From Gemmatimonas phototrophica (GTDB lineage: Bacteria; Gemmatimonadota; Gemmatimonadetes; Gemmatimonadales; Gemmatimonadaceae), in the NCBI RefSeq assembly GCF_000695095.2, contig NZ_CP011454.1:4278001-4342000 (forward strand): a DNA stretch of 64,000 nucleotides. The letters run 5' to 3'. Made by a program: the position numbers and the translations under genes. Below the pieces are notes generated by a model, which had not been told where the DNA came from, ran no database searches, and was given only the letters and a program-made list of their open reading frames with translations. This document shows, one piece after another, positions 1 to 64,000 of this stretch (positions are counted from its first letter, which is position 1; each line of letters opens with the position of its first letter).

Positions 1-204
1 AGCTACATCTGCGGGTCGAACGGCGTGGTCCCGGTGGGGCCCGTGATGGACGTGTTGCGGTGGAGTAATCCCGGAATGTCTACGGCGCAAATCGTTCCCC
101 GACAATCAGTTACGAAATGCACGCGATTCTCACATGCCACTCGGCGCATTCGCACACCCGGCTCGGCAATTGTCAGATGGCGAGCCGGGCAGCTAAGCTT
201 GCCC

Positions 205-2853
205 ATGATCTCGCTGCGGACATTGGGCGGAGTGGCCGTCACGCTGCTCGATGGACGGACACCGGCGCCAGGTGCGCTGCAACCGCGCCGTCTTGCGATG
301 CTGGCGTTCGTGGCGCGATCGGGGGCGCTCGGCATCTCCCGCGACCGGATCGTCTCCACCTTCTGGCCGGATAGCCCCGAAGAAGCAGGCCGCCGGGCCG
401 TGACGCAGGCGCTGTCCGCACTCCGCAGTGGATTGGATGCCCCGGAGCTCCTGCTCGGCACCCAGGAGCTGCGCCTCAACGCCGAGGTCGTGACCTGCGA
501 CCTGTGGGAGTTCGAACGCGCCATCGCCGAACGCCGGTACGAACAGGCCGCGGCGCTGTATACGGGCCCGTTTCTGGACGGCTTCCGCCTGCCCAACGCC
601 CCGGATTTTGAGCGGTGGCTGGACGAGACGCGTCGGACCCTTGCCGATCGTCACGATGTCGCGCTTGAGCGGCTGGCTCGGGCGGCCGACGGACGAGGCG
701 AAACGCTCGCGGCGGCCGGCTGGTGGCGGCGCCGACTGGCGAGCGATCCGTTGAGTGCGCGGATTACGGCCGAGGTGGTGCGTGCGCTAGTGGCGTCTGG
801 GGATGCTGCCGGGGCACAGGGGCAGGCGCGGGTCTATGCCTCGCTGGTGCGGCAGGAATTGGGCGTTGAGCCCGACCCGTTGGTGGAGTCGGCGCTGCAG
901 CAGGCGCAGCGCGAAGCGCCGCCGCGTACAGAACGTCCGTCCTCGCCAGCGACGGTGCTGACCGCGGCCACTGCCCCGCCGCCGCCTGCCGTGGCGGAGC
1001 GGCGACCCGACGCGGCATCCTCGCCGCTCCCGACCACTGCGCCGGAGGCGGCGCCCACCCCTCAAGGGCGGTGGCTCCGATTTGGTGTGGCGGCCGCGCT
1101 ATCGGCCGCGGCGTTGCTGCTGGTGTGGCGCGCCGCCGTCTCCAATGCCGATCGCCTCGAACATGCGCACGTCGTAGACCCGAGTCGGGTGACATCGGAT
1201 GATGGGCTGGAGCTCGATCCGGCGATCAGCCCGAGCGGGCAGCAGATCGCCTACGCCGCCGGACAACCGGGGCGCATGCGGCTGTTGCTGCGCCAGCGTG
1301 ACGGCGGGCGTGCGGTGGAGCTGGTCCCCGGACAGTCTGGTGATCAGCGTCGCCCGCGGTGGTCTCCCGACGGCGCGCGACTGTTGTATCAGGCCAATCG
1401 TGCGATCTGGATGGTGCCGGCATTGGGTGGTGCGCCACGCGTGGTCGTCGAGGCGCCTGCCGACAGCGCAAAATCAGCCGCGTTTCCCACCTGGTCACCC
1501 GACGGGACATCACTGGCGTATGTAGTCGGTGACTCGCTGGTGGTGAGTGCCCTCGATGGAACGGCGCGGCGCGTTGTCATGGCCGAACCAGGGCTGCACT
1601 CTCCTGCATGGTCGCCGAACGATCGCTGGATCGCCGTGGTTGCCGGCAACCGCGATTTTCTGTACGGCGTGGTGGGCAACCTCGCTCCCAGTGCGCTGTT
1701 GCTGGTCCCTGCGCGCTGCGACATCCAACGTTCGCCTTGTCCGTCCACTACGGTTGGCGAACCCACCGCACTGCACCTAAGCCCGGAGTGGCGAGACAGT
1801 CGGCAGCTATTGTACGTATCGCAGCAGGGTGGCAGCCGAGATCTGTTTGGGGTTGAGATTGATGAGCGGGGCCATACGGCCGGTGCTCCCGTTCGACTCA
1901 CGTCAGGCACGAGTGCAGCAAGCGTGAGTGTCGCCACTGATGGTGTGACGCTCGCGTATAGTGTGCTGCAGCTGCAGTCCAATGTTTGGAGTACTCCCGT
2001 GGCGACACCGGGTGCGCCAGTGCGCGTCACCAACGGCGCGCAGATTGTGGAAGGACTGGACGTTACGCCGGATGGGCGTTGGCTGGCGTTCGATGCTGAT
2101 CGCAGTGGACAGCAGGATATCTTCGTGCTCCCACTCGCAAACGGTCGACCGGGCGCGACTGAAGCCGCACGCGTGGTTGATGCGCCGCGCAATGACTTTC
2201 ATCCAACGTGGTCGGCCGACGGCCAGTGGCTCAGTTACTACACTTTTGTCGATGGCCAGCGCCGTGCGTCCGTGGTACCGGCGCAGGGCGGCGTGTCGCA
2301 GCTGCTGCTCACGGGCCCCAGCAAGGGCGAGGAATACTCGCCGGTGTGGAGTGCGGACGGGCGCGCGGTCGTCTACTGGCGCTGGCTCAACGGTCGCTAC
2401 GAGCTCTTCGAAGTGCCCCGCACGGGCGAGCGCACCTTTGGCAGCGAACGGCAACTCACTACACGCGGTGGCTTCGGCCCGTCGTTCACGAATGACGGTC
2501 GTATGGCGTATTTCGTGAGTACGGGCGAAGTGTGGCTGATGCCCGCAGAACGCGATGAATCACGAGCGCGAAAGGTGTATCCCGTGGCCACCGCCGCGGC
2601 GCCAACGCTGTCCGTGTCGAGCGGTCGCGTTACGCCCGATGGCACTCGACTCATTGTGAAAGCCAACGATGGGCAGGGCGATGGTTATTGGGCGGTGCCG
2701 ATTGATGGCGGCCGCCCACGCCTCATCGTGCGCGTGGACGATCCGGAGCGTCCATCGCCGCGCCTCGAATTCGCCAGCGACGGACGTCACGTTTTTTACA
2801 CGCGGCTCGAACGATCCGCCGATGTGTGGTCGGCGCGGATCGCGAGACGATAG
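205..2853 (+). CDS. BTAD transcriptional regulator fused to TolB-like beta-propeller
   Basis: An 882-residue protein that probably links transcription to a periplasmic sensor. Residues about 1-95 form a winged-helix (Trans_reg_C type) domain and about 100-240 a helical BTAD domain, as in SARP/AfsR regulators. One membrane segment lies near 290-310. From about 330 to the end run PD40/WD40-like blades with repeated SPDG, TPDG and SADG turns. The open frame extends back to position 25, but the 60 extra codons have no domain character and homology begins at the ATG at 205, so that start was chosen. No ribosome site stands out. The ligand of the propeller is unknown; DNA binding is inferred from the family. 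Confidence 0.82.
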   Translation: MISLRTLGGVAVTLLDGRTPAPGALQPRRLAMLAFVARSGALGISRDRIVSTFWPDSPEEAGRRAVTQALSALRSGLDAPELLLGTQELRLNAEVVTCDLWEFERAIAERRYEQAAALYTGPFLDGFRLPNAPDFERWLDETRRTLADRHDVALERLARAADGRGETLAAAGWWRRRLASDPLSARITAEVVRALVASGDAAGAQGQARVYASLVRQELGVEPDPLVESALQQAQREAPPRTERPSSPATVLTAATAPPPPAVAERRPDAASSPLPTTAPEAAPTPQGRWLRFGVAAALSAAALLLVWRAAVSNADRLEHAHVVDPSRVTSDDGLELDPAISPSGQQIAYAAGQPGRMRLLLRQRDGGRAVELVPGQSGDQRRPRWSPDGARLLYQANRAIWMVPALGGAPRVVVEAPADSAKSAAFPTWSPDGTSLAYVVGDSLVVSALDGTARRVVMAEPGLHSPAWSPNDRWIAVVAGNRDFLYGVVGNLAPSALLLVPARCDIQRSPCPSTTVGEPTALHLSPEWRDSRQLLYVSQQGGSRDLFGVEIDERGHTAGAPVRLTSGTSAASVSVATDGVTLAYSVLQLQSNVWSTPVATPGAPVRVTNGAQIVEGLDVTPDGRWLAFDADRSGQQDIFVLPLANGRPGATEAARVVDAPRNDFHPTWSADGQWLSYYTFVDGQRRASVVPAQGGVSQLLLTGPSKGEEYSPVWSADGRAVVYWRWLNGRYELFEVPRTGERTFGSERQLTTRGGFGPSFTNDGRMAYFVSTGEVWLMPAERDESRARKVYPVATAAAPTLSVSSGRVTPDGTRLIVKANDGQGDGYWAVPIDGGRPRLIVRVDDPERPSPRLEFASDGRHVFYTRLERSADVWSARIARR

Positions 2854-2916
2854 GGCGACGCAGGGCCTACCCCACGAATGAGGGGAAGGAACAGGAGCGA
2901 CGTCCGCGTTGCCGAG

Positions 2917-3261
2917 TCACTCAGCGCCTGAGGACAGAGTCGCGAGCAGCTCGTCGAGTTGGTCGAACGTCTCCGGCATCGCGCCCGACGATCCGACATC
3001 CACCGACTCTTCCGTAGGATAGAGGTCGTACACCACGACCAGCGTTTGGCCGTGCTGTTCTTCGAACGTCACGGTGGTGACGGTCACGCCGTGGTCGCCC
3101 TCCTCATTCGTCCACACGAGGCGTGAGTGCGGAGTCACCTCGGCGTACGTGCCAAAGAACGCCATCGTGGACTCTCCGTGCTGAAACACGAGACGGTACT
3201 GCCCGCCCACACGCACGTCCATGTCGCAGGACAACAGCGTCAACCCGTACGACTTGGGCAC
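2917..3261 (-). CDS. AHSA1/SRPBCC-domain protein, N-terminally truncated
   Basis: A 114-residue remnant of an activator-of-Hsp90-ATPase-like (SRPBCC) protein. It starts mid-domain: the frame reads RQWRWWVPKSYGL, which in full members follows about 35-40 residues of beta1-helix1. The rest of the fold, including the GGQYRL strand and the C-terminal helix, is intact. Upstream in this frame a TGA codon lies inside the preceding ArsR gene, so no longer start exists; the GTG at 3261 is the only usable one. ArsR-AHSA1 pairs are a standard operon. Here the two overlap by 22 bp, which suggests a deletion removed the junction. The product may be non-functional. Confidence 0.6.
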   Translation of the reverse strand: MPKSYGLTLLSCDMDVRVGGQYRLVFQHGESTMAFFGTYAEVTPHSRLVWTNEEGDHGVTVTTVTFEEQHGQTLVVVYDLYPTEESVDVGSSGAMPETFDQLDELLATLSSGAE

Positions 3262-3617
3262 CCACCACCGCCATTGCCTCGTTCCTCCCGGGTAAGTTCC
3301 GCGACCACGTGATCAAACTCGTCGAAGCGTGCGCTCCAGAGCCGGCGGTACTGTGCAATCCATGCCGCCTCGTCATGCAGTCCGCGCACGCCGAGCCGGC
3401 AGGTCCGCACACGCCCCACCTTCTCGGTGGTGACGAGTCCCGCGTGTTCCAATACGCCAACATGTTTCTTCATGCCCGTGAGGGTCATCTGAAACCGTTC
3501 GGCGAGCGCCGAGATCGACGCATCACCACGCCCAAGCTCCTCCAGCACACCGCGTCGGGTGGCGTCCGAGAGCGCCCCGAACGTGTCGTCGAGGCCGCTT
3601 TTCGAAAACTGAACCAT
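3240..3617 (-). CDS. ArsR/SmtB-family transcriptional repressor
   Basis: A 125-residue winged-helix repressor. The HTH core (LSDATRRGVLEELGRG, then LAERFQMTLTGMKKHVGVLE) matches the SdpR-like branch that pairs with AHSA1 proteins and has no metal-binding cysteine cluster. The ATG at 3617 was preferred to the upstream ATG at 3653 because the domain begins immediately after it and because an operator-like palindrome covers it. The usual C-terminal helix (LWSARFDEFDHVVAEL) is present, followed by a short glycine-rich tail read through the damaged junction with the AHSA1 gene. Autoregulation through the palindrome is inferred. Confidence 0.85.
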   Translation of the reverse strand: MVQFSKSGLDDTFGALSDATRRGVLEELGRGDASISALAERFQMTLTGMKKHVGVLEHAGLVTTEKVGRVRTCRLGVRGLHDEAAWIAQYRRLWSARFDEFDHVVAELTREERGNGGGGCPSRTG

Positions 3618-3626
3618 GCGGTTCAG
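3609..3626. promoter_or_regulatory. Palindromic operator over the arsR-type start codon
   Basis: CTGAACCATGCGGTTCAG is a perfect 7-bp inverted repeat with a 4-bp spacer. The spacer contains part of the start codon of the ArsR-family gene. AACC-N4-GGTT palindromes of this kind are typical operators for this repressor branch. Binding here would block both transcription and translation start. Symmetry and position are direct observations; binding is inferred. Confidence 0.6.
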
Positions 3627-3682
3627 TATATGTCGTGAGGCGACCGCGTGCAATAGGAGCCCCCTACCGCGTCATTCGGTCG

Positions 3683-4156
3683 TTACGCCCCGGGGGGATC
3701 CCACTGAAAGTTCGACGCGTGGAGATGAACGATGAGCCAGGTGTCGCTCACGCGACGGACGACAAATGTGCGCCTCGCGAACGAGATCCGTTCGGTGATC
3801 GGCATGGGCGGCACAGGGCGCAAATGCGCCGTCACAATGGCCATGTCGCCAAACATTTGTGCGTTCACGGCAGCCGGCGTGATGGTGATTGGCCCGGTCC
3901 GGCCTTTGAACAGCGCCGCAAAACTCGCCCGAATCTGCGGCTTCCCGGTGAGCCGATACGGCGCATCGCCACCGGGCATAAAGGCCGTTGCCCCCTCGGC
4001 AAACGTACTCGCGATGAGGTCGAGGTTGGCCGTCTCGTTCGCCTGAATGAACGTACGAACCGTTGCCAGCGCCCGTTCTTCGTCGGCCGTCGTTTGCGCG
4101 TGGACGGCCGGTGCCGTGAGGAAGAAACTGAGCAGCAGGGTGAGAAGTCTTCGCAT
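3683..4156 (-). CDS. Secreted SnoaL/NTF2-like (DUF4440-type) protein
   Basis: A 157-residue protein with a cleavable signal peptide (MRRLLTLLLSFFLTAPAVHA) and an NTF2-like cone fold. Early helix TVRTFIQANETANLD, a middle stretch with GKPQIRASFAALF, and a C-terminal strand pair ending VSDTWLIVHLHAS match the DUF4440/SnoaL pattern of small steroid- or ketide-binding proteins. The start at 4156 puts the methionine directly before the signal peptide; longer in-frame starts at 4177 and 4213 add residues with no function. The ligand and reaction cannot be told. It lies immediately downstream of the RNA ligase-like gene on the same strand. Confidence 0.7.
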   Translation of the reverse strand: MRRLLTLLLSFFLTAPAVHAQTTADEERALATVRTFIQANETANLDLIASTFAEGATAFMPGGDAPYRLTGKPQIRASFAALFKGRTGPITITPAAVNAQMFGDMAIVTAHLRPVPPMPITERISFARRTFVVRRVSDTWLIVHLHASNFQWDPPGA

Positions 4157-4173
4157 CGGAGTACCCGCTCGTG

Positions 4174-4734
4174 TCATTGCATGTTGAGCGGAAACGTTCC
4201 CCGCACCACCCACGGGGCATCGTCCACTTGCTCGATGAGGTGAACTTCCGGGAATGTAACGCTCAGCCCATCTCGCAAGGTGGCGGCACTCTTGAGCGTG
4301 TTCCCAGGTGCCTTGGGATTTCTCGGATGTGCTAGCGTCAGATGCGGCGCGTGTGATCGAGCATGCCGAGTTCCAAGGAGGATTTCCCGGAGTGATTGGA
4401 ATGCCACCGTGCCACTGAAACAGGGCAACATGATGCCATGCTCGCCAAATCGCTCCGGCGGCCCGAACTGAAGTGTGACCGGTCCGGGCCGCACGTGGTC
4501 AACCAGCGCTGCCAACTCCGCAAGACTGAGCCCGGTGAGCTCGTCCTCTCGACACAAGGTCACGTGAGCGGGAATGAGGCGATGCTGTACCGGATCCACA
4601 GTACGCCGCACGGCCTCGATGTCGGCCCCGATATTCGGCGGCACAAAGAGGCTGAGCTGCGAGCGAGTCGGCACGTGGGAGCGGGTGGGGTGGTTGATCG
4701 GTATAACTACAGGAGGCAGGTAAGCGAAAGGCAA
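4174..4734 (-). CDS. 2'-5' RNA ligase / cyclic phosphodiesterase superfamily protein
   Basis: A 186-residue 2H-phosphoesterase. Two HxTx motifs are visible: HVTLCRED near residue 57 and HLTLAHPRN near residue 132, spaced as in LigT/ThpR proteins. These histidines carry out 2'-5' ligation or 2',3'-cyclic phosphate hydrolysis in characterised members; the substrate here is unknown. The 5' end overlaps the 3' end of the upstream lipoprotein gene by 28 bp. A GTG at 4674 just before the first strand is an alternative start and would remove the overlap. Confidence 0.75.
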   Translation of the reverse strand: MPFAYLPPVVIPINHPTRSHVPTRSQLSLFVPPNIGADIEAVRRTVDPVQHRLIPAHVTLCREDELTGLSLAELAALVDHVRPGPVTLQFGPPERFGEHGIMLPCFSGTVAFQSLREILLGTRHARSHAPHLTLAHPRNPKAPGNTLKSAATLRDGLSVTFPEVHLIEQVDDAPWVVRGTFPLNMQ

Positions 4735-5492
4735 CCGGTGGACCGGATCGTGAACGTCCCCGTCAATATTCCTGTCGTCGCATCGCCAACGGTCACCGTG
4801 TACGTCTGGCCAACCATGCCAGCCGGAACAACAAAGAACACAATTGGCGCCTGCCCGTCAAAGGTCACGTTACGTACGCTGCCATCCGGGAGCACGAAAG
4901 TCGCTGGCGTTCCTGCGGGCAAAAGCGCGTCGGTGCCATCGGGCCGTGTGCAACCGGTGGTAAGTCTCACGCCGTTGACGAGCGTGCTAGGGCCCAGGAG
5001 TGCCGCCTGCGAAGTCAGTGACGCGGTCGGTGCCATGAGTACCGGTCGCGTGAGCGCCAGATGCGTCGTTGCCACTCCGGTACCCGCCTCCACGGAGCGC
5101 ACTTCCAGCGTCAGCGGCTTGCCAGGCGTTGCCCCCACCGTCACGCGGTCACTCGCCAGTCCGGCGGCGTTCGTAATCGATGAACCGGCGAACAGCTGAC
5201 TCACGCCATCCGTCACGCGGAAGTTCACCAGTACACCGGCGGCCGCAACCGTGCGGCCACGACGGTCGATAGTGGTCAGGCTCGCGGTAACCGGTGCGTC
5301 GGTCCCGCACACCATACCCGCGCCAGTTTCGTTGACCAGAGCAAGTCGGACACCCCCGTCGATGGCCGAGTAGGGCGCCATGGTGTCGGCGGCGCCTGAA
5401 CAGGCAACCGCGAACGCCGGAAGGGAGCAGGCAAGGGCGATGGTACGAAGCGTTCGGAAGGGCTGGGATGCGATGGTACGAGGTGTCGACAT
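4707..5492 (-). CDS. Ig-like-domain lipoprotein
   Basis: A 261-residue exported protein. It has a signal sequence ending in a lipobox-like FAVACSG, which predicts lipid attachment at the cysteine near residue 31. The body is all-beta. It contains one bacterial Ig-like unit (VTASLTTIDRRGRTV...VNFRVTDG...ITNAAGLASDRVTVG) and a second beta region rich in proline, glycine and threonine. A terminal CLSLTCLL may form a disulfide. The start at 5492 was chosen because the signal peptide follows it; the longer frame to 5582 is not convincing. The function is unknown. Confidence 0.6.
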   Translation of the reverse strand: MSTPRTIASQPFRTLRTIALACSLPAFAVACSGAADTMAPYSAIDGGVRLALVNETGAGMVCGTDAPVTASLTTIDRRGRTVAAAGVLVNFRVTDGVSQLFAGSSITNAAGLASDRVTVGATPGKPLTLEVRSVEAGTGVATTHLALTRPVLMAPTASLTSQAALLGPSTLVNGVRLTTGCTRPDGTDALLPAGTPATFVLPDGSVRNVTFDGQAPIVFFVVPAGMVGQTYTVTVGDATTGILTGTFTIRSTGCLSLTCLL

Positions 5493-5751
5493 CGGCGAGG
5501 TCCTGAGTGTGGGATGGAAGGTTGGGCTGCATCCCTCAATCGGAATCGGCGCCTGGAAGCCGACAGCAGTGCGATGCGCCACATGAAGGAGGCGTCACCT
5601 CTCGCGCCAGACACAACCTGCCCGACATTGCAACGGCCTCCGCTTGATCACGAAGATTTCGCCGATCGCCCTCGACAGAGCGCATGCATGGGCCACAGGT
5701 TGACGGCCTATGCTCTTGTCGATCAGGCGTCCTTTTGATTTCACCTGCACC

Positions 5752-8619
5752 ATGCTGAGCGCGATCGTCTTCGCGCACGCGTGGACATCCGTTCTAACAG
5801 CACAATCGGCACGTACGCAGTCGGTCGCACCGCTCGACCCGGGTCGTATGGTCCGGGAGATCACGCTCGCGTACGAGCAGGGGACAGAACTGGCGGTTGC
5901 GCGGCAGTGGCGCGAACGGCTTCGCGGCAACGACGCCGCACGCGCACTGCTTGATGGTTCACTCCACCGGCTGGCGTTTCAATTTGCCGACGCCGAGCGC
6001 GCGTATCGTCGGGCGGCACAAGATTCCGCGGGCCCAGTGGGCGCCTACGCCAACGCTGGTATCGTGACAATTGCCGCCAATCGCGGCGACTTCGTTGGTG
6101 CGCTGCGAAATATCACGGCATTGACCACGCAGATGGCCCGGGCGGGCGATCGCGCCGGATTGAGCGAAGTGCTGATTGCCCAGGCGCAACTCGCTCTCCG
6201 CGTGGTGGGTATCGACTCGGCGCTGACGGTCCTGCGCACGGCAGAGCGGACCTTGCCCGACAATGCGCCAACACTGCGAGTCCGTCACCAATGCGCTTCG
6301 CTGCAGGTGGCCGTTCGCCGTGGCGCGCGGATTGCCGACAGTACGTGGCGCCGCCTTGGCGCTGATGCGGCGCCGTTGGGCCCTCGCCTGCGGGCGGAAT
6401 GTCTGTTCATCCGGGCCCAGAGTCTCGAGGCCGCCGGCAATGCCATCGGTGCATTGGCGGTCATGGACACGGTGGCCGAGTGGCAAATCGCCGCCCGGTT
6501 ATGGAGCGGGCTATCTGTGACCCGTCAGTGGCAGGGGTCTGCGCTGGTGGATCTCTGGCTCTACAAGAAGGCACGTGAACGCCTCGCGGAAGCGCTCATG
6601 TACGCCAAACGGAGCGGGAACACCAACGCCGAAGCGTGGGCCATGCACGAATTGGGGCGATTTGCGCAACGGCTTGGCGCGTCGGGTGATGCCGCACGCG
6701 ACCTCGCCATTGCCCGCCGCCTCTTTCAGGCGTCGGGTGACGCCACGGCACTCGCACTCGCCACCCAGGCCTCTGCCGATGGTGCACTATGGCGCGGGGA
6801 CCTGACCGTTGCCGACTCGCTCTATCGGGAGGCAGCACCGCTGTCGGCCGTACTCGCCCCGCTGTCGCGTGTTGGTGTCCTCATTGCCCGGGCAGAGATC
6901 GCGCGACGCCAACGTGACCTGCTCCGGAGTAGCGCCTTGCTCGATTCCGCCGAGGTGCTCGGGAAGGCGAGTAACATGCGCTTTCGGCTGACGGACATTA
7001 CGTATCACCGCGGTGTGGACGACCTCGTCCGCGGCGACGCGGCGCGTGCGGTTGTGCGGTTGGATTCGCTGCTGAAACGGCAGAACCTGGTGGGCCCGGC
7101 GCGTTTCGAAGTACACAGTCGGCTGGCCGAGGCGTTTGCGTTGCAGGGCCGACTGGACGACGGGTGGAAGGCGTTCGGCAACGCCAAGCGCGTGCTCGAT
7201 CTCTGGGGGGCCGGCCGTCTCCAGCGATCGGACAAGTTGGCATTGCTGCAGGACCGCGTCTTCGACTGGGACCGGGACTTGGGGTTCGCCACCATGCTTG
7301 CCCGCTTTGCAACGGCGGGGCGAAATGCCGAGGCGCTCGCCATGGCCGAATGGCGTCGCCTGCGCAACAGAGAGCAGTCCGCCCTGCAGCGCGGCGCTCT
7401 GGCTGTAGACACCAAGCGTCTCGTTGGGGTCACGGTGAGTTCAGTTGATACGTTGGCACTTGATCCCCAACGGTTCATTGCCCTCGCGCGCGCGCGCCTG
7501 TCACCGCGTGAGGCGGTACTCAGCTTCGTCGTTGGCGCCGGCAACGAACCCACGACGGCGTTTCTGCTGACACGCGATACGCTGCAGAGCATTGCTCTCT
7601 CACCCATCGATTCGCTGGTATCGGCGATCGAACGATTCAACGCGTTCCTGCAGGCCGGGCGTGTAGTTGCGCCGTTGGCGACAGAGCTCTCGCGCGCATT
7701 GATTGCCCCCGTACTGACCCATCTCCCGACAGGCGTCACGCGATTGATCGTCGTACCCGACGGCGAGTTGCATCGCTTGCCGTTCGCCGCGCTGAGGCAT
7801 CCGTCCGGTGAACCATTGCCGTTTCACCTCGAGGTGGCCATCGCGCCGTCGGTGGAGGATGCCATAGGGAGTGCAACACGCGTCGCCCGATCGGGACCGA
7901 ATGCACGTGCGCCGCGCGTGTTGCTGGTGGGCGCGCCGCGCGATATGCCGTTGGTGAGCGGTACCGATCGCCGTTGGCCGGCATTGCCGGGAGCTCGGGC
8001 CGAGTTGCAGGCCATCAGCACCCAGTTGGATTACACGTCGCGCCTCGATGGGCGGGCGGCCACACAGGAAGCGCTGGCCCCGCGGCTGGCCCAGGGAGGC
8101 GCGTTGCTGCACGTGGCAACGCATGCGGTGGCCGACCCCACGTCTTTTGGTCGCACCGGGTTGATCGTGCAGCCGTCAGCCGATGACGGAGGCTTGCTGA
8201 GCACCACCACGCTCTCGACGCTCCCCATGCCATTCGATCTCGTGGTGCTGTCCGCGTGTTCCAGTGGAGAAGGGCTGATGCTGGCTGGTCAAGCGCTGCA
8301 CGGCCTGGTCAGCACAGTGCTCGATGCGGGGGCACGCGGTGTGATTGCCACCCGCTGGCGGCTGGATGACACCGCCATCGTGCCGCACATGCAGCGACTC
8401 TATACGCTGTTGCTCGAAGATGGCGATGTGGTGACCGCGTTGCACCGTACCCGCGTGGAGGCCATGCGGGCGGGGGTGTCACCGGCAATATGGGCGAACC
8501 TCGACTACTTCGGCGATCCGACGCTGCAGGTGGTGCTGCAGGCGCGCACGACGTCGGCGTGGTCGCGGTTTACGGGGAATGTGTGGGGGTGGCTCCGGTC
8601 GATCGGCGGGGCCGACTAG
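5752..8619 (+). CDS. Secreted TPR-CHAT caspase-like protease
   Basis: A 955-residue protein with an N-terminal signal peptide (LSAIVFAHAWTSVLTAQS), about 500 residues of TPR-like helical repeats and a C-terminal CHAT (caspase/separase-fold) domain from about 655. The catalytic His lies in HVATHAVAD (about His791) and the catalytic Cys in VVLSACSSGEG (about Cys836), in normal order and spacing. CHAT domains are proteases often activated by a partner bound to the TPRs. Here the whole protein appears to be exported, unlike the gasdermin- and CRISPR-linked cytoplasmic forms. No gasdermin or immunity gene is adjacent. The frame opens at 5710, but the signal peptide favours 5752. Confidence 0.8.
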   Translation: MLSAIVFAHAWTSVLTAQSARTQSVAPLDPGRMVREITLAYEQGTELAVARQWRERLRGNDAARALLDGSLHRLAFQFADAERAYRRAAQDSAGPVGAYANAGIVTIAANRGDFVGALRNITALTTQMARAGDRAGLSEVLIAQAQLALRVVGIDSALTVLRTAERTLPDNAPTLRVRHQCASLQVAVRRGARIADSTWRRLGADAAPLGPRLRAECLFIRAQSLEAAGNAIGALAVMDTVAEWQIAARLWSGLSVTRQWQGSALVDLWLYKKARERLAEALMYAKRSGNTNAEAWAMHELGRFAQRLGASGDAARDLAIARRLFQASGDATALALATQASADGALWRGDLTVADSLYREAAPLSAVLAPLSRVGVLIARAEIARRQRDLLRSSALLDSAEVLGKASNMRFRLTDITYHRGVDDLVRGDAARAVVRLDSLLKRQNLVGPARFEVHSRLAEAFALQGRLDDGWKAFGNAKRVLDLWGAGRLQRSDKLALLQDRVFDWDRDLGFATMLARFATAGRNAEALAMAEWRRLRNREQSALQRGALAVDTKRLVGVTVSSVDTLALDPQRFIALARARLSPREAVLSFVVGAGNEPTTAFLLTRDTLQSIALSPIDSLVSAIERFNAFLQAGRVVAPLATELSRALIAPVLTHLPTGVTRLIVVPDGELHRLPFAALRHPSGEPLPFHLEVAIAPSVEDAIGSATRVARSGPNARAPRVLLVGAPRDMPLVSGTDRRWPALPGARAELQAISTQLDYTSRLDGRAATQEALAPRLAQGGALLHVATHAVADPTSFGRTGLIVQPSADDGGLLSTTTLSTLPMPFDLVVLSACSSGEGLMLAGQALHGLVSTVLDAGARGVIATRWRLDDTAIVPHMQRLYTLLLEDGDVVTALHRTRVEAMRAGVSPAIWANLDYFGDPTLQVVLQARTTSAWSRFTGNVWGWLRSIGGAD

Positions 8620-8638
8620 CGGACGCGCACGTGGCCCC

Positions 8639-10321
8639 CTACCGCTCCCACGCCACCTGCGGCGACGGATAGTAGTTGATCCCCAACAGTCGCCAGCGCG
8701 GCGCGTGTGCCGCAATGCGCGTGCGGAACCCCTCCCAGCTGCGCTGCGCCGTCGCACTCCACCCCACCTCGGCCAACGCGGGCAAACGCGGCATGAGCAG
8801 GTATTGCGCGGCGTTGAGGTTCTTGATCGTCTCGCTCCACAGCGGCGCTTCCACCCCCAAAATGGACGACTCGGTCAGCCCGGGTGAGTACGTGGCCGGG
8901 TCCCAGTCGTACGCGGTCTGCAGCTCGATATAGCCCGCCCAGCGTAGTCCCACTTCGGTGGTCGGAGTGTACTTCATGTCGAGATACGTGCGCGGGCCCG
9001 GTGACATGATGAGCTGGTTCCCCTGCTTCACCGCCAACAGCGCCGTATCGCTGCGCCAGAGCTGAGCGATGCTTCCCGGACGCAACGTGGCTTTTCCTAC
9101 TTCTTCCCAGCCCACCATCGTCTTGCCGTACTTGGCCACGATGGCCTGCGCACGCTCCACAAATCGCGCGTACTGTTTGTGGCTGAGCACTTCCACTTCG
9201 TCGCCACCAATGTGCACGTACGCACCCGGTGTCATGGCCGCGATTTCGCGCACCACGTCGTTCACGAACCGCCACGTGATGGCCTTGTCTGGGCACAACG
9301 CGCTCCACCCGACGCGAATGCCCGTGTACACTCCCGCCGGTTGCGTGCCCTCGCCAAAAATGCTCGGCGTGGGGCGACTGCACCCAAGGCGCGGATACGC
9401 CGCAATGGCGGCGTTGGTGTGCCCGGGCATATCGATCTCCGGCACCACCACGATGTGGCGAGCCGCGGCGTAGCGCACGATGTCAGTGTAATCGGCCTTG
9501 GTATAAAAGCCGCCCGACGCTCCCCCCACCTCGGTGCTGCCGCCCACCTGCGTGAGCTTGGGCCAACTCGCAATGACAATACGCCACCCCTGATCGTCAG
9601 CCAGGTGCAGGTGCAACCGATTCAACTTGTACAGCGCCATCAGGTCGATATGCTGCATGACCTCGTCTACCGTGAAGAAGTGGCGCGCCACATCGAGCAT
9701 GGAGCCACGCCACGCAAAGCGCGGCACGTCGGTAATACGGCCGCTCGGCACCGAGACCGTTGGCGCGAGCCGCAGCGCACTGTGCTCCGCCTCGATCCCC
9801 CACGGCAGCAGCTGACGCAGTGTGGCCACGCCCCAGAACAGACCGGCGGAAGTACGCGCCACCAGGCGTATCGTGTCGGCGGTTATGTCGAGCGTGTAGC
9901 CCTCGTTGCGCGTGCCGGGCGCCGTCGCCACGTTGGCCAGCGCGCTCGTATCGACGCGCAACAGCAGCACGTTTCCGGGCGCCGCCATGGCGCGACCAGC
10001 GCGGCGCACGGGCAGCCGCAACGCCGTTGACTTGCGCAGCATGCGCGCCAGGAACTCTCCCGTCTGCATCACGTCGGCCGGGCCATCGGCCACGATGGCG
10101 GTGGACGCCGAGAAAACAAACGGCGCCCCCGTGACGGCCACCACGCTGGTGGGGACGGGTACCACGCGGTGCGCATCGAGCGTGGTGAGCGGCGCCGACA
10201 CCACCGGCGCGGCGACAGGAGCAGACTGCGCGAGCAGCGGGGTCACCGGGGCGACGCCGAGCAGCGCGAGGGCTGACCAGACGCGGCGGCCAACCCGCAA
10301 GGCAATTCGAGGTGTAGGCAT
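8639..10321 (-). CDS. Glycoside hydrolase family 20 beta-N-acetylhexosaminidase
   Basis: A 560-residue exported GH20 enzyme that removes terminal N-acetylglucosamine or N-acetylgalactosamine from chitin- or glycan-derived oligosaccharides. After a signal peptide (to about residue 31) comes the small alpha/beta GH20b domain (about 45-185), then the TIM barrel. Barrel landmarks are LHLHLADDQGWRI, VPEIDMPGHTNAA and the catalytic pair in HIGGDEVEV near residues 370-375, used for substrate-assisted catalysis. The C-terminal MPRLPALAEVGW is also typical. It is transcribed divergently from the PVC-type dehydrogenase gene across an 82-bp gap. Confidence 0.92.
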   Translation of the reverse strand: MPTPRIALRVGRRVWSALALLGVAPVTPLLAQSAPVAAPVVSAPLTTLDAHRVVPVPTSVVAVTGAPFVFSASTAIVADGPADVMQTGEFLARMLRKSTALRLPVRRAGRAMAAPGNVLLLRVDTSALANVATAPGTRNEGYTLDITADTIRLVARTSAGLFWGVATLRQLLPWGIEAEHSALRLAPTVSVPSGRITDVPRFAWRGSMLDVARHFFTVDEVMQHIDLMALYKLNRLHLHLADDQGWRIVIASWPKLTQVGGSTEVGGASGGFYTKADYTDIVRYAAARHIVVVPEIDMPGHTNAAIAAYPRLGCSRPTPSIFGEGTQPAGVYTGIRVGWSALCPDKAITWRFVNDVVREIAAMTPGAYVHIGGDEVEVLSHKQYARFVERAQAIVAKYGKTMVGWEEVGKATLRPGSIAQLWRSDTALLAVKQGNQLIMSPGPRTYLDMKYTPTTEVGLRWAGYIELQTAYDWDPATYSPGLTESSILGVEAPLWSETIKNLNAAQYLLMPRLPALAEVGWSATAQRSWEGFRTRIAAHAPRWRLLGINYYPSPQVAWER

Positions 10322-10403
10322 GGCGGAAATTTACGTCGCGGGCTGTATCTTGCCGTTATTGTCGCCCCGCCCTCTCGCTGACGTTCCCACCTGCCCCCCT
10401 CCG

Positions 10404-13400
10404 ATGACGCTTGTCCGCGCTCGGTACATCGTGCGCCGCTGGATTGGCGCCGTGCTCCTGTTGTTGCCCACAACGCTGCCCGCCCAAACCACCGCCACCG
10501 CCGCGGAGGCGCTGCCGCGCAGCGGCCCCGTGCCGCGCGACACGGTGCGCGAACGTGCCATGCGTCAGCAGCTGCGGGTGGCCGACGGATTTTCGGCGAC
10601 GATCTTCGCCGCCCCGCCGGTGGCCATGTATCCGGTGTGTCTCACCGCGACCACGGAGGGGGCCGTGTTCGTCTGCGTCGATCCGAACCTCTCGCTCACG
10701 GCCACCAAGGGGCGCGGACGCATTGTGCGCCTCGTGGACGACAACAGCGACGGCGTGGCCGATCGGTATACCATCTTTGCCACCATGGACAGCCCACGCG
10801 GCGTGGCCTACGACGGCAAGACGCTGTACGTCATGCACCCGCCCAATCTCACCGCCTATCGGGACACCACCGGTGATGGCATCGCCGACGTGTCAGAGGT
10901 GCTGGTGAACGGGTTGGGCTTCGACCTCGACTTCCGTGGCGCCGATCACACCACCAACGGCATCACGCTGGGCATTGATGGGTGGTTGTACATCGCCGTC
11001 GGCGACTATGGCTATCGGCGCGCCGTGGGCAAAGATGGCACCGCCATTACGCACCGCGGTGGTGGTGTGGTGCGTGTCCGTACCGATGGCACCGGGCTTG
11101 AGATGTACGCGCAAGGCACGCGTAACATCTACGATTTGGCGGTCGATCCATTTCTCAACGTGTTCACGCGCGACAACACGAACGATGGCGACGGTTGGGA
11201 CATTCGCCTGCATCATCTCCCCGCCGGTGCCAACGTGGGGTATCCCGCGCTGTACAAGAACTTTGCCAGTGAACATCTCCCGTCACTCGCCGACTACGGG
11301 GCAGGTTCGGGCACCGGTGGGCTGTGGGTGCACGACCCCGGCTTCCCCAATGGTTTTGGGAACACGTTGTACACTGCCGACTGGCTCCTCAACGAAGTAT
11401 TCCGCCACCCGCTCACTACGCGGGGCGGGAGCTACGCCGTGCAGCAGGAAAAGTTCGTCACCGTCCCCCACCCCGCCGATATGGCGATGGACGGCCAGTC
11501 GAACATGTTCATCGCCAGTTTGGCTGGTGGCAGCTACACCTATGAAGGCGATTCGGTGGGTTACGTGGTGCGCGTCAGCCCAAACCGTACCAGCGCGCCG
11601 CCCGCGCCCAACATCAATCGCGCGAGCGACATCGCCCTGCGTACGCTGCTCGTTCATGCGAATAGCGAATATCGTACCCGGGCACAGCGAGAGATCCTTC
11701 GGCGCGGTGAACGTGCCGGCGTCGTCGTTGGTCTGACTGCCCTTGCCCGCCACGCTCGCAACCCGGCGTACGCGCGTGTCGCCGCGATGTTCACCCTCAA
11801 ACAGCTGATTGGCCCCCGCTCTCACGGCGTGCTGCGCACCGCCGCCACCGCGAGCGAACCGCTGGTCCGCGCCATGGGCCTGCGCGCGCTCACTGATGAT
11901 CTGCGCCAGACCACCGGCGTTGAGCCGTCGCTATTTGTGCAGGCTCTCGCCGACATCGATCCGCGCGTGCAAATGACGGCGATCACGTCGCTGGTCCGTC
12001 TGCGGGCGCGTCCCGAGGCCAACGCCATCGTGCCGTTGACCGCCAGCGCCGATGTGGCGGTCGCCCACACCGCCATCAACGGTCTCGTAGCCCTTGGCGC
12101 CGCAGACGCGGCCCTTGCCGCACTGAGCAGCAGCGCCCCCGGCGTGCGCGCCGGCGCCCTGCGCGCGCTGCAAGCCATGCATGTTCCGGCCGTGACATCG
12201 TCGCTCATCACGATGGCGGGCACCAACGCACCGCTCGATGTCATGGCGACCCTCGCCCGTTTGTATCACCGCGAAGCCGAATGGACCGGCACGTGGTGGG
12301 GAACACGCCCGTCGTTTATCGGCCCGTACTTTGCGCCAACCCCATGGGCGGAGAGTGCCCGCATTGCCCCGGTGTTGCGGGCTGCGGTTCGCTCGGCCAG
12401 CGCAGCGGCGGCACCCGCGCTCATCACCACCCTGGTTCGCAACCGTGTCCTGCCGCAGGGGGCCGACGCCCTCGTGCGCGCCGCACTTGCTTCTACGGTC
12501 ATGCGCGGGGAGATCATCGACACATTGATCGGCCACAGCACGGTGCCCGCGTCATGGACGCCGATGCTCACGCAGGTCAGCGCACTCAGCACCGCGCACC
12601 GCGCCGGCGTGGCCCAACTGCTCGCTGGTGAAAGTGCCCTACCTGAGGGGACGCTTGCTCTGGCGCGCGGGTACGTCGCCGATGCCACCATCGACGACGA
12701 GACACGCGCGGCACTTATGGGCAAGGTGGCGGGTTTGCCAGGGCGTAGCGGGCTGGATGCCGCGACCTCACTCCTTTCGTTGATGACGCCAGCCATCACG
12801 CCGGCGGGAACCACCGCTGGTCCGCTTGAAGCGGCGTGGCGACGATACGTGGGCGATCGCCGGCGTCTCACGGAGCTTGATTATTTCATCGATCTCTCGC
12901 GTTCCGCCGTCGCCGAGCAACGCGTGCTGGGCTTTGCCGTTTTGCTGCAGTCGGTTCGCGGTGCGCGCACGGCGGCGGCCATCACCGACAGGGTGCAGCC
13001 CGTGCTCGCCGCTGCGTGGCAGAGCTACGCGGCCTCGGCCGACCTCGCGCGTGCCGCTCGCGTCATGCGTGTGGAGAATGCCTACGCCGCTCAATTGGCC
13101 TCTCTGCCTCAGGCGCCGCCAATGCGGGCGCCAGCCACCGAATGGGAACCGCTGTTCAACGGCAAGAACCTGAACAACTGGGAGATCAAGTTCACGGGGC
13201 AGAAGCTCGGGGTGAACTTTCGCAATACGTTCCGGGTGGATTCTGGCATGCTGCGCGTGCGCTACGACAACTGGACCGACTTTACCGGACAGTTCGGCCA
13301 TCTGTTCACCAAGAAGCCGTATTCGTACTACATCGTTGCCGTCGAGTATCGCTTTGTGGGCAATCAGGTAGCGGGTGCGGGCAGCGGGAACAGCTGGGCC

Positions 13401-13928
13401 ATTCGCAACAACGGCATCATGGTGCATTCGCAGTCGGCGGCCAGCATGGGGCTGAATCAGGATTTCCCCATCTCCCTCGAGGTCCAAATGCTGGGCGGCT
13501 TGGGAGGCGGCACCCGGACCACCGGGAATTTGTGCACGCCAGGTACGCACGTGGTGATGAACGACAAGTTGGTCACCGCCCACTGCACCAACGCCGCATC
13601 AATCACCTACGACGGAGATCAATGGGTGCGCGTGGAAGCGATGGTGCTGGGTGATTCCGTCATCAAGCACATTGTGAACGGCGATACGGTCCTCACCTAC
13701 TACAAGCCCCAAATGGGTGGTGGCGCGGCGAACAACACCAATCCCGGTGTCCCCGTCGCCGGCAAGCTGTTGAGCGAGGGATTCATTGCCCTGCAGGCAG
13801 AAACGGCACCCATCGACTTTCGCAAAGTGGAGCTGCTGAATCTCAAGGGATGCATGGTAAAGACTGATCCCAATTATCGTGCACACTTCGTGAAGTCCGA
13901 CCCCATGGCGTGCAGGAAAAAACCGTGA
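10404..13928 (+). CDS. PVC-type dehydrogenase/HEAT/DUF1080 multidomain secreted protein
   Basis: A 1174-residue exported protein. Residues about 50-440 form a six-bladed propeller like glucose/sorbosone dehydrogenases and PVC-type membrane-bound dehydrogenases (VYDLAVDPFLNVFTRDNTND, DMAMDGQSNMFIASL). About 450-830 are HEAT-like helical repeats. From about 912 a DUF1080 concanavalin-like domain begins (LFNGKNLNNWEI), a family now linked to 3-keto-glycoside hydrolysis. No CxxCH is present; electrons may pass to the cytochrome c whose ATG overlaps this stop codon. The frame opens far upstream at 9906, but that part is antisense to the GH20 gene. The ATG at 10404 precedes a good signal peptide. 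Confidence 0.8.
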   Translation: MTLVRARYIVRRWIGAVLLLLPTTLPAQTTATAAEALPRSGPVPRDTVRERAMRQQLRVADGFSATIFAAPPVAMYPVCLTATTEGAVFVCVDPNLSLTATKGRGRIVRLVDDNSDGVADRYTIFATMDSPRGVAYDGKTLYVMHPPNLTAYRDTTGDGIADVSEVLVNGLGFDLDFRGADHTTNGITLGIDGWLYIAVGDYGYRRAVGKDGTAITHRGGGVVRVRTDGTGLEMYAQGTRNIYDLAVDPFLNVFTRDNTNDGDGWDIRLHHLPAGANVGYPALYKNFASEHLPSLADYGAGSGTGGLWVHDPGFPNGFGNTLYTADWLLNEVFRHPLTTRGGSYAVQQEKFVTVPHPADMAMDGQSNMFIASLAGGSYTYEGDSVGYVVRVSPNRTSAPPAPNINRASDIALRTLLVHANSEYRTRAQREILRRGERAGVVVGLTALARHARNPAYARVAAMFTLKQLIGPRSHGVLRTAATASEPLVRAMGLRALTDDLRQTTGVEPSLFVQALADIDPRVQMTAITSLVRLRARPEANAIVPLTASADVAVAHTAINGLVALGAADAALAALSSSAPGVRAGALRALQAMHVPAVTSSLITMAGTNAPLDVMATLARLYHREAEWTGTWWGTRPSFIGPYFAPTPWAESARIAPVLRAAVRSASAAAAPALITTLVRNRVLPQGADALVRAALASTVMRGEIIDTLIGHSTVPASWTPMLTQVSALSTAHRAGVAQLLAGESALPEGTLALARGYVADATIDDETRAALMGKVAGLPGRSGLDAATSLLSLMTPAITPAGTTAGPLEAAWRRYVGDRRRLTELDYFIDLSRSAVAEQRVLGFAVLLQSVRGARTAAAITDRVQPVLAAAWQSYAASADLARAARVMRVENAYAAQLASLPQAPPMRAPATEWEPLFNGKNLNNWEIKFTGQKLGVNFRNTFRVDSGMLRVRYDNWTDFTGQFGHLFTKKPYSYYIVAVEYRFVGNQVAGAGSGNSWAIRNNGIMVHSQSAASMGLNQDFPISLEVQMLGGLGGGTRTTGNLCTPGTHVVMNDKLVTAHCTNAASITYDGDQWVRVEAMVLGDSVIKHIVNGDTVLTYYKPQMGGGAANNTNPGVPVAGKLLSEGFIALQAETAPIDFRKVELLNLKGCMVKTDPNYRAHFVKSDPMACRKKP

Positions 13929-14389
13929 TGTTCACGCTTCCCCTGTTCGCATTCTCGCTCGCCGTGGCGTTCGTGACTCCGCCAGCGGTGCTGGCGCCGC
14001 CACCGCAGCCTCCCGACGGCGCCAAAATCTACGCGGCCACCTGCCAAGCCTGTCACCAGGCCAACGGCCTCGGACTCGGCACCCAGTTCCCGCCGCTCGT
14101 GGGCTCGGAGTGGGTCACGGGCCGCGAAGACCGACTCATCCTCATCATTCTCCACGGCATCACCGGCGAGATTGAAGTGGAGGGGGAATCGTTCAACGGC
14201 CTCATGCCCACCTGGGGCCCCACCTTTGGCGACGCCGATGTGGCGGCGGTTGCGACGTATGTTCGCGGAGCCTGGGGCAACAAGGCGGCTCCTGTTTCGG
14301 TCGCAACTGTGGCGCGCGTACGGGCGGCGTTTGCCACGCGCACTACACCGTGGACCGCCGGCGAACTGCAGCGGGCGCTGGCGAAGTAG
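13928..14389 (+). CDS. Class I c-type cytochrome
   Basis: A 153-residue periplasmic mono-heme cytochrome with a signal peptide (to about residue 21), heme motif CQACH near residue 38 and an axial-methionine candidate in GLMPTWG near residue 92. The start codon overlaps the stop of the upstream dehydrogenase (ATGA), showing translational coupling. This matches the known pairing, often fusion, of PVC-type dehydrogenases with a cytochrome. It is the likely electron acceptor for that enzyme; this role is inferred from context. The longer frame from 13910 adds only six residues. Confidence 0.88.
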   Translation: MFTLPLFAFSLAVAFVTPPAVLAPPPQPPDGAKIYAATCQACHQANGLGLGTQFPPLVGSEWVTGREDRLILIILHGITGEIEVEGESFNGLMPTWGPTFGDADVAAVATYVRGAWGNKAAPVSVATVARVRAAFATRTTPWTAGELQRALAK

Positions 14390-14414
14390 CCGGCAGCCCT
14401 CAAGCGGGTGTGAA

Positions 14415-15944
14415 CTACGGCCGGCGCAGCCAGCCCCAGTTCACCAGCGCCTCTTCGATAGCCGTGCGCATGATAGCCTGGCCCGGACGGTCATAGAAAC
14501 CAAAAAAGTGCGTCGCGTTGGGGACCGGCACGAACCGCACGTCATTGCCGACGACACGCGACATCACACTGAACCGTTCGGCATCGGCAAAGTCGCAGTA
14601 CTCATCCTTGGCCGCGTGAATCATGAGTGTACGCGGCTGACCGGCAGCAACAAGGTCAATTGGTGAAAAGAGGCGAACAGGAGCCCGCGCACTGACGCGT
14701 TTGTGGAAGTACCCGTCCTCCTTGGGGCCGGCGGGATCCACGCACACACCGCTCGTGATCACCGCCGCCGGATACCGACGCTCGGTCGGAGCAACACTGG
14801 TGTCGAGCACCTGAGCGGAATAGCCACGCGTGCCAAGCCACAGCGCGAGCCCCGCCCCGGAGGAGAAACCGGCGACACCAATGCGATGAGGATCAATGCG
14901 GAGGCGGGCCGTATTGCGCTGGACGTATTCGAACGCTGCCCGTGCGTCCTCGGCCTGCTCGATTGGGCCGGCGTCGAACCGGTTGCCGGTGCGAAACTCC
15001 ACCCCCACGACCGTGATGCCGAGCCGCCGGAGTTCACGGACAATGCCGGGTGAGTAGCTCCAGTTTCCTGACGTGCCTGACCCGCCATGAAACCAGAGCA
15101 AGGCGGGACGATCACCGGTGGTGTCGCCGGCGGTCGGACGCAGGAGGTGCAATTCGAGCGGAACATCGTCGATGCGGCGATAGGTGTCGATCGCGTGCCC
15201 GGCGCGCGTGGCGCGATGATCGGCGATCAGTGAGTCGACGCGCCAGCGTGCGGCCGAGTCGGGGCGCAATGCCATCCATTGGGCGTAGACCGAGTCGACA
15301 CCGCGTTCGTTGTTCTCGTCGAGATATGTGAGGAGCAATGCCGTGGTGATGCGCCGCTGTGCCGACTCGTTCTGGAACAGTGCGCGCGCCGCCTCAAACT
15401 CGGCGCGCAGCCATTGCGCGTCACCGGTGCGCAGGGCAGAGCGTCGCGCCAGCAGCGTGCGCGCGCGCTCGTGCACCAGCGCGCCCCGTAACTCGGCATG
15501 CTCCGGCAGCGACCACCAGCGTTCCTCCTCGAGCGGCAGGGTGCGGAGAAGTGTATCCAGCGTAACGTCGGGAGCCACATCCGCCGCCTCGCTCTCACGC
15601 CAGTGGAAGTAGGGCCACAAGACACGCCCCCAGGCGTGCCGGAGGCGGAGTCGCATCAGTTCTTCCTCGAACTGGCTCGCCGTGAGGCGCTCGCGATATC
15701 GCCCAAGCGCCTCGCGTTCACCCTCGAGCGCGGCGTCCCAGTTGCGGCGGAACTCCGCGGGGGGCGTTTGCCACGTGGCCGCAAACGCAGGTGTGGCGAG
15801 TGCGCTGTTCCGTTGCCGCCATTGGGAGAGAACCGAATCGGCGCCCGGCGCCTGCGCCGCAAGGCGAGCGCCGGGGCTGAGCATGGCACTCACGGTGAAC
15901 AGCGCGGCGAGCGCCCGACCGGCACCACGCGAAAGAGAGGTCAT
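14415..15944 (-). CDS. Secreted alpha/beta-hydrolase (esterase/lipase-like)
   Basis: A 509-residue exported protein in two parts. Residues about 35-260 are a charged, mostly helical region with no recognised domain. Residues about 270-505 form an alpha/beta-hydrolase of the esterase type: oxyanion motif WFHGGSG near 295, nucleophile elbow GFSSGAG near 360, acidic residue in HAAKDEYCDFA and histidine in NATHFFGFYD near the end. The substrate is unknown. Start 15944 precedes the signal peptide (GRALAALFTVSAMLSPGARLAAQA); the longer frame to 16055 is rejected. It is convergent with the upstream cytochrome gene. Confidence 0.75.
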   Translation of the reverse strand: MTSLSRGAGRALAALFTVSAMLSPGARLAAQAPGADSVLSQWRQRNSALATPAFAATWQTPPAEFRRNWDAALEGEREALGRYRERLTASQFEEELMRLRLRHAWGRVLWPYFHWRESEAADVAPDVTLDTLLRTLPLEEERWWSLPEHAELRGALVHERARTLLARRSALRTGDAQWLRAEFEAARALFQNESAQRRITTALLLTYLDENNERGVDSVYAQWMALRPDSAARWRVDSLIADHRATRAGHAIDTYRRIDDVPLELHLLRPTAGDTTGDRPALLWFHGGSGTSGNWSYSPGIVRELRRLGITVVGVEFRTGNRFDAGPIEQAEDARAAFEYVQRNTARLRIDPHRIGVAGFSSGAGLALWLGTRGYSAQVLDTSVAPTERRYPAAVITSGVCVDPAGPKEDGYFHKRVSARAPVRLFSPIDLVAAGQPRTLMIHAAKDEYCDFADAERFSVMSRVVGNDVRFVPVPNATHFFGFYDRPGQAIMRTAIEEALVNWGWLRRP

Positions 15945-16079
15945 GGTTCGTGCTACGCTCGACCCCTGCGCCGAGTTCCGGTCAGTTGAGGTCACGGGGC
16001 GGGGCCTTTTCGGGGTTGGAGCGGCGCGAACGATCAATGCTGCTTGATCCAGCACCGCCGCGTTAACTCGCTCCCGAGA

Positions 16080-17576
16080 TCAGCGCCCGCGACGGCGCGG
16101 GTCCATCACCGGCACGTTGCCCAGAAATGAGCGCGTCCACACCACCAGCACCCCACAGTCCCCCAGATCGGTGAACTCGGCGGGGCGCTGCATGGCGCGC
16201 GGATACATCTCAATGGCGGCCACTTCGCTGGGCGGCACGATTTCATCGATGGAGATGCCGTTGGCCTCAAAACGGAAGCCATCGAGGTAGATAGGAGGAA
16301 TACATTCGCCACCGCCACCACCGCGAACGTACACCACGTTGCCGTACCCCGCGCGCATGCCCAGCCGCACCCCCGGGATGCCCCACAGCACACTCGTGAG
16401 CTGCGTGCTGGTGCGCTCGCGAACGGTGGCGCCGTCGAGAATGGTGCCCAACCCGCGGCGCCACCGTCGTTCAATGGCTCGCACGTCGGGCGGCAACACG
16501 CGACCAGCGGTGACGCGCACGGTGTCCAGCATGACGCGCGACTTCTCGAGCGTCACCTGCACCGACAGCGGGATGCCCGGTGTAAGGACGACCGGCAGGC
16601 GGCGTGCGTCGAAGCCCACGGCGCGCACCTCCACCGTTTGCGTGCCCGCAACGGCATCGGCCAACCGAAAGGTACCGGTGCTGTCCGTGCGCACCACACT
16701 GCCGCTCCCCAACACGCGCGCAATCGCGTTGGCGAATGGCGATCCATCCGGTGTGCGCACCGTGCCGCGCACCATCCCCGCGCCACGCCGCAACGAGAAT
16801 GCCATGCTGTCGGCGCGCCCCGCCGCCGCCACCTCGCCGCCGGTGCCCGCAATTGCTGCGTCGCGCACGTCGAGCACGAAATCCGCCACCACATAGGCCC
16901 GTGTGGGCACGGGCAGTTCCACCACCCCGGTACTGTCGCGGCCGCGAGAGGCGAGTGCCGTGACCGTCGTGCCCATGGGTACGTGACAGAGTACGAATGT
17001 GCCCGACGAGTCGGTGCGCGCGGCGCGGGCCACCTCTTCGCGCCCCATGCGCGCCTTGGCAAACACCCACTCCGGCCAACTGGCCCGCACCATCGCCCCC
17101 ACCACCGGGCGTCGCCGCATGGCGTCGCGCACATCGCCCGTGACGACGGCCACACTGTCCTCCGGGGGAGAGCCGCACAGGCGCTTTGCCAGCGTGGCCG
17201 CACTCGGAATGGCGAGCGTGAGCGTGATGGTACCTGCCTCCACCACCTGCACCTGCGCCACCGGCGCCTCAATGCGCAGGGAATCGAGTCGCGGGTGCAG
17301 AAAGCTCACCAACCATGGGCCCGCTGACAGGGCCGGCACACTAAAGGCGCCGGTCGAGTCGGTGCGCGTGTCGATTCCGTCCGAAACCTTCCCTGGCTGA
17401 AAAAGCCGCACGGCGGCGTACGCCAGTGGCGCGCGGGCAACACTGTCGTACACCACGCCACGCACCGGCGCCGATACAGGAGGCCCTGCCGGTGTGAGCT
17501 GCGCCATGGCGGGGGCGCCACCGCCAAGCAGCATCAGCCCCGCTGCCAGCAACGCGCGAACCGTAGCGAAGTGCAT
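16080..17576 (-). CDS. CarboxypepD_reg / TonB-plug-like secreted protein (paralogue A)
   Basis: A 498-residue exported protein. A signal peptide precedes a carboxypeptidase regulatory-like beta-sandwich (VRGVVYDSVARAPLAYAAV). Two more such modules follow, the last in VRGTVRTPDGSPFANAIARV. The C-terminus (about 370-480) resembles a TonB-dependent receptor plug: RTSTQLTSVLWGIPGV, VYVRGGGGGECIPPIYLDGF and EVAAIEMYPRA, but no 22-strand barrel follows. It may therefore be a soluble or surface plug-like protein. The gene starts one base after the stop of paralogue B (TAG-C-ATG), forming a tandem operon. Confidence 0.72.
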   Translation of the reverse strand: MHFATVRALLAAGLMLLGGGAPAMAQLTPAGPPVSAPVRGVVYDSVARAPLAYAAVRLFQPGKVSDGIDTRTDSTGAFSVPALSAGPWLVSFLHPRLDSLRIEAPVAQVQVVEAGTITLTLAIPSAATLAKRLCGSPPEDSVAVVTGDVRDAMRRRPVVGAMVRASWPEWVFAKARMGREEVARAARTDSSGTFVLCHVPMGTTVTALASRGRDSTGVVELPVPTRAYVVADFVLDVRDAAIAGTGGEVAAAGRADSMAFSLRRGAGMVRGTVRTPDGSPFANAIARVLGSGSVVRTDSTGTFRLADAVAGTQTVEVRAVGFDARRLPVVLTPGIPLSVQVTLEKSRVMLDTVRVTAGRVLPPDVRAIERRWRRGLGTILDGATVRERTSTQLTSVLWGIPGVRLGMRAGYGNVVYVRGGGGGECIPPIYLDGFRFEANGISIDEIVPPSEVAAIEMYPRAMQRPAEFTDLGDCGVLVVWTRSFLGNVPVMDPRRRGR

Positions 17577-17577
17577 G

Positions 17578-19062
17578 CTACTGGCGCCGCCGCGGGTCAA
17601 TGGGAGCGACCTTCTTGAGCGCGTAACCGGTCCATACGAGCACCACACCACAGTCGCCGCCGCTGAAGAACTCGGGGGGCACTTTCATGGGGTTGTCGTA
17701 CACCTCCATGGCCAGCACATCGCCGGGCGTCACGATCTCGTCAAGCGACAGCTCCACGAATCCATCGAGATTGGGATTCCGTGCCGTCGTGGCGGTTATG
17801 CCCCGCGAGATACTGTAGCCGTCGAGGAAGATGCGCGGAAAGCACTCGCGTCCGTTCTGACCGCGCATGATGATGGTGTTGCCGCTGCCCAAGCGGTTGC
17901 CAAGCCTCACGCCAGGGACGTTCCAGAGCGCCGTGGTCAGAGTGGTACTGGTGCGTTCGCGAATGGTGGCGCCGTCCATGATGACGCCCAGCCCCTGTTT
18001 CCACCGGGCTTCGATGCGCTCCACCTGCCACGGCACCACGCGCCCGGCGGTCACCCGTACCGTATCAATCCGTGTACCGCTGGACGCCAGCGCGATGGCG
18101 ACGTTCGCGACCTCTCCCGCCCGCAGCACCACGGGGATGCGCTGCGGCTCGAAGCCTACCGATCGCACTTCGAGGGTCTGTGTGCCGGCCACGGCATCGG
18201 CGACGCGAAATCTCCCGGCACTGTCGCTGCGCGCCGGCGAACCACTCCCCAGCACGCGCGCCACGGCGTTGACCAGCGGTTGACCATTGGGCGTCGTGAC
18301 CACGCCACGCACCGTCCCGGCCCCACGCCGTTCCCGTGTTGGCGCGCCGGTCGCAGTGCGATCCAGGACGAAGTCGGCCACCACGTATTCGGCCGTCGGC
18401 ACCGAGAGTTCAATCACGCCCGTCGTGTCGGCCCCCAGATAAGCCAGCGCGGTGACGATGGAGTTCTGCGGAACATGACAGAGCACGAATTGACCGGTAC
18501 TGTCGGCGCGAGCTTCGCGTACGGCATCCTCGCGACCCATCTTCTTGTTGGCAAACACCCACTCCGGCCAACTGGCCCGCACCATCGCCCCCGCCACCGG
18601 GCGCCGCTGGGTGGCGTCACGCACGTCGCCCGTGACGACCGCCAGACTGTCTTCCGGAGGAACACCGCACAGGCGCCGTGCCAGCGTGGCCGCGCCCGGA
18701 ATGGCGAGCGTAAGCGTGATGGTGCCCGCCTCCACCACCTGCACCTGCGCCAGCGGCGCCTCAATGCGCAGCGCGTCGAGCCGTGGATGCAGAAAGCTGA
18801 CCAACCACGTGCCCGCTGGCAGCACGGGCACACTAAAGCCACCCTGCGAATCCGTTCGCGCGTCGAAACCGTCGGCGGCCTGATTGGAGCGGAAGACTCG
18901 CACCGCCGCATCGGCGAGTGGCGCCCGAGCCACGCTATCAAACACCACCCCGCGCAAACGCGCCGCAGGCTGCGCGTGTACGCGGCCAGCCACGGTCGCC
19001 GCAAGCAGCGCTGCCCCCACGCCGAGCGTCATCTTCCTTCGCGCGACAGACGACTTGATCAT
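17578..19062 (-). CDS. CarboxypepD_reg / TonB-plug-like secreted protein (paralogue B)
   Basis: A 494-residue paralogue of the gene immediately downstream, with the same order: signal peptide ending GRVHAQ, three carboxypeptidase-regulatory-like modules, and a barrel-less plug-like C-terminus (NTIIMRGQNGRECFPRIFLDGY, DVLAMEVYDNPMKVPPEF). It differs from paralogue A in the middle but is nearly identical to it at DNA level over about 240 bp. The ATG at 19062 was chosen; another at 19086 is possible. A third copy is in an integron cassette at 33133-34626. The function is unknown; export and binding at the outer membrane are inferences. Confidence 0.72.
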   Translation of the reverse strand: MIKSSVARRKMTLGVGAALLAATVAGRVHAQPAARLRGVVFDSVARAPLADAAVRVFRSNQAADGFDARTDSQGGFSVPVLPAGTWLVSFLHPRLDALRIEAPLAQVQVVEAGTITLTLAIPGAATLARRLCGVPPEDSLAVVTGDVRDATQRRPVAGAMVRASWPEWVFANKKMGREDAVREARADSTGQFVLCHVPQNSIVTALAYLGADTTGVIELSVPTAEYVVADFVLDRTATGAPTRERRGAGTVRGVVTTPNGQPLVNAVARVLGSGSPARSDSAGRFRVADAVAGTQTLEVRSVGFEPQRIPVVLRAGEVANVAIALASSGTRIDTVRVTAGRVVPWQVERIEARWKQGLGVIMDGATIRERTSTTLTTALWNVPGVRLGNRLGSGNTIIMRGQNGRECFPRIFLDGYSISRGITATTARNPNLDGFVELSLDEIVTPGDVLAMEVYDNPMKVPPEFFSGGDCGVVLVWTGYALKKVAPIDPRRRQ

Positions 19063-19292
19063 TCCCTTTGCGGCGGTGAGGACCATGGGGCCGTAGGCAA
19101 GAGGAGACGGGTACGTTCTAATTTCGCTGTGAGCGTGCCAGTCTGCGAGGGCGCGTCATCTCGGCATGGCATATGGACGCCTGATGCCGAGCGGTGAACG
19201 CCCAATGGCGCCCCGCGCCCTTGTCTGGCTTGCGCTGAGGTGGCGCGTTGCACGACCTTCCCGTTGCAACCCACGAGGAGAGCTCCCAAGCC

Positions 19293-19643
19293 ATGACCTT
19301 TATTCTGTACGGCATCCGCAACTGCGACACGATGAAGAAAGCCCGCGCTTGGCTCGATGCACGCGGCGTCGCGTATGCGTTTCACGACTACAAGGTCGCG
19401 GGCATTGATGCGGGGACGCTCCGCGCGTGGGCGACGTCCGTGGGGTGGGAGAAACTGCTCAACCGCGCGGGCACGACATTCCGCGGGCTGGATACTGCGG
19501 ACAAAGCTGACCTGGATGAGGCCAAAGCGATTGCGCTGATGGTCGCCAACCCGAGTCTCATCAAGCGTCCGGTATTGACGGGCGTGGGTGGGGTACCGCT
19601 GGTGGGGTTCAGTGTAGCGGCCTATGAGGCGGCGCTCCCCTGA
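19293..19643 (+). CDS. ArsC/Spx-family thioredoxin-fold reductase
   Basis: A 116-residue ArsC-like protein. It opens with the thioredoxin-fold strand FILYGIRNCDTMKKARAWL, where the single cysteine of the Cx2-3 site (NCDTMKK) is conserved, and ends with the ArsC signature IKRPVLTG...VGFS. The length and single Cys match YffB/Spx-like members, which are not proven arsenate reductases; a glutathione- or protein-disulfide role is equally likely. The ATG at 19293 has a good ribosome site (GAGGAGAG) ten bases upstream, so the longer frame from 19248 is rejected. Confidence 0.85.
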   Translation: MTFILYGIRNCDTMKKARAWLDARGVAYAFHDYKVAGIDAGTLRAWATSVGWEKLLNRAGTTFRGLDTADKADLDEAKAIALMVANPSLIKRPVLTGVGGVPLVGFSVAAYEAALP

Positions 19644-19706
19644 TCATCGCTTACCCTGTCGCTGGCTTCTGTTGCGACGCGGCGCGTTGTGCCGCATAGC
19701 CACTAC

Positions 19707-20801
19707 CTACGGCCGCTCCACCAACACCTTGATCAACCGATCCTTGAAGCTGTCGAGCTTTCCGAACGTGTCGGGATCGAAGCGATCCGTGTTGCTCAGA
19801 ATGATCAAGGTCTTGTTGATGCCGGGCATGCGAATGAACGTGTGGTTGAAGCCGTACGATCGGCCACGCCGTTCCACCACGAGGGGTGAACTGGGAAGAA
19901 AATAGTAGTCGTACACCCAGCTCCCGTAGGCCACATAGCCGAGCTCGGGGTGCGACGTGTACATCTCGGCGATGCTCGCCTTCTTGAGCAATCGTTCGCT
20001 GTAGAGCGCCTGGTCAAAGAGCATCAGGTCCGCCACGGTGCCGTACATCGCACCGGCAGCACCGGCATTCTCAACATAGTCCGACGGCTCGGGCGTGAGG
20101 CGGCCAGAGGAGTCGGCGAGATAGCCTTTCGCGATACCCGTGCTGGCGCGCGTCGCGATGCCAGTGTGTTTCATGCCGAGCGGCGTGAGAATGCGCTCCT
20201 GCAAAACGGTCGCGAACGGTTTGCCGGTGATCTTCTCGATCATCAGCTGGAGCACGAAGTAGTCGAGATTGGAGTACGCGAACTCACCATAGGGGCGATA
20301 GGCCAGCTTCGCCGTCTCCATCACCATGGCCCGTGCACTGCGCGGCGCGGCGTACAGCGCGTCCGGCTCTTCGGGAGACCCGGCACGGTGCAGCAGCATA
20401 TCGTGCACGGTGATCTGCTCGGCACGCGGGATCTTCAGGTCGGGGAGCACCTGAGCAATGGTTGACGATACGCGGAGTCGCTGTTCTTCCACCAATTGCA
20501 TGACGAGCACCGCAGCAAACGCCTTGGTGATCGATGCCAGCCGGAAGCGCGTATCCACCGTCATTGGTACGTTTGTGCCGGCCGACCCCACCGCCGCCTG
20601 AAACACGGTGGTACCCTGCTCCGCCACCAACACGACCCCGGAAAACTGACGCTGCGCAACTTCGGCGCGCACGACGCTGTCGAAGGCCGCGGTGGAGGCT
20701 GGCGCCGACGCGCGTGCCGATGCGGCGGATTGTGACGCGGCAGGTGGCCCGACAACGAGACCCGCGAGAGCAGTGAGCACGGCGAGACGGCGAGACTGCA
20801 T
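19707..20801 (-). CDS. Serine beta-lactamase-like hydrolase (class C/esterase type)
   Basis: A 364-residue exported penicillin-binding-protein/beta-lactamase fold enzyme. A signal peptide ends near AASQS. The catalytic SxxK is in RLASITKAF near residue 90 and the YxN motif in FAYSNLDYFV. The third motif is weak (GFNHTFIR in place of KTG/HTG). Such proteins are usually esterases or D-amino-peptidases rather than true lactamases, so resistance should not be assumed. Start 20801 follows the signal peptide; the frame to 20870 has a non-signal N-terminus. Confidence 0.82.
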   Translation of the reverse strand: MQSRRLAVLTALAGLVVGPPAASQSAASARASAPASTAAFDSVVRAEVAQRQFSGVVLVAEQGTTVFQAAVGSAGTNVPMTVDTRFRLASITKAFAAVLVMQLVEEQRLRVSSTIAQVLPDLKIPRAEQITVHDMLLHRAGSPEEPDALYAAPRSARAMVMETAKLAYRPYGEFAYSNLDYFVLQLMIEKITGKPFATVLQERILTPLGMKHTGIATRASTGIAKGYLADSSGRLTPEPSDYVENAGAAGAMYGTVADLMLFDQALYSERLLKKASIAEMYTSHPELGYVAYGSWVYDYYFLPSSPLVVERRGRSYGFNHTFIRMPGINKTLIILSNTDRFDPDTFGKLDSFKDRLIKVLVERP

Positions 20802-20990
20802 GGGATGGGTAAGATGGGTAACAGGGAACGCCCGGTCGGGGCTGCGTACGGCTAACTCCGGTCGGGGCACGGCAGTTTCAGTGTTCCGCAGGCGAGTAAA
20901 ACCTTTCAGCCTCTGCCGCAGTCGAAGTTATGGTGGGCCCACCGATTCGGCCGTGCCGCTCCAGTTTTTAACCACTACAGAGAGGTCTCC

Positions 20991-21419
20991 GTGATCCCTT
21001 TTGTTCGCCTGCCGTTTGCTGCACTGCTCCCCGTCGCCTTCGCGCTCGCGGTCAACATCGCCGCTACCGAACCGACGTCTACCGCGGGTATTCGCGAATC
21101 GCGCGCAACGCAGGACACGACCTTCAGGCCCGAGGGACGCTACGACCTGAACGTCGCGGTCGAAGGGCAGGCCATGGTCATGTCGTTCGTCGTGGAGAAG
21201 AAGGCCGACGGAACCTTCACAGGCGTATTTCGCCACTCGGAGATGGGGGAGTTCAGCTCCACCAGCTTCAAGGCAGAGGGGCGCAAACTCACGGTGGGTA
21301 TTGAAACGCCGGGCGGACCGGCGATGGTCGTCATGACCGTGCAGCCGGACAACGCCGTCGAGGGAGAGTGGAGCATGTCCGGCGACGGCTCCAAGATCAG
21401 CGGCAAGAAGACCGGTTGA
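20991..21419 (+). CDS. Small secreted protein of unknown function
   Basis: A 142-residue protein starting at GTG with a ribosome site (AGAGAGGTCT) just upstream. A signal peptide covers about residues 1-24. The mature part is beta-rich (GRYDLNVAVEGQAMVMSFVVEKKADGTFTGVF, GEWSMSGDGSKISGKKTG) and looks like a small beta-sandwich or lipocalin-like module also common next to hydrolases. No catalytic motif is visible and no function is proposed. Confidence 0.6.
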   Translation: MIPFVRLPFAALLPVAFALAVNIAATEPTSTAGIRESRATQDTTFRPEGRYDLNVAVEGQAMVMSFVVEKKADGTFTGVFRHSEMGEFSSTSFKAEGRKLTVGIETPGGPAMVVMTVQPDNAVEGEWSMSGDGSKISGKKTG

Positions 21420-21560
21420 TTGGTGTATTCGTGGTTGCTGCATGAGATGGAGGGTCGCCGAACGCAGCGGCCCACCCGGTAGGTTTCGCTATTCGCACAA
21501 CCAGCTCGACGGCCACCTTACGGACGAGCCGCACGGGGCGTTTCGGACGGGCACGCCCGG

Positions 21561-22970
21561 TCAAACGTCCAGGAAACTCCATTCCTTGGTGAACGGGATC
21601 CGGCTCATGAGCACCGAGCGGTCCTTGAGCACCACGAGCCGGTCGCTGGGGTTGATGCCGATGCCATTCTTTTCGTCGTAGAGTCCGGGCTCCACCGAGA
21701 AGGTCATCCCTTCCTCGACCACCGACTCGTCGCCGAGCGCGAGGAACGGCGGCTGGTGTCCCACGAAGTTCTGCCCCTGCCCGTGTCCCGGCCGGTGGTA
21801 GATGAACTCCTGCATCCCCTGCTTGATCTGGTACGCGTGCACCTTGTAGGCAATGTCGGCGCAGACGGCGCCGGGCTTGGTTTCTTCCACGATCATCTGC
21901 ACGGTGTCGGCCACCACCTGCCACATGCGGTCATGCGCACTGTTGGACGGGCGCAGGATGTAGTTGCGATACCCTTCACCGCCGTAGCCACCCAGCAGGA
22001 TGTCGCAGTTCACGTAGACCGGCTGCCCCTTCTGCAGAGGCGCGTGGAAGAACTGATTGGGGTGCGGGTACGCGGTGGCGACGCCGGTGCGCACGTAGTG
22101 GCCGGTCACTTCCATCCCCACGGCGCTGTGCGGCCGCCCGTCTCGCCGCACGTCACGCATCATGAGGTTGATGCCATACTGCGACAGGGCTTGGCCCACC
22201 TGATAGTCGGTAGCGCGGGTACCGTGCTCCAAAATGAAATCGCGCGCAAAACAGTGCACGAGATCGAAGTAGCGGTAGGCGCGTTGGGTGAGCGCGATCT
22301 CCTCCGGCGTCTTGATCACCTGCATGCGCAGACACAGGTCGCTCACATCGGCGACCTTGGCGTTGGGGAGAATACGATCGAAGGTGCGCTGCGCCGACGG
22401 GGTGAGTTCGCGGTCGAGACCGATGGTCGCGTCGCCGAGTCCCTTGGCGGCGAGCTGTCCCAGGACCCACGCCCAGAGGTCCACGCGCCCTCCCTTCGCC
22501 AGTTGCCCCCGGTTGGGGAAGCCGCCCTCGGCGTGCGGATAGCAGAAGTAGTACTCGTTCTCGGTACACCACCACGACGTGATGAGGTCACGGTCAATAG
22601 CGGGGGAGAACCAGTAGACGGTGTCGGCCTCGCGCGTGGGCATCATGGCCCACGTCGTGCGCTCGCCACTGCCGCGGAAGCAGCCGGTGAAGTACACCAG
22701 ATTCACGTCGCTCTGCAGCAGGATCACGTCGACCCCCCGCGCGCGTGCCTGCTCGCGCAGCCGCCGCGACTGTCCCTGATACCACGCGAGCGGCAACCGA
22801 TCGGTGCCCACCGGCGCCGGCGTGGGATGCCGCGGATTTTCAACGAGCAGGCGCTCCGATCCCTCCCGGCCACTGGTGAGGGAAAGGGCACCGAGCGCCT
22901 CGGTAGCGGTGGCAGAGGCGGCCAGCCCCAGCCCGATCTGGCGAACGAAGTCGCGGCGAGAAGCAGTCAT
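21561..22970 (-). CDS. M24-family (Xaa-Pro aminopeptidase/creatinase fold) protein, Tat-exported
   Basis: A 469-residue pita-bread-fold protein. The N-terminus has a twin-arginine signal (SRRDFVRQIGLGLAASA). An N-terminal creatinase-like domain is followed from about residue 225 by the M24 catalytic domain. The His is kept in HRPGHGQG (about 392) and one Glu in FSVEPGLY (about 424). Other dimetal ligands look absent: the usual second Asp falls in GGEGYRNYI and the last Glu in GIGINPSDRLVV. It may be a creatinase-like, metal-free enzyme or an inactive homologue. The gene is divergent from the histidine kinase. Confidence 0.8.
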   Translation of the reverse strand: MTASRRDFVRQIGLGLAASATATEALGALSLTSGREGSERLLVENPRHPTPAPVGTDRLPLAWYQGQSRRLREQARARGVDVILLQSDVNLVYFTGCFRGSGERTTWAMMPTREADTVYWFSPAIDRDLITSWWCTENEYYFCYPHAEGGFPNRGQLAKGGRVDLWAWVLGQLAAKGLGDATIGLDRELTPSAQRTFDRILPNAKVADVSDLCLRMQVIKTPEEIALTQRAYRYFDLVHCFARDFILEHGTRATDYQVGQALSQYGINLMMRDVRRDGRPHSAVGMEVTGHYVRTGVATAYPHPNQFFHAPLQKGQPVYVNCDILLGGYGGEGYRNYILRPSNSAHDRMWQVVADTVQMIVEETKPGAVCADIAYKVHAYQIKQGMQEFIYHRPGHGQGQNFVGHQPPFLALGDESVVEEGMTFSVEPGLYDEKNGIGINPSDRLVVLKDRSVLMSRIPFTKEWSFLDV

Positions 22971-23285
22971 GCCAGAATGGAGTGCGCGCGACGTGCGGCG
23001 TCAATGACCGCGGCCGGTCGGAACGCCCGAAGCCCACATCACACGCGGTTCTCTGGCTGGCAGGCCAATCACCCCTGCGGTATGCGAAAACAGGCGGTGA
23101 TCGACCAGCTCCTCACCCGTCGCCATACCCGCGCCGCACGCTCGTCCGCCGAGACCCTGCGGCCGTGTCGTGCGGTGGGCATTTCCACCATTACCCGGCG
23201 GATTGGGCCGGCGTATGTTCCTACAGACAGAACGTGGGACTCCGCGCTCTGCACGCACATCGCGACCCTTTCATGGTACCGCGAA
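22971..23285. other. Divergent intergenic region, nothing recognised
   Basis: This 315-bp stretch separates the M24-like gene and the histidine kinase gene, which point away from each other. It must hold promoters for both, but no clear -35/-10 pair, RNA gene or repeat was seen. An open frame crosses it in phase with the kinase, but its translation has no domain character. Confidence 0.4.
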
Positions 23286-24413
23286 ATGACACTTACGCGT
23301 CGGTTTCTCGACGAACTTTCGACGGCGCAGTTGCTCGAACGGCTCGACCTCGCCCTCGAAGGTGCCAATCTCGGTATCTGGGATTGGGACCTGCGTGACA
23401 ACTCGGTCCAGTTCGATCGGCGATGGTGCGAAATGTTGGGACTCGACCACGCGACCACCCCGATGGTGCTTGATACGTGGTCGGCGCGCGCACATCCCGA
23501 CGACCTCGACGGCTGCTATCGCGACATTCGCGCGCATCTCGACGGGCACAGTCCGCGCTACCAGAACGTGCACCGCATGCGCCATGCCGATGGGCGGTGG
23601 CTGTACATCCTCGATCGAGGACGGATTGCCGGACGCGACGAGCAGGGGCGCCCCATTCGCTTCACCGGGACGCATCTCGATATCACCGCCATCACGCTGG
23701 CAGAAGAGCGCACCCGCAGAGAGGAGCAGGCGCGACTCACCGTGCTGATGAACTTCTCCGCCACCCTCGCGCACGAGCTCAACACGCCTCTGCAGGTAAT
23801 CGCACTCGCCGCGCATGCTCTCACCCGCCTCGGTGCGACGGACGACGGCGAGGGAAACGGCACGGCGAGCCGCGAGGTGGTGAGCCGCGAGGCGGTCGAC
23901 GCGATCGTGGCAATGTCCGATCGCGCCGGTCGGATCACGTCGGCGCTTCGCGCGCTATCGCAGCGCGACGGCCTCGCGGAATCTCCCTTCAGCCACAGCT
24001 TTGCTCAGGCGATCGAACTCTTTCACGATCGGTTCGATAGCGAGGGGATCTCGGTGTCGATCGTGGATGAATCGAACGGCGCCGTCGTGCGCGCCACCGC
24101 CGGAGACGTCTTGCGAGCGCACGTCTTTCTGCTCGATGGCGCACTGCGGGCCCTGCTGGCGACGAAAGACGCGAAGCGCTCTGTGCATCTGGCGGCTCAG
24201 CTTGAGGGAGCGCACGTCATCGTGACGTGCACAGACTCCGGGGTGCGGTGGGCACCAGAGGGAGGCCACGACGAGATTGAACCGTCATCGCTCAGCCCCA
24301 GCGAGTTGCTGGGACCGATCGTGGCCCGGTTCGGCGGGGGCATCGAAGTGAGTGACCGGTCGCACGGGAACCATTTCACCGTGCGCTTCCCACTCGTGAC
24401 GGCCTCGGTATGA
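23286..24413 (+). CDS. PAS-domain histidine kinase (hybrid partner of downstream receiver)
   Basis: A 375-residue cytoplasmic sensor kinase. A PAS-PAC domain (LEGANLGIWDWDLRDN to FTGTHLDITAIT) covers about residues 15-140. The H-box FSATLAHELNTPLQVI puts the phospho-acceptor His near 163. The ATPase part is degraded: the N-box reads LLDGALRA, without the catalytic Asn, while the G1 region keeps CTDSGV. No membrane segment is present. The last codons overlap the receiver gene (ATGA). The frame runs back to 21756 antisense to the M24 gene; that is not coding, and the ATG at 23286 was chosen because the PAS fold begins just after it. Confidence 0.78.
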   Translation: MTLTRRFLDELSTAQLLERLDLALEGANLGIWDWDLRDNSVQFDRRWCEMLGLDHATTPMVLDTWSARAHPDDLDGCYRDIRAHLDGHSPRYQNVHRMRHADGRWLYILDRGRIAGRDEQGRPIRFTGTHLDITAITLAEERTRREEQARLTVLMNFSATLAHELNTPLQVIALAAHALTRLGATDDGEGNGTASREVVSREAVDAIVAMSDRAGRITSALRALSQRDGLAESPFSHSFAQAIELFHDRFDSEGISVSIVDESNGAVVRATAGDVLRAHVFLLDGALRALLATKDAKRSVHLAAQLEGAHVIVTCTDSGVRWAPEGGHDEIEPSSLSPSELLGPIVARFGGGIEVSDRSHGNHFTVRFPLVTASV

Positions 24414-24820
24414 TCACCGAGCGCGACGGCCTGCATGGGCACGTGACCACCTCCCCGCGTATTCTCGTGGTGGATGACGAACTCACGTTGCGCCGGATGC
24501 TCGAGCGCGTGCTGTCGATGCGCGGGTTCGACGTCTGCACGGCGGCCAATGGCGACGAGGCCATGGCCCGACTGTCGTCGGAGCACTTCGATGTCGTACT
24601 GTCCGACATGGTGATGCCGCAGTGCGATGGGCGATGCCTGCTCGAGGCGATGCGCGCGGCGGGAATTCGCATTCCGGTGGTGGTCTTGACCGGGTACGCC
24701 GACGCGACCGACTTGTCGCTCGTCGCGCTTGGTGCGGCGGCGGTGCTCGGCAAACCGGCGTCCGTTGACGTGATCTGCACGACCCTCGCCACGGTGCTGC
24801 CGCCGCGTACGGCACCGTAG
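24410..24820 (+). CDS. Stand-alone response regulator receiver
   Basis: A 136-residue receiver domain with no output domain. The acidic pair is in ILVVDDELTLRR, the phospho-acceptor Asp in VVLSDMVMP (about residue 66), the switch Thr in VVLTGYAD and the Lys in VLGKPA. It overlaps the kinase stop codon by four bases and so is co-translated with it. As a single-domain regulator it probably acts by protein contact or as a phosphate relay. Confidence 0.88.
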   Translation: MITERDGLHGHVTTSPRILVVDDELTLRRMLERVLSMRGFDVCTAANGDEAMARLSSEHFDVVLSDMVMPQCDGRCLLEAMRAAGIRIPVVVLTGYADATDLSLVALGAAAVLGKPASVDVICTTLATVLPPRTAP

Positions 24821-24986
24821 CGGTAGAGTTCGCTCGTTCGATGTCGCGCTCGAGCTGGTCGCGCGCGAGCCCGACTGGACGGGGCGACGGCGAGTGAGAA
24901 AATGATGCCCATGCCGACGTATGTAGGAGTGTTGACCGGAGCTGTTCGCTGCCGGCTCCCGCCCGCCTCCTCATCCGTATTGTCCC

Positions 24987-27900
24987 ATGTCCCCTCGTAT
25001 TGCTCGCGCCGCTGCCCTCTGGCGCCCTCGTCGCCCTGTCTTGCTCGCCCTGCTGGTCGGTACGCTGGCGGCGTGTGGCGGCGGCGATAGCGGGGAGAGC
25101 ACGGCGCCGATGATGGTGCCCCCGCCGCCCGCAGCGGTGGCCAGTGTCACGATGACACCCGATTCCGCCGACCTCGCGCTCGCCGGCACCCTGCAGCTGT
25201 CGGCGGTCGCGCGCGATGCCCAAGGGGCGACCCTCACAGGCCGATCCGCCACCTGGACGAGCTCGGAGCCGACCATCGCGACCGTCTCCACCGCCGGACT
25301 GGTCACGGCCGTGGCCGCGGGGCGCGTGCAGATCACCGTCAGCGTAGAGGGGCAGACGGCCTCGGCGTTGCTCCGCGTGCGCGGGGTGGCCGATACGCTG
25401 CGCGGTGATGCGGCGGCGGCGGCGGCGGCGGCGATTCCCCTGCGCGTTGCACGGCCACGCGCGGAGGACTATCGCACCGACCACCCGGAGCTGGGCAAGG
25501 TGACCATTTCCATCAATACCGTCATGGTGCTGCTTGAGCCCGCGGCCACGATCGGTCAGCTCAATGCGCTGCTGCGCAATGTGGACGCACAGGTGGTGGG
25601 CGGCGTGCCGGGCGCGGCGCAGGCGGCCGGCGTGCTGGTGCTGCGACTGCCCACCCGTACACACGCCGAGCTGGCGGCGGCAATGACCACGCTGCGGCAG
25701 TCACCTCTGATACGGGCGGTGGTGGAAGATCTGGAACTGGAGGGCGCGGTCGTGAGCGCCGAGAGCAGCGACGCAGAGAGCGCCGCTTGGCGTTGGGGCA
25801 CGGTCGCCACGACGATGGCGGATGGGAACTGGGGGCTTAAAGCCATGCGTGTGCCGCAACTCTGGAACCTCGACGACTTCATCCGTCGCGATGGGGCGAC
25901 CACCGTCACTGCGGTCTTTGATGGCGGATTCCCCGCGCACCCGGATCTGCGCGTCGCGTCGGACATCACCCCCTCGGACGTCGTTACGTCCGAGAAGGGA
26001 CGACGGCATGGCACCCACGTCGCCGGCACTATCGCCGCAACGTACGACAACGGCCTTGGCGTGGACGGCGTGAATCCCTTCGCGCGCCTGGTGGTGAAGG
26101 GCGGCGCGTACGTTTCCACCTTCCTGACCGGATTCGCCGAGTTGCTGATGAGCACGCCGTCAGCTGGACGGCCGCGCGTCGTGAATATAAGTCTGAATTA
26201 CAACTGGGGTGAAAAAGGCGTCAACACCGCGCTGCAGGACTCGGCCCGGACGCGTGCGCAGCGGCAGGGGCTGATGGTCGAAGCCATGATGGCGTCGGTG
26301 CAGCTCACCAGCGGTTCGTTGCCGCTCGTGATCGTCTCAGCGGGTAACGATCGCAACTTTTTTCCGGCACAGGATGCCCGCTTTGCGTCGCCGTTCACCA
26401 ACGCGGCGATCGAGCGCGGCGTGAAGGCAATCGTTGTGGTGGAGGCGCTGCAGCTTACCGAGGGCGGCACGCTCTCGGAGGCCGCATTCTCCAACGACGG
26501 TGGCCATCTCTCCGCGCCCGGCGTGCAGATCATGAGCACACTGCCGGTGGCGGGAGGCGCGCAGCCCTACGGGCGTTTGAGCGGGACCTCCATGGCGACG
26601 CCGCACGTGGCGGGCCTGGTGGGCTATCTGCTCGCGCTGGACCCATCGTTCCCGGCACCCACGATGACGAGCAACCCGATGCTCGACCTGCTGCGCGCCA
26701 CCGCGCGACCGGTAGCTGGAGCATCGCCGGGCGTCGATGCCTTCGCCGCCGCGATCGAGATGGATCGGGTGCGCGGGAACGATCGCGTGCTGCGCGCGCT
26801 CGTTGATGTGGACGATGGCACGATCGATGGCAACATGCGCGTAGATCTGCGCACCATGCAGCCGGTGCTCGGTGATGCGGCCGGCGCGCGCGACGGTCGC
26901 ATCGACATGCGGGATTTCCGCCGCTGGCGCGACCATCAGTTGCAGGCGGAAGGCAACGACGATGCGGTGCTCGATGGTTCGTCGAATCATCCCAAGAGGG
27001 ATCTCAATGTCGACGGCCGGCCGAACAGGACGGAGAACGTGTTTCCGCGCACCGACTTCAATGGCGACGGCCGGCTGGCGTTCCTTGACGAGTCTCCGAT
27101 GACGGGCATCTTCGGCGGCGCGCGGCGCACCGACCTGCAGGTGCTGCAGCGACTCTTCGACGACCCCGACTACTCGAGGACGATCTGCCGAAACTGGTCG
27201 ACTCGGGCGACCTGCTCTTCGATCCCGTGGCCTGCCTGGCGGTGCCCGGGACCGCCAACGTGCGCGCCACACTGCGTCGTGAGGAAGAGGAGACGGCCTT
27301 TCGCGTCTTCGACCTCACGCTGGCCTCACCGCGCAAGATGGTGACCGCGGCGGCCGATGGTACGGACTACCGCGCGCGACTCTCGGCCCGCGATGCGCGC
27401 GGTGAAGAGCTGGCGTACTTCGAACGCAAATTGCGGATTGGCCTCGGAGAAGACGTGCTCATCGAAGGCGAATGCTTTCGGCTGGATGTGGACGTGATCT
27501 TCCCCGCCCAGGTCACCGCCGGCGCAACACAGCCGCTCAACATCAAGGTGACGCGTTTTCGGCCTCGCCTCGAAACGCGCAACGTGGTGTCGAACGCCGA
27601 CGTGACGATCACCGTCGTCGGTGGCGACGCGGCAAGCGGGTTCGGCACCACCAACGCCGCCGGCGAGTTCACCACCACGATTCGGCCGGCCGTCGGCCCG
27701 CCGAGCATCACCGTGATCATCGAGGTGGAGACAGAAAACGGCAGCACATCGGTGCGCGTGACGCGCCCGATCACGAGCGCGACGCCGCGCGTGCTCACCA
27801 CGTCGCTGCCGTCCGCCACGATTGGCACGTTCTACGACGTGGCGTTGGCTTCGACGGGCGTGACCGGCCCCCCCACGTGGACGGTGGTCACGGGCTCACT

Positions 27901-28432
27901 CCCCGCCGGCATCACCCTCAATGCCTCCACCGGGCGACTCAGCGGGACGCCGACCACCGCCAGCACGAGCCGCTTCAGCGTCCGCGTTGCCGGCACCACG
28001 GCCAGTGATCCGCAGGAGCTGGAGCTGGTGGTGCAACTGGGCCAGGGCGTGCGCACGTACCAGGGCTCGACACTCACCACCCGCAGCAATAGCACGACGG
28101 TGAATCGCACCTGTTCACTGCGAACGCTCCGCGCCCTGTTCCGCGGCACGAGCTTCGACGTGAGTGTCGTGGCGCCCGGGGGCACCTCGGCCGAATGCTC
28201 CCTGACGACGGTGCAGGAAGGCAGCTTCATCCCGATCTCCCCGTCCGGCGCCTTCGACCATACCACCAGAGGACCGGGGACCAGTACCGGGCGCCTGCAG
28301 CGCTGGGTCGGCACCATTACGGCGGGGGGACTCACCCTGCGCTACGAGCAGGGCCTGGCCATCCCGGGTACGCTCACCATCGATCCGGCACAGATCATCT
28401 TCCGGATCGACTTCTCAGGTTCGCCAATGTGA
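24987..28432 (+). pseudogene. Subtilase (S8) lipoprotein with Ig-like domains, split by a frameshift
   Basis: One gene in two frames, 24987-27344 and continuing to 28432. The first part has a lipobox (LAACGGG), a Big_2 Ig-like domain (about 45-135), an inhibitor-like I9 region and a subtilase domain with Asp in TAVFDGGF (about 311), His in RRHGTHVAG (about 341) and Ser in LSGTSMATPHVAG (about 533). Coding sense changes frame near 27175-27183: the correct continuation EDDLPKLVDSGDLLFDP is in the +2 frame, as if one base were missing. The rest encodes two beta-sandwich domains, one He_PIG-like (GSLPAGITLNASTGRLSGTPT). The protease domain lies upstream of the break and could still be made. It could also be a sequencing error. 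Confidence 0.75.
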
Positions 28433-28469
28433 ATCGGTGGGATTCGGGTGAACGGCGCGAGAGAGGGCC

Positions 28470-28505
28470 GCAGCCGGGTGAGCCGACGACGACTCACCCG
28501 GCTGC
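28470..28505. terminator. Bidirectional hairpin terminator
   Basis: GCAGCCGGGTGAG pairs perfectly with CTCACCCGGCTGC (13 bp) across a 10-base loop. It lies between the convergent stop codons of the subtilase gene (28432) and the repeat lipoprotein (28513). No long T-run follows on either side. Confidence 0.65.
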
Positions 28506-28512
28506 GTGCGCA

Positions 28513-30567
28513 TCAAATGCAGCCTAAGATGGCGCAGATGCCATCCTCGATGGCCCCATAAATGTCCTGGAGAACCGCCTGCACCTCACCGACGGCCCAG
28601 CCGGCACCCTTGAGCGCCGCGGCTACGGCGGCCTGCCCGATCGAGTAGACGGTCTTGAGCGCGCCGGCCACCTCAGCGATGGTATAGCCGGCACCCTTCA
28701 GCACCGTGGCCGCCGCGTCAGCACCGAGCCCGTAGACGTCCTGCAGCACACCGGCTACCTCGTTGATCGCGAAGCCCGCCAGCTTGAGTGCCGCGATGAC
28801 CGCGGTCTGCCCGATCGAGTAGACGGTCCTCAGCGCGCCAGCCACCTCCGCAGCGGCGTAGCCGGCCCCTTTGAGCACCACGGCGGCCGCGTCGGCGCCG
28901 AGTCCGTAGACGGTCCGCAGCGCACCGGCGACCTCGCTGACGACGAAGCCCGCGCCCTTCAGCACCGTGGCAGCCGCGTCGGCGCCAAGCCCGTACACGG
29001 TCTGCAGCGCACCGGCGACCTCGTTGACGACGAAGCCCGCGCCCTTAAGCACCGTGGCCGCCGCGTCGGCGCCGAGCCCGTAGACGGACTGCAGTGCACC
29101 GGCGATCTCGTTGACGACGAAGCCCGCGCCCTTGAGCACCACGGCCGCCGCGTCGGCGCCGAGCCCGTAGACGGTCTGCAGCACACCGGCCACCTCGTTG
29201 ACGAGGAAGCCCGCGCCCCTGAGTGCCGCGATGACCGCGGTCTGCCCGATCGAGTAGACGGTCCGCAGCGCGCCGGCCACTTCCGCCGCGGCATAACCGG
29301 CCCCCCTGAGCACCGTGGCGGCCGCGGTGGCGCCGAGCCCATAGACCGTCTGCATTACGCCGGCCACTTCGTTCACGAGGTAGCCCGCGCCCTTGAGCAC
29401 CGTGGCCGCCGCTCCTGCGGTCAGATTGTAGACCGTCCGGAGCGCGTCCGTCACTTCACCGATGGCATAACCGGCCCCCTTGAGCACCGCGGCGGCCGCG
29501 TCGGCGCCGAGCCCGTACACGGTCTGCAGCGCGCCCGCCACTTCTCCGGCGACGTAGCCGGCCCCCTTGAGTGCCGCGACGACCGCGGTCTGCCCGATCG
29601 AGTAGACGGTCTGCAGCGCGCCGGCCACCTCCGCAGCGGCGTAGCCGGCCCCCTTGAGCACCGTGGCCGCCGCGTCGGCACCGAGCCCGTAGACGGTGTG
29701 CAGCGCGCTGGTCACCTCGCCGACTGCGTAGCCGGCCCCCTTGAGCGCCGTGGCGCCCGCGTCGGCCGCCAGCCCGTAGGCATCACGCAGTGCGGTACCG
29801 GCCTGCACCACCGGCACACCGAGCGTGTTGAACACGGTCATCGCCTGCACGTCCGACGCGCGCAGGGCGCTCAGACGCAGCGCAGTAGCAACCTGGGTAG
29901 GAGTGAACGGCGCGAGGTCAGAGAACAGGCGCGTCGCCACCATCTGCGCGTTCAGCCCGAACTCGCGCGCCAGCACGTCGGCGATCTGCGTGGCCGTGAA
30001 CCCACGGGCGCGCAGCGCGCGCACGCGGATGGCCGCGTTGTTGCTCACCCAGAATTTGAGCGGAATCGAGCCACTGCCGACCACGTAGGGCATCGACCCG
30101 ATCTCGAGCCCGGAGACCTCCACCGACAGGCGTGTCGTTGCCCCGACCTGCTGGGCCAACGGCTGCCAGACCGCGAGGTACTCGGCGGTGCGCTGATCGA
30201 GGCGCAGGCGCGTGTTGGTCGGGCTCGCGGCGGTGAAGCTGGCGAGCACCGAGCCGCAGCCGCCACCCGTTGCCGGGGTGCACACTTTCACGGTGAGCTG
30301 GGCGAGGAGCGATACGTCCACCGACATGGGGCGCCGGGGGGGCGTGATGACGGGCGCCGAGAAGGTCAGTGCCCCGGTGAGCACGCTCGCGTCGAACGGC
30401 AGCGAGAAGAGCGAGGGTGTTGCGGGGCCCGCGACGACGTCCGCTGACGGGCGCTCGGCAGGCGGCGCGAGGCGCAGCTCGGTAGGCGCGACGGGATTGT
30501 CACCGCAGGCGGCGGCGAGCAGGAGCGAACCGGCGGCCAGGAGGCGGACCAGTGATCGACGTGGCAT
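28513..30567 (-). CDS. Lipoprotein with fourteen 29-residue helical repeats
   Basis: A 684-residue exported lipoprotein (lipobox LLAAACGDN, Cys about 21). Residues 25-170 are beta-rich. About 175-255 is helical. From about 256 to 661 there are 14 tandem units of exactly 29 residues with the pattern VAGALxTVYGLGADAAAxVLKGAGY/F-xxxE, then a partial fifteenth ending in a CAILGC cysteine pair. Most units carry YGLGADAAA; four carry YSIGQTAV instead. Each unit probably forms a helix-turn-helix, giving a solenoid. Function is unknown. The longest run of near-identical units is the middle (29000-29240). Possible roles are adhesion or scaffold. Confidence 0.8.
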   Translation of the reverse strand: MPRRSLVRLLAAGSLLLAAACGDNPVAPTELRLAPPAERPSADVVAGPATPSLFSLPFDASVLTGALTFSAPVITPPRRPMSVDVSLLAQLTVKVCTPATGGGCGSVLASFTAASPTNTRLRLDQRTAEYLAVWQPLAQQVGATTRLSVEVSGLEIGSMPYVVGSGSIPLKFWVSNNAAIRVRALRARGFTATQIADVLAREFGLNAQMVATRLFSDLAPFTPTQVATALRLSALRASDVQAMTVFNTLGVPVVQAGTALRDAYGLAADAGATALKGAGYAVGEVTSALHTVYGLGADAAATVLKGAGYAAAEVAGALQTVYSIGQTAVVAALKGAGYVAGEVAGALQTVYGLGADAAAAVLKGAGYAIGEVTDALRTVYNLTAGAAATVLKGAGYLVNEVAGVMQTVYGLGATAAATVLRGAGYAAAEVAGALRTVYSIGQTAVIAALRGAGFLVNEVAGVLQTVYGLGADAAAVVLKGAGFVVNEIAGALQSVYGLGADAAATVLKGAGFVVNEVAGALQTVYGLGADAAATVLKGAGFVVSEVAGALRTVYGLGADAAAVVLKGAGYAAAEVAGALRTVYSIGQTAVIAALKLAGFAINEVAGVLQDVYGLGADAAATVLKGAGYTIAEVAGALKTVYSIGQAAVAAALKGAGWAVGEVQAVLQDIYGAIEDGICAILGCI
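28516..29802 (-). repeat. 87-bp tandem coding repeats
   Basis: Fourteen in-frame 87-bp units plus a partial fifteenth encode the 29-residue helical repeats of the overlying lipoprotein. Neighbouring units in the middle differ at only a few bases, which suggests recent expansion. Length is always a multiple of three, so copy-number change keeps the reading frame. Confidence 0.85.
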
Positions 30568-30739
30568 TGGAAGGATCCGGAGTGGGATGTGGGGTACGCG
30601 AACGAGGGCGAGGGTGAGTGGCAGACCCGCCGACGCTCAGGTGATCGGAAAACAGAGACGGAAGCCGACAGCCACCGGCTGCCGCCGCACAGGCCGATAG
30701 ATTCCACTAGCCCTTTCCGAGCCCCCTCATCTTCGCACC

Positions 30740-31168
30740 ATGGACCGACGCGCCCTCAAGGACGAAGTGTTCCTCCGCATGGCGACCGAGCTCAGCCGGC
30801 TTGGCACCTGCTGCCGCCTCAAGGTGGGGGCAGTGCTCCTCCGTCCCGACGGGGGGATCGGTGCCGCGGGCTTCAACGGCGCCCTCCCGGGGATGCCGCA
30901 CTGCACGCCGGAAAGCTGCCGCCCCGGTCAGCGGTGTCTGCACACGAGTCACGCCGAAGAGAATGCGCTGGGGTTCTGCGACGGCCAGGTGACGGTGGCG
31001 TACGTGACGCATGAGCCCTGTCTTGCCTGCACCCGCTCGCTCATCCGCCGCGGGGTGCGACGCGTCGTGTTCGCGAATCCCTACCAGAGCATCGCGCCGC
31101 AGGAGGCCGAGGAGCGCGCGTCGATTCTTGCGCACTTCGGGGTGAGCTGGGAGCAGCGAACGCTCTGA
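30740..31168 (+). CDS. dCMP deaminase family protein
   Basis: A 142-residue zinc deaminase of the deoxycytidylate deaminase type. The zinc and catalytic motif HAEEN (about residues 74-78) and the second zinc motif PCLAC (about 94-98) are intact, with ComEB-like GTCCRLKVGAVLL near the N-terminus. It would convert dCMP to dUMP for dTTP synthesis. It lies just outside the far end of the cassette array and points toward it. It is not flanked by an attC on both sides and is treated as chromosomal. Confidence 0.88.
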   Translation: MDRRALKDEVFLRMATELSRLGTCCRLKVGAVLLRPDGGIGAAGFNGALPGMPHCTPESCRPGQRCLHTSHAEENALGFCDGQVTVAYVTHEPCLACTRSLIRRGVRRVVFANPYQSIAPQEAEERASILAHFGVSWEQRTL

Positions 31169-31284
31169 TCGTCATGCGGTTGGTTGCCGCCAGGACGGCT
31201 CATCGCACGCGGAGGAGAAACCACGGCCTTCGAAATCACCACAGGGCTTCCGATATGGAGCTATCCATTGGGGGGCATATGGCG

Positions 31285-31378
31285 CTGCGTGCGGAAGGCG
31301 TTCTGTCCATCACCAATTCCTTCCGTACTGCTGCGATCCGCTTCTCGCTGCAATGACCCTTCAACGTCTCGTTGCAGT
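31285..31378 (-). other. Possible degenerate attC (attC6)
   Basis: Read on the minus strand, this stretch has AACGAGACGTT near its start and CAGAACGC near its end. These match the outer arms of attC1 (AACGAAACGTT and CAGAACGC). The 7-base core boxes are not conserved. The 50 bases between it and attC5 hold no gene, so it may be a decayed end of the array. Confidence 0.3.
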
Positions 31379-31429
31379 GGACTGCGGTGCGTGAGCATTC
31401 AGCACGCCTCGACAGTCTTGTCGGAGGAG

Positions 31430-31569
31430 GCCTCACGTGTGCTTCTGCTGTGAACGCTCCAAGCAAGAAGCAGTTGGGGGGCGGCCGCTAGGCCGTCCCA
31501 CGCTCCATTGTGCGGCCGCCCCATAGCCGCTACCGCACCTGCGCTCGTCGGCAGCAAGCATCGTTATGC
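31430..31569 (-). other. attC recombination site (attC5)
   Basis: A 140-bp imperfect inverted repeat. On the minus strand it begins GCATAAC and ends GTGAGGC, close to the RYYYAAC and GTTRRRY consensus boxes. Inside are the arm sequences shared with the other sites (CGGCAGCAA on the plus strand near 31550, TTCTGCTG near 31443) and a GC-rich inner hairpin, GGGGCGGCCGC against GCGGCCGCCCC. The stop codon of the cassette gene lies in its first core box, as is common for cassettes. Confidence 0.7.
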
Positions 31570-31815
31570 TGCGGCGTCGCGACGCGCGATCTCGGCCTGC
31601 ACAGCGCGCGGCGCCGTCGATGTCGCGGCGATGGCGGCGATGCCCATTGCCATCGTGCTGATGAAGACCGGCGTGTTCGTCCGCCAGTAGCCGAGGACAA
31701 TCCACGCGAGGACGATGGCGGCAATGATGCCAGCGACAGTGCGCTGGATCGCCTGCGTGGACTTGAGCTTCGCGCGTAGCGCGTGGGTGGATAGCGAGGT
31801 CAGATCGTTGGCCAC
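31564..31815 (-). CDS. Cassette gene: small two-helix membrane protein
   Basis: An 83-residue protein. A soluble helix (about 1-24) is followed by membrane segments at about 25-43 (VAGIIAAIVLAWIVLGYW) and 48-65 and a charged tail (VQAEIARRD). The GTG at 31815 has a GGAG ribosome site seven bases upstream; the longer open frame to 32154 runs across another decayed gene. The stop codon is inside the first core box of attC5. The layout resembles the small membrane proteins often carried by chromosomal integron cassettes. No function is known. Confidence 0.6.
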   Translation of the reverse strand: MANDLTSLSTHALRAKLKSTQAIQRTVAGIIAAIVLAWIVLGYWRTNTPVFISTMAMGIAAIAATSTAPRAVQAEIARRDAAA

Positions 31816-31861
31816 GGGGCTGCTCCAGTTGGACGGGGTGTACGGAGAACAGAACCCGCCG

Positions 31862-32165
31862 TCACGGCGAGCGCAACCACCGGTGACGCCCTCGGGAGGC
31901 CAGCGCGCCGAGCCACGTGGCAAGGACGAACGTGACGAAGGCAACGAGTGCCCCAACGACAACGGCGAGGGGCCCACTGAAGGGAGAATCTTGCAGGCGG
32001 CCCGCTCTGTGCGGCGGCAAGTCCGATGGCAAAGTAGTCGGCGAGCGAGATTGCCGAGAGCAATCAGAACTCGAAGCCGAGGCTCCGGGCGGCGGCGGCC
32101 CCACCCGTTGAGATGAGGAGCACCGCCGTGAGCCCCCAGGAGAGAATGCGACACTCAGGGGTCAT
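31862..32165 (-). pseudogene. Decayed small membrane protein gene in cassette 5
   Basis: Three membrane segments can be followed through two frames. An ATG at 32165 opens a signal-like helix (LSWGLTAVLLISTGG), broken by an in-frame TGA at 32064-32066. The same frame then reads LLSAISLADYFAIGLAAAQ. A further frame change leads to GPLAVVVGALVAFVTFVLAT, ending at 31862. Together they suggest an ancestral protein of about 100 residues with one stop and one frameshift. It shares a cassette with the gene just downstream. Alternatively, the pieces could be chance open frames. Confidence 0.4.
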
Positions 32166-32201
32166 GCAATCCTGCTCCTCGCGACGAGTGAGTCTGCGTC
32201 A

Positions 32202-32325
32202 GCACAACGCCTTACGTTCTGCTGCAGCGCATCAAGCAGAATGCGGTCGGACGGGCGACGTGCGCCAGCACGGCGCCGGCCAGCCGCGCTCCGCAGTGCG
32301 CTACAACAGCAATGCAACGTGAGGC
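32202..32325 (-). other. attC recombination site (attC4)
   Basis: A 124-bp site. On the minus strand it begins GCCTCAC and ends GTTGTGC. Its plus-strand left half (TTCTGCTGCAGCGCATCAA and what follows) is almost identical to attC1 for about 60 bp. The right half has diverged. It lies between cassette genes at 31564-32165 and 32356-32784. Confidence 0.65.
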
Positions 32326-32355
32326 GACGACCGGTCGCGACGCGTAGCTGGCATG

Positions 32356-32784
32356 CTAGCACGCCGCATCGTCATACACGAGCACCCGTTTGGAATCGAA
32401 GTACCATCTACGATTTCTGAGACTGAACTGGTACTCTTGATCCTCGGCCCACGCACAAATCGGCGGGTCTGGAGGGTCTAGTTTGCCCCACCGAAGCACA
32501 CGAACTACTGCCTTTCCTTGGGCGCGGCTGATGCCCGTAACACGAACCCCTGCTGAAGCACGGGAAGTCGCTGAGTCGGCAGGTGGGCTAAGCAATGCTA
32601 TGGCAACTGCCGAGTCACGAGCTGGCACATTTGCGACAACCTGAATCGCGTCGGCGAGGGCTCGGCGAAATTCTCGGTCGGCAATTGGTGTGGCAGAGGA
32701 GTAACACCCCAACAACAAAGACGTGAGCGCGAACATCCATGTACGCCGTAGCGTCCCATCGATCGAGTGCGAGTTGAATGTCAT
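32356..32784 (-). CDS. Cassette gene: small lipoprotein of unknown function
   Basis: A 142-residue exported lipoprotein. The signal sequence ends in LTSLLLGCYSS, giving a lipidated Cys near residue 27. The mature part has a helical stretch (EFRRALADAIQVVANVP), then beta strands (GVRVTGISRAQGKAVVRVLRW) and aromatic, tryptophan-rich C-terminal strands. No family was recognised. The ATG at 32784 has GGTGAC just upstream and lies about 37 bases inside the cassette boundary set by attC3; a start at 32736 is possible. Same direction as the integrase. Confidence 0.6.
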   Translation of the reverse strand: MTFNSHSIDGTLRRTWMFALTSLLLGCYSSATPIADREFRRALADAIQVVANVPARDSAVAIALLSPPADSATSRASAGVRVTGISRAQGKAVVRVLRWGKLDPPDPPICAWAEDQEYQFSLRNRRWYFDSKRVLVYDDAAC

Positions 32785-32820
32785 GTCACCATTTGGCTTC
32801 GCCCGAAGGTGGGTGCGATT

Positions 32821-32911
32821 GCCTAACGCCCGGTTCTGCAGCGGGCGCCGAGATCAAATGCGCGCGCAGCGCGCTTCAGAAAGCGCCCGAGTTCAGCACG
32901 CGTCGTGAGGC
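32821..32911 (-). other. attC recombination site (attC3)
   Basis: The shortest site, 91 bp. On the minus strand it begins GCCTCAC and ends with a perfect GTTAGGC core (plus-strand GCCTAAC at 32821). Arms GCGGGCGC and GCGCCCG pair. TTCTGCAGC on the plus strand matches the arm of the other sites. It separates the 2.3-kb cassette 3 from the lipoprotein cassette. Confidence 0.75.
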
Positions 32912-33132
32912 TCGCGCCACGCGAACGGTTGCCGCCGTTTCGGTAGGTGCCGTGTACGCGACATACCTGAATTAAAGGTCGTATCTCGTCAATGATGCGC
33001 GCGCCGCGTGGGGAGCCCGTGACCTGCAGTGTGGCACCAACGATGGCAACTGCTGTCAGGGCTTCATGAAGGGTGAACGAACTGAAGACAAAGAGAAGGA
33101 CGAGACGCGTGTCGAACACCACGGCGACCACA
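32912..33132 (-). other. Cassette 3 tail with a possible small ORF
   Basis: Between the cassette 3 gene and attC3 an open minus-strand frame continues to 32823, stopping on the TAG inside the attC3 core. Its middle is hydrophobic (VLLFVFSSFTLHEALTAVAIVGATLQV), as in the last helices of EamA-type transporters, but no good start or full domain is visible. It may be a remnant of an older cassette gene. Confidence 0.25.
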
Positions 33133-34626
33133 CTACCAGCGCGACCAGAGCAGGAGTGTGCCGCACGGCGAGATCCCAAAACTGAACTGTGCCGGTAAAG
33201 TCGCGGGCGTATAGTACTCGGCGGCGGCAATCAGTGAGGGGTCGATGGAGTCCAAATCCAGCGGTCCCGCGTCGGGCATCCCGTCGAAGATCACGCGTAT
33301 CGGGCACTGCCGCTGAGAAACGCTGATGCTGCCACGACTCGAGACCAGCGTCCGACGGCCGGTGCCGGCGGTGCGCATCCCGGGGATTCGACTGGTGAGG
33401 AAATTCAGCATGCTTCCACCTTCGGCCCTTGCAAAGTCTTCCGGGGCCAAGAACCTGCCGAATCCCATCTTCCGCCTCTCGTCGAAGTCCGCGAGGTTGC
33501 GCCCGAGCATCGTGCGCACCATCGCGTTCGCACGCACCCGCACCGTATCCATGACCTGCGCGCGCACCAGCGCCACCACCTGCGCCACGGTGTCGCCGGG
33601 CACGAGGTCGACCGGCTGCTGCCGCGGCGCGTACCCGAGCGCCTGCACGGCGAGCGTCCACGTGCCGGTGGGTGTGGCCGCGAGCAGGAAGCGCCCCGCA
33701 CTGTCGGTGCGTGTCTCGAGCCCGGTCGCACTCAACCCGACGATGGCGTTGGCGAGCGGACGTCCGTCGACGGTCTGCACGGTGCCGCGCACCCCACCCG
33801 CGCCACGCAGCACGATGTCCACCAGGCCGCTGTCTTCCGGAGGCTGCGGGCCACTCGGCGTTGTCACCACCGTGTCCGCACGCCCCAGCACCAGGTCGCG
33901 CGGCACAATGCCGGTGGCCGACGACGTGAACGTGACGACGCCGCTCGCCCCTTCGGCGCTTACCGCGCGCAGCCGTACGGTGGTCTCGGTGGGCACGCCG
34001 CACAACACGTAGCGGCCGTTGTCGCCCACCGGCACGTCGGTGGTCACGATGGTACGTTCAATGCGCCCCGTCTCGACCCGCAGGTCCGGCCACTGCGCCG
34101 TCACCTGCCCGGCGCTGAGCGGCAGGGCGCTGCCCGTCGCTGCTGCGCGCGGCAACGCGCTTGTCCGCACGGCCTGCCGCACGGTGCCGAACAGATAGCC
34201 GGTGCCCGGGGTGGCCGCGCTCCCGCACACGCGCGCCACAAGTGTGCCGACCGACGGCATCGCCGCGCGCACGGTCACGCCCCTCCCGGCGCGCACGGTG
34301 AACGGCACCGCGACGCTGCCCACACCGAGCGTATCGAGGCGTGCGTGGCGTGCCGTGAGCACCCACGGCCCGGCCGGCAGGCTGTCCACCCGTGCGCGTC
34401 CGCGCGCATCGAGGGTAGCGTCGTGCACGCGCGTCGTATCGAACACCGACACGAGGCGCACGCTCGCACCCGCGAGCGGCAGGCGTGTGATGCCATCTAC
34501 GCCCGTGATGTCCACGCGCCCGGGACGCCCCGGTGACGCGGACGCTTGCGCGTGCGCACGCGCGGCGCCGAGCATGCTCACGCACGTGACCATGGCGGCG
34601 ACGAGGAACGTCGTATGATGCGTCAT
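33133..34626 (-). CDS. Cassette gene: CarboxypepD_reg / plug-like protein (paralogue C)
   Basis: A 497-residue exported protein with the same plan as the tandem pair at 16080-19062. The signal peptide (TTFLVAAMVTCVSMLGAARAHAQ) is followed by carboxypeptidase-regulatory-like modules (VDITGVDGITRLPLAGASV, VRGTVQTVDGRPLANAIVGL) and a short plug-like end (RTAGTGRRTLVSSRGSI, IRVIFDGMPDAG). The C-terminus is shorter than in the paralogues and lacks the CIPPIYLDG-type insert cysteine. The start at 34626 precedes the signal peptide. It lies between attC2 and attC3 in the integron and reads the same way as intI. It is unusually long for a cassette gene. Confidence 0.7.
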   Translation of the reverse strand: MTHHTTFLVAAMVTCVSMLGAARAHAQASASPGRPGRVDITGVDGITRLPLAGASVRLVSVFDTTRVHDATLDARGRARVDSLPAGPWVLTARHARLDTLGVGSVAVPFTVRAGRGVTVRAAMPSVGTLVARVCGSAATPGTGYLFGTVRQAVRTSALPRAAATGSALPLSAGQVTAQWPDLRVETGRIERTIVTTDVPVGDNGRYVLCGVPTETTVRLRAVSAEGASGVVTFTSSATGIVPRDLVLGRADTVVTTPSGPQPPEDSGLVDIVLRGAGGVRGTVQTVDGRPLANAIVGLSATGLETRTDSAGRFLLAATPTGTWTLAVQALGYAPRQQPVDLVPGDTVAQVVALVRAQVMDTVRVRANAMVRTMLGRNLADFDERRKMGFGRFLAPEDFARAEGGSMLNFLTSRIPGMRTAGTGRRTLVSSRGSISVSQRQCPIRVIFDGMPDAGPLDLDSIDPSLIAAAEYYTPATLPAQFSFGISPCGTLLLWSRW

Positions 34627-35153
34627 CACTTGCGATTCTCCATTTATACCGATGCGTTCGAGCCACTTGCGACCTGTCCAGAACACGAGCGCCCCGCATT
34701 CCGAGGTGACGCGCTGGAACCGCAGCGGCACCACGGTCTTGCATTGTCGTTCTCCGCGCCGAGCACGTCGTCGAGATCGCCCTCAGGAGAGGAATTTCAA
34801 ACGGGCTGCGTCGCTTTCCTTTGGAGCATACGGCGCGATCACCGGCCTCGCCAGCGCCTCGTGCCGGGCGGCGGCCTGTCATCGATCGCGCGCTGACAAC
34901 CTTCGCGGCGCGGGCGCGTCGGTCGCGGTGGGTGGCCAAACCCATCGGAGGCGCCGGTGGAACGGCCGCCCACGCCAAAGGTCTCCTCGTGGTGGCGGGG
35001 TGTCGGGGCCGTCCTCAGGTAACTGGCGCAGCGCCGTCGGACGGGCGTGGGGCGCGCGCTGCGCCGCATGCCACTCCGATTGCGCGGCCTGCGCCCGAAA
35101 AAGATTGGATCAATGGCAGAACCAATCGCATCCGCCCATCGCTTTGTGAGTTG
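34627..35153. other. Leader part of cassette 3, nothing recognised
   Basis: About 530 bp between attC2 and the start of paralogue C. Several open frames cross it, but their translations are arginine-rich and without domain character. No attC arm motif (TTCTGCTG or CGGCAGCAA) was found here, so a hidden site between two fused cassettes could not be shown. Confidence 0.35.
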
Positions 35154-35289
35154 GCATAACGTTTGCTTCTGCTGTGGACGCTCATATAAAAAGGGTTTGG
35201 CGGGGCCTCCGCAACCAAGCCCAGGTCATCACGGAGGCCCCGCCAAACCCATCCTTACCCGCGGCCATCGGCAGCAAGCGTCGTTAGCC
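35154..35289 (-). other. attC recombination site (attC2)
   Basis: A 136-bp site. On the minus strand it begins GGCTAAC and ends GTTATGC. Plus-strand arms are TTCTGCTG near 35167 and CGGCAGCAAG near 35269. The centre is a 19-bp perfect inverted repeat (35193-35211 with 35232-35250) around a 20-base loop, much longer pairing than in the other sites. Its first core is the exact complement of the attC1 end core, so cassette 2 has matched ends. Confidence 0.8.
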
Positions 35290-35434
35290 TGCGGTGCTCC
35301 GGTGTCCGAGGTCGGCGTCCTCTATGAAAAAGAGGGATGAAATGCGCCTGCGTCCTGCGCGTCACGCACGTTCAACTGTGTCAGCTATTCGTACAGCATA
35401 TGCACCGATAACAACGGCCCGACGCGCTAGGGTG

Positions 35435-36472
35435 TCAGCGCGATGCGGGCCGTAGAGTCGAGAGAAACGCGCGCATTAGCCGTTCCGTATCGACCGGCTC
35501 TCTGAGGAACTGGTAGTGGTGCGAAGGAGATGCGACGACCCGCGCCTGTGGCACCTCTCGAGCGAAGCGTTCACGCTCGCGCAGGACCCACGGCCGTAGC
35601 ACCGAGTCGACGACCGCCGTCGTTCGTGCAATCCCCAAGGAGTCGCCCGCGAGGAACGGGAACATCACAGTGATCGGATCCCAATCCGAATAGAGCGCGA
35701 GCGCCGGGGCGCGCACGCCTCGATAGTCAAGGGCTGGTGTGTTTGTGAAGATTGCCTGCGCGACCCGGTTGGGCGTTCGCGGCCCCACGAGCGATCCCGC
35801 GGAGTCGAAGAGAAATGTGGCGATCACCTCGCCAATCGGATACTCGACACCCCGTAGGCGGCGCAGATAGTCCTGCAGTCCCGTCGGGCTGGCCAGCTCT
35901 ACGGCCAAGGGGCTCGGCATGATACTGCCGAGCGCCGAAAAGAGGCGCTCTTCGGCGTTGAAGGCAGCCGAGTGATCCAGCGCTGCGTCGAGATAGATCA
36001 CGCCGGCCGTACGCGTTGGATATGTCGTGGCGAAGCCCGTGATCTCATCACCGCCGAGCGAGTGCCCGGCGAGCACGACGTGATGCAGCCGCAGCGTGTC
36101 GAGGACCGCCCGGAGTTGCTCGACGCGCGCTGCAATCGCGTAGCCCTCTCGCTCCGGTTGGTCAGAGCCGCCGAATCCGACGCGCGAAACGCCGATGACG
36201 CGGTACTGATCGGTGAACCGCGGCGCAAAGCCGTCAAAGACGTGGGCTGAGTTGCCCATCCCCGGATAGAAGACGAGCGTCGGGCCGGAACCGCCCCAGT
36301 CGAGGTACTCGATTCGGACGCCGTCGACCGTCACGGTGCCCACGCGGTGTGGCGACGTATCTGTCGGCCGATGGGGCGCGACGTGTGGCGCCTGGGCTTC
36401 GGCGCTGCCTCCGGGAGCGAGGAGGACGGCGACGACGGCTAGAGTCAGAATGCGCGGGAACGAAACGTACAT
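35435..36472 (-). CDS. Cassette gene: secreted alpha/beta-hydrolase
   Basis: A 345-residue exported hydrolase. A signal peptide (to about residue 26, VLLAPGGSAEA) precedes an alpha/beta-hydrolase fold with GSGPTLVFYPGMGNSAHVF, the nucleophile elbow LAGHSLGGDE (about residue 137) and a catalytic-histidine candidate in SPSHHYQFL near the end. Close in type to epoxide-hydrolase/esterase-like enzymes; the substrate is unknown. The ATG at 36472 begins the signal peptide; the open frame to 36532 is less likely. It sits in cassette 2, between attC1 and attC2. Confidence 0.78.
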   Translation of the reverse strand: MYVSFPRILTLAVVAVLLAPGGSAEAQAPHVAPHRPTDTSPHRVGTVTVDGVRIEYLDWGGSGPTLVFYPGMGNSAHVFDGFAPRFTDQYRVIGVSRVGFGGSDQPEREGYAIAARVEQLRAVLDTLRLHHVVLAGHSLGGDEITGFATTYPTRTAGVIYLDAALDHSAAFNAEERLFSALGSIMPSPLAVELASPTGLQDYLRRLRGVEYPIGEVIATFLFDSAGSLVGPRTPNRVAQAIFTNTPALDYRGVRAPALALYSDWDPITVMFPFLAGDSLGIARTTAVVDSVLRPWVLRERERFAREVPQARVVASPSHHYQFLREPVDTERLMRAFLSTLRPASR

Positions 36473-36563
36473 GTGAAGCCGAAGATGTTGGGAACGGAAG
36501 AAGGGAGGAAGGCGCGGCCAGTGTGTGTGCAAGGCGAGTTCGGCGCAACAATGCGTGTTAGCA

Positions 36564-36688
36564 GGCTAACGCTTTGCGTTCTGCTGCAGCGCATCAAACA
36601 AAATGCGGCCGGACGGACGTCGTGCGCCAGCACGGCGACCGCCTGCCGCATACCGCATCGCGCTGTCGGCAGCAACGTTTCGTTAGAC
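36564..36688 (-). other. attC recombination site (attC1)
   Basis: A 125-bp site with the best outer boxes. On the minus strand it begins GTCTAAC, a perfect RYYYAAC, and ends GTTAGCC. Plus-strand arms GCGTTCTGCTGC and GTCGGCAGCAAC pair to form the usual stem with a bulged base. Its first core is the exact complement of the GTTAGAC at the attI junction, so cassette 1 has matched ends. A small palindrome, GTTAGC-AG-GCTAAC, covers the left edge (36557-36570). Confidence 0.85.
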
Positions 36689-36743
36689 CACGCTGCGCGG
36701 ACGGTGCGGCTTGCGTGTAATAGGCCTGCACTGATTGAAGTAG

Positions 36744-37169
36744 TCACGTGGCCATTGGCCTCCACCGCATTCGCAAGGCGCCAGCGCTGACGGCGACGGC
36801 TACGAGCACCGGGACGAAAGGAAACACCCAGAAAAAGGCGCGATCCGCCAGCGTTGGATGGACCGCACCGAGTACGCTGTAGAGCGGGCCCATCAAGAGC
36901 ACCAGTCCAACGAGGGTTAGCGCGAACGCGAGCGATGAGAAAGCGGCGAGCCCACGCGGCGGCATATGTGCAATGCGGCGCCAAATGACGGGGAGTGCCA
37001 GCAGGTACAGAAGGACTGAAGGGGCTAGCAGCACGAACGCATCGGCCTCGACCGGGTAGCGCTCCCCACCTCCTGGCACTGGCGCGCGTTGACTCCAAAC
37101 GCCGATACCAGTGATGAGTAGCGCAGCAGCAGCGGGAAAGACGAGAAGCGCGAGGAATCGCCTTAACAT
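36744..37169 (-). CDS. Cassette 1 gene: small integral membrane protein
   Basis: A 141-residue protein with four predicted membrane segments: about 5-25, 46-63, 76-96 and 108-130. Loops are short and the C-terminus is basic (LRMRWRPM). No family was recognised. The ATG at 37169 is 26 bases from the attI-cassette junction, so the gene is placed as the first cassette gene and would be read by any promoter inside or upstream of intI/attI. Same direction as the integrase. Confidence 0.6.
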   Translation of the reverse strand: MLRRFLALLVFPAAAALLITGIGVWSQRAPVPGGGERYPVEADAFVLLAPSVLLYLLALPVIWRRIAHMPPRGLAAFSSLAFALTLVGLVLLMGPLYSVLGAVHPTLADRAFFWVFPFVPVLVAVAVSAGALRMRWRPMAT

Positions 37170-37189
37170 TCAAAGACTTTCGTAAAGTG

Positions 37190-37370
37190 GTCTAACGAGT
37201 ATTAGACTGCAGGCGATCACTGCAGCCAGCGCGTTATACAGCGGATTTCTGCAGTCTAATCCACAGCGCTTCGCGTCGATGCCATGGTGGATCTCATTGC
37301 CGCGGCATCGGTTACGCCGCAGAGACGTAATTGGGCACTCCGAATTAGACTGCAGATATTGCAGTCTAAC
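37190..37370 (-). other. attI-like integrase-binding region at the 3' end of intI
   Basis: It starts two bases beyond the integrase stop codon. On the minus strand GTTAGACTGCA (37370-37360) is followed by its inverted copy at 37355-37344. A third copy is at 37260-37249, and a fourth, inverted, at 37212-37201. The end is a perfect core GTTAGAC (37196-37190) at the junction with cassette 1. The final pair, GTCTAAT-ACTC-GTTAGAC, looks like the L and R boxes of an attI simple site. The upstream copies are in the place of accessory DR sites. Confidence 0.7.
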
Positions 37371-37372
37371 AT

Positions 37373-38440
37373 TCAGTTGCGCCGAGGGTTCCGCAAGCGG
37401 GAGGCATCGCTCCCCATAACGGTGCGCGACGGTGGTTCCGGCCGCTCTGTTGGACCGCCGGCGCGTGACCCTGACAGTCCGGGAAGATCCAAGGGACTCT
37501 TCACGCCGAGCCCCCCGCGGTTGAGGACGTGGGTATAGAGCATCGTGGTGGACACGTCCCGATGCCCCAACAGTTCCTGCACCGTGCGGATATCGTAGCC
37601 GGCTTCGAGCAGATGGGTCGCAAAAGAATGCCGGAACGTATGGCACCCGACGCGCTGCGCCGTACCCGTGCGCCGCGCCGCCTCAGCGACCGCCCGTTGC
37701 AACACGGTAGGGTGCACATGGTGCGTGCGCCGCTGCTTGGCCTCGGCATCCCAGTATTCGCGCGATGCGGGGAAGACCCACCACCAGCCAGCATTTCGGA
37801 CAGCGCCCATGGCTTTCGTCCCCGTGGCCAGCGGCAACGCGACATACCCGCCCCCGCGGGCGGCCCGTTGCTGCATGTCCAGCCGAACGGCACCGAGATG
37901 TGCGCGCAGGGGTGCAACGAGGCTGGCCGGCAACATGGTCACCCGATCACGCGCCCCTTTACCCCGTCGCACCCGAATCTCGCCGCGATCAAGATCCACG
38001 TCTTTCACCCGCAACGTGCAGCACTCCATGAGGCGCATCCCCGAGCCGTAGAGCAACGAGGCCATGAGCCACGGAACGCCGTCCATGACCCCGAGCACCG
38101 CGGCCACCGCCGCTCGAGACAACACGTTGGGCAGCACATGAGGCCGTTTGGCGGGGGCGATGCCCGTCACCGTGGGCAACGGCTGCTCCAACACGTCCCG
38201 ATACAGGAACTGGAGCGCCGCCAGCGCCTGGTTCTGTGTTGACACCGCCACCCCTCGCGCGGTAGCCAGATACGACAGAAAATTCCGCACCGCAGATGGC
38301 GGGAGCTCGGCCGGATGCCGACGCCCGTGAAAGTTCACGTACGCGACAATCCACCGCACATACACCTGCACCGTGCGCGGACTGTACCGCCGCACGGCCG
38401 CGCGGTCGCGCACCAACAACAAGAGGCGTGAAGACGTCAT
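37373..38440 (-). CDS. intI: Integron integrase (tyrosine recombinase, IntI type)
   Basis: A 355-residue tyrosine recombinase that joins attI and attC sites. The N-terminal SAM-like DNA-binding domain covers about 1-95. Catalytic residues are visible: Arg in YGSGMRL (about 132), His-x-x-Arg in HTFRHSFATH (about 266-269), His in LGHRD (about 292) and the nucleophile Tyr in LYTHVL (about 301). Residues about 203-245 hold the extra segment found in IntI but not in XerC/D, with WWWVFPA and RRTHHVHPTVLQRAV. Its cassettes lie beyond its 3' end and run the same way, the reverse of most integrons. An in-frame TGA just upstream fixes the start at or after 38440. No strong ribosome site is present. Confidence 0.9.
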   Translation of the reverse strand: MTSSRLLLLVRDRAAVRRYSPRTVQVYVRWIVAYVNFHGRRHPAELPPSAVRNFLSYLATARGVAVSTQNQALAALQFLYRDVLEQPLPTVTGIAPAKRPHVLPNVLSRAAVAAVLGVMDGVPWLMASLLYGSGMRLMECCTLRVKDVDLDRGEIRVRRGKGARDRVTMLPASLVAPLRAHLGAVRLDMQQRAARGGGYVALPLATGTKAMGAVRNAGWWWVFPASREYWDAEAKQRRTHHVHPTVLQRAVAEAARRTGTAQRVGCHTFRHSFATHLLEAGYDIRTVQELLGHRDVSTTMLYTHVLNRGGLGVKSPLDLPGLSGSRAGGPTERPEPPSRTVMGSDASRLRNPRRN

Positions 38441-38505
38441 GCATCACGATGCACACGTCTCCACGCCTCGTTGTCATCATGCCAACGCCCATTGTCTCAC
38501 GACAA
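38440..38505 (-). promoter_or_regulatory. Upstream region of intI with two palindromes
   Basis: TGCATCACGATGCA (38440-38453) is a 6-bp inverted repeat touching the start codon. TTGTCTCACGACAA (38492-38505) is a 5-bp inverted repeat 52 bases upstream. Either could be an operator. Many integrases are controlled by LexA, but neither matches a LexA box known to me, and no promoter hexamers are clear. Confidence 0.35.
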
Positions 38506-38528
38506 CGCACGCTGACCACAAACCACCA

Positions 38529-40376
38529 CTACTTCATGCGGTCCCGACGGACCTGCACGCGCAGCCCCTTGATCTTGGTGTTCTTGAGCGCGGTGATCAC
38601 TTCGTCCGCCATCGCCTCCGGCACATCCACCGTGCTGAAGTTGTCGGCAATCTGAATGGCGCCAATGTGCTCCGAGTCCAAGCCGGCCTCGTTGGCAATG
38701 GCCCCCACCAAGTCGCCCGGACGCATCTTGAGTTTGCGACCGGCGCCAATCCACAACGTGGCCGGCGTCCAGGCGGTCTCGCGGCGCGGCTTCTTGCCCT
38801 TCGCACCGCCAGCCTCGGCACGCGGCGGACGACGATCGCCCCCGCCACGCTCGTCACGCGCAAACCGCTCGCCGCCGCGGCTATCGCCACCACGCGACTC
38901 CCCGCCGCGCGACTCGCCACCACGGCTCTCCCCACGATCAAACCGCTCGCGCGGCTCACGCGGCGTCACCGCCGGAATCTCGTCCTCACCACCGTCACGC
39001 GCCGCGACGAGCTTCACCGCCGCCGCCGCCACGTCCATCACGTCAAACTCATCCGCCAACGCTTCCACCATGCCGCGGAAGCTCTCCAAGCCTCCCTCAA
39101 CAATGGCTTCGCGCAACGTCATCTTCACCAGCTCCTGACGGTGCGCCCGCAGGTCGGCCACGGTGGGCACCTGCGCGATGTCGATCTTCTGGCTGGTCTG
39201 CCGCTCAATGTTGCGCAGCAACCGGTGCTCACGCGGCTCGGCCAACGTAATGGCCACACCCTCGCGACCGGCACGGCCGGTACGGCCAATGCGGTGCACA
39301 TACGTTTCGGCATCCGCGGGCACATCGAAGTTCACCACGTGGCTCACGTGCTTCACATCGAGCCCGCGCGCTGCCACGTCGGTGGCAATGAGCAGATCCA
39401 CCTTCTTGGCGCGGAACTTCTGCATCACGCGGTCACGCTGGTCCTGCGACAGCCCGCCGTGCAACGACTCCGCTCGCAACCCGCGCGCCGAGAGCGTCTC
39501 GGTGAGCTCGTCCACTTCCGTGCGCGTGCGGCAGAAGACAATCGCGCTGGTGGGCTGCTCGATGTCGAGCACCCGCGCCAACGCCGGCATCTTGTGCGCG
39601 CGGCTCACCACGTACGCCACCTGGCGTACCCGGGCCACGGCGCCCTCGGCCAACACTTCCCGCTCCACCGTGACATGCTCGGCGTCGCGCAGATACTTGC
39701 GCGCAATCCCGGCAATACGCGGCGGCAACGTGGCCGAAAACAGACAGGTCTGCTTGCTGGCCGGCGTGGCGTCGAGAATGGCCTCGAGTTCGTCGGCGAA
39801 GCCCATGTCGAGCATTTCGTCGGCTTCGTCGAGCACCACCGCCTGCAACGTGCCCAGCTTGAGCGTGTTGCGCTTGATGTGGTCGAGCGCGCGACCAGGG
39901 GTCGCGATCACGACATCCACACCCCGCTTGAGGGCGCGGATCTGCAGTTCCATGCTCGCGCCGCCGTAAACGGCCAGCGCATGCAAGCCCAGCGGCTTGC
40001 CATAACGGTGCACCGCTTCGGCCACCTGCATGGCCAGTTCGCGGGTGGGGACCAGAATGAGGACCGACGGGGCCCCGTTGGCAGCCTTGTGGCCGGCGCC
40101 AATGCGGGTAAGTAACGGGAGCGCAAAGGCGGCCGTCTTGCCGGTGCCTGTGGCCGCCTGCGCGAGCACATCGCGGCCGACCAGCAGGGGCGGAATTGCT
40201 GCCCGCTGCACGGGCGTAGGTTCTTCGTAGCCAAGCGCCGAAAGCGCCTCGGCAATGCGCGAGTCAACACCCAGTGCGGCGAAGCCATTGTTGCCAGCTT
40301 CTGTACTATCCTGCAAATCGTGCTCGGTGCCCGCGCGGATCAGCGCGGCAGACGAGCGCGCGTCCGTTTTGGTCAT
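38529..40376 (-). CDS. deaD: DEAD-box RNA helicase, DeaD/CsdA type
   Basis: A 615-residue ATP-dependent RNA helicase for ribosome assembly and RNA unwinding in the cold. Motifs in order: Q motif (TPVQRAAIPPLL), Walker A ATGTGKT (about residue 75), TPGRALDH, VLDEADEML (about 181), SATLPP, and helicase C motifs with ATDVAARGLD and HRIGRTGRAG. A low-complexity RGGES repeat linker (about 478-505) precedes a DbpA/CsdA RNA-binding domain (about 540-612). The ATG at 40376 has an AGGAG ribosome site. The gene is divergent from the SET-domain gene. Confidence 0.93.
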   Translation of the reverse strand: MTKTDARSSAALIRAGTEHDLQDSTEAGNNGFAALGVDSRIAEALSALGYEEPTPVQRAAIPPLLVGRDVLAQAATGTGKTAAFALPLLTRIGAGHKAANGAPSVLILVPTRELAMQVAEAVHRYGKPLGLHALAVYGGASMELQIRALKRGVDVVIATPGRALDHIKRNTLKLGTLQAVVLDEADEMLDMGFADELEAILDATPASKQTCLFSATLPPRIAGIARKYLRDAEHVTVEREVLAEGAVARVRQVAYVVSRAHKMPALARVLDIEQPTSAIVFCRTRTEVDELTETLSARGLRAESLHGGLSQDQRDRVMQKFRAKKVDLLIATDVAARGLDVKHVSHVVNFDVPADAETYVHRIGRTGRAGREGVAITLAEPREHRLLRNIERQTSQKIDIAQVPTVADLRAHRQELVKMTLREAIVEGGLESFRGMVEALADEFDVMDVAAAAVKLVAARDGGEDEIPAVTPREPRERFDRGESRGGESRGGESRGGDSRGGERFARDERGGGDRRPPRAEAGGAKGKKPRRETAWTPATLWIGAGRKLKMRPGDLVGAIANEAGLDSEHIGAIQIADNFSTVDVPEAMADEVITALKNTKIKGLRVQVRRDRMK

Positions 40377-40436
40377 GGTTTTCTCCTGTAGCCCTTTAAT
40401 ATATCACAGTCGGTCCCAGATGGCGAACTTATCCAC

Positions 40437-40892
40437 ATGACCTCCTCAAACCTCCCCTTCGAGGTGCGCCACAGCCCCATTCAGGGGGCCGGCGGCTTCG
40501 CCACCCGTCCCATCCCGGCCGGGGTGCGCCTCATTGAATACGCCGGGGAGCGCCTCACCCCCTCCCAGGCCGAGGCCCGCTATCCCGATATTCCCGGGGA
40601 GCGGCACCATACCTATCTGTTCGCGATCGACGACGAAGTGGTCATTGATGCTGCCGTAAACGGCAACGAGGCGCGGTTTCTCAACCACTCCTGCGCCCCC
40701 AACTGCGACGCCGTCATTGAAGACGGCCGCATCTGGATCGAGTCCATACAAGACATCGAGGTAGGCGAAGAGCTGGTCTACGATTACGCCTACATACTGG
40801 AGGAACGGCACACCCCGGCGGCCAAGAAGCGCTTTCCCTGCTTTTGCGGCGCCATTACCTGCCGCGGCACCATTCTGGCCAAAAAGCGCTGA
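40437..40892 (+). CDS. SET-domain protein-lysine methyltransferase
   Basis: A 151-residue SET domain protein that would transfer methyl from S-adenosylmethionine to lysine. It contains the GAGGFATRPIPAG entry, NEARFLNHSCAPNC (about 76-89, cofactor site), GEELVYDYAY with the catalytic Tyr, and a post-SET CFCGAITCRG that completes a zinc site with the NHSC-region cysteine. Bacterial SET proteins are scattered by transfer, and the target is unknown. The 60-bp gap to deaD must hold both promoters. Confidence 0.88.
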   Translation: MTSSNLPFEVRHSPIQGAGGFATRPIPAGVRLIEYAGERLTPSQAEARYPDIPGERHHTYLFAIDDEVVIDAAVNGNEARFLNHSCAPNCDAVIEDGRIWIESIQDIEVGEELVYDYAYILEERHTPAAKKRFPCFCGAITCRGTILAKKR

Positions 40893-40972
40893 CCGGGCGG
40901 GGCGGCGACGCCGTGTAGCGTGTGGTACGTTGCATCCGTCGTGTTACGGACCCCTACGGAGATGGATCGCCC

Positions 40973-41554
40973 ATGCGTATGAAACTCGCCGCCGCCGTGC
41001 TGGCGGCCGGCACGGTTATGGCCTGCGCCCGCGCCAATCAGGAAGCGGCCGTGGCCACCGCCACCCCCATTGCCGCCTCCCCCGCGGCCCCCGGCGCCCC
41101 CGCCGCCCCGGCCCAGCGCCGGCAGCCGGTGAGCCCCATGAAGATGGACACCGTGCGCCAGCAGGCCATTGCCACGCTCATGGCCACGCTCAAAGGCCGC
41201 GAAAACGAGCCGGCGGGCGTGGTCTTCAAGAACGTGAAGCTCCACAAGGATATGCCGGTGAAGGAGTTCCTCACCATGATGGACGAGCAGTACGGGCGCG
41301 GCCTCGGCTTTACCTGCGTCAACTGCCACATGGACAACGGCGACTACGCGAGCGACGAACGCAAGAACAAGGTCATCGCCCGGCAGATGGAGCGCATGCA
41401 GCGCGATATCGACAGCAAGTACATCGCCAAGGTCAAGGAACTCGACGACCCGCGCCCCAAGACCACCTGCGTGATGTGCCACCGCGGCACGCCGCACATG
41501 CCCAACACCATGGACGTGCCCACGGCACCGGTGCCGCAGCGCAAACGCGGCTAA
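40973..41554 (+). CDS. Reaction-centre-type (CytoC_RC) di-heme cytochrome lipoprotein
   Basis: A 193-residue exported protein with a lipobox (AGTVMACARAN, Cys about 16) and a proline/alanine-rich linker (about 25-50). Two heme motifs follow: CVNCH (about residue 115) and CVMCH (about 165). The region FKNVKLHKDMPVKEFLTMMD and the Met-rich helices match the photosynthetic reaction centre cytochrome c subunit family, here shortened from four hemes to two. Many non-photosynthetic bacteria carry such short forms, so this alone does not imply phototrophy. The ATG at 40973 precedes the signal. Its stop overlaps that of the convergent GNAT gene. Confidence 0.82.
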   Translation: MRMKLAAAVLAAGTVMACARANQEAAVATATPIAASPAAPGAPAAPAQRRQPVSPMKMDTVRQQAIATLMATLKGRENEPAGVVFKNVKLHKDMPVKEFLTMMDEQYGRGLGFTCVNCHMDNGDYASDERKNKVIARQMERMQRDIDSKYIAKVKELDDPRPKTTCVMCHRGTPHMPNTMDVPTAPVPQRKRG

Positions 41555-42084
41555 GCGGCCCCCAACGGCGCCCGCATGACGGCATCCCGTTGCACATCGG
41601 CGCCCAGCGTGAACGTCTGGGCGCCGACGCGTTCAAATCCCTGTTTTTCGTAAAAACGGATGGCCTTCGGATTGCGCTCCCACACGCCCAGCCACAACGC
41701 ATCCCCGCCCCACTCCAGCGCGACCTCCCGCACCGCCGCCATGAGCGGCGCCGCCACGCCGCGGCCGTGCCACGCGCCGTCCACGTAAAACCGCTCCAAC
41801 TCCACCGGGTGCCCAGCGGTCACCTGCTCGTTGCCGCTGCCACGGAACACGCTGGCGTACGCCACCAGCACGCCCTCGTGCTCCACCAGCAGACATACCC
41901 GGGCCGGGTCAGCCAACTCGCCCCGCTGCTTGCTCTCCGAAAACGCGTAGTCGAGATACAGCGCCATATCGGCCGGATCATTGTCCGCCGCGAACGTGTC
42001 GTGAAAGACACGCCGTGCGAACACGCTCAGCGTGGCGGCATCAACAGCAGACGCGATACGAATCGCTGGGAGTGTCGTGGACAT
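41551..42084 (-). CDS. GNAT-family N-acetyltransferase
   Basis: A 177-residue GNAT enzyme. The acetyl-CoA-binding motif A is YVDGAWHGRGVAAPLMAA (about 101-118), followed by the motif B helix and strand (LGVWERNPKAIRFYEKQGFERVG). The acceptor is unknown. It is transcribed toward the cytochrome gene, and the two stop codons overlap (41551-41554). Confidence 0.85.
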   Translation of the reverse strand: MSTTLPAIRIASAVDAATLSVFARRVFHDTFAADNDPADMALYLDYAFSESKQRGELADPARVCLLVEHEGVLVAYASVFRGSGNEQVTAGHPVELERFYVDGAWHGRGVAAPLMAAVREVALEWGGDALWLGVWERNPKAIRFYEKQGFERVGAQTFTLGADVQRDAVMRAPLGAA

Positions 42085-42232
42085 CCGCTGAATCTACCTC
42101 ACGAGTGGAAGAGCGCGGTCGACAGGCGCGGTGCGCAATCACATATTGCGGCATGTTCGGCATTTCCCGCCTGTCATTTCATGTCCTTGAGTTGTTGCAG
42201 CGCGACACACTGTCCAAATCGGGCCGCCTCCG

Positions 42233-43264
42233 GTGACCAAGGCCTGGGTGGCCGTCTCGCTGGTAGCCGACTTGCTGCACTACTTGGCTCAGCGTGGGTG
42301 TGATATCGACGCCTTGTTACGCGAGGCCGGCATCGTCCGCGCCGATCTTGCCGATCCGGAGGGACGGATACCCAGCGAACGAAAGGCCCGACTCAATGCG
42401 GCGGCCATCCGAGCCACGGGTGATCCCGACCTCGGCTTGCATATGGCGGAGAGTGTGCGCGCCGGTTCGCTCGGCCTCCTGTCCTTCGTCCTGATGACCA
42501 GCGAAGACGTCGCGGAGTTGCTCACGCTTGGCGCTCGGTATTTCGGGCTGCTCATGGCCGGCGGCCGGTACGCCGTGCATCGGGAGGCCAACGCGTTCGT
42601 GCTGTCGTTTGAACAGGAACCGGGGATTTTGTGCCCGCAATTCGACGAGCCCCGATATATCGTGGAAAGCGCCCTACTCAGTGCCGTCCGGCAGGTCGAT
42701 TTCATGACGGCACGTGTGGTGCCTCCGCGATTGGTCACGTTCCGTCATCCGGAGCCGGCGACCGGATCAGCGGAGCACCGTCGGTGCTTCGGAGCGCCGA
42801 TCGTCTTCAATGCGCCCGCCAACGCGGTGCATTACTCGGCATCGAGCGGTTCGATTCCGGTCCGCGGGGCCCACGCTCAACTGAATGCGACATTTCGCCA
42901 GCAGGCCGACGCACTGCATGCATTGCTGCAGCAATCAGGCGGGGTTGCCGAACGGGCGCGTCGAGTCGTGGCAGTACACTTTCGCGGCGCAATCCCTCGC
43001 GTACAAATCGTGGCCGCTGAATTGGGTATGAGTGCCCGATCGCTCCAGCGTGCGCTTGCCGCCGAGCAGGTCACGTTCTCGTCACTGGTGGACGACGTAC
43101 GCCGGGAACTTGCCGTCGGCCTGCTTCGGCAGCGCGGAACCCGTGTCACGGAGGTGGCCTTTCTCCTTGGCTTTCAGGAGTCCTCGTCATTTACGCGCGC
43201 TGTTCGACGGTGGACGGGACGACCGCCCAGTGCCCTGCGTGAATCAGGAGCGACATCACAGTAG
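42233..43264 (+). CDS. AraC-family transcriptional regulator (OruR/ArgR-like, Arabinose_bd type)
   Basis: A 343-residue regulator starting at GTG. The N-terminal part (about 15-200) is the Arabinose_bd/DUF type sensor found in OruR- and MmsR-like regulators. The C-terminus (about 240-335) has two helix-turn-helix motifs (RVQIVAAELGMSARSLQRAL and VTEVAFLLGFQESSSFTRAVRRWTG). It faces the four-gene operon at 43303-45750 end to end and could control it, but no operator was identified. Confidence 0.85.
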   Translation: MTKAWVAVSLVADLLHYLAQRGCDIDALLREAGIVRADLADPEGRIPSERKARLNAAAIRATGDPDLGLHMAESVRAGSLGLLSFVLMTSEDVAELLTLGARYFGLLMAGGRYAVHREANAFVLSFEQEPGILCPQFDEPRYIVESALLSAVRQVDFMTARVVPPRLVTFRHPEPATGSAEHRRCFGAPIVFNAPANAVHYSASSGSIPVRGAHAQLNATFRQQADALHALLQQSGGVAERARRVVAVHFRGAIPRVQIVAAELGMSARSLQRALAAEQVTFSSLVDDVRRELAVGLLRQRGTRVTEVAFLLGFQESSSFTRAVRRWTGRPPSALRESGATSQ

Positions 43265-43302
43265 TGCACGCCGCGAGCTTGTTGGCCTGTGCACTTGCGA
43301 TA

Positions 43303-43944
43303 TCACCACGGCCGTGCCACGACACAGGTGTGGGCGTGCCCGTGCCGTCCGTCAAACTTCATGGCCACGACTTCAAAGCCGGCGTCGTGCAGCATCTCGA
43401 CGATGGCCTCATCGCTGTAGATCCGAAATCCGTGGGAAGACACCGGTAGACGCTCCATGTGGGACTGGGGACGGTACGCGAGGACCAGCGAACCGGTTGA
43501 CCTTAAAACGCGCCGGATTTCCGTCAACACGCCTACCGGCGACTCCCAGAAATACAGCGTATTGACGGTCAGCACCTTATCGAAGGTCGCATCACTCCAC
43601 GGGAGGGTCGACGCGTCACCGGCCACAAGGGCCAGCCGGCCCGCACGCAGCTCCGGGACATGCGAAGCCCGGGCGGCAGCCAACATTGTCTCGGAGCGCT
43701 CCATACCGGTCACGCGGCCGGCACTCACGCGCTGCAGCAGCATCGGCAGCGTTTTGCCGCCACCAAATCCGATCTCGAGCACATGCTCGTGCGACTCGAG
43801 GGCCAGCAACGCAATACTCTGCTCATTCATATCCGCGTTGACCGAATTCATCACGGTGCCCATGACCCGCCCCCAGAGGCCCCGGGGTTCAGCCAGCTGG
43901 GCCGCGGCATGCCGAGCCATCGCATCCCGCCAGTGGCCAATCAT
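43303..43944 (-). CDS. Class I SAM-dependent methyltransferase
   Basis: A 213-residue methyltransferase. Motif I is VLEIGFGGGKTLPML (about 55-69), motif II around LALVAGDASTLPW, and post-motif II TVNTLYFWESP, typical of the UbiE/small-molecule branch. The substrate is unknown. The ATG overlaps the stop codon of the DUF4386 gene upstream (ATGA), so it is the last gene of a translationally coupled operon. The frame extends to 44025 but homology starts after 43944. Confidence 0.82.
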   Translation of the reverse strand: MIGHWRDAMARHAAAQLAEPRGLWGRVMGTVMNSVNADMNEQSIALLALESHEHVLEIGFGGGKTLPMLLQRVSAGRVTGMERSETMLAAARASHVPELRAGRLALVAGDASTLPWSDATFDKVLTVNTLYFWESPVGVLTEIRRVLRSTGSLVLAYRPQSHMERLPVSSHGFRIYSDEAIVEMLHDAGFEVVAMKFDGRHGHAHTCVVARPW

Positions 43945-44705
43945 GCCAGTCTCTCGGCGTGCGAAGTCGTGGGAGTGTGCGATACGCGTAGGCGCATGAG
44001 CGCGATGCCCCACACAATCAACCACAGCGGCAACAGGGCATTGTTCGCATCAGCCATCAGCGATACCGCCGGCGTCACATTGCGCCACATCGCCACCAGC
44101 CCCACCACACCAGCCAGCACTCCAAACCCACTTACCCACCGTGGAAGCTGCCGGTCCAGCCACGCGACCCCACTGAACAACACGAACGCCAGGTTTAACA
44201 TCAGCTCCCCGAAAAACTCGCCCACATACCGCCCGAGCATGGTGTTGAGCCCATCGAATAGCGCCGTCAGTACCACTTGCTGATCGGATGACGCCGTAGC
44301 CCACGTACGCGCCAACTCCCACTGAATACTGGGCCACCGCACCAGTCCCGCCGTCATGAACAGCGCCGACAACAGCGCCGCCGCCGAAGCCAGTCGCACC
44401 ACGCTGCGGTGCCTCGGCATGGCGTGTACCGCCGAGAGCCCAGCTGCTGCCGGCACCAGCAGCAGTGGAATGGCCGCATATAGCGCCCAGATGGCGCGCC
44501 CTTCGCTGCCCAGCGCCAACAGGCGCGGCAGCACTTCGGCGGCCGATCGGTCGAGAATGTCCGGGTAGTCAAACCGGCCGGCCAACAGGGCAAAGACCAC
44601 GATGAATCCCACCGCTGCACTGAACAGCGACAGGCCGGCCATTCGGCCGCCCGACTGTTCGGGCGATAACCGACCGTTTCCCGTATCCGAGGTTCCATGG
44701 CTCAT
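43941..44705 (-). CDS. DUF4386-family integral membrane protein
   Basis: A 254-residue protein with seven or eight membrane segments, starting about residue 22 (MAGLSLFSAAVGFIVVFALL) and ending LLPLWLIVWGIALM. The GGRMAG-type entry and FGELMLNLAFVLFSGVAW fit the DUF4386 family, which has no known function. It overlaps both neighbours by four bases (cupin upstream, methyltransferase downstream). Confidence 0.75.
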   Translation of the reverse strand: MSHGTSDTGNGRLSPEQSGGRMAGLSLFSAAVGFIVVFALLAGRFDYPDILDRSAAEVLPRLLALGSEGRAIWALYAAIPLLLVPAAAGLSAVHAMPRHRSVVRLASAAALLSALFMTAGLVRWPSIQWELARTWATASSDQQVVLTALFDGLNTMLGRYVGEFFGELMLNLAFVLFSGVAWLDRQLPRWVSGFGVLAGVVGLVAMWRNVTPAVSLMADANNALLPLWLIVWGIALMRLRVSHTPTTSHAERLA

Positions 44706-45292
44706 GCGACCGCCCCTCCCACGGACACCGGCGTGGTGACGCTTTCATAGACGCGCAACGCGGAAAACACGCCAAGCAGCTCGCCGAGTCCAACCAGCAG
44801 GGTGAGCAACACGCCCTGCACACCACTGGGCATCCCCACAAACCGGAAGTCCGCGTCCTGGAGACAGCGAGCCAGAAACAGAAGGTTCCGTGGCTGCCCA
44901 CTGGAACGGGCGAGACCGGTATTCGCCAATCCGTACCAGGTTCGCAGGAACCGTTCAAACTGTCCGGGAGACCGGATCAGGGTGACAAAGCGGACCCACG
45001 TATTGGAGGAATTGGTAAAGGCGTGCGCCTGCCCCGGGGTCACTTCCACTGCATCACCGGCCAGCAAGGTGAGTGATCGCCCCTCCACCGTCATTTGCAG
45101 CGCGCCTTCCAGCACCTCAAACCGTTCGACCAGATGCGTGTGCCGATGCAGCGGCGGGCCCTCCGTGTGCGGCGGCAAGTCAAACTGCACCTCCAGCAGC
45201 GATCCGTCCGCGTCACGCTCCCGCCGCAACACCACCATGCGCTCGCCGGTCACGCGGTTCTCGAGTGCGGTGCATTCGGATTGCGGGCTCAC
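44702..45292 (-). CDS. Cupin-domain protein with C-terminal membrane segment
   Basis: A 196-residue protein. A cupin barrel covers about 15-110 with the metal motif PLHRHTHLVERFEVLEG and AHAFTN. The C-terminus (about 150-175, GVQGVLLTLLVGLGELLGVFSAL) is a hydrophobic hairpin. It starts at GTG overlapping the stop of the upstream barrel gene (GTGA). The ligand is unknown; it may sense or bind a small molecule at the membrane. Confidence 0.75.
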   Translation of the reverse strand: MSPQSECTALENRVTGERMVVLRRERDADGSLLEVQFDLPPHTEGPPLHRHTHLVERFEVLEGALQMTVEGRSLTLLAGDAVEVTPGQAHAFTNSSNTWVRFVTLIRSPGQFERFLRTWYGLANTGLARSSGQPRNLLFLARCLQDADFRFVGMPSGVQGVLLTLLVGLGELLGVFSALRVYESVTTPVSVGGAVA

Positions 45293-45750
45293 CGTTTCCC
45301 CCCGAGCCGCACATCCAGGCCTACGGTAGGATTGACGCGTAGTTCGCCATCGAACGTGTTCAGCATGCCCACTCCCAGACGACCGGCCACCGGCCCGCCC
45401 AAACGGCCACGGACCCCGGCATCCGTGAAAATTCCACTCTTGAAGCGCTTATCGAGGCTCACCGCCACGCTGGGCGACACGTACAACGCCGTGCGTTCGG
45501 CCGAGGTGTAGAACGTGGTACCAAACCGCAAAAAGTTGGTGTTCTTCCCCTTCGTTTCGTTATCGGCCTTGAGAATGGTGGGGTAGAAGCCAGCGTGCAC
45601 ACCAATCTTGCCAAAGCGCAGCTCGATACCCGAGGACGGGTTCCGGAACACCGTGAGGTACACCTGTGGGCCATTGCCTTGCTGGGCTTCGGCGGAATGC
45701 GGAGCCAACAACACGAGTACGAGGGCAGCGGGAATCAGGGAGCGCAACAT
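45289..45750 (-). CDS. Small outer-membrane beta-barrel-like protein
   Basis: A 153-residue exported protein. A signal peptide (to about residue 22) is followed by alternating strands (IELRFGKIGVHAGFYPTI, NFLRFGTTFYTS, ALYVSPSVAVSLD, GRLGVGMLN) ending in VGLDVRLGGKR. The pattern suggests a six- or eight-strand barrel. It is the first gene of the coupled operon with cupin, DUF4386 and methyltransferase. Start 45750 precedes the signal peptide. Confidence 0.6.
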   Translation of the reverse strand: MLRSLIPAALVLVLLAPHSAEAQQGNGPQVYLTVFRNPSSGIELRFGKIGVHAGFYPTILKADNETKGKNTNFLRFGTTFYTSAERTALYVSPSVAVSLDKRFKSGIFTDAGVRGRLGGPVAGRLGVGMLNTFDGELRVNPTVGLDVRLGGKR

Positions 45751-46076
45751 GGGGAGTCCTGTGTGGGTGAACCGCAGCGCCCGATGCAGCTGCGGGTTAC
45801 TCACAAGGCTATGGTTCGGCGGGGTGGCGTACCCTGACCGGTCGCGCCAAGGCGTTGACCTATTGCGCCAGCTTTTTCGCCGGCGTTGCGCGTTGAGCGA
45901 AGCCGCCGCTCTTGACCGGGCATTCGACCCTCGCCCGACAGCATGCCCGAGAGACGTCGCAGGAACAAAATGAACAACTCATCATGTCAATCGATCACTT
46001 CTGCTGCCCCACAGCGTGGCACAGACTCTATCTTTTAGTGTTCCCGTGCTGTAACGGACGTCACCGCAGGTAACGC
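45751..46076. other. Divergent intergenic region, nothing recognised
   Basis: A 326-bp spacer between the barrel-led operon and the Ser/Thr kinase gene. It must hold two promoters. A lower-GC stretch near 45965-46040 may be the kinase promoter, but no clear hexamers, RNA gene or repeat were seen. Confidence 0.4.
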
Positions 46077-48599
46077 ATGGCTGAGATCCTTGAGACGCTG
46101 CAACTGCGTCTGGAAGGGAAATATCGGGTAGAGCGAGAATTGGGACGCGGCGGCATGGCCACCGTGTACTACGCGCACGACCTCGTGCACGACCGCGAAG
46201 TGGCCATCAAGGTGCTGAATCCCGAGCTGTCGGCCACCATTGGGGCGGAACGGTTCAACCGGGAAATTACCCTCGCTTCGCGGCTCAACCACCCGCATAT
46301 CCTCGGCTTTTACGAGTCCGGTCAGGCCGACAACCTGCTGTACTACGTGATGCCCTTTGTGCGCGGCGAAGCGCTGCGCGACAAAATTGATCGCGAAGGA
46401 CAGCTCGGTGTTGCCGATGCCGTGCGCATCATCAAGGAAGTCGCCAGCGCCCTCGGCCACGCGCACGAGCAGAACGTGGTGCACCGCGACGTGAAGCCGG
46501 AAAACATCCTGCTCCTCGAAAACGGGCACGCGCTGGTGGCCGACTTCGGTATTGCGCGGGCCGCCACCGAAGGCGACGCACAAAAGCTCACGCAGACGGG
46601 CATGGCCATTGGCACGCCTGTGTACATGAGCCCCGAGCAGTCCACCGGCGAAAAGGTGGGGCCCGCCGCCGATATCTACAGCCTGGGCTGCGTGCTGTAC
46701 GAAATGCTGAGTGGCGAACCGCCGTTCACCGGCAAGAACGCCATGGCCATCATGGCGCGACACGCCATGGAAACGGTGCCGGCCATTCGCATCGTGCGCT
46801 CGTCGGTGTCGGAAGAAATTGAAGAAGCGATCTTCGCCGCGCTGGAGAAGTCACCGGTGGATCGCCCCAAGACGTGCGACGAGTTCATCGAAATTCTCGG
46901 CACGCCCATGGGTGAAACCACCATGCGCCGCGCCTCGCGCATGACCACCACGCGGCGCATTCCCACTCCCATTCCGCTGCCGCCAACACCCTGGTACAAG
47001 AAGACCGGCGTGATGGTGGGGGCTGTCGCAGTGCTTGCCCTGGGCGGCGCTGCGGCGTGGAAGTTCAGCGCCGGATCGGCACCCACACAGCTGGGCGCCG
47101 AGGCGCGCAGCATTGCCGTGCTCTACTTCGACAACGATACCAAGGACGCATCGCTCGGCTTCCTCGCCGACGGTATCACCGAAGCCGTGATTTCGTCGTT
47201 GAGCGGCATTGAGAAGCTCGACGTCGTGTCGCGCAGTGGCTCCGAACAGTTCCGCGGCAGCACCGCACCGACCGACAGCATTGCCACCACACTTGATGTT
47301 GGCGTACTGGTCAAGGGCAATCTCGAAAAGGACGGCGACAAGATTCGCGTGAACGTACGCCTGATTGATCGCAGCAACGCGGAGCTGGGACGCGGCAAGG
47401 TGGGGCCGTTTGTCGCCACCTCACTCTCGCTGCGCGACAGTGTGGCGGCGCAGGTGGCGGAACTCATTCGCGACCGCCTGGGCACCGAGATCAAGTTGCG
47501 GGAACAGCGCGATGCTACGCGCAACGAAGCCGCCTGGCTGGCGGTGCAGCGCGCCGAAGCCGGACGCAAACGGTTTGAGGCGGCGTTCGGGTCGGGTGAT
47601 GTGGCCAAGGCCGCCGAGGAACAGCGCGCCATTGATTCACTGCTCATTGACGCGGCGCGCTTGGACCCGCGCTGGGCCACGCCGCTCAATCTGCGCGCCA
47701 CTGTGGCGTACTACGTGGCGCGACGGAACACCGACTTTGATGTCAAACGGCAGGCCGTGGATTCCGGGCTGGTGTGGGCCAATGAATCGCTCACTCGCTC
47801 GGTGGACAACCCCGACGGCCTCGAGATGCGTGGCAATCTCACGTACTTCCGCGCCATCAGTGGGCTCGAAACCGACGGCAGCAAGATCACGGCCGGCATT
47901 GACGCGGCGCGCCAGGATCTCGAAAAGGCCACGCAGGTGAACCCGTCACAGGCGGGCGCGTGGAGCACGCTGTCGCACCTGTATACGCGCATCCCCGGCG
48001 CCTCCACCGAAGTCATCAACGCCGCCGACAAGGCACTGTCGGCCGATGCATTTCTGGCCAACGCCGCGGTGGTGTACGACCGCGTCTTCACCACCGCGTA
48101 CGATCAGGAAGCGTTTGACCTCAAGGCTGCGCCGTACTGCGAAAAGATGGCTAAGCGCTTCAAGGGCACCCTGAACGCGTATCGCTGTCAGCTCATGATG
48201 ATGACCATCCCCAAGCCCAAAAATCCCGACGTCGCGCGGGCCTGGGCGCTGGCCGACAGTGCGGTGACCGCCGCCCCGCAGGTGCAGCAGCCGGTGCAGC
48301 GGCTGGTGATGAACATGTACGTGGCCGCTGTGCTGGTGAAAGCCGGCCTCAAGGACAGCGCCAAGGCCGTCGCCGACCGGTCGCGCGGTGATGGGCAGAC
48401 CGACCCCAAGCGCGAAACGATGCTGCGCGGCGGTTACGTGTACGCGTTGCTGGGCGATACCACTGCCGCCGCCGCCGCCCTCAAGGAGTATCTCGCGGCC
48501 AACGAAGACCGCCGCGACTCCTTCCGCGCCGACGCCGGCTGGTGGTTCAGGCCGGTGCAGAACAGCCCGAAATTCCGAGCCATTATTGGCGGGTCATAA
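46077..48599 (+). CDS. Ser/Thr protein kinase with TolB-like and TPR sensor
   Basis: An 840-residue transmembrane PASTA-less Hanks-type kinase. The kinase domain (about 15-275) has LGRGGMATVY, VAIKVL (Lys about 44), VVHRDVKPENILL (about 137) and DFGIARA, so it should be active. A membrane segment lies near 312-330. The extracytoplasmic part opens with a TolB-N/FlgO-like domain (SIAVLYFDNDTKDASLGFLADGITEAV, about 345-460) and continues as TPR-like helices to the end. This plan is common in Gemmatimonadota and Acidobacteriota. The target is unknown. Confidence 0.9.
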   Translation: MAEILETLQLRLEGKYRVERELGRGGMATVYYAHDLVHDREVAIKVLNPELSATIGAERFNREITLASRLNHPHILGFYESGQADNLLYYVMPFVRGEALRDKIDREGQLGVADAVRIIKEVASALGHAHEQNVVHRDVKPENILLLENGHALVADFGIARAATEGDAQKLTQTGMAIGTPVYMSPEQSTGEKVGPAADIYSLGCVLYEMLSGEPPFTGKNAMAIMARHAMETVPAIRIVRSSVSEEIEEAIFAALEKSPVDRPKTCDEFIEILGTPMGETTMRRASRMTTTRRIPTPIPLPPTPWYKKTGVMVGAVAVLALGGAAAWKFSAGSAPTQLGAEARSIAVLYFDNDTKDASLGFLADGITEAVISSLSGIEKLDVVSRSGSEQFRGSTAPTDSIATTLDVGVLVKGNLEKDGDKIRVNVRLIDRSNAELGRGKVGPFVATSLSLRDSVAAQVAELIRDRLGTEIKLREQRDATRNEAAWLAVQRAEAGRKRFEAAFGSGDVAKAAEEQRAIDSLLIDAARLDPRWATPLNLRATVAYYVARRNTDFDVKRQAVDSGLVWANESLTRSVDNPDGLEMRGNLTYFRAISGLETDGSKITAGIDAARQDLEKATQVNPSQAGAWSTLSHLYTRIPGASTEVINAADKALSADAFLANAAVVYDRVFTTAYDQEAFDLKAAPYCEKMAKRFKGTLNAYRCQLMMMTIPKPKNPDVARAWALADSAVTAAPQVQQPVQRLVMNMYVAAVLVKAGLKDSAKAVADRSRGDGQTDPKRETMLRGGYVYALLGDTTAAAAALKEYLAANEDRRDSFRADAGWWFRPVQNSPKFRAIIGGS

Positions 48600-48795
48600 C
48601 CCGCCCACTCGGCGCCCCGCCCACCCGGCGGCCGCGGAAGGCTGACGCCGTCACAGCGCTGTTACTCAAATGAGAAAGCGTTCACTAGGACTGTCACAAT
48701 GTGAGTGACAGCTTGGAGATTCAGCGTGCCGTATCACGCATTGGCCGACTGCCCGGTTGGCACGTGATCGACGACGAATTTCTGGAGGCAATCCC

Positions 48796-51195
48796 ATGCG
48801 CCGTTTTGCATTGTTGTTGTGTGTGTCCGCGCTGGCGCTCGCCAGCGCCTGCTCCGACCGGAGTACGTCGCCAACCGCCGACGCCACCGCTCGTCGCTCC
48901 CTGACGCCGGTCCCGGTGTGCCTCACCGCCACCGAAATCGACGCCCTCATTGATGCCGCCTTCGTGGATGGCTCCCCCGACGAGCAGTCCGCGCTCGGCA
49001 AGTGGGACAACATCAAGAAGCAGCGCGCCGCCGGTGATCGCGAGGAGGTCATTCAGGAGAAGACCATCGACCTGGTGGACTTCATGCTGACCAAGAAGCA
49101 GCAGGGCAAGCTGCTGGCCGAGGCCAATCCGACCACGCTGGCCGCGTTTGCCGACCTGATCAACGCGCTCTTCTGCTACGCCAACCTCGGGCAGTACTAC
49201 TTCCCGGGCGGCGATGCCTGGTTCATCTACCCCACCGACGACGCGCAAACGGTTGAACGGGAAGATGGGCAGGCGGCCATGCGGCTGCCGGCCAACGCCG
49301 TGTTCACCCCCACGCTGGTGACCATCACCCCCACCAGCACGGTGCTCAACACCAAGCTGGACAAGTACCCGCAGAACTTCGAATTCTCGAAGTATCCGGC
49401 CAATGAGCCGTTCGCGAAGTTCGTCATCACCGAAGTGTGTGCCGAGACCCCCTCTCCGGAGATTTTCGAAGAGCTGGTGCTGGGGCACAACAAGGCCGAC
49501 GGCAGCTTCGAACTGCTCCCGGAAGTGCCGTCGCTGCTCACCCGCTGCGCCACTACGCAGGCCAGTGTCCCGGCCAGCATCACCGATCGGCTGCTCAATC
49601 TCGTGTTGCCGCGCAAGCTGCACGCGGCGGTCATGTTTGGCGGCGGTGGCGTAGCCGGTTCGGTGCTGGAGCTCAGCCCCATTGGCCCGGTGGATCCACG
49701 CGTCAACGTGAGCGCCAACGCCAGCAGCACCACGGCGCCCATTGGCTCGCTGGTGTCGCCGTCGCCCATGGTGACCCTTACCACGCCCAACGGCGTGCCG
49801 CTCGATGGCATTCGCGTGGACTTCACCACGCTCGCTGACAGCTATGCCCTGGGCGCCACGGTCTCGCCGAGCAATCGCCTGACCATGGACGCCACCATCA
49901 GCAACGATTCGGCGGGTACGGCCAGCGCGACCTGGCGGCTGGGTACGGCGTTGGGCACGTACGGCCTGAGCGCCACGCCGCAGATTGGAGGCACGGTGGC
50001 GGTGCCGGGCGTGGAATTCATCCCGGCGCTGCGCACCTTCGAAGCCACGTCCACCCCGCCCGCACAGCTGGTGGTAACACAGGGACCGGCCACCGGCGCG
50101 TCGTTTGTCGCGGGCGTTCTGCACACCCCGGCTACGATCGTGGAAGCGCGTGACGCCAGCGGCCGGTTGGTCGAAGGCTTCACCGGCACGATTACCATGA
50201 CGGCGGCCAGTGGCGCGGCGGCGCAGGCCGTGGGCGGTACGACCGCGAAGACGGCCACCAGTGGCGTGGCCACCTTCGACGATCTGTCCATCACGAAGAC
50301 CGGCACCTTCACCATGGCGCCCGCCGGCTCGTTCGACGCAACGTCGCTGGCAGCCAGCGGCGCCTATGCGGTTACCATCACGCCGGCCGCGGCCACGACC
50401 ATTACTGCCGTGAATACGGTCCCGGCCACCAGTGCCGTAAACACCGTGCTCACGCCCGTGGTGGAAGTGCGCGACCAGTACGGCAACCTGCGTCCGGGCA
50501 CCCCGGTGTACTTCACTCCCACCCCCGACGAGAACAACGTCACCCCGTCGGCGGCCACCACGCTGTCGCCGTCGGGGCAGGCGTCCACGCAGTGGACGGT
50601 GCTCTTCGGCACCAACACGCTGTTCGCCGCGCTCGATCCCAGCGCACAGGAAGGACGCTTTGTGGAGTTCACCACCAATGTGGCCACCTCCACGTCGGTG
50701 AGCCTCTCCTGCTCCGAGAAGGGCAACCGTGAGCCCATCAACAACTTCGCCGTGCGCCTCACCAAAGCGCCGGCGCAGGGAAACACGGTGCGCCCCATCA
50801 AGGCCGTGCAGTTCTACTTCTCGGTGAACGGCAACGCCAAGGCGCCCACCAACTACCCGGTAACGGTGGCGGCCACCTATACCACAGCAGCGGGTGTTGT
50901 GGCCACGGTGACCACGCAGGAAGTGCTGGCGTTGCGGGGCAGTGCCTCCGAAGATCTGGCCGGCCGCTTCACCTTCCTCACGCCGTTCACCCCCCGGTCG
51001 AATACGCCGGTCATCTTCAAGTTCACCGGCCCCGCGATCAGCAACGAGATCCGGTTCAACGTGGGACCGTGTCAGCCGGGCGACCGGAACTGCCGCTCCA
51101 GGTGCGAGGCCAAGACCATCAGCAGCACCGGCTTCAATCTGTTCGCCAACCCCATCGTGCGGGAAAGCATGAAGTTCGACCTGTTCAGCAACTGA
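48796..51195 (+). CDS. Large Ig-like lipoprotein
   Basis: A 799-residue exported lipoprotein (lipobox ALASACSDR, Cys about 19). Residues 40-150 are helical, about 160-290 include a ZU5-like beta region (GGDAWFIYPTDDAQTVEREDGQAAMRLPANAV), and about 300-630 hold several Ig-like units (VTLTTPNGVPLDGIRVDF, IVEARDASGRLVEGFTGTITM, VVEVRDQYGNLRPGTPVYF). The C-terminus is another beta domain. The start at 48796 has a GGAGG ribosome site. Likely a cell-surface protein; no enzymatic motif is seen. A long antisense frame covers it but is not coding. Confidence 0.7.
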   Translation: MRRFALLLCVSALALASACSDRSTSPTADATARRSLTPVPVCLTATEIDALIDAAFVDGSPDEQSALGKWDNIKKQRAAGDREEVIQEKTIDLVDFMLTKKQQGKLLAEANPTTLAAFADLINALFCYANLGQYYFPGGDAWFIYPTDDAQTVEREDGQAAMRLPANAVFTPTLVTITPTSTVLNTKLDKYPQNFEFSKYPANEPFAKFVITEVCAETPSPEIFEELVLGHNKADGSFELLPEVPSLLTRCATTQASVPASITDRLLNLVLPRKLHAAVMFGGGGVAGSVLELSPIGPVDPRVNVSANASSTTAPIGSLVSPSPMVTLTTPNGVPLDGIRVDFTTLADSYALGATVSPSNRLTMDATISNDSAGTASATWRLGTALGTYGLSATPQIGGTVAVPGVEFIPALRTFEATSTPPAQLVVTQGPATGASFVAGVLHTPATIVEARDASGRLVEGFTGTITMTAASGAAAQAVGGTTAKTATSGVATFDDLSITKTGTFTMAPAGSFDATSLAASGAYAVTITPAAATTITAVNTVPATSAVNTVLTPVVEVRDQYGNLRPGTPVYFTPTPDENNVTPSAATTLSPSGQASTQWTVLFGTNTLFAALDPSAQEGRFVEFTTNVATSTSVSLSCSEKGNREPINNFAVRLTKAPAQGNTVRPIKAVQFYFSVNGNAKAPTNYPVTVAATYTTAAGVVATVTTQEVLALRGSASEDLAGRFTFLTPFTPRSNTPVIFKFTGPAISNEIRFNVGPCQPGDRNCRSRCEAKTISSTGFNLFANPIVRESMKFDLFSN

Positions 51196-51205
51196 TGACC
51201 AGGGC

Positions 51206-51240
51206 CACGGTGACGGCGGAGCTACTCCGCCGTCACCGTG
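51206..51240. terminator. Bidirectional hairpin terminator with stop codon in the loop
   Basis: CACGGTGACGGCGGAG pairs perfectly with CTCCGCCGTCACCGTG (16 bp) around a 3-base loop, CTA. That loop is the TAG stop codon of the minus-strand oxidoreductase gene, so one arm of the hairpin encodes its last residues. It serves both convergent genes. Confidence 0.75.
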
Positions 51241-52277
51241 ATGCCGCGCACGGCATTGTTGCCGTAGCCCAGGCTGTTCCACACAATGCGCTCCGGCTGC
51301 ACGGCACCACTCGCATCAGACGCACGAGTGCGCAGCACAACAGTGCCCGCCGGGAGCATTAACGGCAGCTCGAAGGGCGTCCATGCGTACGGTGACGCCG
51401 GCGCCCCCAGTGTGGCCTCGTGCCAGGCATCGCCTACGGCGATCTCCACCCGCGTAATCGCGCCAGCGCCCGACCACGCCCAACCGCGCAGCGTAGTGTT
51501 ACACGCCGTCACCGCGTCCGGCGCCGGTGAAACAATCATGGACTTCACCAGCGCGCGCGATACGGGTGTGTGCACACCATCCACATCGTACACGTAGCGC
51601 TGCGTCTGGAAGTAGCCGGTGAACGGGGTGGTCCGCAGCTCCAGGGCCGTGAGCCACTTCACGTTGGCCATGCCGTACCAGTTGGGCACAATGAGCCGCA
51701 ACGGGGCGCCATGGTCGGGGGTGAGCAGCGCACCGTCCATGTGCGTGGCCACCAGCGTATCGGGGTGCAGTGCCACCGCCAGCGGCAGCGCGCGCGCAAA
51801 GCGCACGTCTCCTTCGGCATCATCACGAGGCCCCGCGTCGGCGCCAATGGCCACCACCTCCAGCGCGTCGGCGTGCACGCCGACACCCGCCAGCAAAGTG
51901 GCCAGCGCTACGCCCGTCCAGCGCGTGGTGCTGACGGCGCCGAATTTCCACGGCTCACCGGTGGGAACCGGGTCCATGCCCAGCCGCCAGTTGCCGGCGC
52001 ACTCCATGGTCACCAGCACCGTATGCTGGGGCATGGCCGCCAGATCGCTCAGCGAAAACACCACCGGTGACTGCACGGCGCCCAGCACCGACAGCTGCCA
52101 CCCTGCGTGCGACAGCGGCGTCTCAAAATTGCTGCGCACATACACGCTCGCCGCCGGCGTCACCGCGTGCTGCAGCTGCGGCACCGGGGTTTCCGCGCAG
52201 AGCGGATGCGCGCGCACCACATCGAGCGGAGCAGTGAGCGGCACGAACGCGGAGACTGGAGCGGGCATGTGGGTCAC
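51222..52277 (-). CDS. Sulfite-oxidase-family molybdopterin oxidoreductase
   Basis: A 351-residue protein of the SUOX/YedY fold. The molybdenum-ligand cysteine is in VTMECAGNWR (about residue 92), followed by VSTTRWTGVALATLL and GAPLRLIVPNWYGMANVKWL, which bind molybdopterin. The C-terminal dimerisation/Ig-like domain (about 240-350) is present. No signal peptide or heme domain is seen, so it may be cytoplasmic, or its start may lie elsewhere. Reaction on sulfite is not certain. Confidence 0.85.
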   Translation of the reverse strand: MTHMPAPVSAFVPLTAPLDVVRAHPLCAETPVPQLQHAVTPAASVYVRSNFETPLSHAGWQLSVLGAVQSPVVFSLSDLAAMPQHTVLVTMECAGNWRLGMDPVPTGEPWKFGAVSTTRWTGVALATLLAGVGVHADALEVVAIGADAGPRDDAEGDVRFARALPLAVALHPDTLVATHMDGALLTPDHGAPLRLIVPNWYGMANVKWLTALELRTTPFTGYFQTQRYVYDVDGVHTPVSRALVKSMIVSPAPDAVTACNTTLRGWAWSGAGAITRVEIAVGDAWHEATLGAPASPYAWTPFELPLMLPAGTVVLRTRASDASGAVQPERIVWNSLGYGNNAVRGITVTAE

Positions 52278-52298
52278 AACGGAGGGGAAAAAAGCCAG

Positions 52299-53486
52299 TC
52301 AGCGCGACTCGGGCCGCACAAAGGCACTGGAGATCACGTCGAAGGGAGCCGATCCACGCGCTTTGGCAAAGCCCAGGGAATCGAGGCGCTGCATAAACGC
52401 GCGCTCAAACAGCTGGTCGGCCCCCGGACTGACCGATTCACTGCTCGGGAGTGCCGCGATCTGTACGTGCATACGCACACCGGGGACCTGAGCGCTGACC
52501 GCCCGCGTGAGATTCTCCAGTGCCATGAGCGTGGACGGCTGGTGCAGATAGAACAGCAGCCCGGTTGAGCGACCGCTGATCGCCTTGCGACTGGACGGCG
52601 AGATCACCCGCAGTTCACTGTGCGTCCACAAGTTCATCACCACCCAGAGGCGTACGGTGACATCGCGGAGCCCGCGGGCCGCCAGAGCGTGTCCCAGTTG
52701 CTGATAGTCCGAAAACGTGAGCCCCTGGAGCACGTTCTCCACCACCCCGCCATCGGCGTGCAGGTGCCCGTCCACCACCACCGGTGGGAAGATCCCTGGA
52801 ATGGCCGTGGCCGCGCGGAGCAGGGAACGGGCCCGCACCAGCCCCACCGCGGTGGTATCCAATTCATCGCCCAGCGACCAGAGCCGGCCAATGCCGAGAT
52901 CGAAGTCGGTGGTGGCAAACAAAATTTGTCGATCCTCCTTGAACGCCGACCGCAGTTCCGAGCGAAACTGCCCGTCGATTACCATGGCCAGCGTGCGATC
53001 GTAACGCGCGGTGTTGACCAGTCCACCGGTACGGCGCAGCCAGAACCACCAGTCAAACGTGGGCGCAAAGGTGGTAGCGCGTGCGTACAGTGCCGAGATG
53101 CTGTCGAGGGCCGCCGGCGTGCCCAGCAACGCATACGGCGCCTGCAATGCCCCCGTACTGATCCCGGTGACCAGATCGAAGCGTGGCATGGGCGAATCGG
53201 TCCGCGTACGCCACCCACGCAGAAAGCCGGCGCCGAAGGCCCCGTTCTGTCCGCCGCCCGAGAGCATCAGCACATCCAGCGTGCGATCTCCCCGCTGTTC
53301 GGCGCGCCGCACGAGTCGCGCAATGATCGTGTCCCGCGTGATACGGTCGTGCCGTGCAATGGCGGCGGCATCTTCCTGCAATGTTGCCAGCGATGCCGGT
53401 GGACGCGAAACAGCGGCACACCCGGCCGCAAACAGCCCCAGCGTCCCAACCAGCCATGCCATCCCGAGACGTTTTGTCATCCGCAT
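52299..53486 (-). CDS. Patatin-like phospholipase lipoprotein
   Basis: A 395-residue exported lipoprotein (lipobox LGLFAAGCAAV, Cys about 23) with a patatin fold. The glycine-rich oxyanion loop is LSGGGQNGAFGAGF (about 75-88), the nucleophile GxSxG is VTGISTGAL (about 109) and the catalytic Asp is in LHADGGVVEN (about 243). It would hydrolyse acyl esters of phospholipids at the membrane. The C-terminal 90 residues are not conserved in my recollection of the family. Confidence 0.85.
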   Translation of the reverse strand: MRMTKRLGMAWLVGTLGLFAAGCAAVSRPPASLATLQEDAAAIARHDRITRDTIIARLVRRAEQRGDRTLDVLMLSGGGQNGAFGAGFLRGWRTRTDSPMPRFDLVTGISTGALQAPYALLGTPAALDSISALYARATTFAPTFDWWFWLRRTGGLVNTARYDRTLAMVIDGQFRSELRSAFKEDRQILFATTDFDLGIGRLWSLGDELDTTAVGLVRARSLLRAATAIPGIFPPVVVDGHLHADGGVVENVLQGLTFSDYQQLGHALAARGLRDVTVRLWVVMNLWTHSELRVISPSSRKAISGRSTGLLFYLHQPSTLMALENLTRAVSAQVPGVRMHVQIAALPSSESVSPGADQLFERAFMQRLDSLGFAKARGSAPFDVISSAFVRPESR

Positions 53487-53541
53487 GGGCGGAATATATC
53501 AACGAGGCGGCAATCCCCGAACTCGCCTCGACCGAGGTGAC

Positions 53542-53895
53542 TCAACTGGCGCGCTTCACCTTGCGCTGCTTGGCGCGTCGTCCCACCGCCACGGCATCGT
53601 CCGCCCACAGGCGCAACGCGTCCTGTTCTTCAATCACTTCGGCGGGGACCTCGTAATACTGCATGACTTCGCCGCCTTCGCCGAACGGCCGGAAGGGTCC
53701 CATCCCCTTGGCTTCGTAATGGTGGCGCGTCCGCTCATCCACCTTGAAGTACAGCACGTCATTGCCAATGAGCGCAAAGAACGTGGTGCCGCAATAGATG
53801 CCCACCCCGCCAAACATGTCGCGCGCACGAATGTCCGGGAGCGCCCGGGTGAGGTGCTCCAGCACGAACGCGCGGTAGGTGGCCGTAACCGTCAT
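53542..53895 (-). CDS. TfoX N-terminal-domain protein
   Basis: A 117-residue protein with the TfoX_N fold: RDMFGGVGIYCGTTFFALIGNDVLYFKVDE is the family signature, followed by YYEVPAEVIEEQDALRLWADDA. In gamma-proteobacteria TfoX/Sxy controls competence, but single-domain members are widespread with unknown role. The ATG at 53895 was chosen; the frame up to 53976 lacks family residues. The basic tail (GRRAKQRKVKR) may bind nucleic acid. Confidence 0.82.
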   Translation of the reverse strand: MTVTATYRAFVLEHLTRALPDIRARDMFGGVGIYCGTTFFALIGNDVLYFKVDERTRHHYEAKGMGPFRPFGEGGEVMQYYEVPAEVIEEQDALRLWADDAVAVGRRAKQRKVKRAS

Positions 53896-53992
53896 GGATG
53901 CATTGTCGGTACCAGCCCCGGCCGCGTCAATACAGGAATTCCCGGCCAGCTGCCTGGTGGGCCCGCAGCGATCCACCAGACACGTGGGGAGC

Positions 53993-54535
53993 TCATCCGC
54001 CCAGGGCCGTGCGCTGCAGGGTGCCGGTCAGCGTCGTTCCGGCCAGGTTGAGAAACAGCTCCCCGTCCGTGACAGACAGCTCGAAGCTCAGACGACGGTC
54101 CAGCTGCTCCACGATCGCGTCCGTCAGCTCCCGCTCAAACACGTAGCATTCAATCTGATCCACCTTGTGGATGCGTTCGCCGGCAATCTGCCGCAGCCAC
54201 ACCGTGGGATCCTTGTGCGTGTACACCACCACCCTGGGGGCCGCCTTGCTGGCCTTGTGCAACCGGGCCGCGTCGGGCAAGCCGATTTCTATCCACGTCG
54301 TAATGGTACCGGTCAGATCACGCACACTGACCGTGGGATCATCCGGGTCCGAAACGCCTTTCGAGAACCCGATGCCTTCGCGGTATTCCAGGCAATAGGC
54401 CAGGAGCCGGGTCACGAAGTACTCCGGCGATTCCGACGGGTGCATGGCCATGCGGAACTCCAACTGCTCGTACACACCACGATCCACGTGCGCGAGCGAC
54501 ACGTTCATGGTGTACATCGTGGAGGTCAGCGCCAT
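53993..54535 (-). CDS. yaeQ: YaeQ-family protein
   Basis: A 180-residue protein that matches the YaeQ family along its whole length (TMYTMNVSLAHVDRGVYEQLEFRMA, HPSESPEYFVTRLLAYCLEY, WIEIGLPDAARLHKASK). The fold resembles PD-(D/E)xK nucleases: the Glu in TRLLAYCLEYREGI and WIEIG fit a nuclease-like core. The biological role is unresolved in the family. The ATG at 54535 starts the conserved region; the frame to 54595 adds only linker. Confidence 0.88.
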   Translation of the reverse strand: MALTSTMYTMNVSLAHVDRGVYEQLEFRMAMHPSESPEYFVTRLLAYCLEYREGIGFSKGVSDPDDPTVSVRDLTGTITTWIEIGLPDAARLHKASKAAPRVVVYTHKDPTVWLRQIAGERIHKVDQIECYVFERELTDAIVEQLDRRLSFELSVTDGELFLNLAGTTLTGTLQRTALGG

Positions 54536-54613
54536 GTGCGCTCCGTCACCACGTTCGCGCGCGTGGTCCAAAGGTTGCTCCGTGTGAGGGTACACCCTTT
54601 TGTGGAGTCACCT

Positions 54614-54871
54614 GTGGACATTGTGACATGGCTCATCGTTGGACTCGTCGCCGGTGTGCTCGCCTCACTCGTCGTGGGAGGCGTGGGATTGGTGGGAAAC
54701 ATCGTCGTCGGCATCGTGGGCGCCTTCGTGGGCGGATGGATCTTCCGCCAGCTGGGCGTCAGTGCGCCCCTCCCGGGATTGGGCGGGGTGATCTTCACGG
54801 CCTTTATCGGCGCCATGGTGACGCTCCTGTTGCTGCATTTCGTCAGCGGCAGACGAAAAACCGTGGCCTGA
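54614..54871 (+). CDS. GlsB/YeaQ/YmgE-family stress membrane protein
   Basis: An 85-residue membrane protein of the transglycosylase-associated family. Three membrane segments: about 3-20, 28-45 and 58-78. The family pattern GLVAGVLASLVVGG...GNIVVGIVGAFVGGWIF is clear. It starts at GTG with GTGGAG upstream. A much longer frame to 53879 is antisense to YaeQ and is rejected. The family is linked to envelope and osmotic stress, without a known reaction. Confidence 0.82.
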   Translation: MDIVTWLIVGLVAGVLASLVVGGVGLVGNIVVGIVGAFVGGWIFRQLGVSAPLPGLGGVIFTAFIGAMVTLLLLHFVSGRRKTVA

Positions 54872-54890
54872 GCACGCTCAAGCCACGGTT
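54859..54890. terminator. Bidirectional hairpin terminator
   Basis: AACCGTGGC pairs with GCCACGGTT, then one mismatch, then TGAGC with GCTCA around a two-base loop. The hairpin covers the stop codon of the GlsB-like gene and lies before the convergent ilvE stop at 54912. Confidence 0.65.
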
Positions 54891-54911
54891 CGCTGGCGAC
54901 GCACCCCGCAC

Positions 54912-55838
54912 TTAGCGGCAGTGCGTCAGCCAGCCGTGCCGATCTTCGAGCTGTCCCTTGGCAATGCCAAGGTATTCCGTCTGCAACTGCTTGGTGATGG
55001 GGCCCACGCGCCCGGCGCCAATCGTGATGCGGTCGATGCTACGCACCGGTGTCAACTCGGCCGCCGTGCCCGTAAAGAACACTTCGTCGGCCATGTAGAG
55101 CATCTCGCGCGGAATGTGCAGTTCGCGCACCGGAATGCCGGCGTCGGCCGCCAGCTGCATAATGGTGTGGCGCGTAATGCCGCCGAGAATGCTGCCATCG
55201 AGCGGCGTCGTGATGATGGTGCCCTTGGACACCATGAACACGTTCTGCCCGGAGCCCTCGCTCACCACGCCGCTGGGGCTCAGCGCAATGCCTTCGGCGT
55301 AGCCGTTGGCGATCGCTTCCATCTTGATGAGCTGACCGCTGAGGTAGTTGCCGGCGATCTTGGCCATGGCCGGAATGGTATTGGGCTGCACGCGCTGCCA
55401 GCTGGAAATGCACGCGTCCACACCGGCGTCGAGCGCTTCGTCGCCCAGATACGCCCCCCAGGGCCAGCAGGGGAGATACGTCTCCACCGGCGCGCCAATG
55501 GGCACCATGCCCGCCGTGCCGTAGCCGCGCACGACCATGGGGCGTAAATAGCACGACTCGACCCCGTTGCGGGCCACCACTTCGCGCGACGCCTCGAAGA
55601 GCTCGTCCAGCGTGTAGGGCACATCCATGCGATAAATCTTGCACGAATGCAGCAGCCGCTCGAGATGCTCGCGCAGTCGGAAGATGGCCGGTCCCTTGGG
55701 GGTGCTGTAGGCACGGATGCCTTCAAAGGCCGACGATCCGAACTGCACGGAATGGCTGAGCACGTGGATCGTGGCGTCGGCCCACGGAATGAAATGGCCA
55801 TCGCGCCAGATCCACTGCGTCTCGGTAATGCGGCTCAT
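54912..55838 (-). CDS. ilvE: Branched-chain amino acid aminotransferase
   Basis: A 308-residue fold-type IV PLP transaminase for the last step of leucine, isoleucine and valine synthesis. Landmarks: VQFGSSAFEGIRAY, YLRPMVVRGYG, the Schiff-base Lys in PNTIPAMAKIAGNYLSG (about 158), EGIALSPSGVVSEGSGQNVF and EVFFTGTAAELTPV. The length is normal. The ATG at 55838 was preferred to the frame start at 55955 because the family begins at RITETQWIWRDG. The SDR gene lies 42 bp upstream on the same strand. Confidence 0.94.
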   Translation of the reverse strand: MSRITETQWIWRDGHFIPWADATIHVLSHSVQFGSSAFEGIRAYSTPKGPAIFRLREHLERLLHSCKIYRMDVPYTLDELFEASREVVARNGVESCYLRPMVVRGYGTAGMVPIGAPVETYLPCWPWGAYLGDEALDAGVDACISSWQRVQPNTIPAMAKIAGNYLSGQLIKMEAIANGYAEGIALSPSGVVSEGSGQNVFMVSKGTIITTPLDGSILGGITRHTIMQLAADAGIPVRELHIPREMLYMADEVFFTGTAAELTPVRSIDRITIGAGRVGPITKQLQTEYLGIAKGQLEDRHGWLTHCR

Positions 55839-55879
55839 GTGCGGAAGTGCTGAAGGAGCGGAGAACGATCGGCAAGCGA

Positions 55880-56671
55880 TCAGAGCAGGGACTTCACGGC
55901 GCCGCCGTCCACCAGCACGGCCTGCCCCGTCATGAATCCTGCCCGCGTAGAACACAGGAAAGCTATCACGGCGGCCAGCTCCTCGGGGCGTCCCACCCGC
56001 CCCAGCGGCGACTCCGCCGCCCAGCCGGCAAAGATCGACTCGGGGGAGGCCCCGGTACGCACGGAATTGGCGGCCGCCAGGTTATCCAGCCGTTCCGTGG
56101 CCGTGAATCCCGGCAGGACCGAGTTGACGGTCACCCCATCACGCCCCACTTCATCGGCCAGCGTGCGCAGATACCCAGTGACCGCCGCCCGCAGGGCATT
56201 GCTGAGCACCAGCCCGCCTTGCGGGCGCTTCACGGCCAACGAGGTGATGGCAATTACCCGCCCCCACTTTTTCGCCTGCATGGCCGGCACAAACGCGCGC
56301 GTGAGCTCCACCACACTACGTAGCAGCAGATCGGTGGCCGCCTGCCAGGAACTCCATTCGTGGCCCATGGGGGTGCCGGTTGGCGGCCCCCCGGTGTTGC
56401 ACACGAGGATGTCCAACCCCTTCGGATACGCCGCCTGCACATGCTGCACCACGTGAGCGATCCCCTCGGAGGTGGCCAGATCGGCCTCCAGCGCCGTGAC
56501 GGTCACGCCATGCGCTTCCAGCTTGGTCTTGGCGCTGCGAATGGCCTCGTCGCTGCGCGCGCAGATCACCAGCTCGACTCCCTCCATCGCCAGCTCCTCG
56601 GCGGCGGCGAACGCGATGCCACGGCTCGCACCACACACCAACGCCACCTTGCCCTTCAGACCAAGATCCAT
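55880..56671 (-). CDS. SDR-family oxidoreductase lacking the catalytic Tyr/Lys
   Basis: A 263-residue short-chain dehydrogenase/reductase fold. The NADP site is VCGASRGIAFAAAEEL (about 11-26; the usual last glycine is replaced), NTGG follows near 90, and the catalytic Ser is in IAITSLAVK. The usual YxxxK is replaced by LVLSNALRAA (about 153-162), so both Tyr and Lys are absent. An SDR clade with this change is known and is annotated as 3-oxoacyl-ACP reductase-like. A reductase reaction is therefore doubtful. It overlaps the cupin gene upstream (ATGA). Confidence 0.8.
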   Translation of the reverse strand: MDLGLKGKVALVCGASRGIAFAAAEELAMEGVELVICARSDEAIRSAKTKLEAHGVTVTALEADLATSEGIAHVVQHVQAAYPKGLDILVCNTGGPPTGTPMGHEWSSWQAATDLLLRSVVELTRAFVPAMQAKKWGRVIAITSLAVKRPQGGLVLSNALRAAVTGYLRTLADEVGRDGVTVNSVLPGFTATERLDNLAAANSVRTGASPESIFAGWAAESPLGRVGRPEELAAVIAFLCSTRAGFMTGQAVLVDGGAVKSLL

Positions 56672-57369
56672 CAGCCCTGCCCTCCGTTGCGCATCGGCGT
56701 GCCGGAGCGCAGGTAGTCGTCAGACTTGTCAATCCAGTCCTGACGCGGCGGGTTGAAGATGTCCACGTCGAGCGTGTCTTCCAGCGCTTCGGCCCGGTGA
56801 CGCACCATGCTGGGAATCACCAGCACCTCTCCGGCCCGCACATCGACATAGGTGTCACCCGGATTGTCGGCGTGCTCACCAATCCAGAAGCGCAGCGCCC
56901 CCGACAGGATGTACGTGATCTGCTCGTTGATGTGATCGTGCGCCGGCACCAGCGCGCCCTGCTTGAGATACACATGGGCCAACATCTGCTTTTCCGTGTA
57001 CACCAGCCGGCGACCGATGAGCGGCGTGAGCTCCTCAACGGCCATGTCATCCCAGGCAATCTTGCGAACGTCAGTCGGATTCTCGGTCATGTGCAGCGAG
57101 GCAGGGAGGGTGGGAACAGCAGGAGTCAGACGGAGCGGTGAAACGGTGGGCCATGCGGATGGTACGGTGGCAACGGCAATACCCGACGCGACTGGGGCAG
57201 TGTACGCCGTGGCCGCTGCCGCGCGCGCCGCGGCCGTCTGCGCCTGCCGCGCGGCCAGTGCCGCCTGACGCGCCGCGGCCAGCTTGTTCTCTTTCCGCAG
57301 GTCCCAGAGCATCCAGCCGCAGAAAGCCACTCCGGCGCCGAAGGTCAGCAGCGTGTCGTACGGCAGCAT
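56671..57369 (-). CDS. Membrane-anchored cupin protein
   Basis: A 232-residue protein. One N-terminal membrane helix (LLTFGAGVAFCGWMLWDLRK, about 7-25) is followed by an alanine-rich coiled linker (about 28-92) and a cupin (about 120-210) with PAHDHINEQITYILSGALRFW and GEVLVIPSMVRHRA. An internal ATG at 57090, just before the cupin, could give a soluble form. Cupins of this kind often act as pectin-degradation-type (KdgF-like) or binding proteins. It is coupled to the SDR gene downstream. Confidence 0.75.
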   Translation of the reverse strand: MLPYDTLLTFGAGVAFCGWMLWDLRKENKLAAARQAALAARQAQTAAARAAAATAYTAPVASGIAVATVPSAWPTVSPLRLTPAVPTLPASLHMTENPTDVRKIAWDDMAVEELTPLIGRRLVYTEKQMLAHVYLKQGALVPAHDHINEQITYILSGALRFWIGEHADNPGDTYVDVRAGEVLVIPSMVRHRAEALEDTLDVDIFNPPRQDWIDKSDDYLRSGTPMRNGGQG

Positions 57370-57388
57370 CGGCGCCGCGTCCCCGTTG

Positions 57389-58027
57389 TCAGCGCTCGGC
57401 CACGAAGACTGCCTGCTGCACAAACCGGGGGGTCGTGATTTCCTGCACCAGCAGCCGAGCCAGCGCCGCACGCGACACCTGACTGCCGGCGCCCACGGAA
57501 ACCGTGGTATCCATTTGCGCGCGCTCGGAGTCCGCCCCCTCGGTAAGCTTGGCCGGCTTGACCACGGTCCAACCACTCAGATGACTGGCGCGTACGTAGC
57601 GCTCCTGTTCGTCGCGGTCTTCCATCATGCCATCGTGCGCCGAGCGCCGGGCAAACATGGTGCGGATCTTCATGGTGAATCCCACGTTGCCGGAGGACTC
57701 TCCCGCCATGGCACTGGTGACCACCACAAGGCGCGACTGCTCAAGCGTCTTCATGGTACTCACAATCAGCTTGGTCGCGGCGGCGATATACGGCACCCGC
57801 GCATCGTCTTTGTGCCCCAGCATGACCACCGCCGCATCGGCCCCCCGCAGCACTTCGCGCACCGCGGTTGGATCGGCCAGCGATCCCACAATGACGGTGG
57901 CGTGTTCGGGGACCTGTTCCGACGGCTTGGCCCGATAATGCAGCCGCAGGGTGTGCCCTGCCGCGGTCGCCGCGTCAATGAACTGCTGGCCCAGCCGGCT
58001 GGACGCGCCATAGACGGCAATAATCAT
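57389..58027 (-). CDS. NAD(P)-binding Rossmann protein (NmrA/atypical SDR type)
   Basis: A 212-residue atypical SDR. The dinucleotide site is YGASSRLGQQFID (about 6-18), with the strand VIVGSLADPTAV, VVMLGH and VVVTSAMAG. No YxxxK is visible, as in NmrA-like sensors and NAD(P)H-binding epimerase relatives. It is the first gene of the minus-strand cluster that continues with cupin, SDR and ilvE, and is divergent from the formate-THF ligase gene. Confidence 0.78.
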   Translation of the reverse strand: MIIAVYGASSRLGQQFIDAATAAGHTLRLHYRAKPSEQVPEHATVIVGSLADPTAVREVLRGADAAVVMLGHKDDARVPYIAAATKLIVSTMKTLEQSRLVVVTSAMAGESSGNVGFTMKIRTMFARRSAHDGMMEDRDEQERYVRASHLSGWTVVKPAKLTEGADSERAQMDTTVSVGAGSQVSRAALARLLVQEITTPRFVQQAVFVAER

Positions 58028-58122
58028 GAGACAGCGCCCTCGCAGCGGCGGGTCCCGTTGTTGTGTGCTAGAATGGAAAAAAGCGCCATGCTACAACTTG
58101 CACTCGCACCCAACGGTCCGCC

Positions 58123-59808
58123 ATGACGGTTACGCCACCTCCCGTCCCCTCCGATATCGAGATTGCCCAGCAGGCGATCATGCGTCCCATTCGTGACGTT
58201 GCCGCCGATCTGGGGTTGGGGGAAGACGACATCGACCTGTACGGGAAGTACAAAGCCAAACTGCCGCTGTCCCTCGCTTCAGCGCCCCCCAAGGGGCGCC
58301 TGGTGCTGGTCACGGCCATCAACCCCACGCCAGCCGGTGAAGGGAAAAGCACCGTCAGCGTTGGCTTGTCGCAGGCGTTCCGCCGACTGGGACACAATGC
58401 CGTGCTCTGCATGCGAGAACCCAGCCTGGGTCCGGTGTTTGGGGTCAAGGGCGGCGCCGCTGGTGGCGGCTACTCGCAGGTGCTGCCCATGGACGACATC
58501 AACCTGCACTTCACCGGTGACTTTCATGCCATTGCCAGCGCCCATGCGCTGCTGAGTGCCATGATCGACAATCACCTGTATCACGGCAACGCGCTGGGGC
58601 TCAACCCCAAGGGCATCACGTGGCCACGCACCATTGATATGAACGATCGGGCGCTGCGCAGCGCCATCATTGGAATGGGCACCGGCAACGGCACCATGCG
58701 GGAAGAGCGGTGGGTCATCATTCCAGCCAGCGAAATCATGGCCATTGTGGCGCTGGCCTCCGATGCGGAGGATCTGGAACTGCGTCTGGGCAACATCGTG
58801 GTGGGCACGACGCTCGGCAAAGAGAAGAAGCCGGTGCGAGCGCGTGATCTGGGGGCCACGGGAGCCATGACGCTGTTGCTCAAGGACGCCATTCGCCCCA
58901 ACCTGGTGCAAACGCTCGAAGGCGGTCCGGCCATTCTGCACGCCGGTCCGTTTGGCAACATCGCGCACGGCTGCAACTCACTCGTTGCCACCCGCGTGGG
59001 ACTCGCGCTCGCCGACCTCGTGGTCACCGAAGCCGGCTTTGGCAGCGATCTGGGCGCCGAAAAGTTTTTCGATATCAAGTGCCGCGCCGGTGGGCTCAAT
59101 CCGGAAGCGGCCGTACTGGTGGCCACCGTGCGCTCCCTCAAGATGCAGGGCGGCGTTGCCAAGGCGGAGCTGGATCGCGAAGACCTTGGCGCCCTCGAGC
59201 GCGGACTCCCCCACGTGGCGCATCACGTGCGCAACGTGCAGCAGTTTGGTGTGCCGGTGGTGGTGGCCATCAACCGCCGCACCAGCGATACCGACGCGGA
59301 GCTGCGTCTGGTGGCCGACTACGTGGCTACGCTGGGGGTGCCGGTGGCCATGTGCAACGTGTGGGCCGAAGGCGGGGCGGGCGGGGAAGCGCTGGCGCAC
59401 GAGGTGCTGGGCTTGCTCAACGCCAAGACGTCGGCCTTCGCTCCGCTGTACGCCACGGAACAGCCCATCCGCGACAAGATTCGCACCGTGGCGCGCCGCG
59501 TCTATGGCGCCGATGGTGTGGACTTCTCGAGTGCCGCCGAGAAGAGCATTGACTGGCTGGAAGCCAACGGCATGGCACACACGCCGGTGTGCATGGCCAA
59601 GACCCAGTACTCGCTTACCGATGACGCGTCGCGACTGAACGTGCCCACCGGGTTTCGCATGACGGTCAACGAAGTGTACGGCTCGGCAGGCGCCGGGTTC
59701 GTGGTGGCCAAGTGTGGCGACATCATGACCATGCCCGGGCTGTCAAAGAAGCCGGCAGCGGAAGGCATGCGCCTGCGGGCCGACGGCACCATTGAAGGGC
59801 TGTCCTGA
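58123..59808 (+). CDS. fhs: Formate--tetrahydrofolate ligase
   Basis: A 561-residue enzyme that makes 10-formyl-THF from formate, THF and ATP. The start region has QQAIMRPIRDVAADLGL and DIDLYGKYKAKL, and the ATP site is NPTPAGEGKSTVSVGL (about 67-82). REPSLGPVFGVKGGAAGGG, NMGTG-type GMGTGNGTMRE, GPFGNIAHGCNS and TEAGFGSDLGAEKF are typical. Length and motifs are complete. It stands alone on the plus strand and gives one-carbon units for purine and methionine synthesis. Confidence 0.96.
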   Translation: MTVTPPPVPSDIEIAQQAIMRPIRDVAADLGLGEDDIDLYGKYKAKLPLSLASAPPKGRLVLVTAINPTPAGEGKSTVSVGLSQAFRRLGHNAVLCMREPSLGPVFGVKGGAAGGGYSQVLPMDDINLHFTGDFHAIASAHALLSAMIDNHLYHGNALGLNPKGITWPRTIDMNDRALRSAIIGMGTGNGTMREERWVIIPASEIMAIVALASDAEDLELRLGNIVVGTTLGKEKKPVRARDLGATGAMTLLLKDAIRPNLVQTLEGGPAILHAGPFGNIAHGCNSLVATRVGLALADLVVTEAGFGSDLGAEKFFDIKCRAGGLNPEAAVLVATVRSLKMQGGVAKAELDREDLGALERGLPHVAHHVRNVQQFGVPVVVAINRRTSDTDAELRLVADYVATLGVPVAMCNVWAEGGAGGEALAHEVLGLLNAKTSAFAPLYATEQPIRDKIRTVARRVYGADGVDFSSAAEKSIDWLEANGMAHTPVCMAKTQYSLTDDASRLNVPTGFRMTVNEVYGSAGAGFVVAKCGDIMTMPGLSKKPAAEGMRLRADGTIEGLS

Positions 59809-59810
59809 TG

Positions 59811-60224
59811 TCAGCTGGTGCTGGCGGTGCGCGTCATGACGCCGGAGATGAACAGATACAACTCAGTCCAGGCGCGTTTCACGTCGGCGTTCCACTGATC
59901 GCCAAGGCCCTGCTCGAGCGCCCAGAGCAGGGCCGCTCCTACCGTTTCGTAGTGCGCCACCACCACACCGTACCCCACATGGCGCCGGGATAATGCCTGC
60001 AGCTCTTCAATGATCTGCGGCGGGTAGTCCAGCATCTGCACGAGTGTATCGATCGTCTGGAGAAACTTCTCGTGCTGCACATACATAGGCTTCCCGTCAA
60101 AGAGCAGCTTGGCTGACGGGTCAATCTCAAAGAGACGTGTGTAGAACAACTGAGCGGCGAGCGCGCGCATGGGCACGAGCGTTGCCCACGATTCGCGGAT
60201 GATGCGTTCAGCGCTGAGATTCAT
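59811..60224 (-). CDS. Single-domain globin
   Basis: A 137-residue bacterial globin with heme. Helix A/B SAERIIRESWATLVPMRALAAQLFYTRLFE, the CD region with FDGKPMYVQHEKF, and the proximal histidine in LSRRHVGYGV (about residue 81). Distal side residues include Tyr28/Gln in B and E helices. It resembles the globin part of flavohemoglobins but has no reductase domain. Likely a role in NO or oxygen binding. The stop codons of this gene and fhs are two bases apart. Confidence 0.88.
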   Translation of the reverse strand: MNLSAERIIRESWATLVPMRALAAQLFYTRLFEIDPSAKLLFDGKPMYVQHEKFLQTIDTLVQMLDYPPQIIEELQALSRRHVGYGVVVAHYETVGAALLWALEQGLGDQWNADVKRAWTELYLFISGVMTRTASTS

Positions 60225-60245
60225 GGGACACTAGGGGAATGGAGT

Positions 60246-60863
60246 CTACGCCAATTCGATGGGGGCGAGCGCACCACGCGTCATATTCTGCAGCTGCGCC
60301 CTGAGGGCGGGAAGTTCACTGCGCGGCAATTTCACCGCGAAGGTGGCTTCCACGTCAAAGGTCTGATGCTCCACCTCGGCCTGCAGCGTGAGAAGGAGCT
60401 GCTGCACGGCGCCAATGTGCGCGTAACTCACGCGAAAGGTGGCGATGACGCTATCGACCCGCAGCTCGGTGGGAAGGAGGAGCAGCGCTTCCTGCACCGC
60501 TCCGCCGTAAGCTTTCACAAGGCCACCCGTTCCCAACTTGGTGCCGCCGTAGTAGCGCGTCACCACTGCCACAATCTCCCCAATACCGCAGTGCTGCAGT
60601 ACGGTGAGCATGGGACGGCCGGCCGTGCCGTGCGGTTCGCCATCGTCGCTCATCCCAATGCGATCGGTGCTTCCCGGCGGGCCCACCACGTACGCCCAGC
60701 AATTGTGCGTGGCGTCGGGGAATTCGACGTTTATCGACCTGATGAACGTCTGCGCGTCTTCGGGCGATGACGCGCGCGCTACCGTGCACAGAAACCGGCT
60801 CCGGTCGATGACCTGCTCGACACGGTGCACACCCTTCGGTACCGGGTAGCGCGCGTCACTCAC
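60246..60863 (-). CDS. yigZ: YigZ/IMPACT-family protein
   Basis: A 205-residue protein. The UPF0029/IMPACT N-terminal domain (about 5-115) has the signature GMSDDGEPHGTAGRPMLTVL and VTRYYGGTKLGTGGLVKAYG. A C-terminal ferredoxin-like DUF1949 domain (about 135-195) follows. The family contacts the translation machinery or nucleic acid, but the exact role is unresolved. It lies just downstream of rhlE on the same strand. Confidence 0.92.
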   Translation of the reverse strand: MSDARYPVPKGVHRVEQVIDRSRFLCTVARASSPEDAQTFIRSINVEFPDATHNCWAYVVGPPGSTDRIGMSDDGEPHGTAGRPMLTVLQHCGIGEIVAVVTRYYGGTKLGTGGLVKAYGGAVQEALLLLPTELRVDSVIATFRVSYAHIGAVQQLLLTLQAEVEHQTFDVEATFAVKLPRSELPALRAQLQNMTRGALAPIELA

Positions 60864-60873
60864 GCCCGCTCAC

Positions 60874-62382
60874 TCACTTGTACGGGCTATCGGACCGGCG
60901 TGCGCTGCCACCACTGCCGCCACTGCGCCCGCCGCCGCTGTTGCCGGCGCCACCACTCCCGCCACTGTTGCCGCCACCGCCCCCCGGACGGCGCGGGCCG
61001 CGACGCGCACCGCCGCTCACCTTGGCTCCTTCGGGCGGACGCTCAGGGCCGCGGGCAGCCGGCCCACTGGACGAACGCGCCGCTGGACGCGCCGGCTTGC
61101 TGGTCTTGCGCTCCGCCTCGGCCTGTTGCGCCGCCGTGCGGCGCGCCACCTTGGCCGCAGCCCGCGCGCGATCTTCCGCCTTTTTCTTGCGGATCTCGGC
61201 AATGCGCTCGGCGATCGGGACTTCCAGTTTGGCCTGCGGCTTCGCGGTGTAGTCGAAGTCGGGGACCGTCACGCGCGGCAACTGCTTCTTGATCGCGCGT
61301 TCGATGAGCTTGAGCTCCCCTTCTTCTTCCGGGCTCACAAAGGTGAACGCTTCACCGGTGGCTTCGGCGCGAGCAGTACGCCCCACGCGGTGAATGTAGT
61401 CTTCGGCTGCCACCGGCACGTCGAAGTTCACCACATGACCCAGCGCTTCCACGTCAATGCCGCGGGCGGCGATGTCGGTGGCAACCAGCACCTGATAGGC
61501 GCCGTCCTTGAAGCCGGCGAGTGCCTGCGTACGCTGGCTCTGCGACCGGTTGCCGTGAATACGCTCGGCCTTGATACCGGCCGCGACCAGCTGCGACGCC
61601 AAACGATTGGCGCGGTGCTTGGTGCGGGTGAACACCAGCGCCTGCGGCATGTCGCCACGCTTGAGCAGCGTAACGAGGAGCGCACTCTTGAGGTCCTGCG
61701 CCACCGGATACACCGCCTGCGTAATGCCTTTGGCAGGTGCGGCGGTGCGCTGCAGGTTGAGCGTGACCGGCTTGCTGAGCATCTCCTGCGCCAGCGCCGC
61801 AATTGGCGGCGGCATGGTGGCGCTGAAGAACAGCGTCTGCCGTTTGTTGTTGGGCAGGTGACGCAGAATCTTCTTGATCTCGGGGAGGAAGCCCATGTCG
61901 AGCATACGATCGGCTTCGTCGAGCACGAGATACTCGAGGGCCTCGAGTTTGGCGTACGGCTGCCGGAAATGATCGAGCAGACGCCCCGGCGTGGCAATGA
62001 TTACATCGGCGCCGCTGCGGAACGCGTGTTCCTGTGGCCCCATACCTACGCCACCAAACACCGCGGCACCCGTGAGGGGCGTGTGAATGGTGACGTCTTT
62101 CAGACTGTCATGAATTTGCGCGGCCAGTTCGCGCGTGGGCGTGAGCACCAGCGCACGCGTCTTGCCGCGCGGCTTGCTCATGAGATGATGCAGGATGGGG
62201 AGCAGGAACGCGTAGGTCTTGCCGCTGCCGGTCATGGCGCAGGCCAGGAGGTCGCGCCCTTCGAGCGCCGGCGGAATGCTTTCGCCCTGAATGGGCGTGG
62301 GCCGGGCAAAGCCGAGTTCCTTGAGACCCTGCAGAAGACTCGGGTGAAGCTGAAGCGTGGAAAACGTCGGTGTAGCAGTCAC
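60874..62382 (-). CDS. rhlE: DEAD-box RNA helicase, RhlE type
   Basis: A 502-residue RNA helicase. Motifs in order: FARPTPIQGESIPPAL, MTGSGKT (about 51), TPTRELAAQ, ATPGRLLDHF, VLDEADRMLDMGF (about 154), SATMPPP, ATDIAARGID, and HRVGRTARAE. The C-terminal tail (about 400-502) is first Lys/Arg/Ala-rich, then glycine/serine-rich (GGSGG repeats), as in RhlE. It is a second DEAD helicase beside deaD at 38529. The start is 62382. Confidence 0.93.
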   Translation of the reverse strand: MTATPTFSTLQLHPSLLQGLKELGFARPTPIQGESIPPALEGRDLLACAMTGSGKTYAFLLPILHHLMSKPRGKTRALVLTPTRELAAQIHDSLKDVTIHTPLTGAAVFGGVGMGPQEHAFRSGADVIIATPGRLLDHFRQPYAKLEALEYLVLDEADRMLDMGFLPEIKKILRHLPNNKRQTLFFSATMPPPIAALAQEMLSKPVTLNLQRTAAPAKGITQAVYPVAQDLKSALLVTLLKRGDMPQALVFTRTKHRANRLASQLVAAGIKAERIHGNRSQSQRTQALAGFKDGAYQVLVATDIAARGIDVEALGHVVNFDVPVAAEDYIHRVGRTARAEATGEAFTFVSPEEEGELKLIERAIKKQLPRVTVPDFDYTAKPQAKLEVPIAERIAEIRKKKAEDRARAAAKVARRTAAQQAEAERKTSKPARPAARSSSGPAARGPERPPEGAKVSGGARRGPRRPGGGGGNSGGSGGAGNSGGGRSGGSGGSARRSDSPYK

Positions 62383-62460
62383 GTATGGTTTCTGGATTAT
62401 GTGTATCCTTGAAACCTCGCCACTTGCTCGCTAAAGCGGTACCTGTGTAGGCAGGCAACA

Positions 62461-62556
62461 AACAGCCCGTCGGAGCGCACGAAGGCCGGAGCACGCGGAG
62501 AACAGCATGCTGTTTCCTCCGTACGCTCCGGCCTCCGTGACCTCCGACGAGCTGTT
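62461..62556. terminator. Large 96-bp imperfect palindrome downstream of the ABC exporter gene
   Basis: The outer arms AACAGC (62461-62466) and GCTGTT (62551-62556) pair. CGTCGGAG pairs with CTCCGACG, GCCGGAGC with GCTCCGGC, and the centre is a 14-bp perfect palindrome AACAGCATGCTGTT (62501-62514). The outer hexamer repeats the centre. It lies just beyond the stop codon of the exporter gene (62559). It could act as a terminator, or be a repeat element. Confidence 0.55.
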
Positions 62557-62558
62557 TC

Positions 62559-64000
62559 TCACCCCGTCGCCGCGATTTCCTCGCCCGGATTGATGAACTG
62601 GTCGCTCTCCAGCTGGTATTGCCGGCTGTAGAGGTCACGGTACCGGCCGCCCAGTGCGAGCAGTTCGGCATGCGTTCCCCGCTCCACGATTTCCCCGTGC
62701 TCCAACACCAGAATCTGATTGGCACTGGTGATGGTGGAGAGCCGGTGCGCAATCACGAAGGTCGTGCGCCCTGCGCGCAGGCGGCGCAACCCTTCCTGAA
62801 TGAGATGTTCGCTCTCGCTGTCGAGGCTGGAGGTGGCTTCGTCGAGAATGAGCACGCGCGGATTGGCCAGAATGGCGCGCGCAATGGCCACGCGTTGCCG
62901 CTGACCACCAGAGAGCTTGACCCCACGTTCGCCCACAATGGTGTTGTACTGCTCGGGGAAGCCCTGAATGAACTCGTGCGCGTTGGCAATCTTGGCCACC
63001 TCGATGATTTCTTCGTCGGTGGCGCCGGGCTTGGTGAAGGCAATGTTCTCCTTCACCGTGCCGTCAAAGAGAAAGTTGTCCTGCATGACCACGCCCAGAT
63101 GCCGGCGATAGTCGCGCAGCTTGAGGTCGCTCACCGGAATGCCATCCACCTTGATGTGCCCATGCTGCGGCTGCGCAAAGGCCATGATGAGCGAGATCAT
63201 GGTGCTCTTGCCGCTGCCGCTGGATCCGACGAGGGCGGTGGTGGTTCCGGCTGGCGCCTCGAAGCTGATGTGCTTGAGCACCGGCACGTTCTCTTCGTAC
63301 TCGAAGCTCACGTCGTCGAATTGCACACGCCCCACCACCTGCGGCACCGACTGCTTGCTGGCGTCTTCCTGGTCTTCGGTGGCCATGTCGCGCAGCTCGC
63401 GAATGCGATCGAGTCCCGCAAACGCTTCGGTGATTTGCGTGCCGATGCTGGCCACCGAAATGAGCGGCGCCGTCACCATGCCAATGAAAATCAGGAACGT
63501 GAGCAGCTCACCAATGGTGGTCGTGCCGCGCATGACATCCCCGCCACCCACGTACATCACGATCACCCCGATCACACCCACGACGGCGAGCCCCAACGTG
63601 CCGGTGAGGGACGTGCCGGTGATGGTTTTGGCGATGTTCTGGAAGAGACGCTGCACGCCTTTGCCAAACACCTCCTTCTCACGCTCTTCGGCGGTGTAAA
63701 CCTTGATGAGTCGAATGCCGCCAAGTGTTTCGGTCAGGCGACCGGTGACTTCGGCGTTGATGACGCTGCGCTCGCGGAAAATGGGACGTAGCCGCTTGAA
63801 GGCCACACTCATGCCCGCGCCGAACACGGCAATGGGCAATACCGTCGCGAGTGTCAACTTCCAGTTGAGGTGCAGCAGCACGCCCATGGCGGCCAGCGCA
63901 CTGAGAATGCCGCCCGTGAGCTGAATGAGTCCGGTGCCAATGAGATTGCGAATGCCTTCGGGGTCACTCATGACCCGCGACACCAGCACCCCGCTCTTGG
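62559..64000 (-). CDS. ABC exporter (MsbA-like, half transporter), N-terminus beyond window
   Basis: The last 480 or so residues of a half-size ABC exporter; the reading frame runs out of the window. The membrane domain shows three or more helices (LIGTGLIQLTGGILSALAAMGVLL, KLTLATVLPIAVFGAG, LGLAVVGVIGVIVMYVGGGDV). The ATPase domain has Walker A VGSSGSGKSTM, Q-loop VMQDNFLF, signature VKLSGGQRQRVAIARAIL, Walker B VLILDEATSSLD and H-loop IAHRLST. Lipid or drug export is likely, but the substrate is unknown. Confidence 0.9.
   Translation of the reverse strand, partial: KSGVLVSRVMSDPEGIRNLIGTGLIQLTGGILSALAAMGVLLHLNWKLTLATVLPIAVFGAGMSVAFKRLRPIFRERSVINAEVTGRLTETLGGIRLIKVYTAEEREKEVFGKGVQRLFQNIAKTITGTSLTGTLGLAVVGVIGVIVMYVGGGDVMRGTTTIGELLTFLIFIGMVTAPLISVASIGTQITEAFAGLDRIRELRDMATEDQEDASKQSVPQVVGRVQFDDVSFEYEENVPVLKHISFEAPAGTTTALVGSSGSGKSTMISLIMAFAQPQHGHIKVDGIPVSDLKLRDYRRHLGVVMQDNFLFDGTVKENIAFTKPGATDEEIIEVAKIANAHEFIQGFPEQYNTIVGERGVKLSGGQRQRVAIARAILANPRVLILDEATSSLDSESEHLIQEGLRRLRAGRTTFVIAHRLSTITSANQILVLEHGEIVERGTHAELLALGGRYRDLYSRQYQLESDQFINPGEEIAATG

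Follow-up and report, generated by a model that had tools for sequence, protein, structure and literature searches.

The DNA analysed here, a 64,000-nucleotide stretch of the Gemmatimonas phototrophica chromosome (the window), contains an integron, made up of an IntI-family integrase gene, an adjoining attI site and an array in which cassette genes are interspersed with attC sites. Its features are listed below in the direction of intI; bit scores and E values of the attC sites are those of the covariance model R1 (see below).

38529..40376 (-): DEAD-box RNA helicase gene, in the flank and outside the integron, syntenic with intI in other Gemmatimonas
37373..38440 (-): intI, integron integrase, 355 aa, identified by TIGR02249 and by alignment with IntI4 (2A3V)
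37190..37398 (-): attI block, about 208 bp, delimited by similarity among attI copies
37344..37370 (-): palindrome M1, GTTAGACTGCA-ATATC-TGCAGTCTAAT, two outward-facing IntI-type boxes at a conserved position
37233..37260 (-): palindrome M2, ATTAGACTGCA-GAAATC-CGCTGTATAAC, at a conserved distance (about -36) from the core and covarying
37190..37224 (-): attI core with its L box (GTCTAAT) and R box (GTTAGAC), boxes at 37190-37211; the core motif recurs 3' of intI across the genus
36744..37169 (-): cassette 1 gene, open reading frame for a 141-aa hydrophobic protein
36564..36688 (-): attC 1, 51.2 bits, E 1.8e-11
35435..36532 (-): cassette 2 gene, alpha/beta hydrolase (Pfam PF00561, 59.4 bits), start codon uncertain
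35154..35289 (-): attC 2, 35.6 bits, E 3e-7
33133..34734 (-): cassette 3 gene, carboxypeptidase-regulatory-like domain protein (PF13620, 75.2 bits), start codon uncertain
32821..32911 (-): attC 3, 46.6 bits, E 3e-10
32356..32784 (-): cassette 4 gene, open reading frame of 142 aa
32202..32325 (-): attC 4, degraded, R' GTTGTGC, 18.6 bits, E 0.015
31564..32154 (-): cassette 5 gene, from open reading frame and sequence
31430..31569 (-): attC 5, end of the array, R' degraded to GTGAGGC, 27.4 bits, E 6e-5

In a profile search the intI product scored 379.9 bits against TIGR02249 (cut-off 265); the XerC and XerD models gave 156 and 136 bits, well under their own cut-offs. The closest solved structure is V. 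cholerae IntI4 (2A3V), and the end-to-end alignment with it spans the IntI-specific insertion, confirming the IntI-type recombinase with this insertion proposed in the preliminary description. A tree, in line with the comparison also suggested there, placed the protein within the IntI clade (support 100/99), separate from the two Xer-like recombinases of the host genome, in which intI is the sole match above the TIGR02249 cut-off. The helicase is 84-96% identical and has been kept as the neighbour of intI in four related loci (L099, L100, L076 and L069). The larger flank of helicase, SET, cytochrome and GNAT genes is kept in L099 and L100 and partly in L076 and L069, and the cassettes there differ. 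The integron thus combines a conserved chromosomal locus with variable cassettes and is of the sedentary chromosomal kind.

A strict hand-made attC scanner recovered just two sites in the window and a covariance model was used instead (R1, built from 33 sites of 15 other genomes, window excluded). R1 found five attC, all on the minus strand, four with E < 1e-4 and one weak, and none elsewhere in the 64 kb. Both the attI-like region and the at least five attC that had been noticed beyond the 3' end of intI are thus present, the latter by the covariance search that had been proposed for 31-37 kb. An Rfam search gave no match, neither to attC nor to anything else. attC 4 is 85% identical to attC 1 (at 36.6 kb) across 97 nt. 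The array beside intI is small, and two of its attC (4 and 5) are degraded. All five candidate cassette genes read in the same direction as intI, as originally described. The products of cassettes 1 and 4 had no Pfam or NCBIfam match; homologues of cassette 3 are located 3' of intI in L069 (65%) and in L038 (59%, flanked by two attC). The stop codon of the cassette 5 gene is inside R'' of attC 5, and its true start is probably near 31815.

The integron is of the reverse (inverted) type, with attI 3' of intI and the cassettes in the intI direction. At 39 Gemmatimonadota loci every one of the 181 attC that scored 30 bits or more was located 3' of intI and in its direction, and the clear cassette ORFs were co-directional with intI in 96 cases versus 10 opposite. 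The sampled Pseudomonadota loci were canonical in 10 out of 10 cases, as was a class 1 integron used as control. Treponema and a few other lineages had been named as the known carriers of the reverse layout, which is correct (PMC3607928, PMC6557892) but incomplete, because Gemmatimonadota and several other groups have this layout as a rule, and so it is no local oddity. In the IntI tree of the sampled loci the layout is clustered (5 changes versus 15 when shuffled), with reverse layouts in at least two groups. The reverse integrases of Gemmatimonadota were the deepest in a Xer-rooted tree, but an ancestral reverse layout is not claimed, given the distant outgroup and a sample picked by similarity to the window. 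IntI above the family cut-off was found in 102 of 298 sampled Gemmatimonadota genomes, and a reverse layout across the whole phylum corrects the view of this layout as rare.

The homology among attI copies spans from -210 to -2/-3, counted from the end of the core, and the resulting block overlaps the final 26 nt of intI. The L and R boxes of the core are conserved in position and sequence in the relatives, 3' of intI, and the crossover is between G 37196 and T 37195, the base at which homology ends between orthologous attI sites. Palindrome M1 is found at -146 to -151 from the core in most relatives, wherever the intI stop falls, and shows compensatory changes between its arms, while the ATAA of M2 is conserved over 60 attI sites. 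An attC-like fold of attI, formed by the left arm of M2 and the L box of the core, was considered and rejected, its covariation being weaker than that of M1 and M2.

The G. phototrophica genome has one intI and five attI, each at the head of an array of two to five cassettes. The four integrase-less copies are outside the window, at 395.5 kb, 4519.7 kb, 4664.9 kb and 4679.6 kb. A search of the genome with an attI pattern gave 4 sites, versus 0 in the reversed control. A model trained on intI-adjacent attI only (R2) detected five attI, with 63-80 bits for three of the integrase-less copies and 37.9 for the fourth. Copies A (intI-adjacent), B and C are 86-88% identical over about 208 bp. Copies D and E retain 54% and 40% identity to the intI-adjacent attI, so strong a divergence that IntI may not serve all copies equally. 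Arrays B to E are attC clusters with no adjoining intI, that is, CALINs, and each additionally has an attI. Among the 60 attI examined in Gemmatimonas, 14 had an adjoining intI and 46 did not, in counts that leave out rejected intI remnants. Where at least 1500 nt were available downstream of an integrase-less attI, attC were found there in 31 of 37 cases, and at the sites examined in the genus no attC was upstream of attI or opposed to it. A literature search, imprecise in part, found no account of integrase-less attI.

We read this as a sedentary reverse chromosomal integron whose single IntI also serves the four other attI copies heading integrase-less arrays, with a probability of roughly 0.78. 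The attC detected by the held-out model, both in the window and genome-wide, are in favour of it. The integrase would act in trans on the dispersed copies, each attI being a fixed port at the head of its own cassette array. M1 and M2, judged by the similarity of their boxes, would bind IntI, and a promoter within the attI block would drive the cassettes. Trans action of one integrase on several fixed ports appears to be the simplest reading of the sequences; alternatively, the integrase-less sites could once have had their own intI, followed by common loss. A more far-reaching proposal, to which we would give even odds, is a distributed integron in which the 208-bp attI block, with three groups of IntI boxes and its own promoter, would be a portable module, copied to new chromosomal sites, kept through speciation without a local intI and served by one integrase.

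Compatible with trans action, although doubtful as the main point, is the idea that the reverse layout chiefly places the cassettes on the intI transcript, so that their expression would track that of the integrase. In the window helicase, intI and cassettes are all co-directional, and, as had been noted, just two bases separate the intI stop codon (37373-37375) from the nearest attI palindrome, M1. However, this closeness is not conserved, the distance from stop to core ranging from 9 to 263 nt in the relatives. Furthermore, the four attI-headed arrays that have no intI cannot, at least, depend on an intI transcript, and since most attI of the genus lack intI the shared block must function without it. 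No LexA box was found upstream of intI, with no exact match in the window and near matches at chance level, so there is no evident SOS link; of the candidate SOS boxes (TTCGN7TTCGG), two were located at lexA, one at recA and two close to an ImuA-like gene. Scans of the interval between intI and the cassettes, of little informative value, detected no sigma-70-like promoter and no convincing terminator. We infer a cassette promoter inside the attI block, with the right arm of M2 as a possible -10 element. That cassettes at integrase-less sites are generally expressed by read-through from host genes was not supported, the upstream gene at site C running the opposite way. As the shared attI block must carry the signals needed, cassette expression in reverse integrons becomes testable.

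The integrase-less attI might instead be unused relics of complete integrons that lost intI, and their arrays fossils, which we consider improbable. Such a reading is common for CALINs of other bacteria (PMC12444791), degraded attC do occur, and one genome has three attI and no detectable intI. Actually, in attI-bearing genomes without a detected intI, such as G054 (a 99% complete draft), the ports may be dead. However, sites B, C and E recur in several species, integrase-less in each case and with a common flank and a well-preserved attI, yet the arrays all differ from the crossover onward, which makes the loss of intI older than the latest cassette exchanges. What looked like intI remnants next to five integrase-less attI was in fact attI homology, matching residues beyond 313 of the query ORF L095, which reads through attI. 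Seven integrase-less attI sites are orthologous among two to four Gemmatimonas genomes; none of the 27 pairs retained any similarity downstream of the insertion point. In the pairs inspected the homology crosses attI without interruption and ends at G|TT, the crossover; L247 and L252, for example, are 98% identical as far as the crossover and unrelated beyond it.

It is considerably less probable still that homologous recombination between the 208-bp attI repeats, and not the integrase, altered these arrays. The attI copies are more alike within a genome (0.61) than between genomes (0.485), and the sites of G660 have attI and the start of the first cassette in common at 99%. At the L273 orthologous site the attI block has 59-62% identity against 90-96% upstream, i.e. 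the block was replaced, so that processes besides IntI also act there. But the inspected orthologous pairs lose homology at the crossover base and not within attI, and the attC have the expected structure, the extra base of the 5' arm being present in 85 of the 95 sites scanned. Finally, an ordinary reverse integron accompanied by unrelated CALINs, with attI-like sequences that are there by chance or are attC-like, can practically be dismissed: CALINs are frequent in integron-bearing genomes, but the empty control of the pattern search, the long similarity of copies A, B and C and the scores of a model trained on other attI all speak against it.

The usual view of integrons is one platform per integrase, with one intI, one attI and one array. 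If a single integrase feeds up to five attI ports, several first-position (expressed) cassettes could be kept simultaneously, and adaptive genes could be loaded at several places in the chromosome. An attI at the head of the array would also provide a sequence test for CALINs that are live ports.

CALINs are defined by attC alone. They can be mobilised in trans (PMC12444791), and arrays B to E resemble them in having attC without intI and differ in starting with an attI. Among reverse integrons, those of Treponema denticola, Chlorobium phaeobacteroides and Blastopirellula marina have intI transcribed toward attI, along the cassettes (PMC3607928, PMC6557892, PMC7691350), and no LexA box was found upstream of Treponema intI (PMC7691350); both traits are found here. 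Besides its L and R boxes, the attI described for T. denticola has a pair of direct repeats, whereas here there are two palindromes at fixed spacing. The layout is demonstrated here across a phylum, and integrase-less attI have not been described for those three species. The class 1 integron (IntI1, attI1) shares the integrase family, the L and R boxes of the attI core, the G|TT crossover and attC matched by the same model, but it is mobile, has the opposite layout and the accessory sites of attI1 are direct repeats (PMC10500605). In Vibrio and Xanthomonas the arrays are co-oriented with replication, with the attC bottom strands on the leading-strand template (PMC11023631), and this rule holds in all five arrays of G. 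phototrophica. Like those sedentary integrons, the one described here combines a fixed locus with cassette turnover, but their layout is canonical, whereas here it is reversed and small arrays are distributed over five attI.

An attC covariance model (R1) was built from 33 aligned sites, none of them from the window, which had been collected in a first pass by a simple box-and-arm scanner over 59 other Gemmatimonadota intI loci, chosen against circularity. With the window locus included, this scanner gave 95 matches in the 370 kb located 3' of intI versus 10 in the 547 kb located 5' of it. Applied to the 64-kb window, R1 found five attC sites on the minus strand within 31430-36688 (51.2, 46.6, 35.6, 27.4 and 18.6 bits); the remaining matches were the reverse image of one attC and a weak match in attI. 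The weakest site (E 0.015) matches the first attC with 85% identity, in agreement with the at least five sites of the preliminary description. R1 also detects the catB3 attC of a class 1 integron, with side and strand opposite relative to intI1, as expected. Just outside the integron, a 684-aa lipoprotein-like ORF (window 28513-30567, minus strand) contains at least seven tandem 87-nt (29-aa) repeats.

The assignment to an IntI-type recombinase with the IntI-specific insertion was also borne out.

Window 37373-38440, minus strand: intI, integron integrase (TIGR02249 379.9 bits, cut-off 265)

The XerC and XerD models gave 156 and 136 bits with this ORF, both far under their own cut-offs. The alignment with the nearest relative of solved structure, V. 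cholerae IntI4, spans the whole catalytic region and the insertion. In the IntI tree the protein clusters with other integrases of Gemmatimonas, and the two Xer-like recombinases of the genome are separated from every IntI with a support of 100/99. It was the only integrase over the TIGR02249 cut-off in the whole genome.

Four attC clusters were found by R1 elsewhere in this genome, with no convincing intI trace near any of them. A pattern for the attI core matched four times in the genome including the window (reversed pattern, 0) and heads three of these clusters. An attI model (R2), trained with 14 attI sites all adjoining intI, recovered these and a fifth at 4519.7 kb, at the head of the remaining cluster.

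Sites attI without intI, each heading a cassette array (G000:C1, the single contig of this genome)
395532-395609, plus strand: attI; attC cluster at 396.0-400.3 kb, plus strand
4519670-4519748, minus strand: attI; attC cluster at 4518.1-4519.1 kb, minus strand
4664925-4665002, minus strand: attI; attC cluster at 4659.3-4664.0 kb, minus strand
4679582-4679659, minus strand: attI; attC cluster at 4675.8-4679.0 kb, minus strand

A single discrete block, reaching from -210 to the crossover, is common to the copy adjacent to intI (A) and two of the others (B and C) with 86-88% identity, while D and E are more diverged (54% and 40% identity to A). With dnaA at position 175 of the record, a terminus near its middle would make all five arrays co-directional with replication: four lie towards the end of the record on the minus strand, and one lies at 0.4 Mb on the plus strand. 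Array orientation along replication limits excision in other chromosomal integrons (PMC11023631).

Of 30 Gemmatimonas genomes, 23 had attI by R2, often with two to eight copies; in a second genus (g21), several members carried three to five copies each. Among 60 attI examined, intI was upstream in 14 and absent in 46, several genomes being drafts in which intI may sit on unassembled contigs; the genome of the window is a single contig, so this is excluded there. In G054, a 99% complete draft with attI at C10:23835, C75:85430 and C31:314026 and no IntI detected, either intI is unassembled or the sites outlived their integrase. Downstream attC were found in 31 of the 37 intI-less attI having at least 1500 nt of sequence there, and every attC in the examined loci was downstream of attI and in the same direction. 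Judged by their upstream genes, seven intI-less sites are orthologous, each common to two to four genomes, and none of the 27 orthologous pairs shared sequence in the 600 nt past the crossover. In the clearest pair (L247 and L252) the identity is 98% as far as GTTA, and the sequences are unrelated beyond that point. From these alignments, any loss of a local integrase at the multi-species sites predates the species split and cassette exchange postdates it, so that exchange would most simply have occurred in trans. These intI-less sites appear to be new, judged by a limited open-access literature. The ortholog of site B in L273 (G660:C2:1-6500, attI 4902-4979; upstream gene 90-96%) has an attI block of another type (59-62% identity), as though an exchange had replaced the block itself. 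In L262 (G660:C1:742100-748700) a gene at about 4071-4859, 35% identical to IntI, lies ~200-1000 nt past an intI-less attI, i.e. within the array, and may be cassette content that encodes a second, distant integron integrase.

The intI locus is sedentary, and cassettes differ there as well. Upstream of intI, the helicase, SET-domain, cytochrome and GNAT genes keep their order in L099 and L100 and partly in L076 and L069 (helicase identity 84-96%); at the corresponding position, none of these four loci has a counterpart of the window cassette genes. The gene of cassette 3 travels as a cassette, because a 59% homologue in L038 is flanked by an attC on either side.

The stretch from the intI stop to the first cassette contains two palindromes, M1 (11-5-11) and M2 (11-6-11), followed by the core with its L and R boxes. 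In most loci of relatives M1 and M2 are 146-151 and 35-37 bases from the core start; the placement of the intI stop codon varies from 9 to 263 bases, and in L095 and L037 the intI frame reads into part of attI. The arms showed compensatory changes, with both sides altered in 35 cells; shuffles gave 16.6 and slid controls no more than 12. The arm form, GTTRRRYTGC, is the same box found in the attI core and in attC R', suggesting extra IntI-binding sites. The palindromes could possibly act as an RNA hairpin. With the arms as IntI-binding sites, and starting from what is observed (the parts, their order and the point where homology stops), a single IntI would bind the attI core, M1 and M2 at every site, adding or removing cassettes at G|TT, and expression at each site would be supplied from inside the 208-bp block. 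The right arm of M2, with an ATAA conserved in 60 attI sites, is a candidate -10 element. A transcript shared by intI and the cassettes is possible. Read-through from a host gene is not the general source of expression, since the gene upstream of site C points the other way.

The candidate Gemmatimonas SOS box, TTCGN7TTCGG, is a direct repeat resembling the GTTCN7GTTC type.

Candidate SOS boxes (G000:C1)
2235903 and 2235940: two copies at lexA
2369367: one copy at recA
3369434 and 3369657: two copies with AT-rich spacers, directly before a second RecA-like (ImuA-like) gene

The 64-kb window has no exact copy, and copies with one mismatch are no more frequent than chance predicts (13 versus 16.4 expected); therefore, intI is outside the control of this evident box.

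Integrons were already known to occur in Gemmatimonadota (PMC8618304), and IntI passed the cut-off in 102 of 298 genomes. In 39 loci all the attC of at least 30 bits (181/181) were 3' of intI and in its direction, and among the clear cases the longest cassette ORF was co-directional with intI 96 times and opposed 10 times. Therefore, the reverse layout, with intI pointing towards its cassettes, is normal here: the reverse type proposed in the preliminary description stands, but as the norm of the phylum and no oddity. No paper stating this for Gemmatimonadota was found in the limited open-access literature. One reverse integron (L050, G079:C3; Gemmatirosa kalamazoonensis NZ_CP007129) has over a dozen attC and belongs to a replicon of 1.1 Mb that is listed with the plasmids. 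The canonical layout was found in 10/10 sampled Pseudomonadota loci and, by R1 and the scanner, in Nitrococcus, Cyanobacteria and Chloroflexota; the same tools gave the reverse one in Chlorobiaceae, Coriobacteriia, some Acidobacteriota, Myxococcota, Rokubacteria and others. Layout is strongly clustered on the IntI tree (5 changes versus 15 in shuffles), with more than one reverse group. Earlier work had described the reverse type in Treponema and a few others (PMC3607928, PMC6557892).

Follow-up and report, generated by a model that had tools for sequence, protein, structure and literature searches.

A probable mosaic of a chromosomal gene body and a resident-cassette tail in an integron of Gemmatimonas phototrophica

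The third cassette of an integron array in Gemmatimonas phototrophica (G000) appears to be a mosaic that arose in two steps, its gene body deriving from a chromosomal gene and its tail and attC from a resident cassette. We give this reading a probability of about 0.8. The cassette lies in a window, i.e. the whole stretch of DNA analysed, of 64,000 nucleotides (4278001-4342000 of a 4.72-Mb genome on a single contig). The parts, the break between them, a relic of a former neighbour gene, and the bordering attC sites can be read directly from the aligned sequences. What is new here is that both the parts and the seam are preserved.

The array and its third cassette

The integron integrase gene intI (37373-38440, minus strand; TIGR02249, 379.9 bits, cut-off 265) has the same orientation as the cassettes, which point away from its 3'-end in its own direction. 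Cassettes of a Treponema integron are described as likewise oriented relative to intI (PMC3607928). A covariance model found five attC sites in the window, all on the minus strand: attC1 at 36564-36688 (109.3 bits), attC2 at 35154-35289 (70.5 bits), attC3 at 32821-32911 (29.6 bits, E 2.7e-4), attC4 at 32202-32325 (63.5 bits), and attC5 at 31430-31569 (48.7 bits). The model was built from 15 sites that included attC1 and attC2 and left out attC3; among these 15, changes on both sides were seen in 14 of the 21 pairs of the consensus structure. attC3 alone is a weak match, its homologue in G029 reaching 56.3 bits. In 34 other loci (159,572 bases, including the tandem loci of other genomes) the model found no attC at E<=0.1, and locus L047 gave a single weak match at E 0.17.

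Between the end of intI and cassette 1 (37180-37370), TTAGACTGCAG or its complement occurs several times, possibly in the attI region. The integrase gene is intact in the window, and its match in each of G001, G021, G026, and G029 has one in-frame stop. The array is flanked by the gene of a 684-residue protein (28513-30567), which largely consists of repeats of ~30 residues and has weak, unconvincing Pfam matches. Nearby, a subtilase gene (24987-28432) overlaps an ORF in another frame (27227-28432), perhaps owing to a frameshift.

Cassette 3 extends from the R' end of attC2, which forms its 5'-border, to the end of attC3 (32821-35154, minus strand; 5'-end approximate). Its gene occupies 33133-34626 on the minus strand, with an ATG at 34626, the stop at 33133, and 498 residues; a first-pass annotation had placed the ORF in an integron cassette at this position, and the bounding attC2 and attC3 bear this out. 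Homology with G006 covers 32821-35161 and then stops, the neighbours being different. The alternative of a regular chromosomal gene that happens to have attC sites on either side was ruled out, since the borders of homology coincide with the attC edges and the neighbours differ. The 5'-border of the G016 cassette coincides with its attC as well, and the stretch common to G018 and G009 ends at the attC of G009. Judged by attC sites, borders, and linked intI, the gene is a real integron cassette gene. The 5'-leader of the cassette (34780-35154, minus strand) is akin to sequences in other arrays: for 34781-35160, matches of 69-85% were found in the arrays of G006 (L060, L062), G016 (L075), and G026 (L074), on the strand opposite to those arrays.

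The encoded protein consists of an N-terminal hydrophobic stretch, carboxypeptidase-regulatory domains, and a plug-like end. The first-pass annotation had described a signal peptide and the same domain order as in the proteins of a tandem pair at ~16080-19086 (minus strand). The signal peptide is putative, being read by eye from the hydrophobic start. All three proteins contain PF13620 (CarboxypepD_reg) modules, with 75.1 bits in the cassette protein (gathering cut-off 32.3) and 91 and 97 bits in the pair, and the cassette product can be aligned with the pair over most of the length, at about 30-34% identity with the orthologues. For Plug (PF07715), the pair scores close to the cut-off of 23.9 bits (22.9 and 24.8), and the cassette protein has no match at E<=0.1; at the same threshold no outer-membrane beta-barrel family was among its Pfam matches.

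Fold searches were carried out with a structure model of low confidence (pLDDT 65, pTM 0.39). Carboxypeptidase transthyretin-like domains were matched by residues 277-356 (Z 14.1). The N-terminal extension of SusC (PDB 9hfj) was matched by residues 275-360 (Z 12.7, rmsd 1.9, 80 residues). The searches returned domain folds only, with no functional leads, and barely covered the plug-like end. As in SusC, the domain resembling the N-terminal extension is followed by a plug-like end; in contrast to SusC, there is no barrel, Plug is below detection, and the match concerns one domain of this low-confidence model. The product is probably an exported multi-domain protein that resembles the front of SusC (N-terminal extension and plug) without the barrel. 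Spread on plasmids was considered and rejected, as tblastn of a plasmid collection matched 1 of 72,556 records at 27% identity.

Orthologues are present in at least 9 of 30 genomes of the genus, many of them incomplete; up to 25 candidates were scored per genome, and the figures refer to the matches listed. Identity to the window copy is 88-90% in G006, G016, G018, G009, and G005, and 69-74% in G001, G004, and G026. G029 has a 60% match over the C-terminal half only and a 37% paralogue. Gene and intI share a contig in G006 (~32 kb apart), G018 (~28 kb), G001 (~21 kb), and G004 (~7 kb) and are on different contigs in G016, G009, and G026; G005 yielded just more distant recombinase matches and no recognised integron integrase. 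Clear attC sites on both sides at cassette distance were found for only three of the nine orthologues (G000, G006, G016). The covariance model detected none within 1.3 kb of the G018 copy and none directly after the gene in G001 and G004. The G001 and G004 copies lie in a common 3.6-kb block of about 84% identity (L066 13956-17597 and L068 10434-14120), which also contains a gene encoding a domain of the beta-lactamase family (PF00144) and, on the other strand, a short family member.

The seam and the source of the tail

Two sources meet inside the gene at ~33475-33505, where identity breaks sharply at a conserved coding stretch, FDERRKMGFGRF. Upstream of it, sliding identity, trees, and composition delimit an apparently chromosome-derived gene body (33500-34626, residues 1 to about 376-390). 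Downstream, the last ~107 codons, the 3'-UTR, and attC3 form a segment (32821-33492) in common with a short-form cassette of G029; seam, body, and segment are all read on the minus strand. The short form belongs to the same superfamily and sits between attC sites of its own. Nucleotide identity is 88.4% between window positions 33043-33492 and G029 L072 12867-13324 and 87.6% between 32820-33051 and L072 13410-13642, the match being interrupted by a single gap of ~90 bp. At the protein level, residues 276-392 of the cassette product show 85% identity to G026 against 38% to the short form; for residues 393-498 the values are 33% and 81%, respectively. Accordingly, sliding identity is 87% to G026 and 42% to G029 at 33501-33580 and turns to 31% and 91%, respectively, at 33341-33420. 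Below the seam G026, G001, and G004 lose the match, and above it G029 has no comparable match. The foreign tail is carried by six species (G000, G006, G016, G018, G009, and G005).

Trees of the separate parts are in strong conflict. The six C-ends cluster with the short form of G029 (99/97), nested among the short forms, and the domain preceding the C-end joins G026, G001, and G004 (100/99). Composition also changes, with GC3 dropping from 0.878 to 0.761 at the seam and the CAI being 0.756 in the N part and 0.609 in the C part. For comparison, CAI ranges from 0.443 to 0.612 in the remaining four cassette genes and from 0.599 to 0.820 in 12 chromosomal reference genes of the window. Hence, the comparison of codon use proposed by the first-pass annotation gave a divided answer: the first 77% of the gene is chromosome-like, but the tail is less so.

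The deviating C-ends could in principle result from fast divergence under selection, without any recombination. In agreement with this, dN/dS is higher in the C part (about 0.45-0.73) than in the N part, where it is about 0.39-0.54 when the window copy is compared with the five other chimeras and about 0.26 between G001 and G026. By these values the N part is constrained, with relaxed selection. However, an identity of ~88% to the G029 short form that runs on through the 3'-UTR and attC cannot be produced by convergence, and we regard fast divergence as refuted, with next to no probability left to it. A common tail and attC would also be expected if the G029 short cassette were a truncated derivative of the long one. 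Against this, in its 5' half the short form shares 52-61% identity with its short-form counterparts in G002 and G007 but just 35-41% with the long forms. Since the short forms agree along their length, the G029 copy is not the recombinant and the long cassette is; truncation is therefore highly improbable.

The chromosomal locus and the direction of transfer

Members of the family adjoin the gene of AdoHcyase (ahcY; 88-95% identical) at 11 loci (L047, L090-L094, L096, L097, L099, L100, L025), mostly as a tandem. In G026, a single metagenome-assembled genome, the orthologue of the cassette gene is the second of two tandem genes at ahcY (L073); the first gene is intact, and the two overlap by ATGA. 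No attC was found by the covariance model at E<=1 in 20 kb of this locus. The nearer relatives in the genome of G. phototrophica itself, among the matches listed, are tandem genes beside AdoHcyase at 4558885-4561811, outside the window (39% and 33%).

The family tree comprised 50 full-length rows that passed the cut-offs, taken from model-matching ORFs in the fetched loci, and thus covers part of the family. In the tree of the N part all nine orthologues fall into a single clade (100/100), which is nested among the tandem-locus genes. The first-pass annotation had proposed a tree of the family across Gemmatimonadota; here, the cassette gene nests within the chromosomal family of the host genus, which agrees with its reading in outline. 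The pair at ~16080-19086, named there as the close chromosomal relatives, proved to be a distant branch of paralogues outside the history of the cassette; it sits in the other half of the tree and was ruled out as the source. The wider proposal of an exchange between genome and integron is borne out in outline, DNA having passed between the two. Within the orthologues, G026 is separated from a clade of all eight integron-linked copies (98/92, and 95/93 under a mixture model). A clade of G026, G001, and G004 was not rejected by the AU test (p 0.089), and trees of the short C-end group G026 with G001; hence, support for G026 as the outgroup is only moderate.

Just 5' of the cassette gene, ~132 bp are a relic of the 3'-end of the upstream tandem gene (34649-34779, minus strand). 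Over 132 columns it is 79-84% identical at the nucleotide level to the terminal part of the intact upstream gene in G026 in all five copies queried (G000, G006, G016, G018, G005), and the sixth copy, G009, can be aligned there as well. G001 has just the edges of the relic, with a deletion. The frame is still readable in G016 and damaged in the other copies. A transfer from chromosome to integron is suggested mainly by this relic; the tree with the mixture model concurs, and the AU test does not reject the rival topology.

In the opposite direction, the cassette would have come first, and G026 would have acquired its gene at ahcY through insertion outside the integron or through gene conversion involving a tandem gene already present there. 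Insertion of cassettes outside integrons has been reported for Vibrio and Shewanella (PMC1382264), and the AU test leaves the required clade possible. However, the upstream gene of G026 is intact with its ATGA overlap and the cassettes hold just its end, mostly with a damaged frame. The G026 locus is moreover free of detectable attC within 20 kb, and in other genomes the same locus is a tandem array of the family. We therefore consider this direction rather unlikely.

Divergence of the cassette was also compared with that of the species, with rpoB recovered in 11 of 12 genomes (G009 lacks an rpoB figure). Between species the dS of the cassette is well under that of rpoB, e.g. 0.118 versus 0.406 for G000-G016, and for G000-G026 the values are 0.454 and 0.45. 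This fits a cassette that spread among the six species once they had separated and whose division from G026 is older. The rpoB tree did not resolve the branching of G022, G001, G026, G004, G029, and G021.

A proposed history and known routes of cassette formation

In the first step, the end of one tandem gene of the ahcY locus and the whole next gene would have reached the array or its side. G001 and G004 appear still to represent this state, with the original C-terminal end. In the second step, in an ancestor of the six-species form, the 3'-end of the gene would have been replaced by that of a short-form cassette at a stretch conserved in the superfamily, the short form giving new C-terminal codons, 3'-UTR, and attC. 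The mosaic would then have moved between species as a cassette. The order of these events, the manner of the first step, and homologous recombination at the seam are what we infer from the preserved parts.

De novo formation of cassettes has been called largely unknown (PMC5371416). A model in which group IIC-attC introns bring gene and attC together (Leon and Roy 2009, via PMC7923331) resembles our proposal in that both are of separate origin and become joined by homologous recombination, as the model predicts. Introns of this type, instead of recombination between relatives, may have joined attC to the chromosomal gene. However, the two parts meet within the coding region of related genes, at a family-conserved stretch, and the tail consists of a family member's own codons. 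Rfam also found no RNA families, and thus no intron, in window 30000-40000, although an intron could have been lost. As the origin of the junction this route appears quite improbable; it might still account for the first step.

Fused cassettes, as described in PMC8876359, likewise turn two cassettes into one unit that is mobile via the second attC. There, both coding regions are kept after loss of an attC, whereas here one frame stems from two sources. Vibrio cassettes with chromosomal homologues were described in 2006, and generation versus insertion was left unclear in that account (PMC1382264). They resemble our case in having close non-cassette homologues in the same genus, and the assembly of chromosomal genes into cassettes was proposed. 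Junctions are not part of that description, in contrast to the source of the body, the neighbour relic, and the relative of the attC donor visible here. In open-access full text we recognised no report of a chromosomal gene spliced in frame to the tail and attC of a resident cassette, though one may exist.

Resident cassettes may more generally act as attC donors: a shared coding stretch would recombine, the chromosomal gene would gain tail and attC, and cassettes could be born repeatedly in this way. We put this forward tentatively and hold it to be possible rather than probable. If true, cassettes of superfamilies present both in chromosome and array could generally form in this manner, with neither an intron nor a new attC. 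Preserved in the present case are the likely chromosomal home, a scrap of the gene once next to it, what appears to be an intermediate, and a relative of the attC donor, and cassette 3 may serve to illustrate in detail how such mobile genes could arise. One route thus becomes testable, via a search for genes in which a chromosomal part continues in frame into a cassette tail.

Some way past the gene, G016 and G005 depart from the window in their 3' sequence, as G018 and G009 do separately, which makes later exchange of 3'-ends likely. The G029 array contains another member of the superfamily, full-length and bounded by attC sites (L072 17286-18812), so that the family has entered cassettes more than once.
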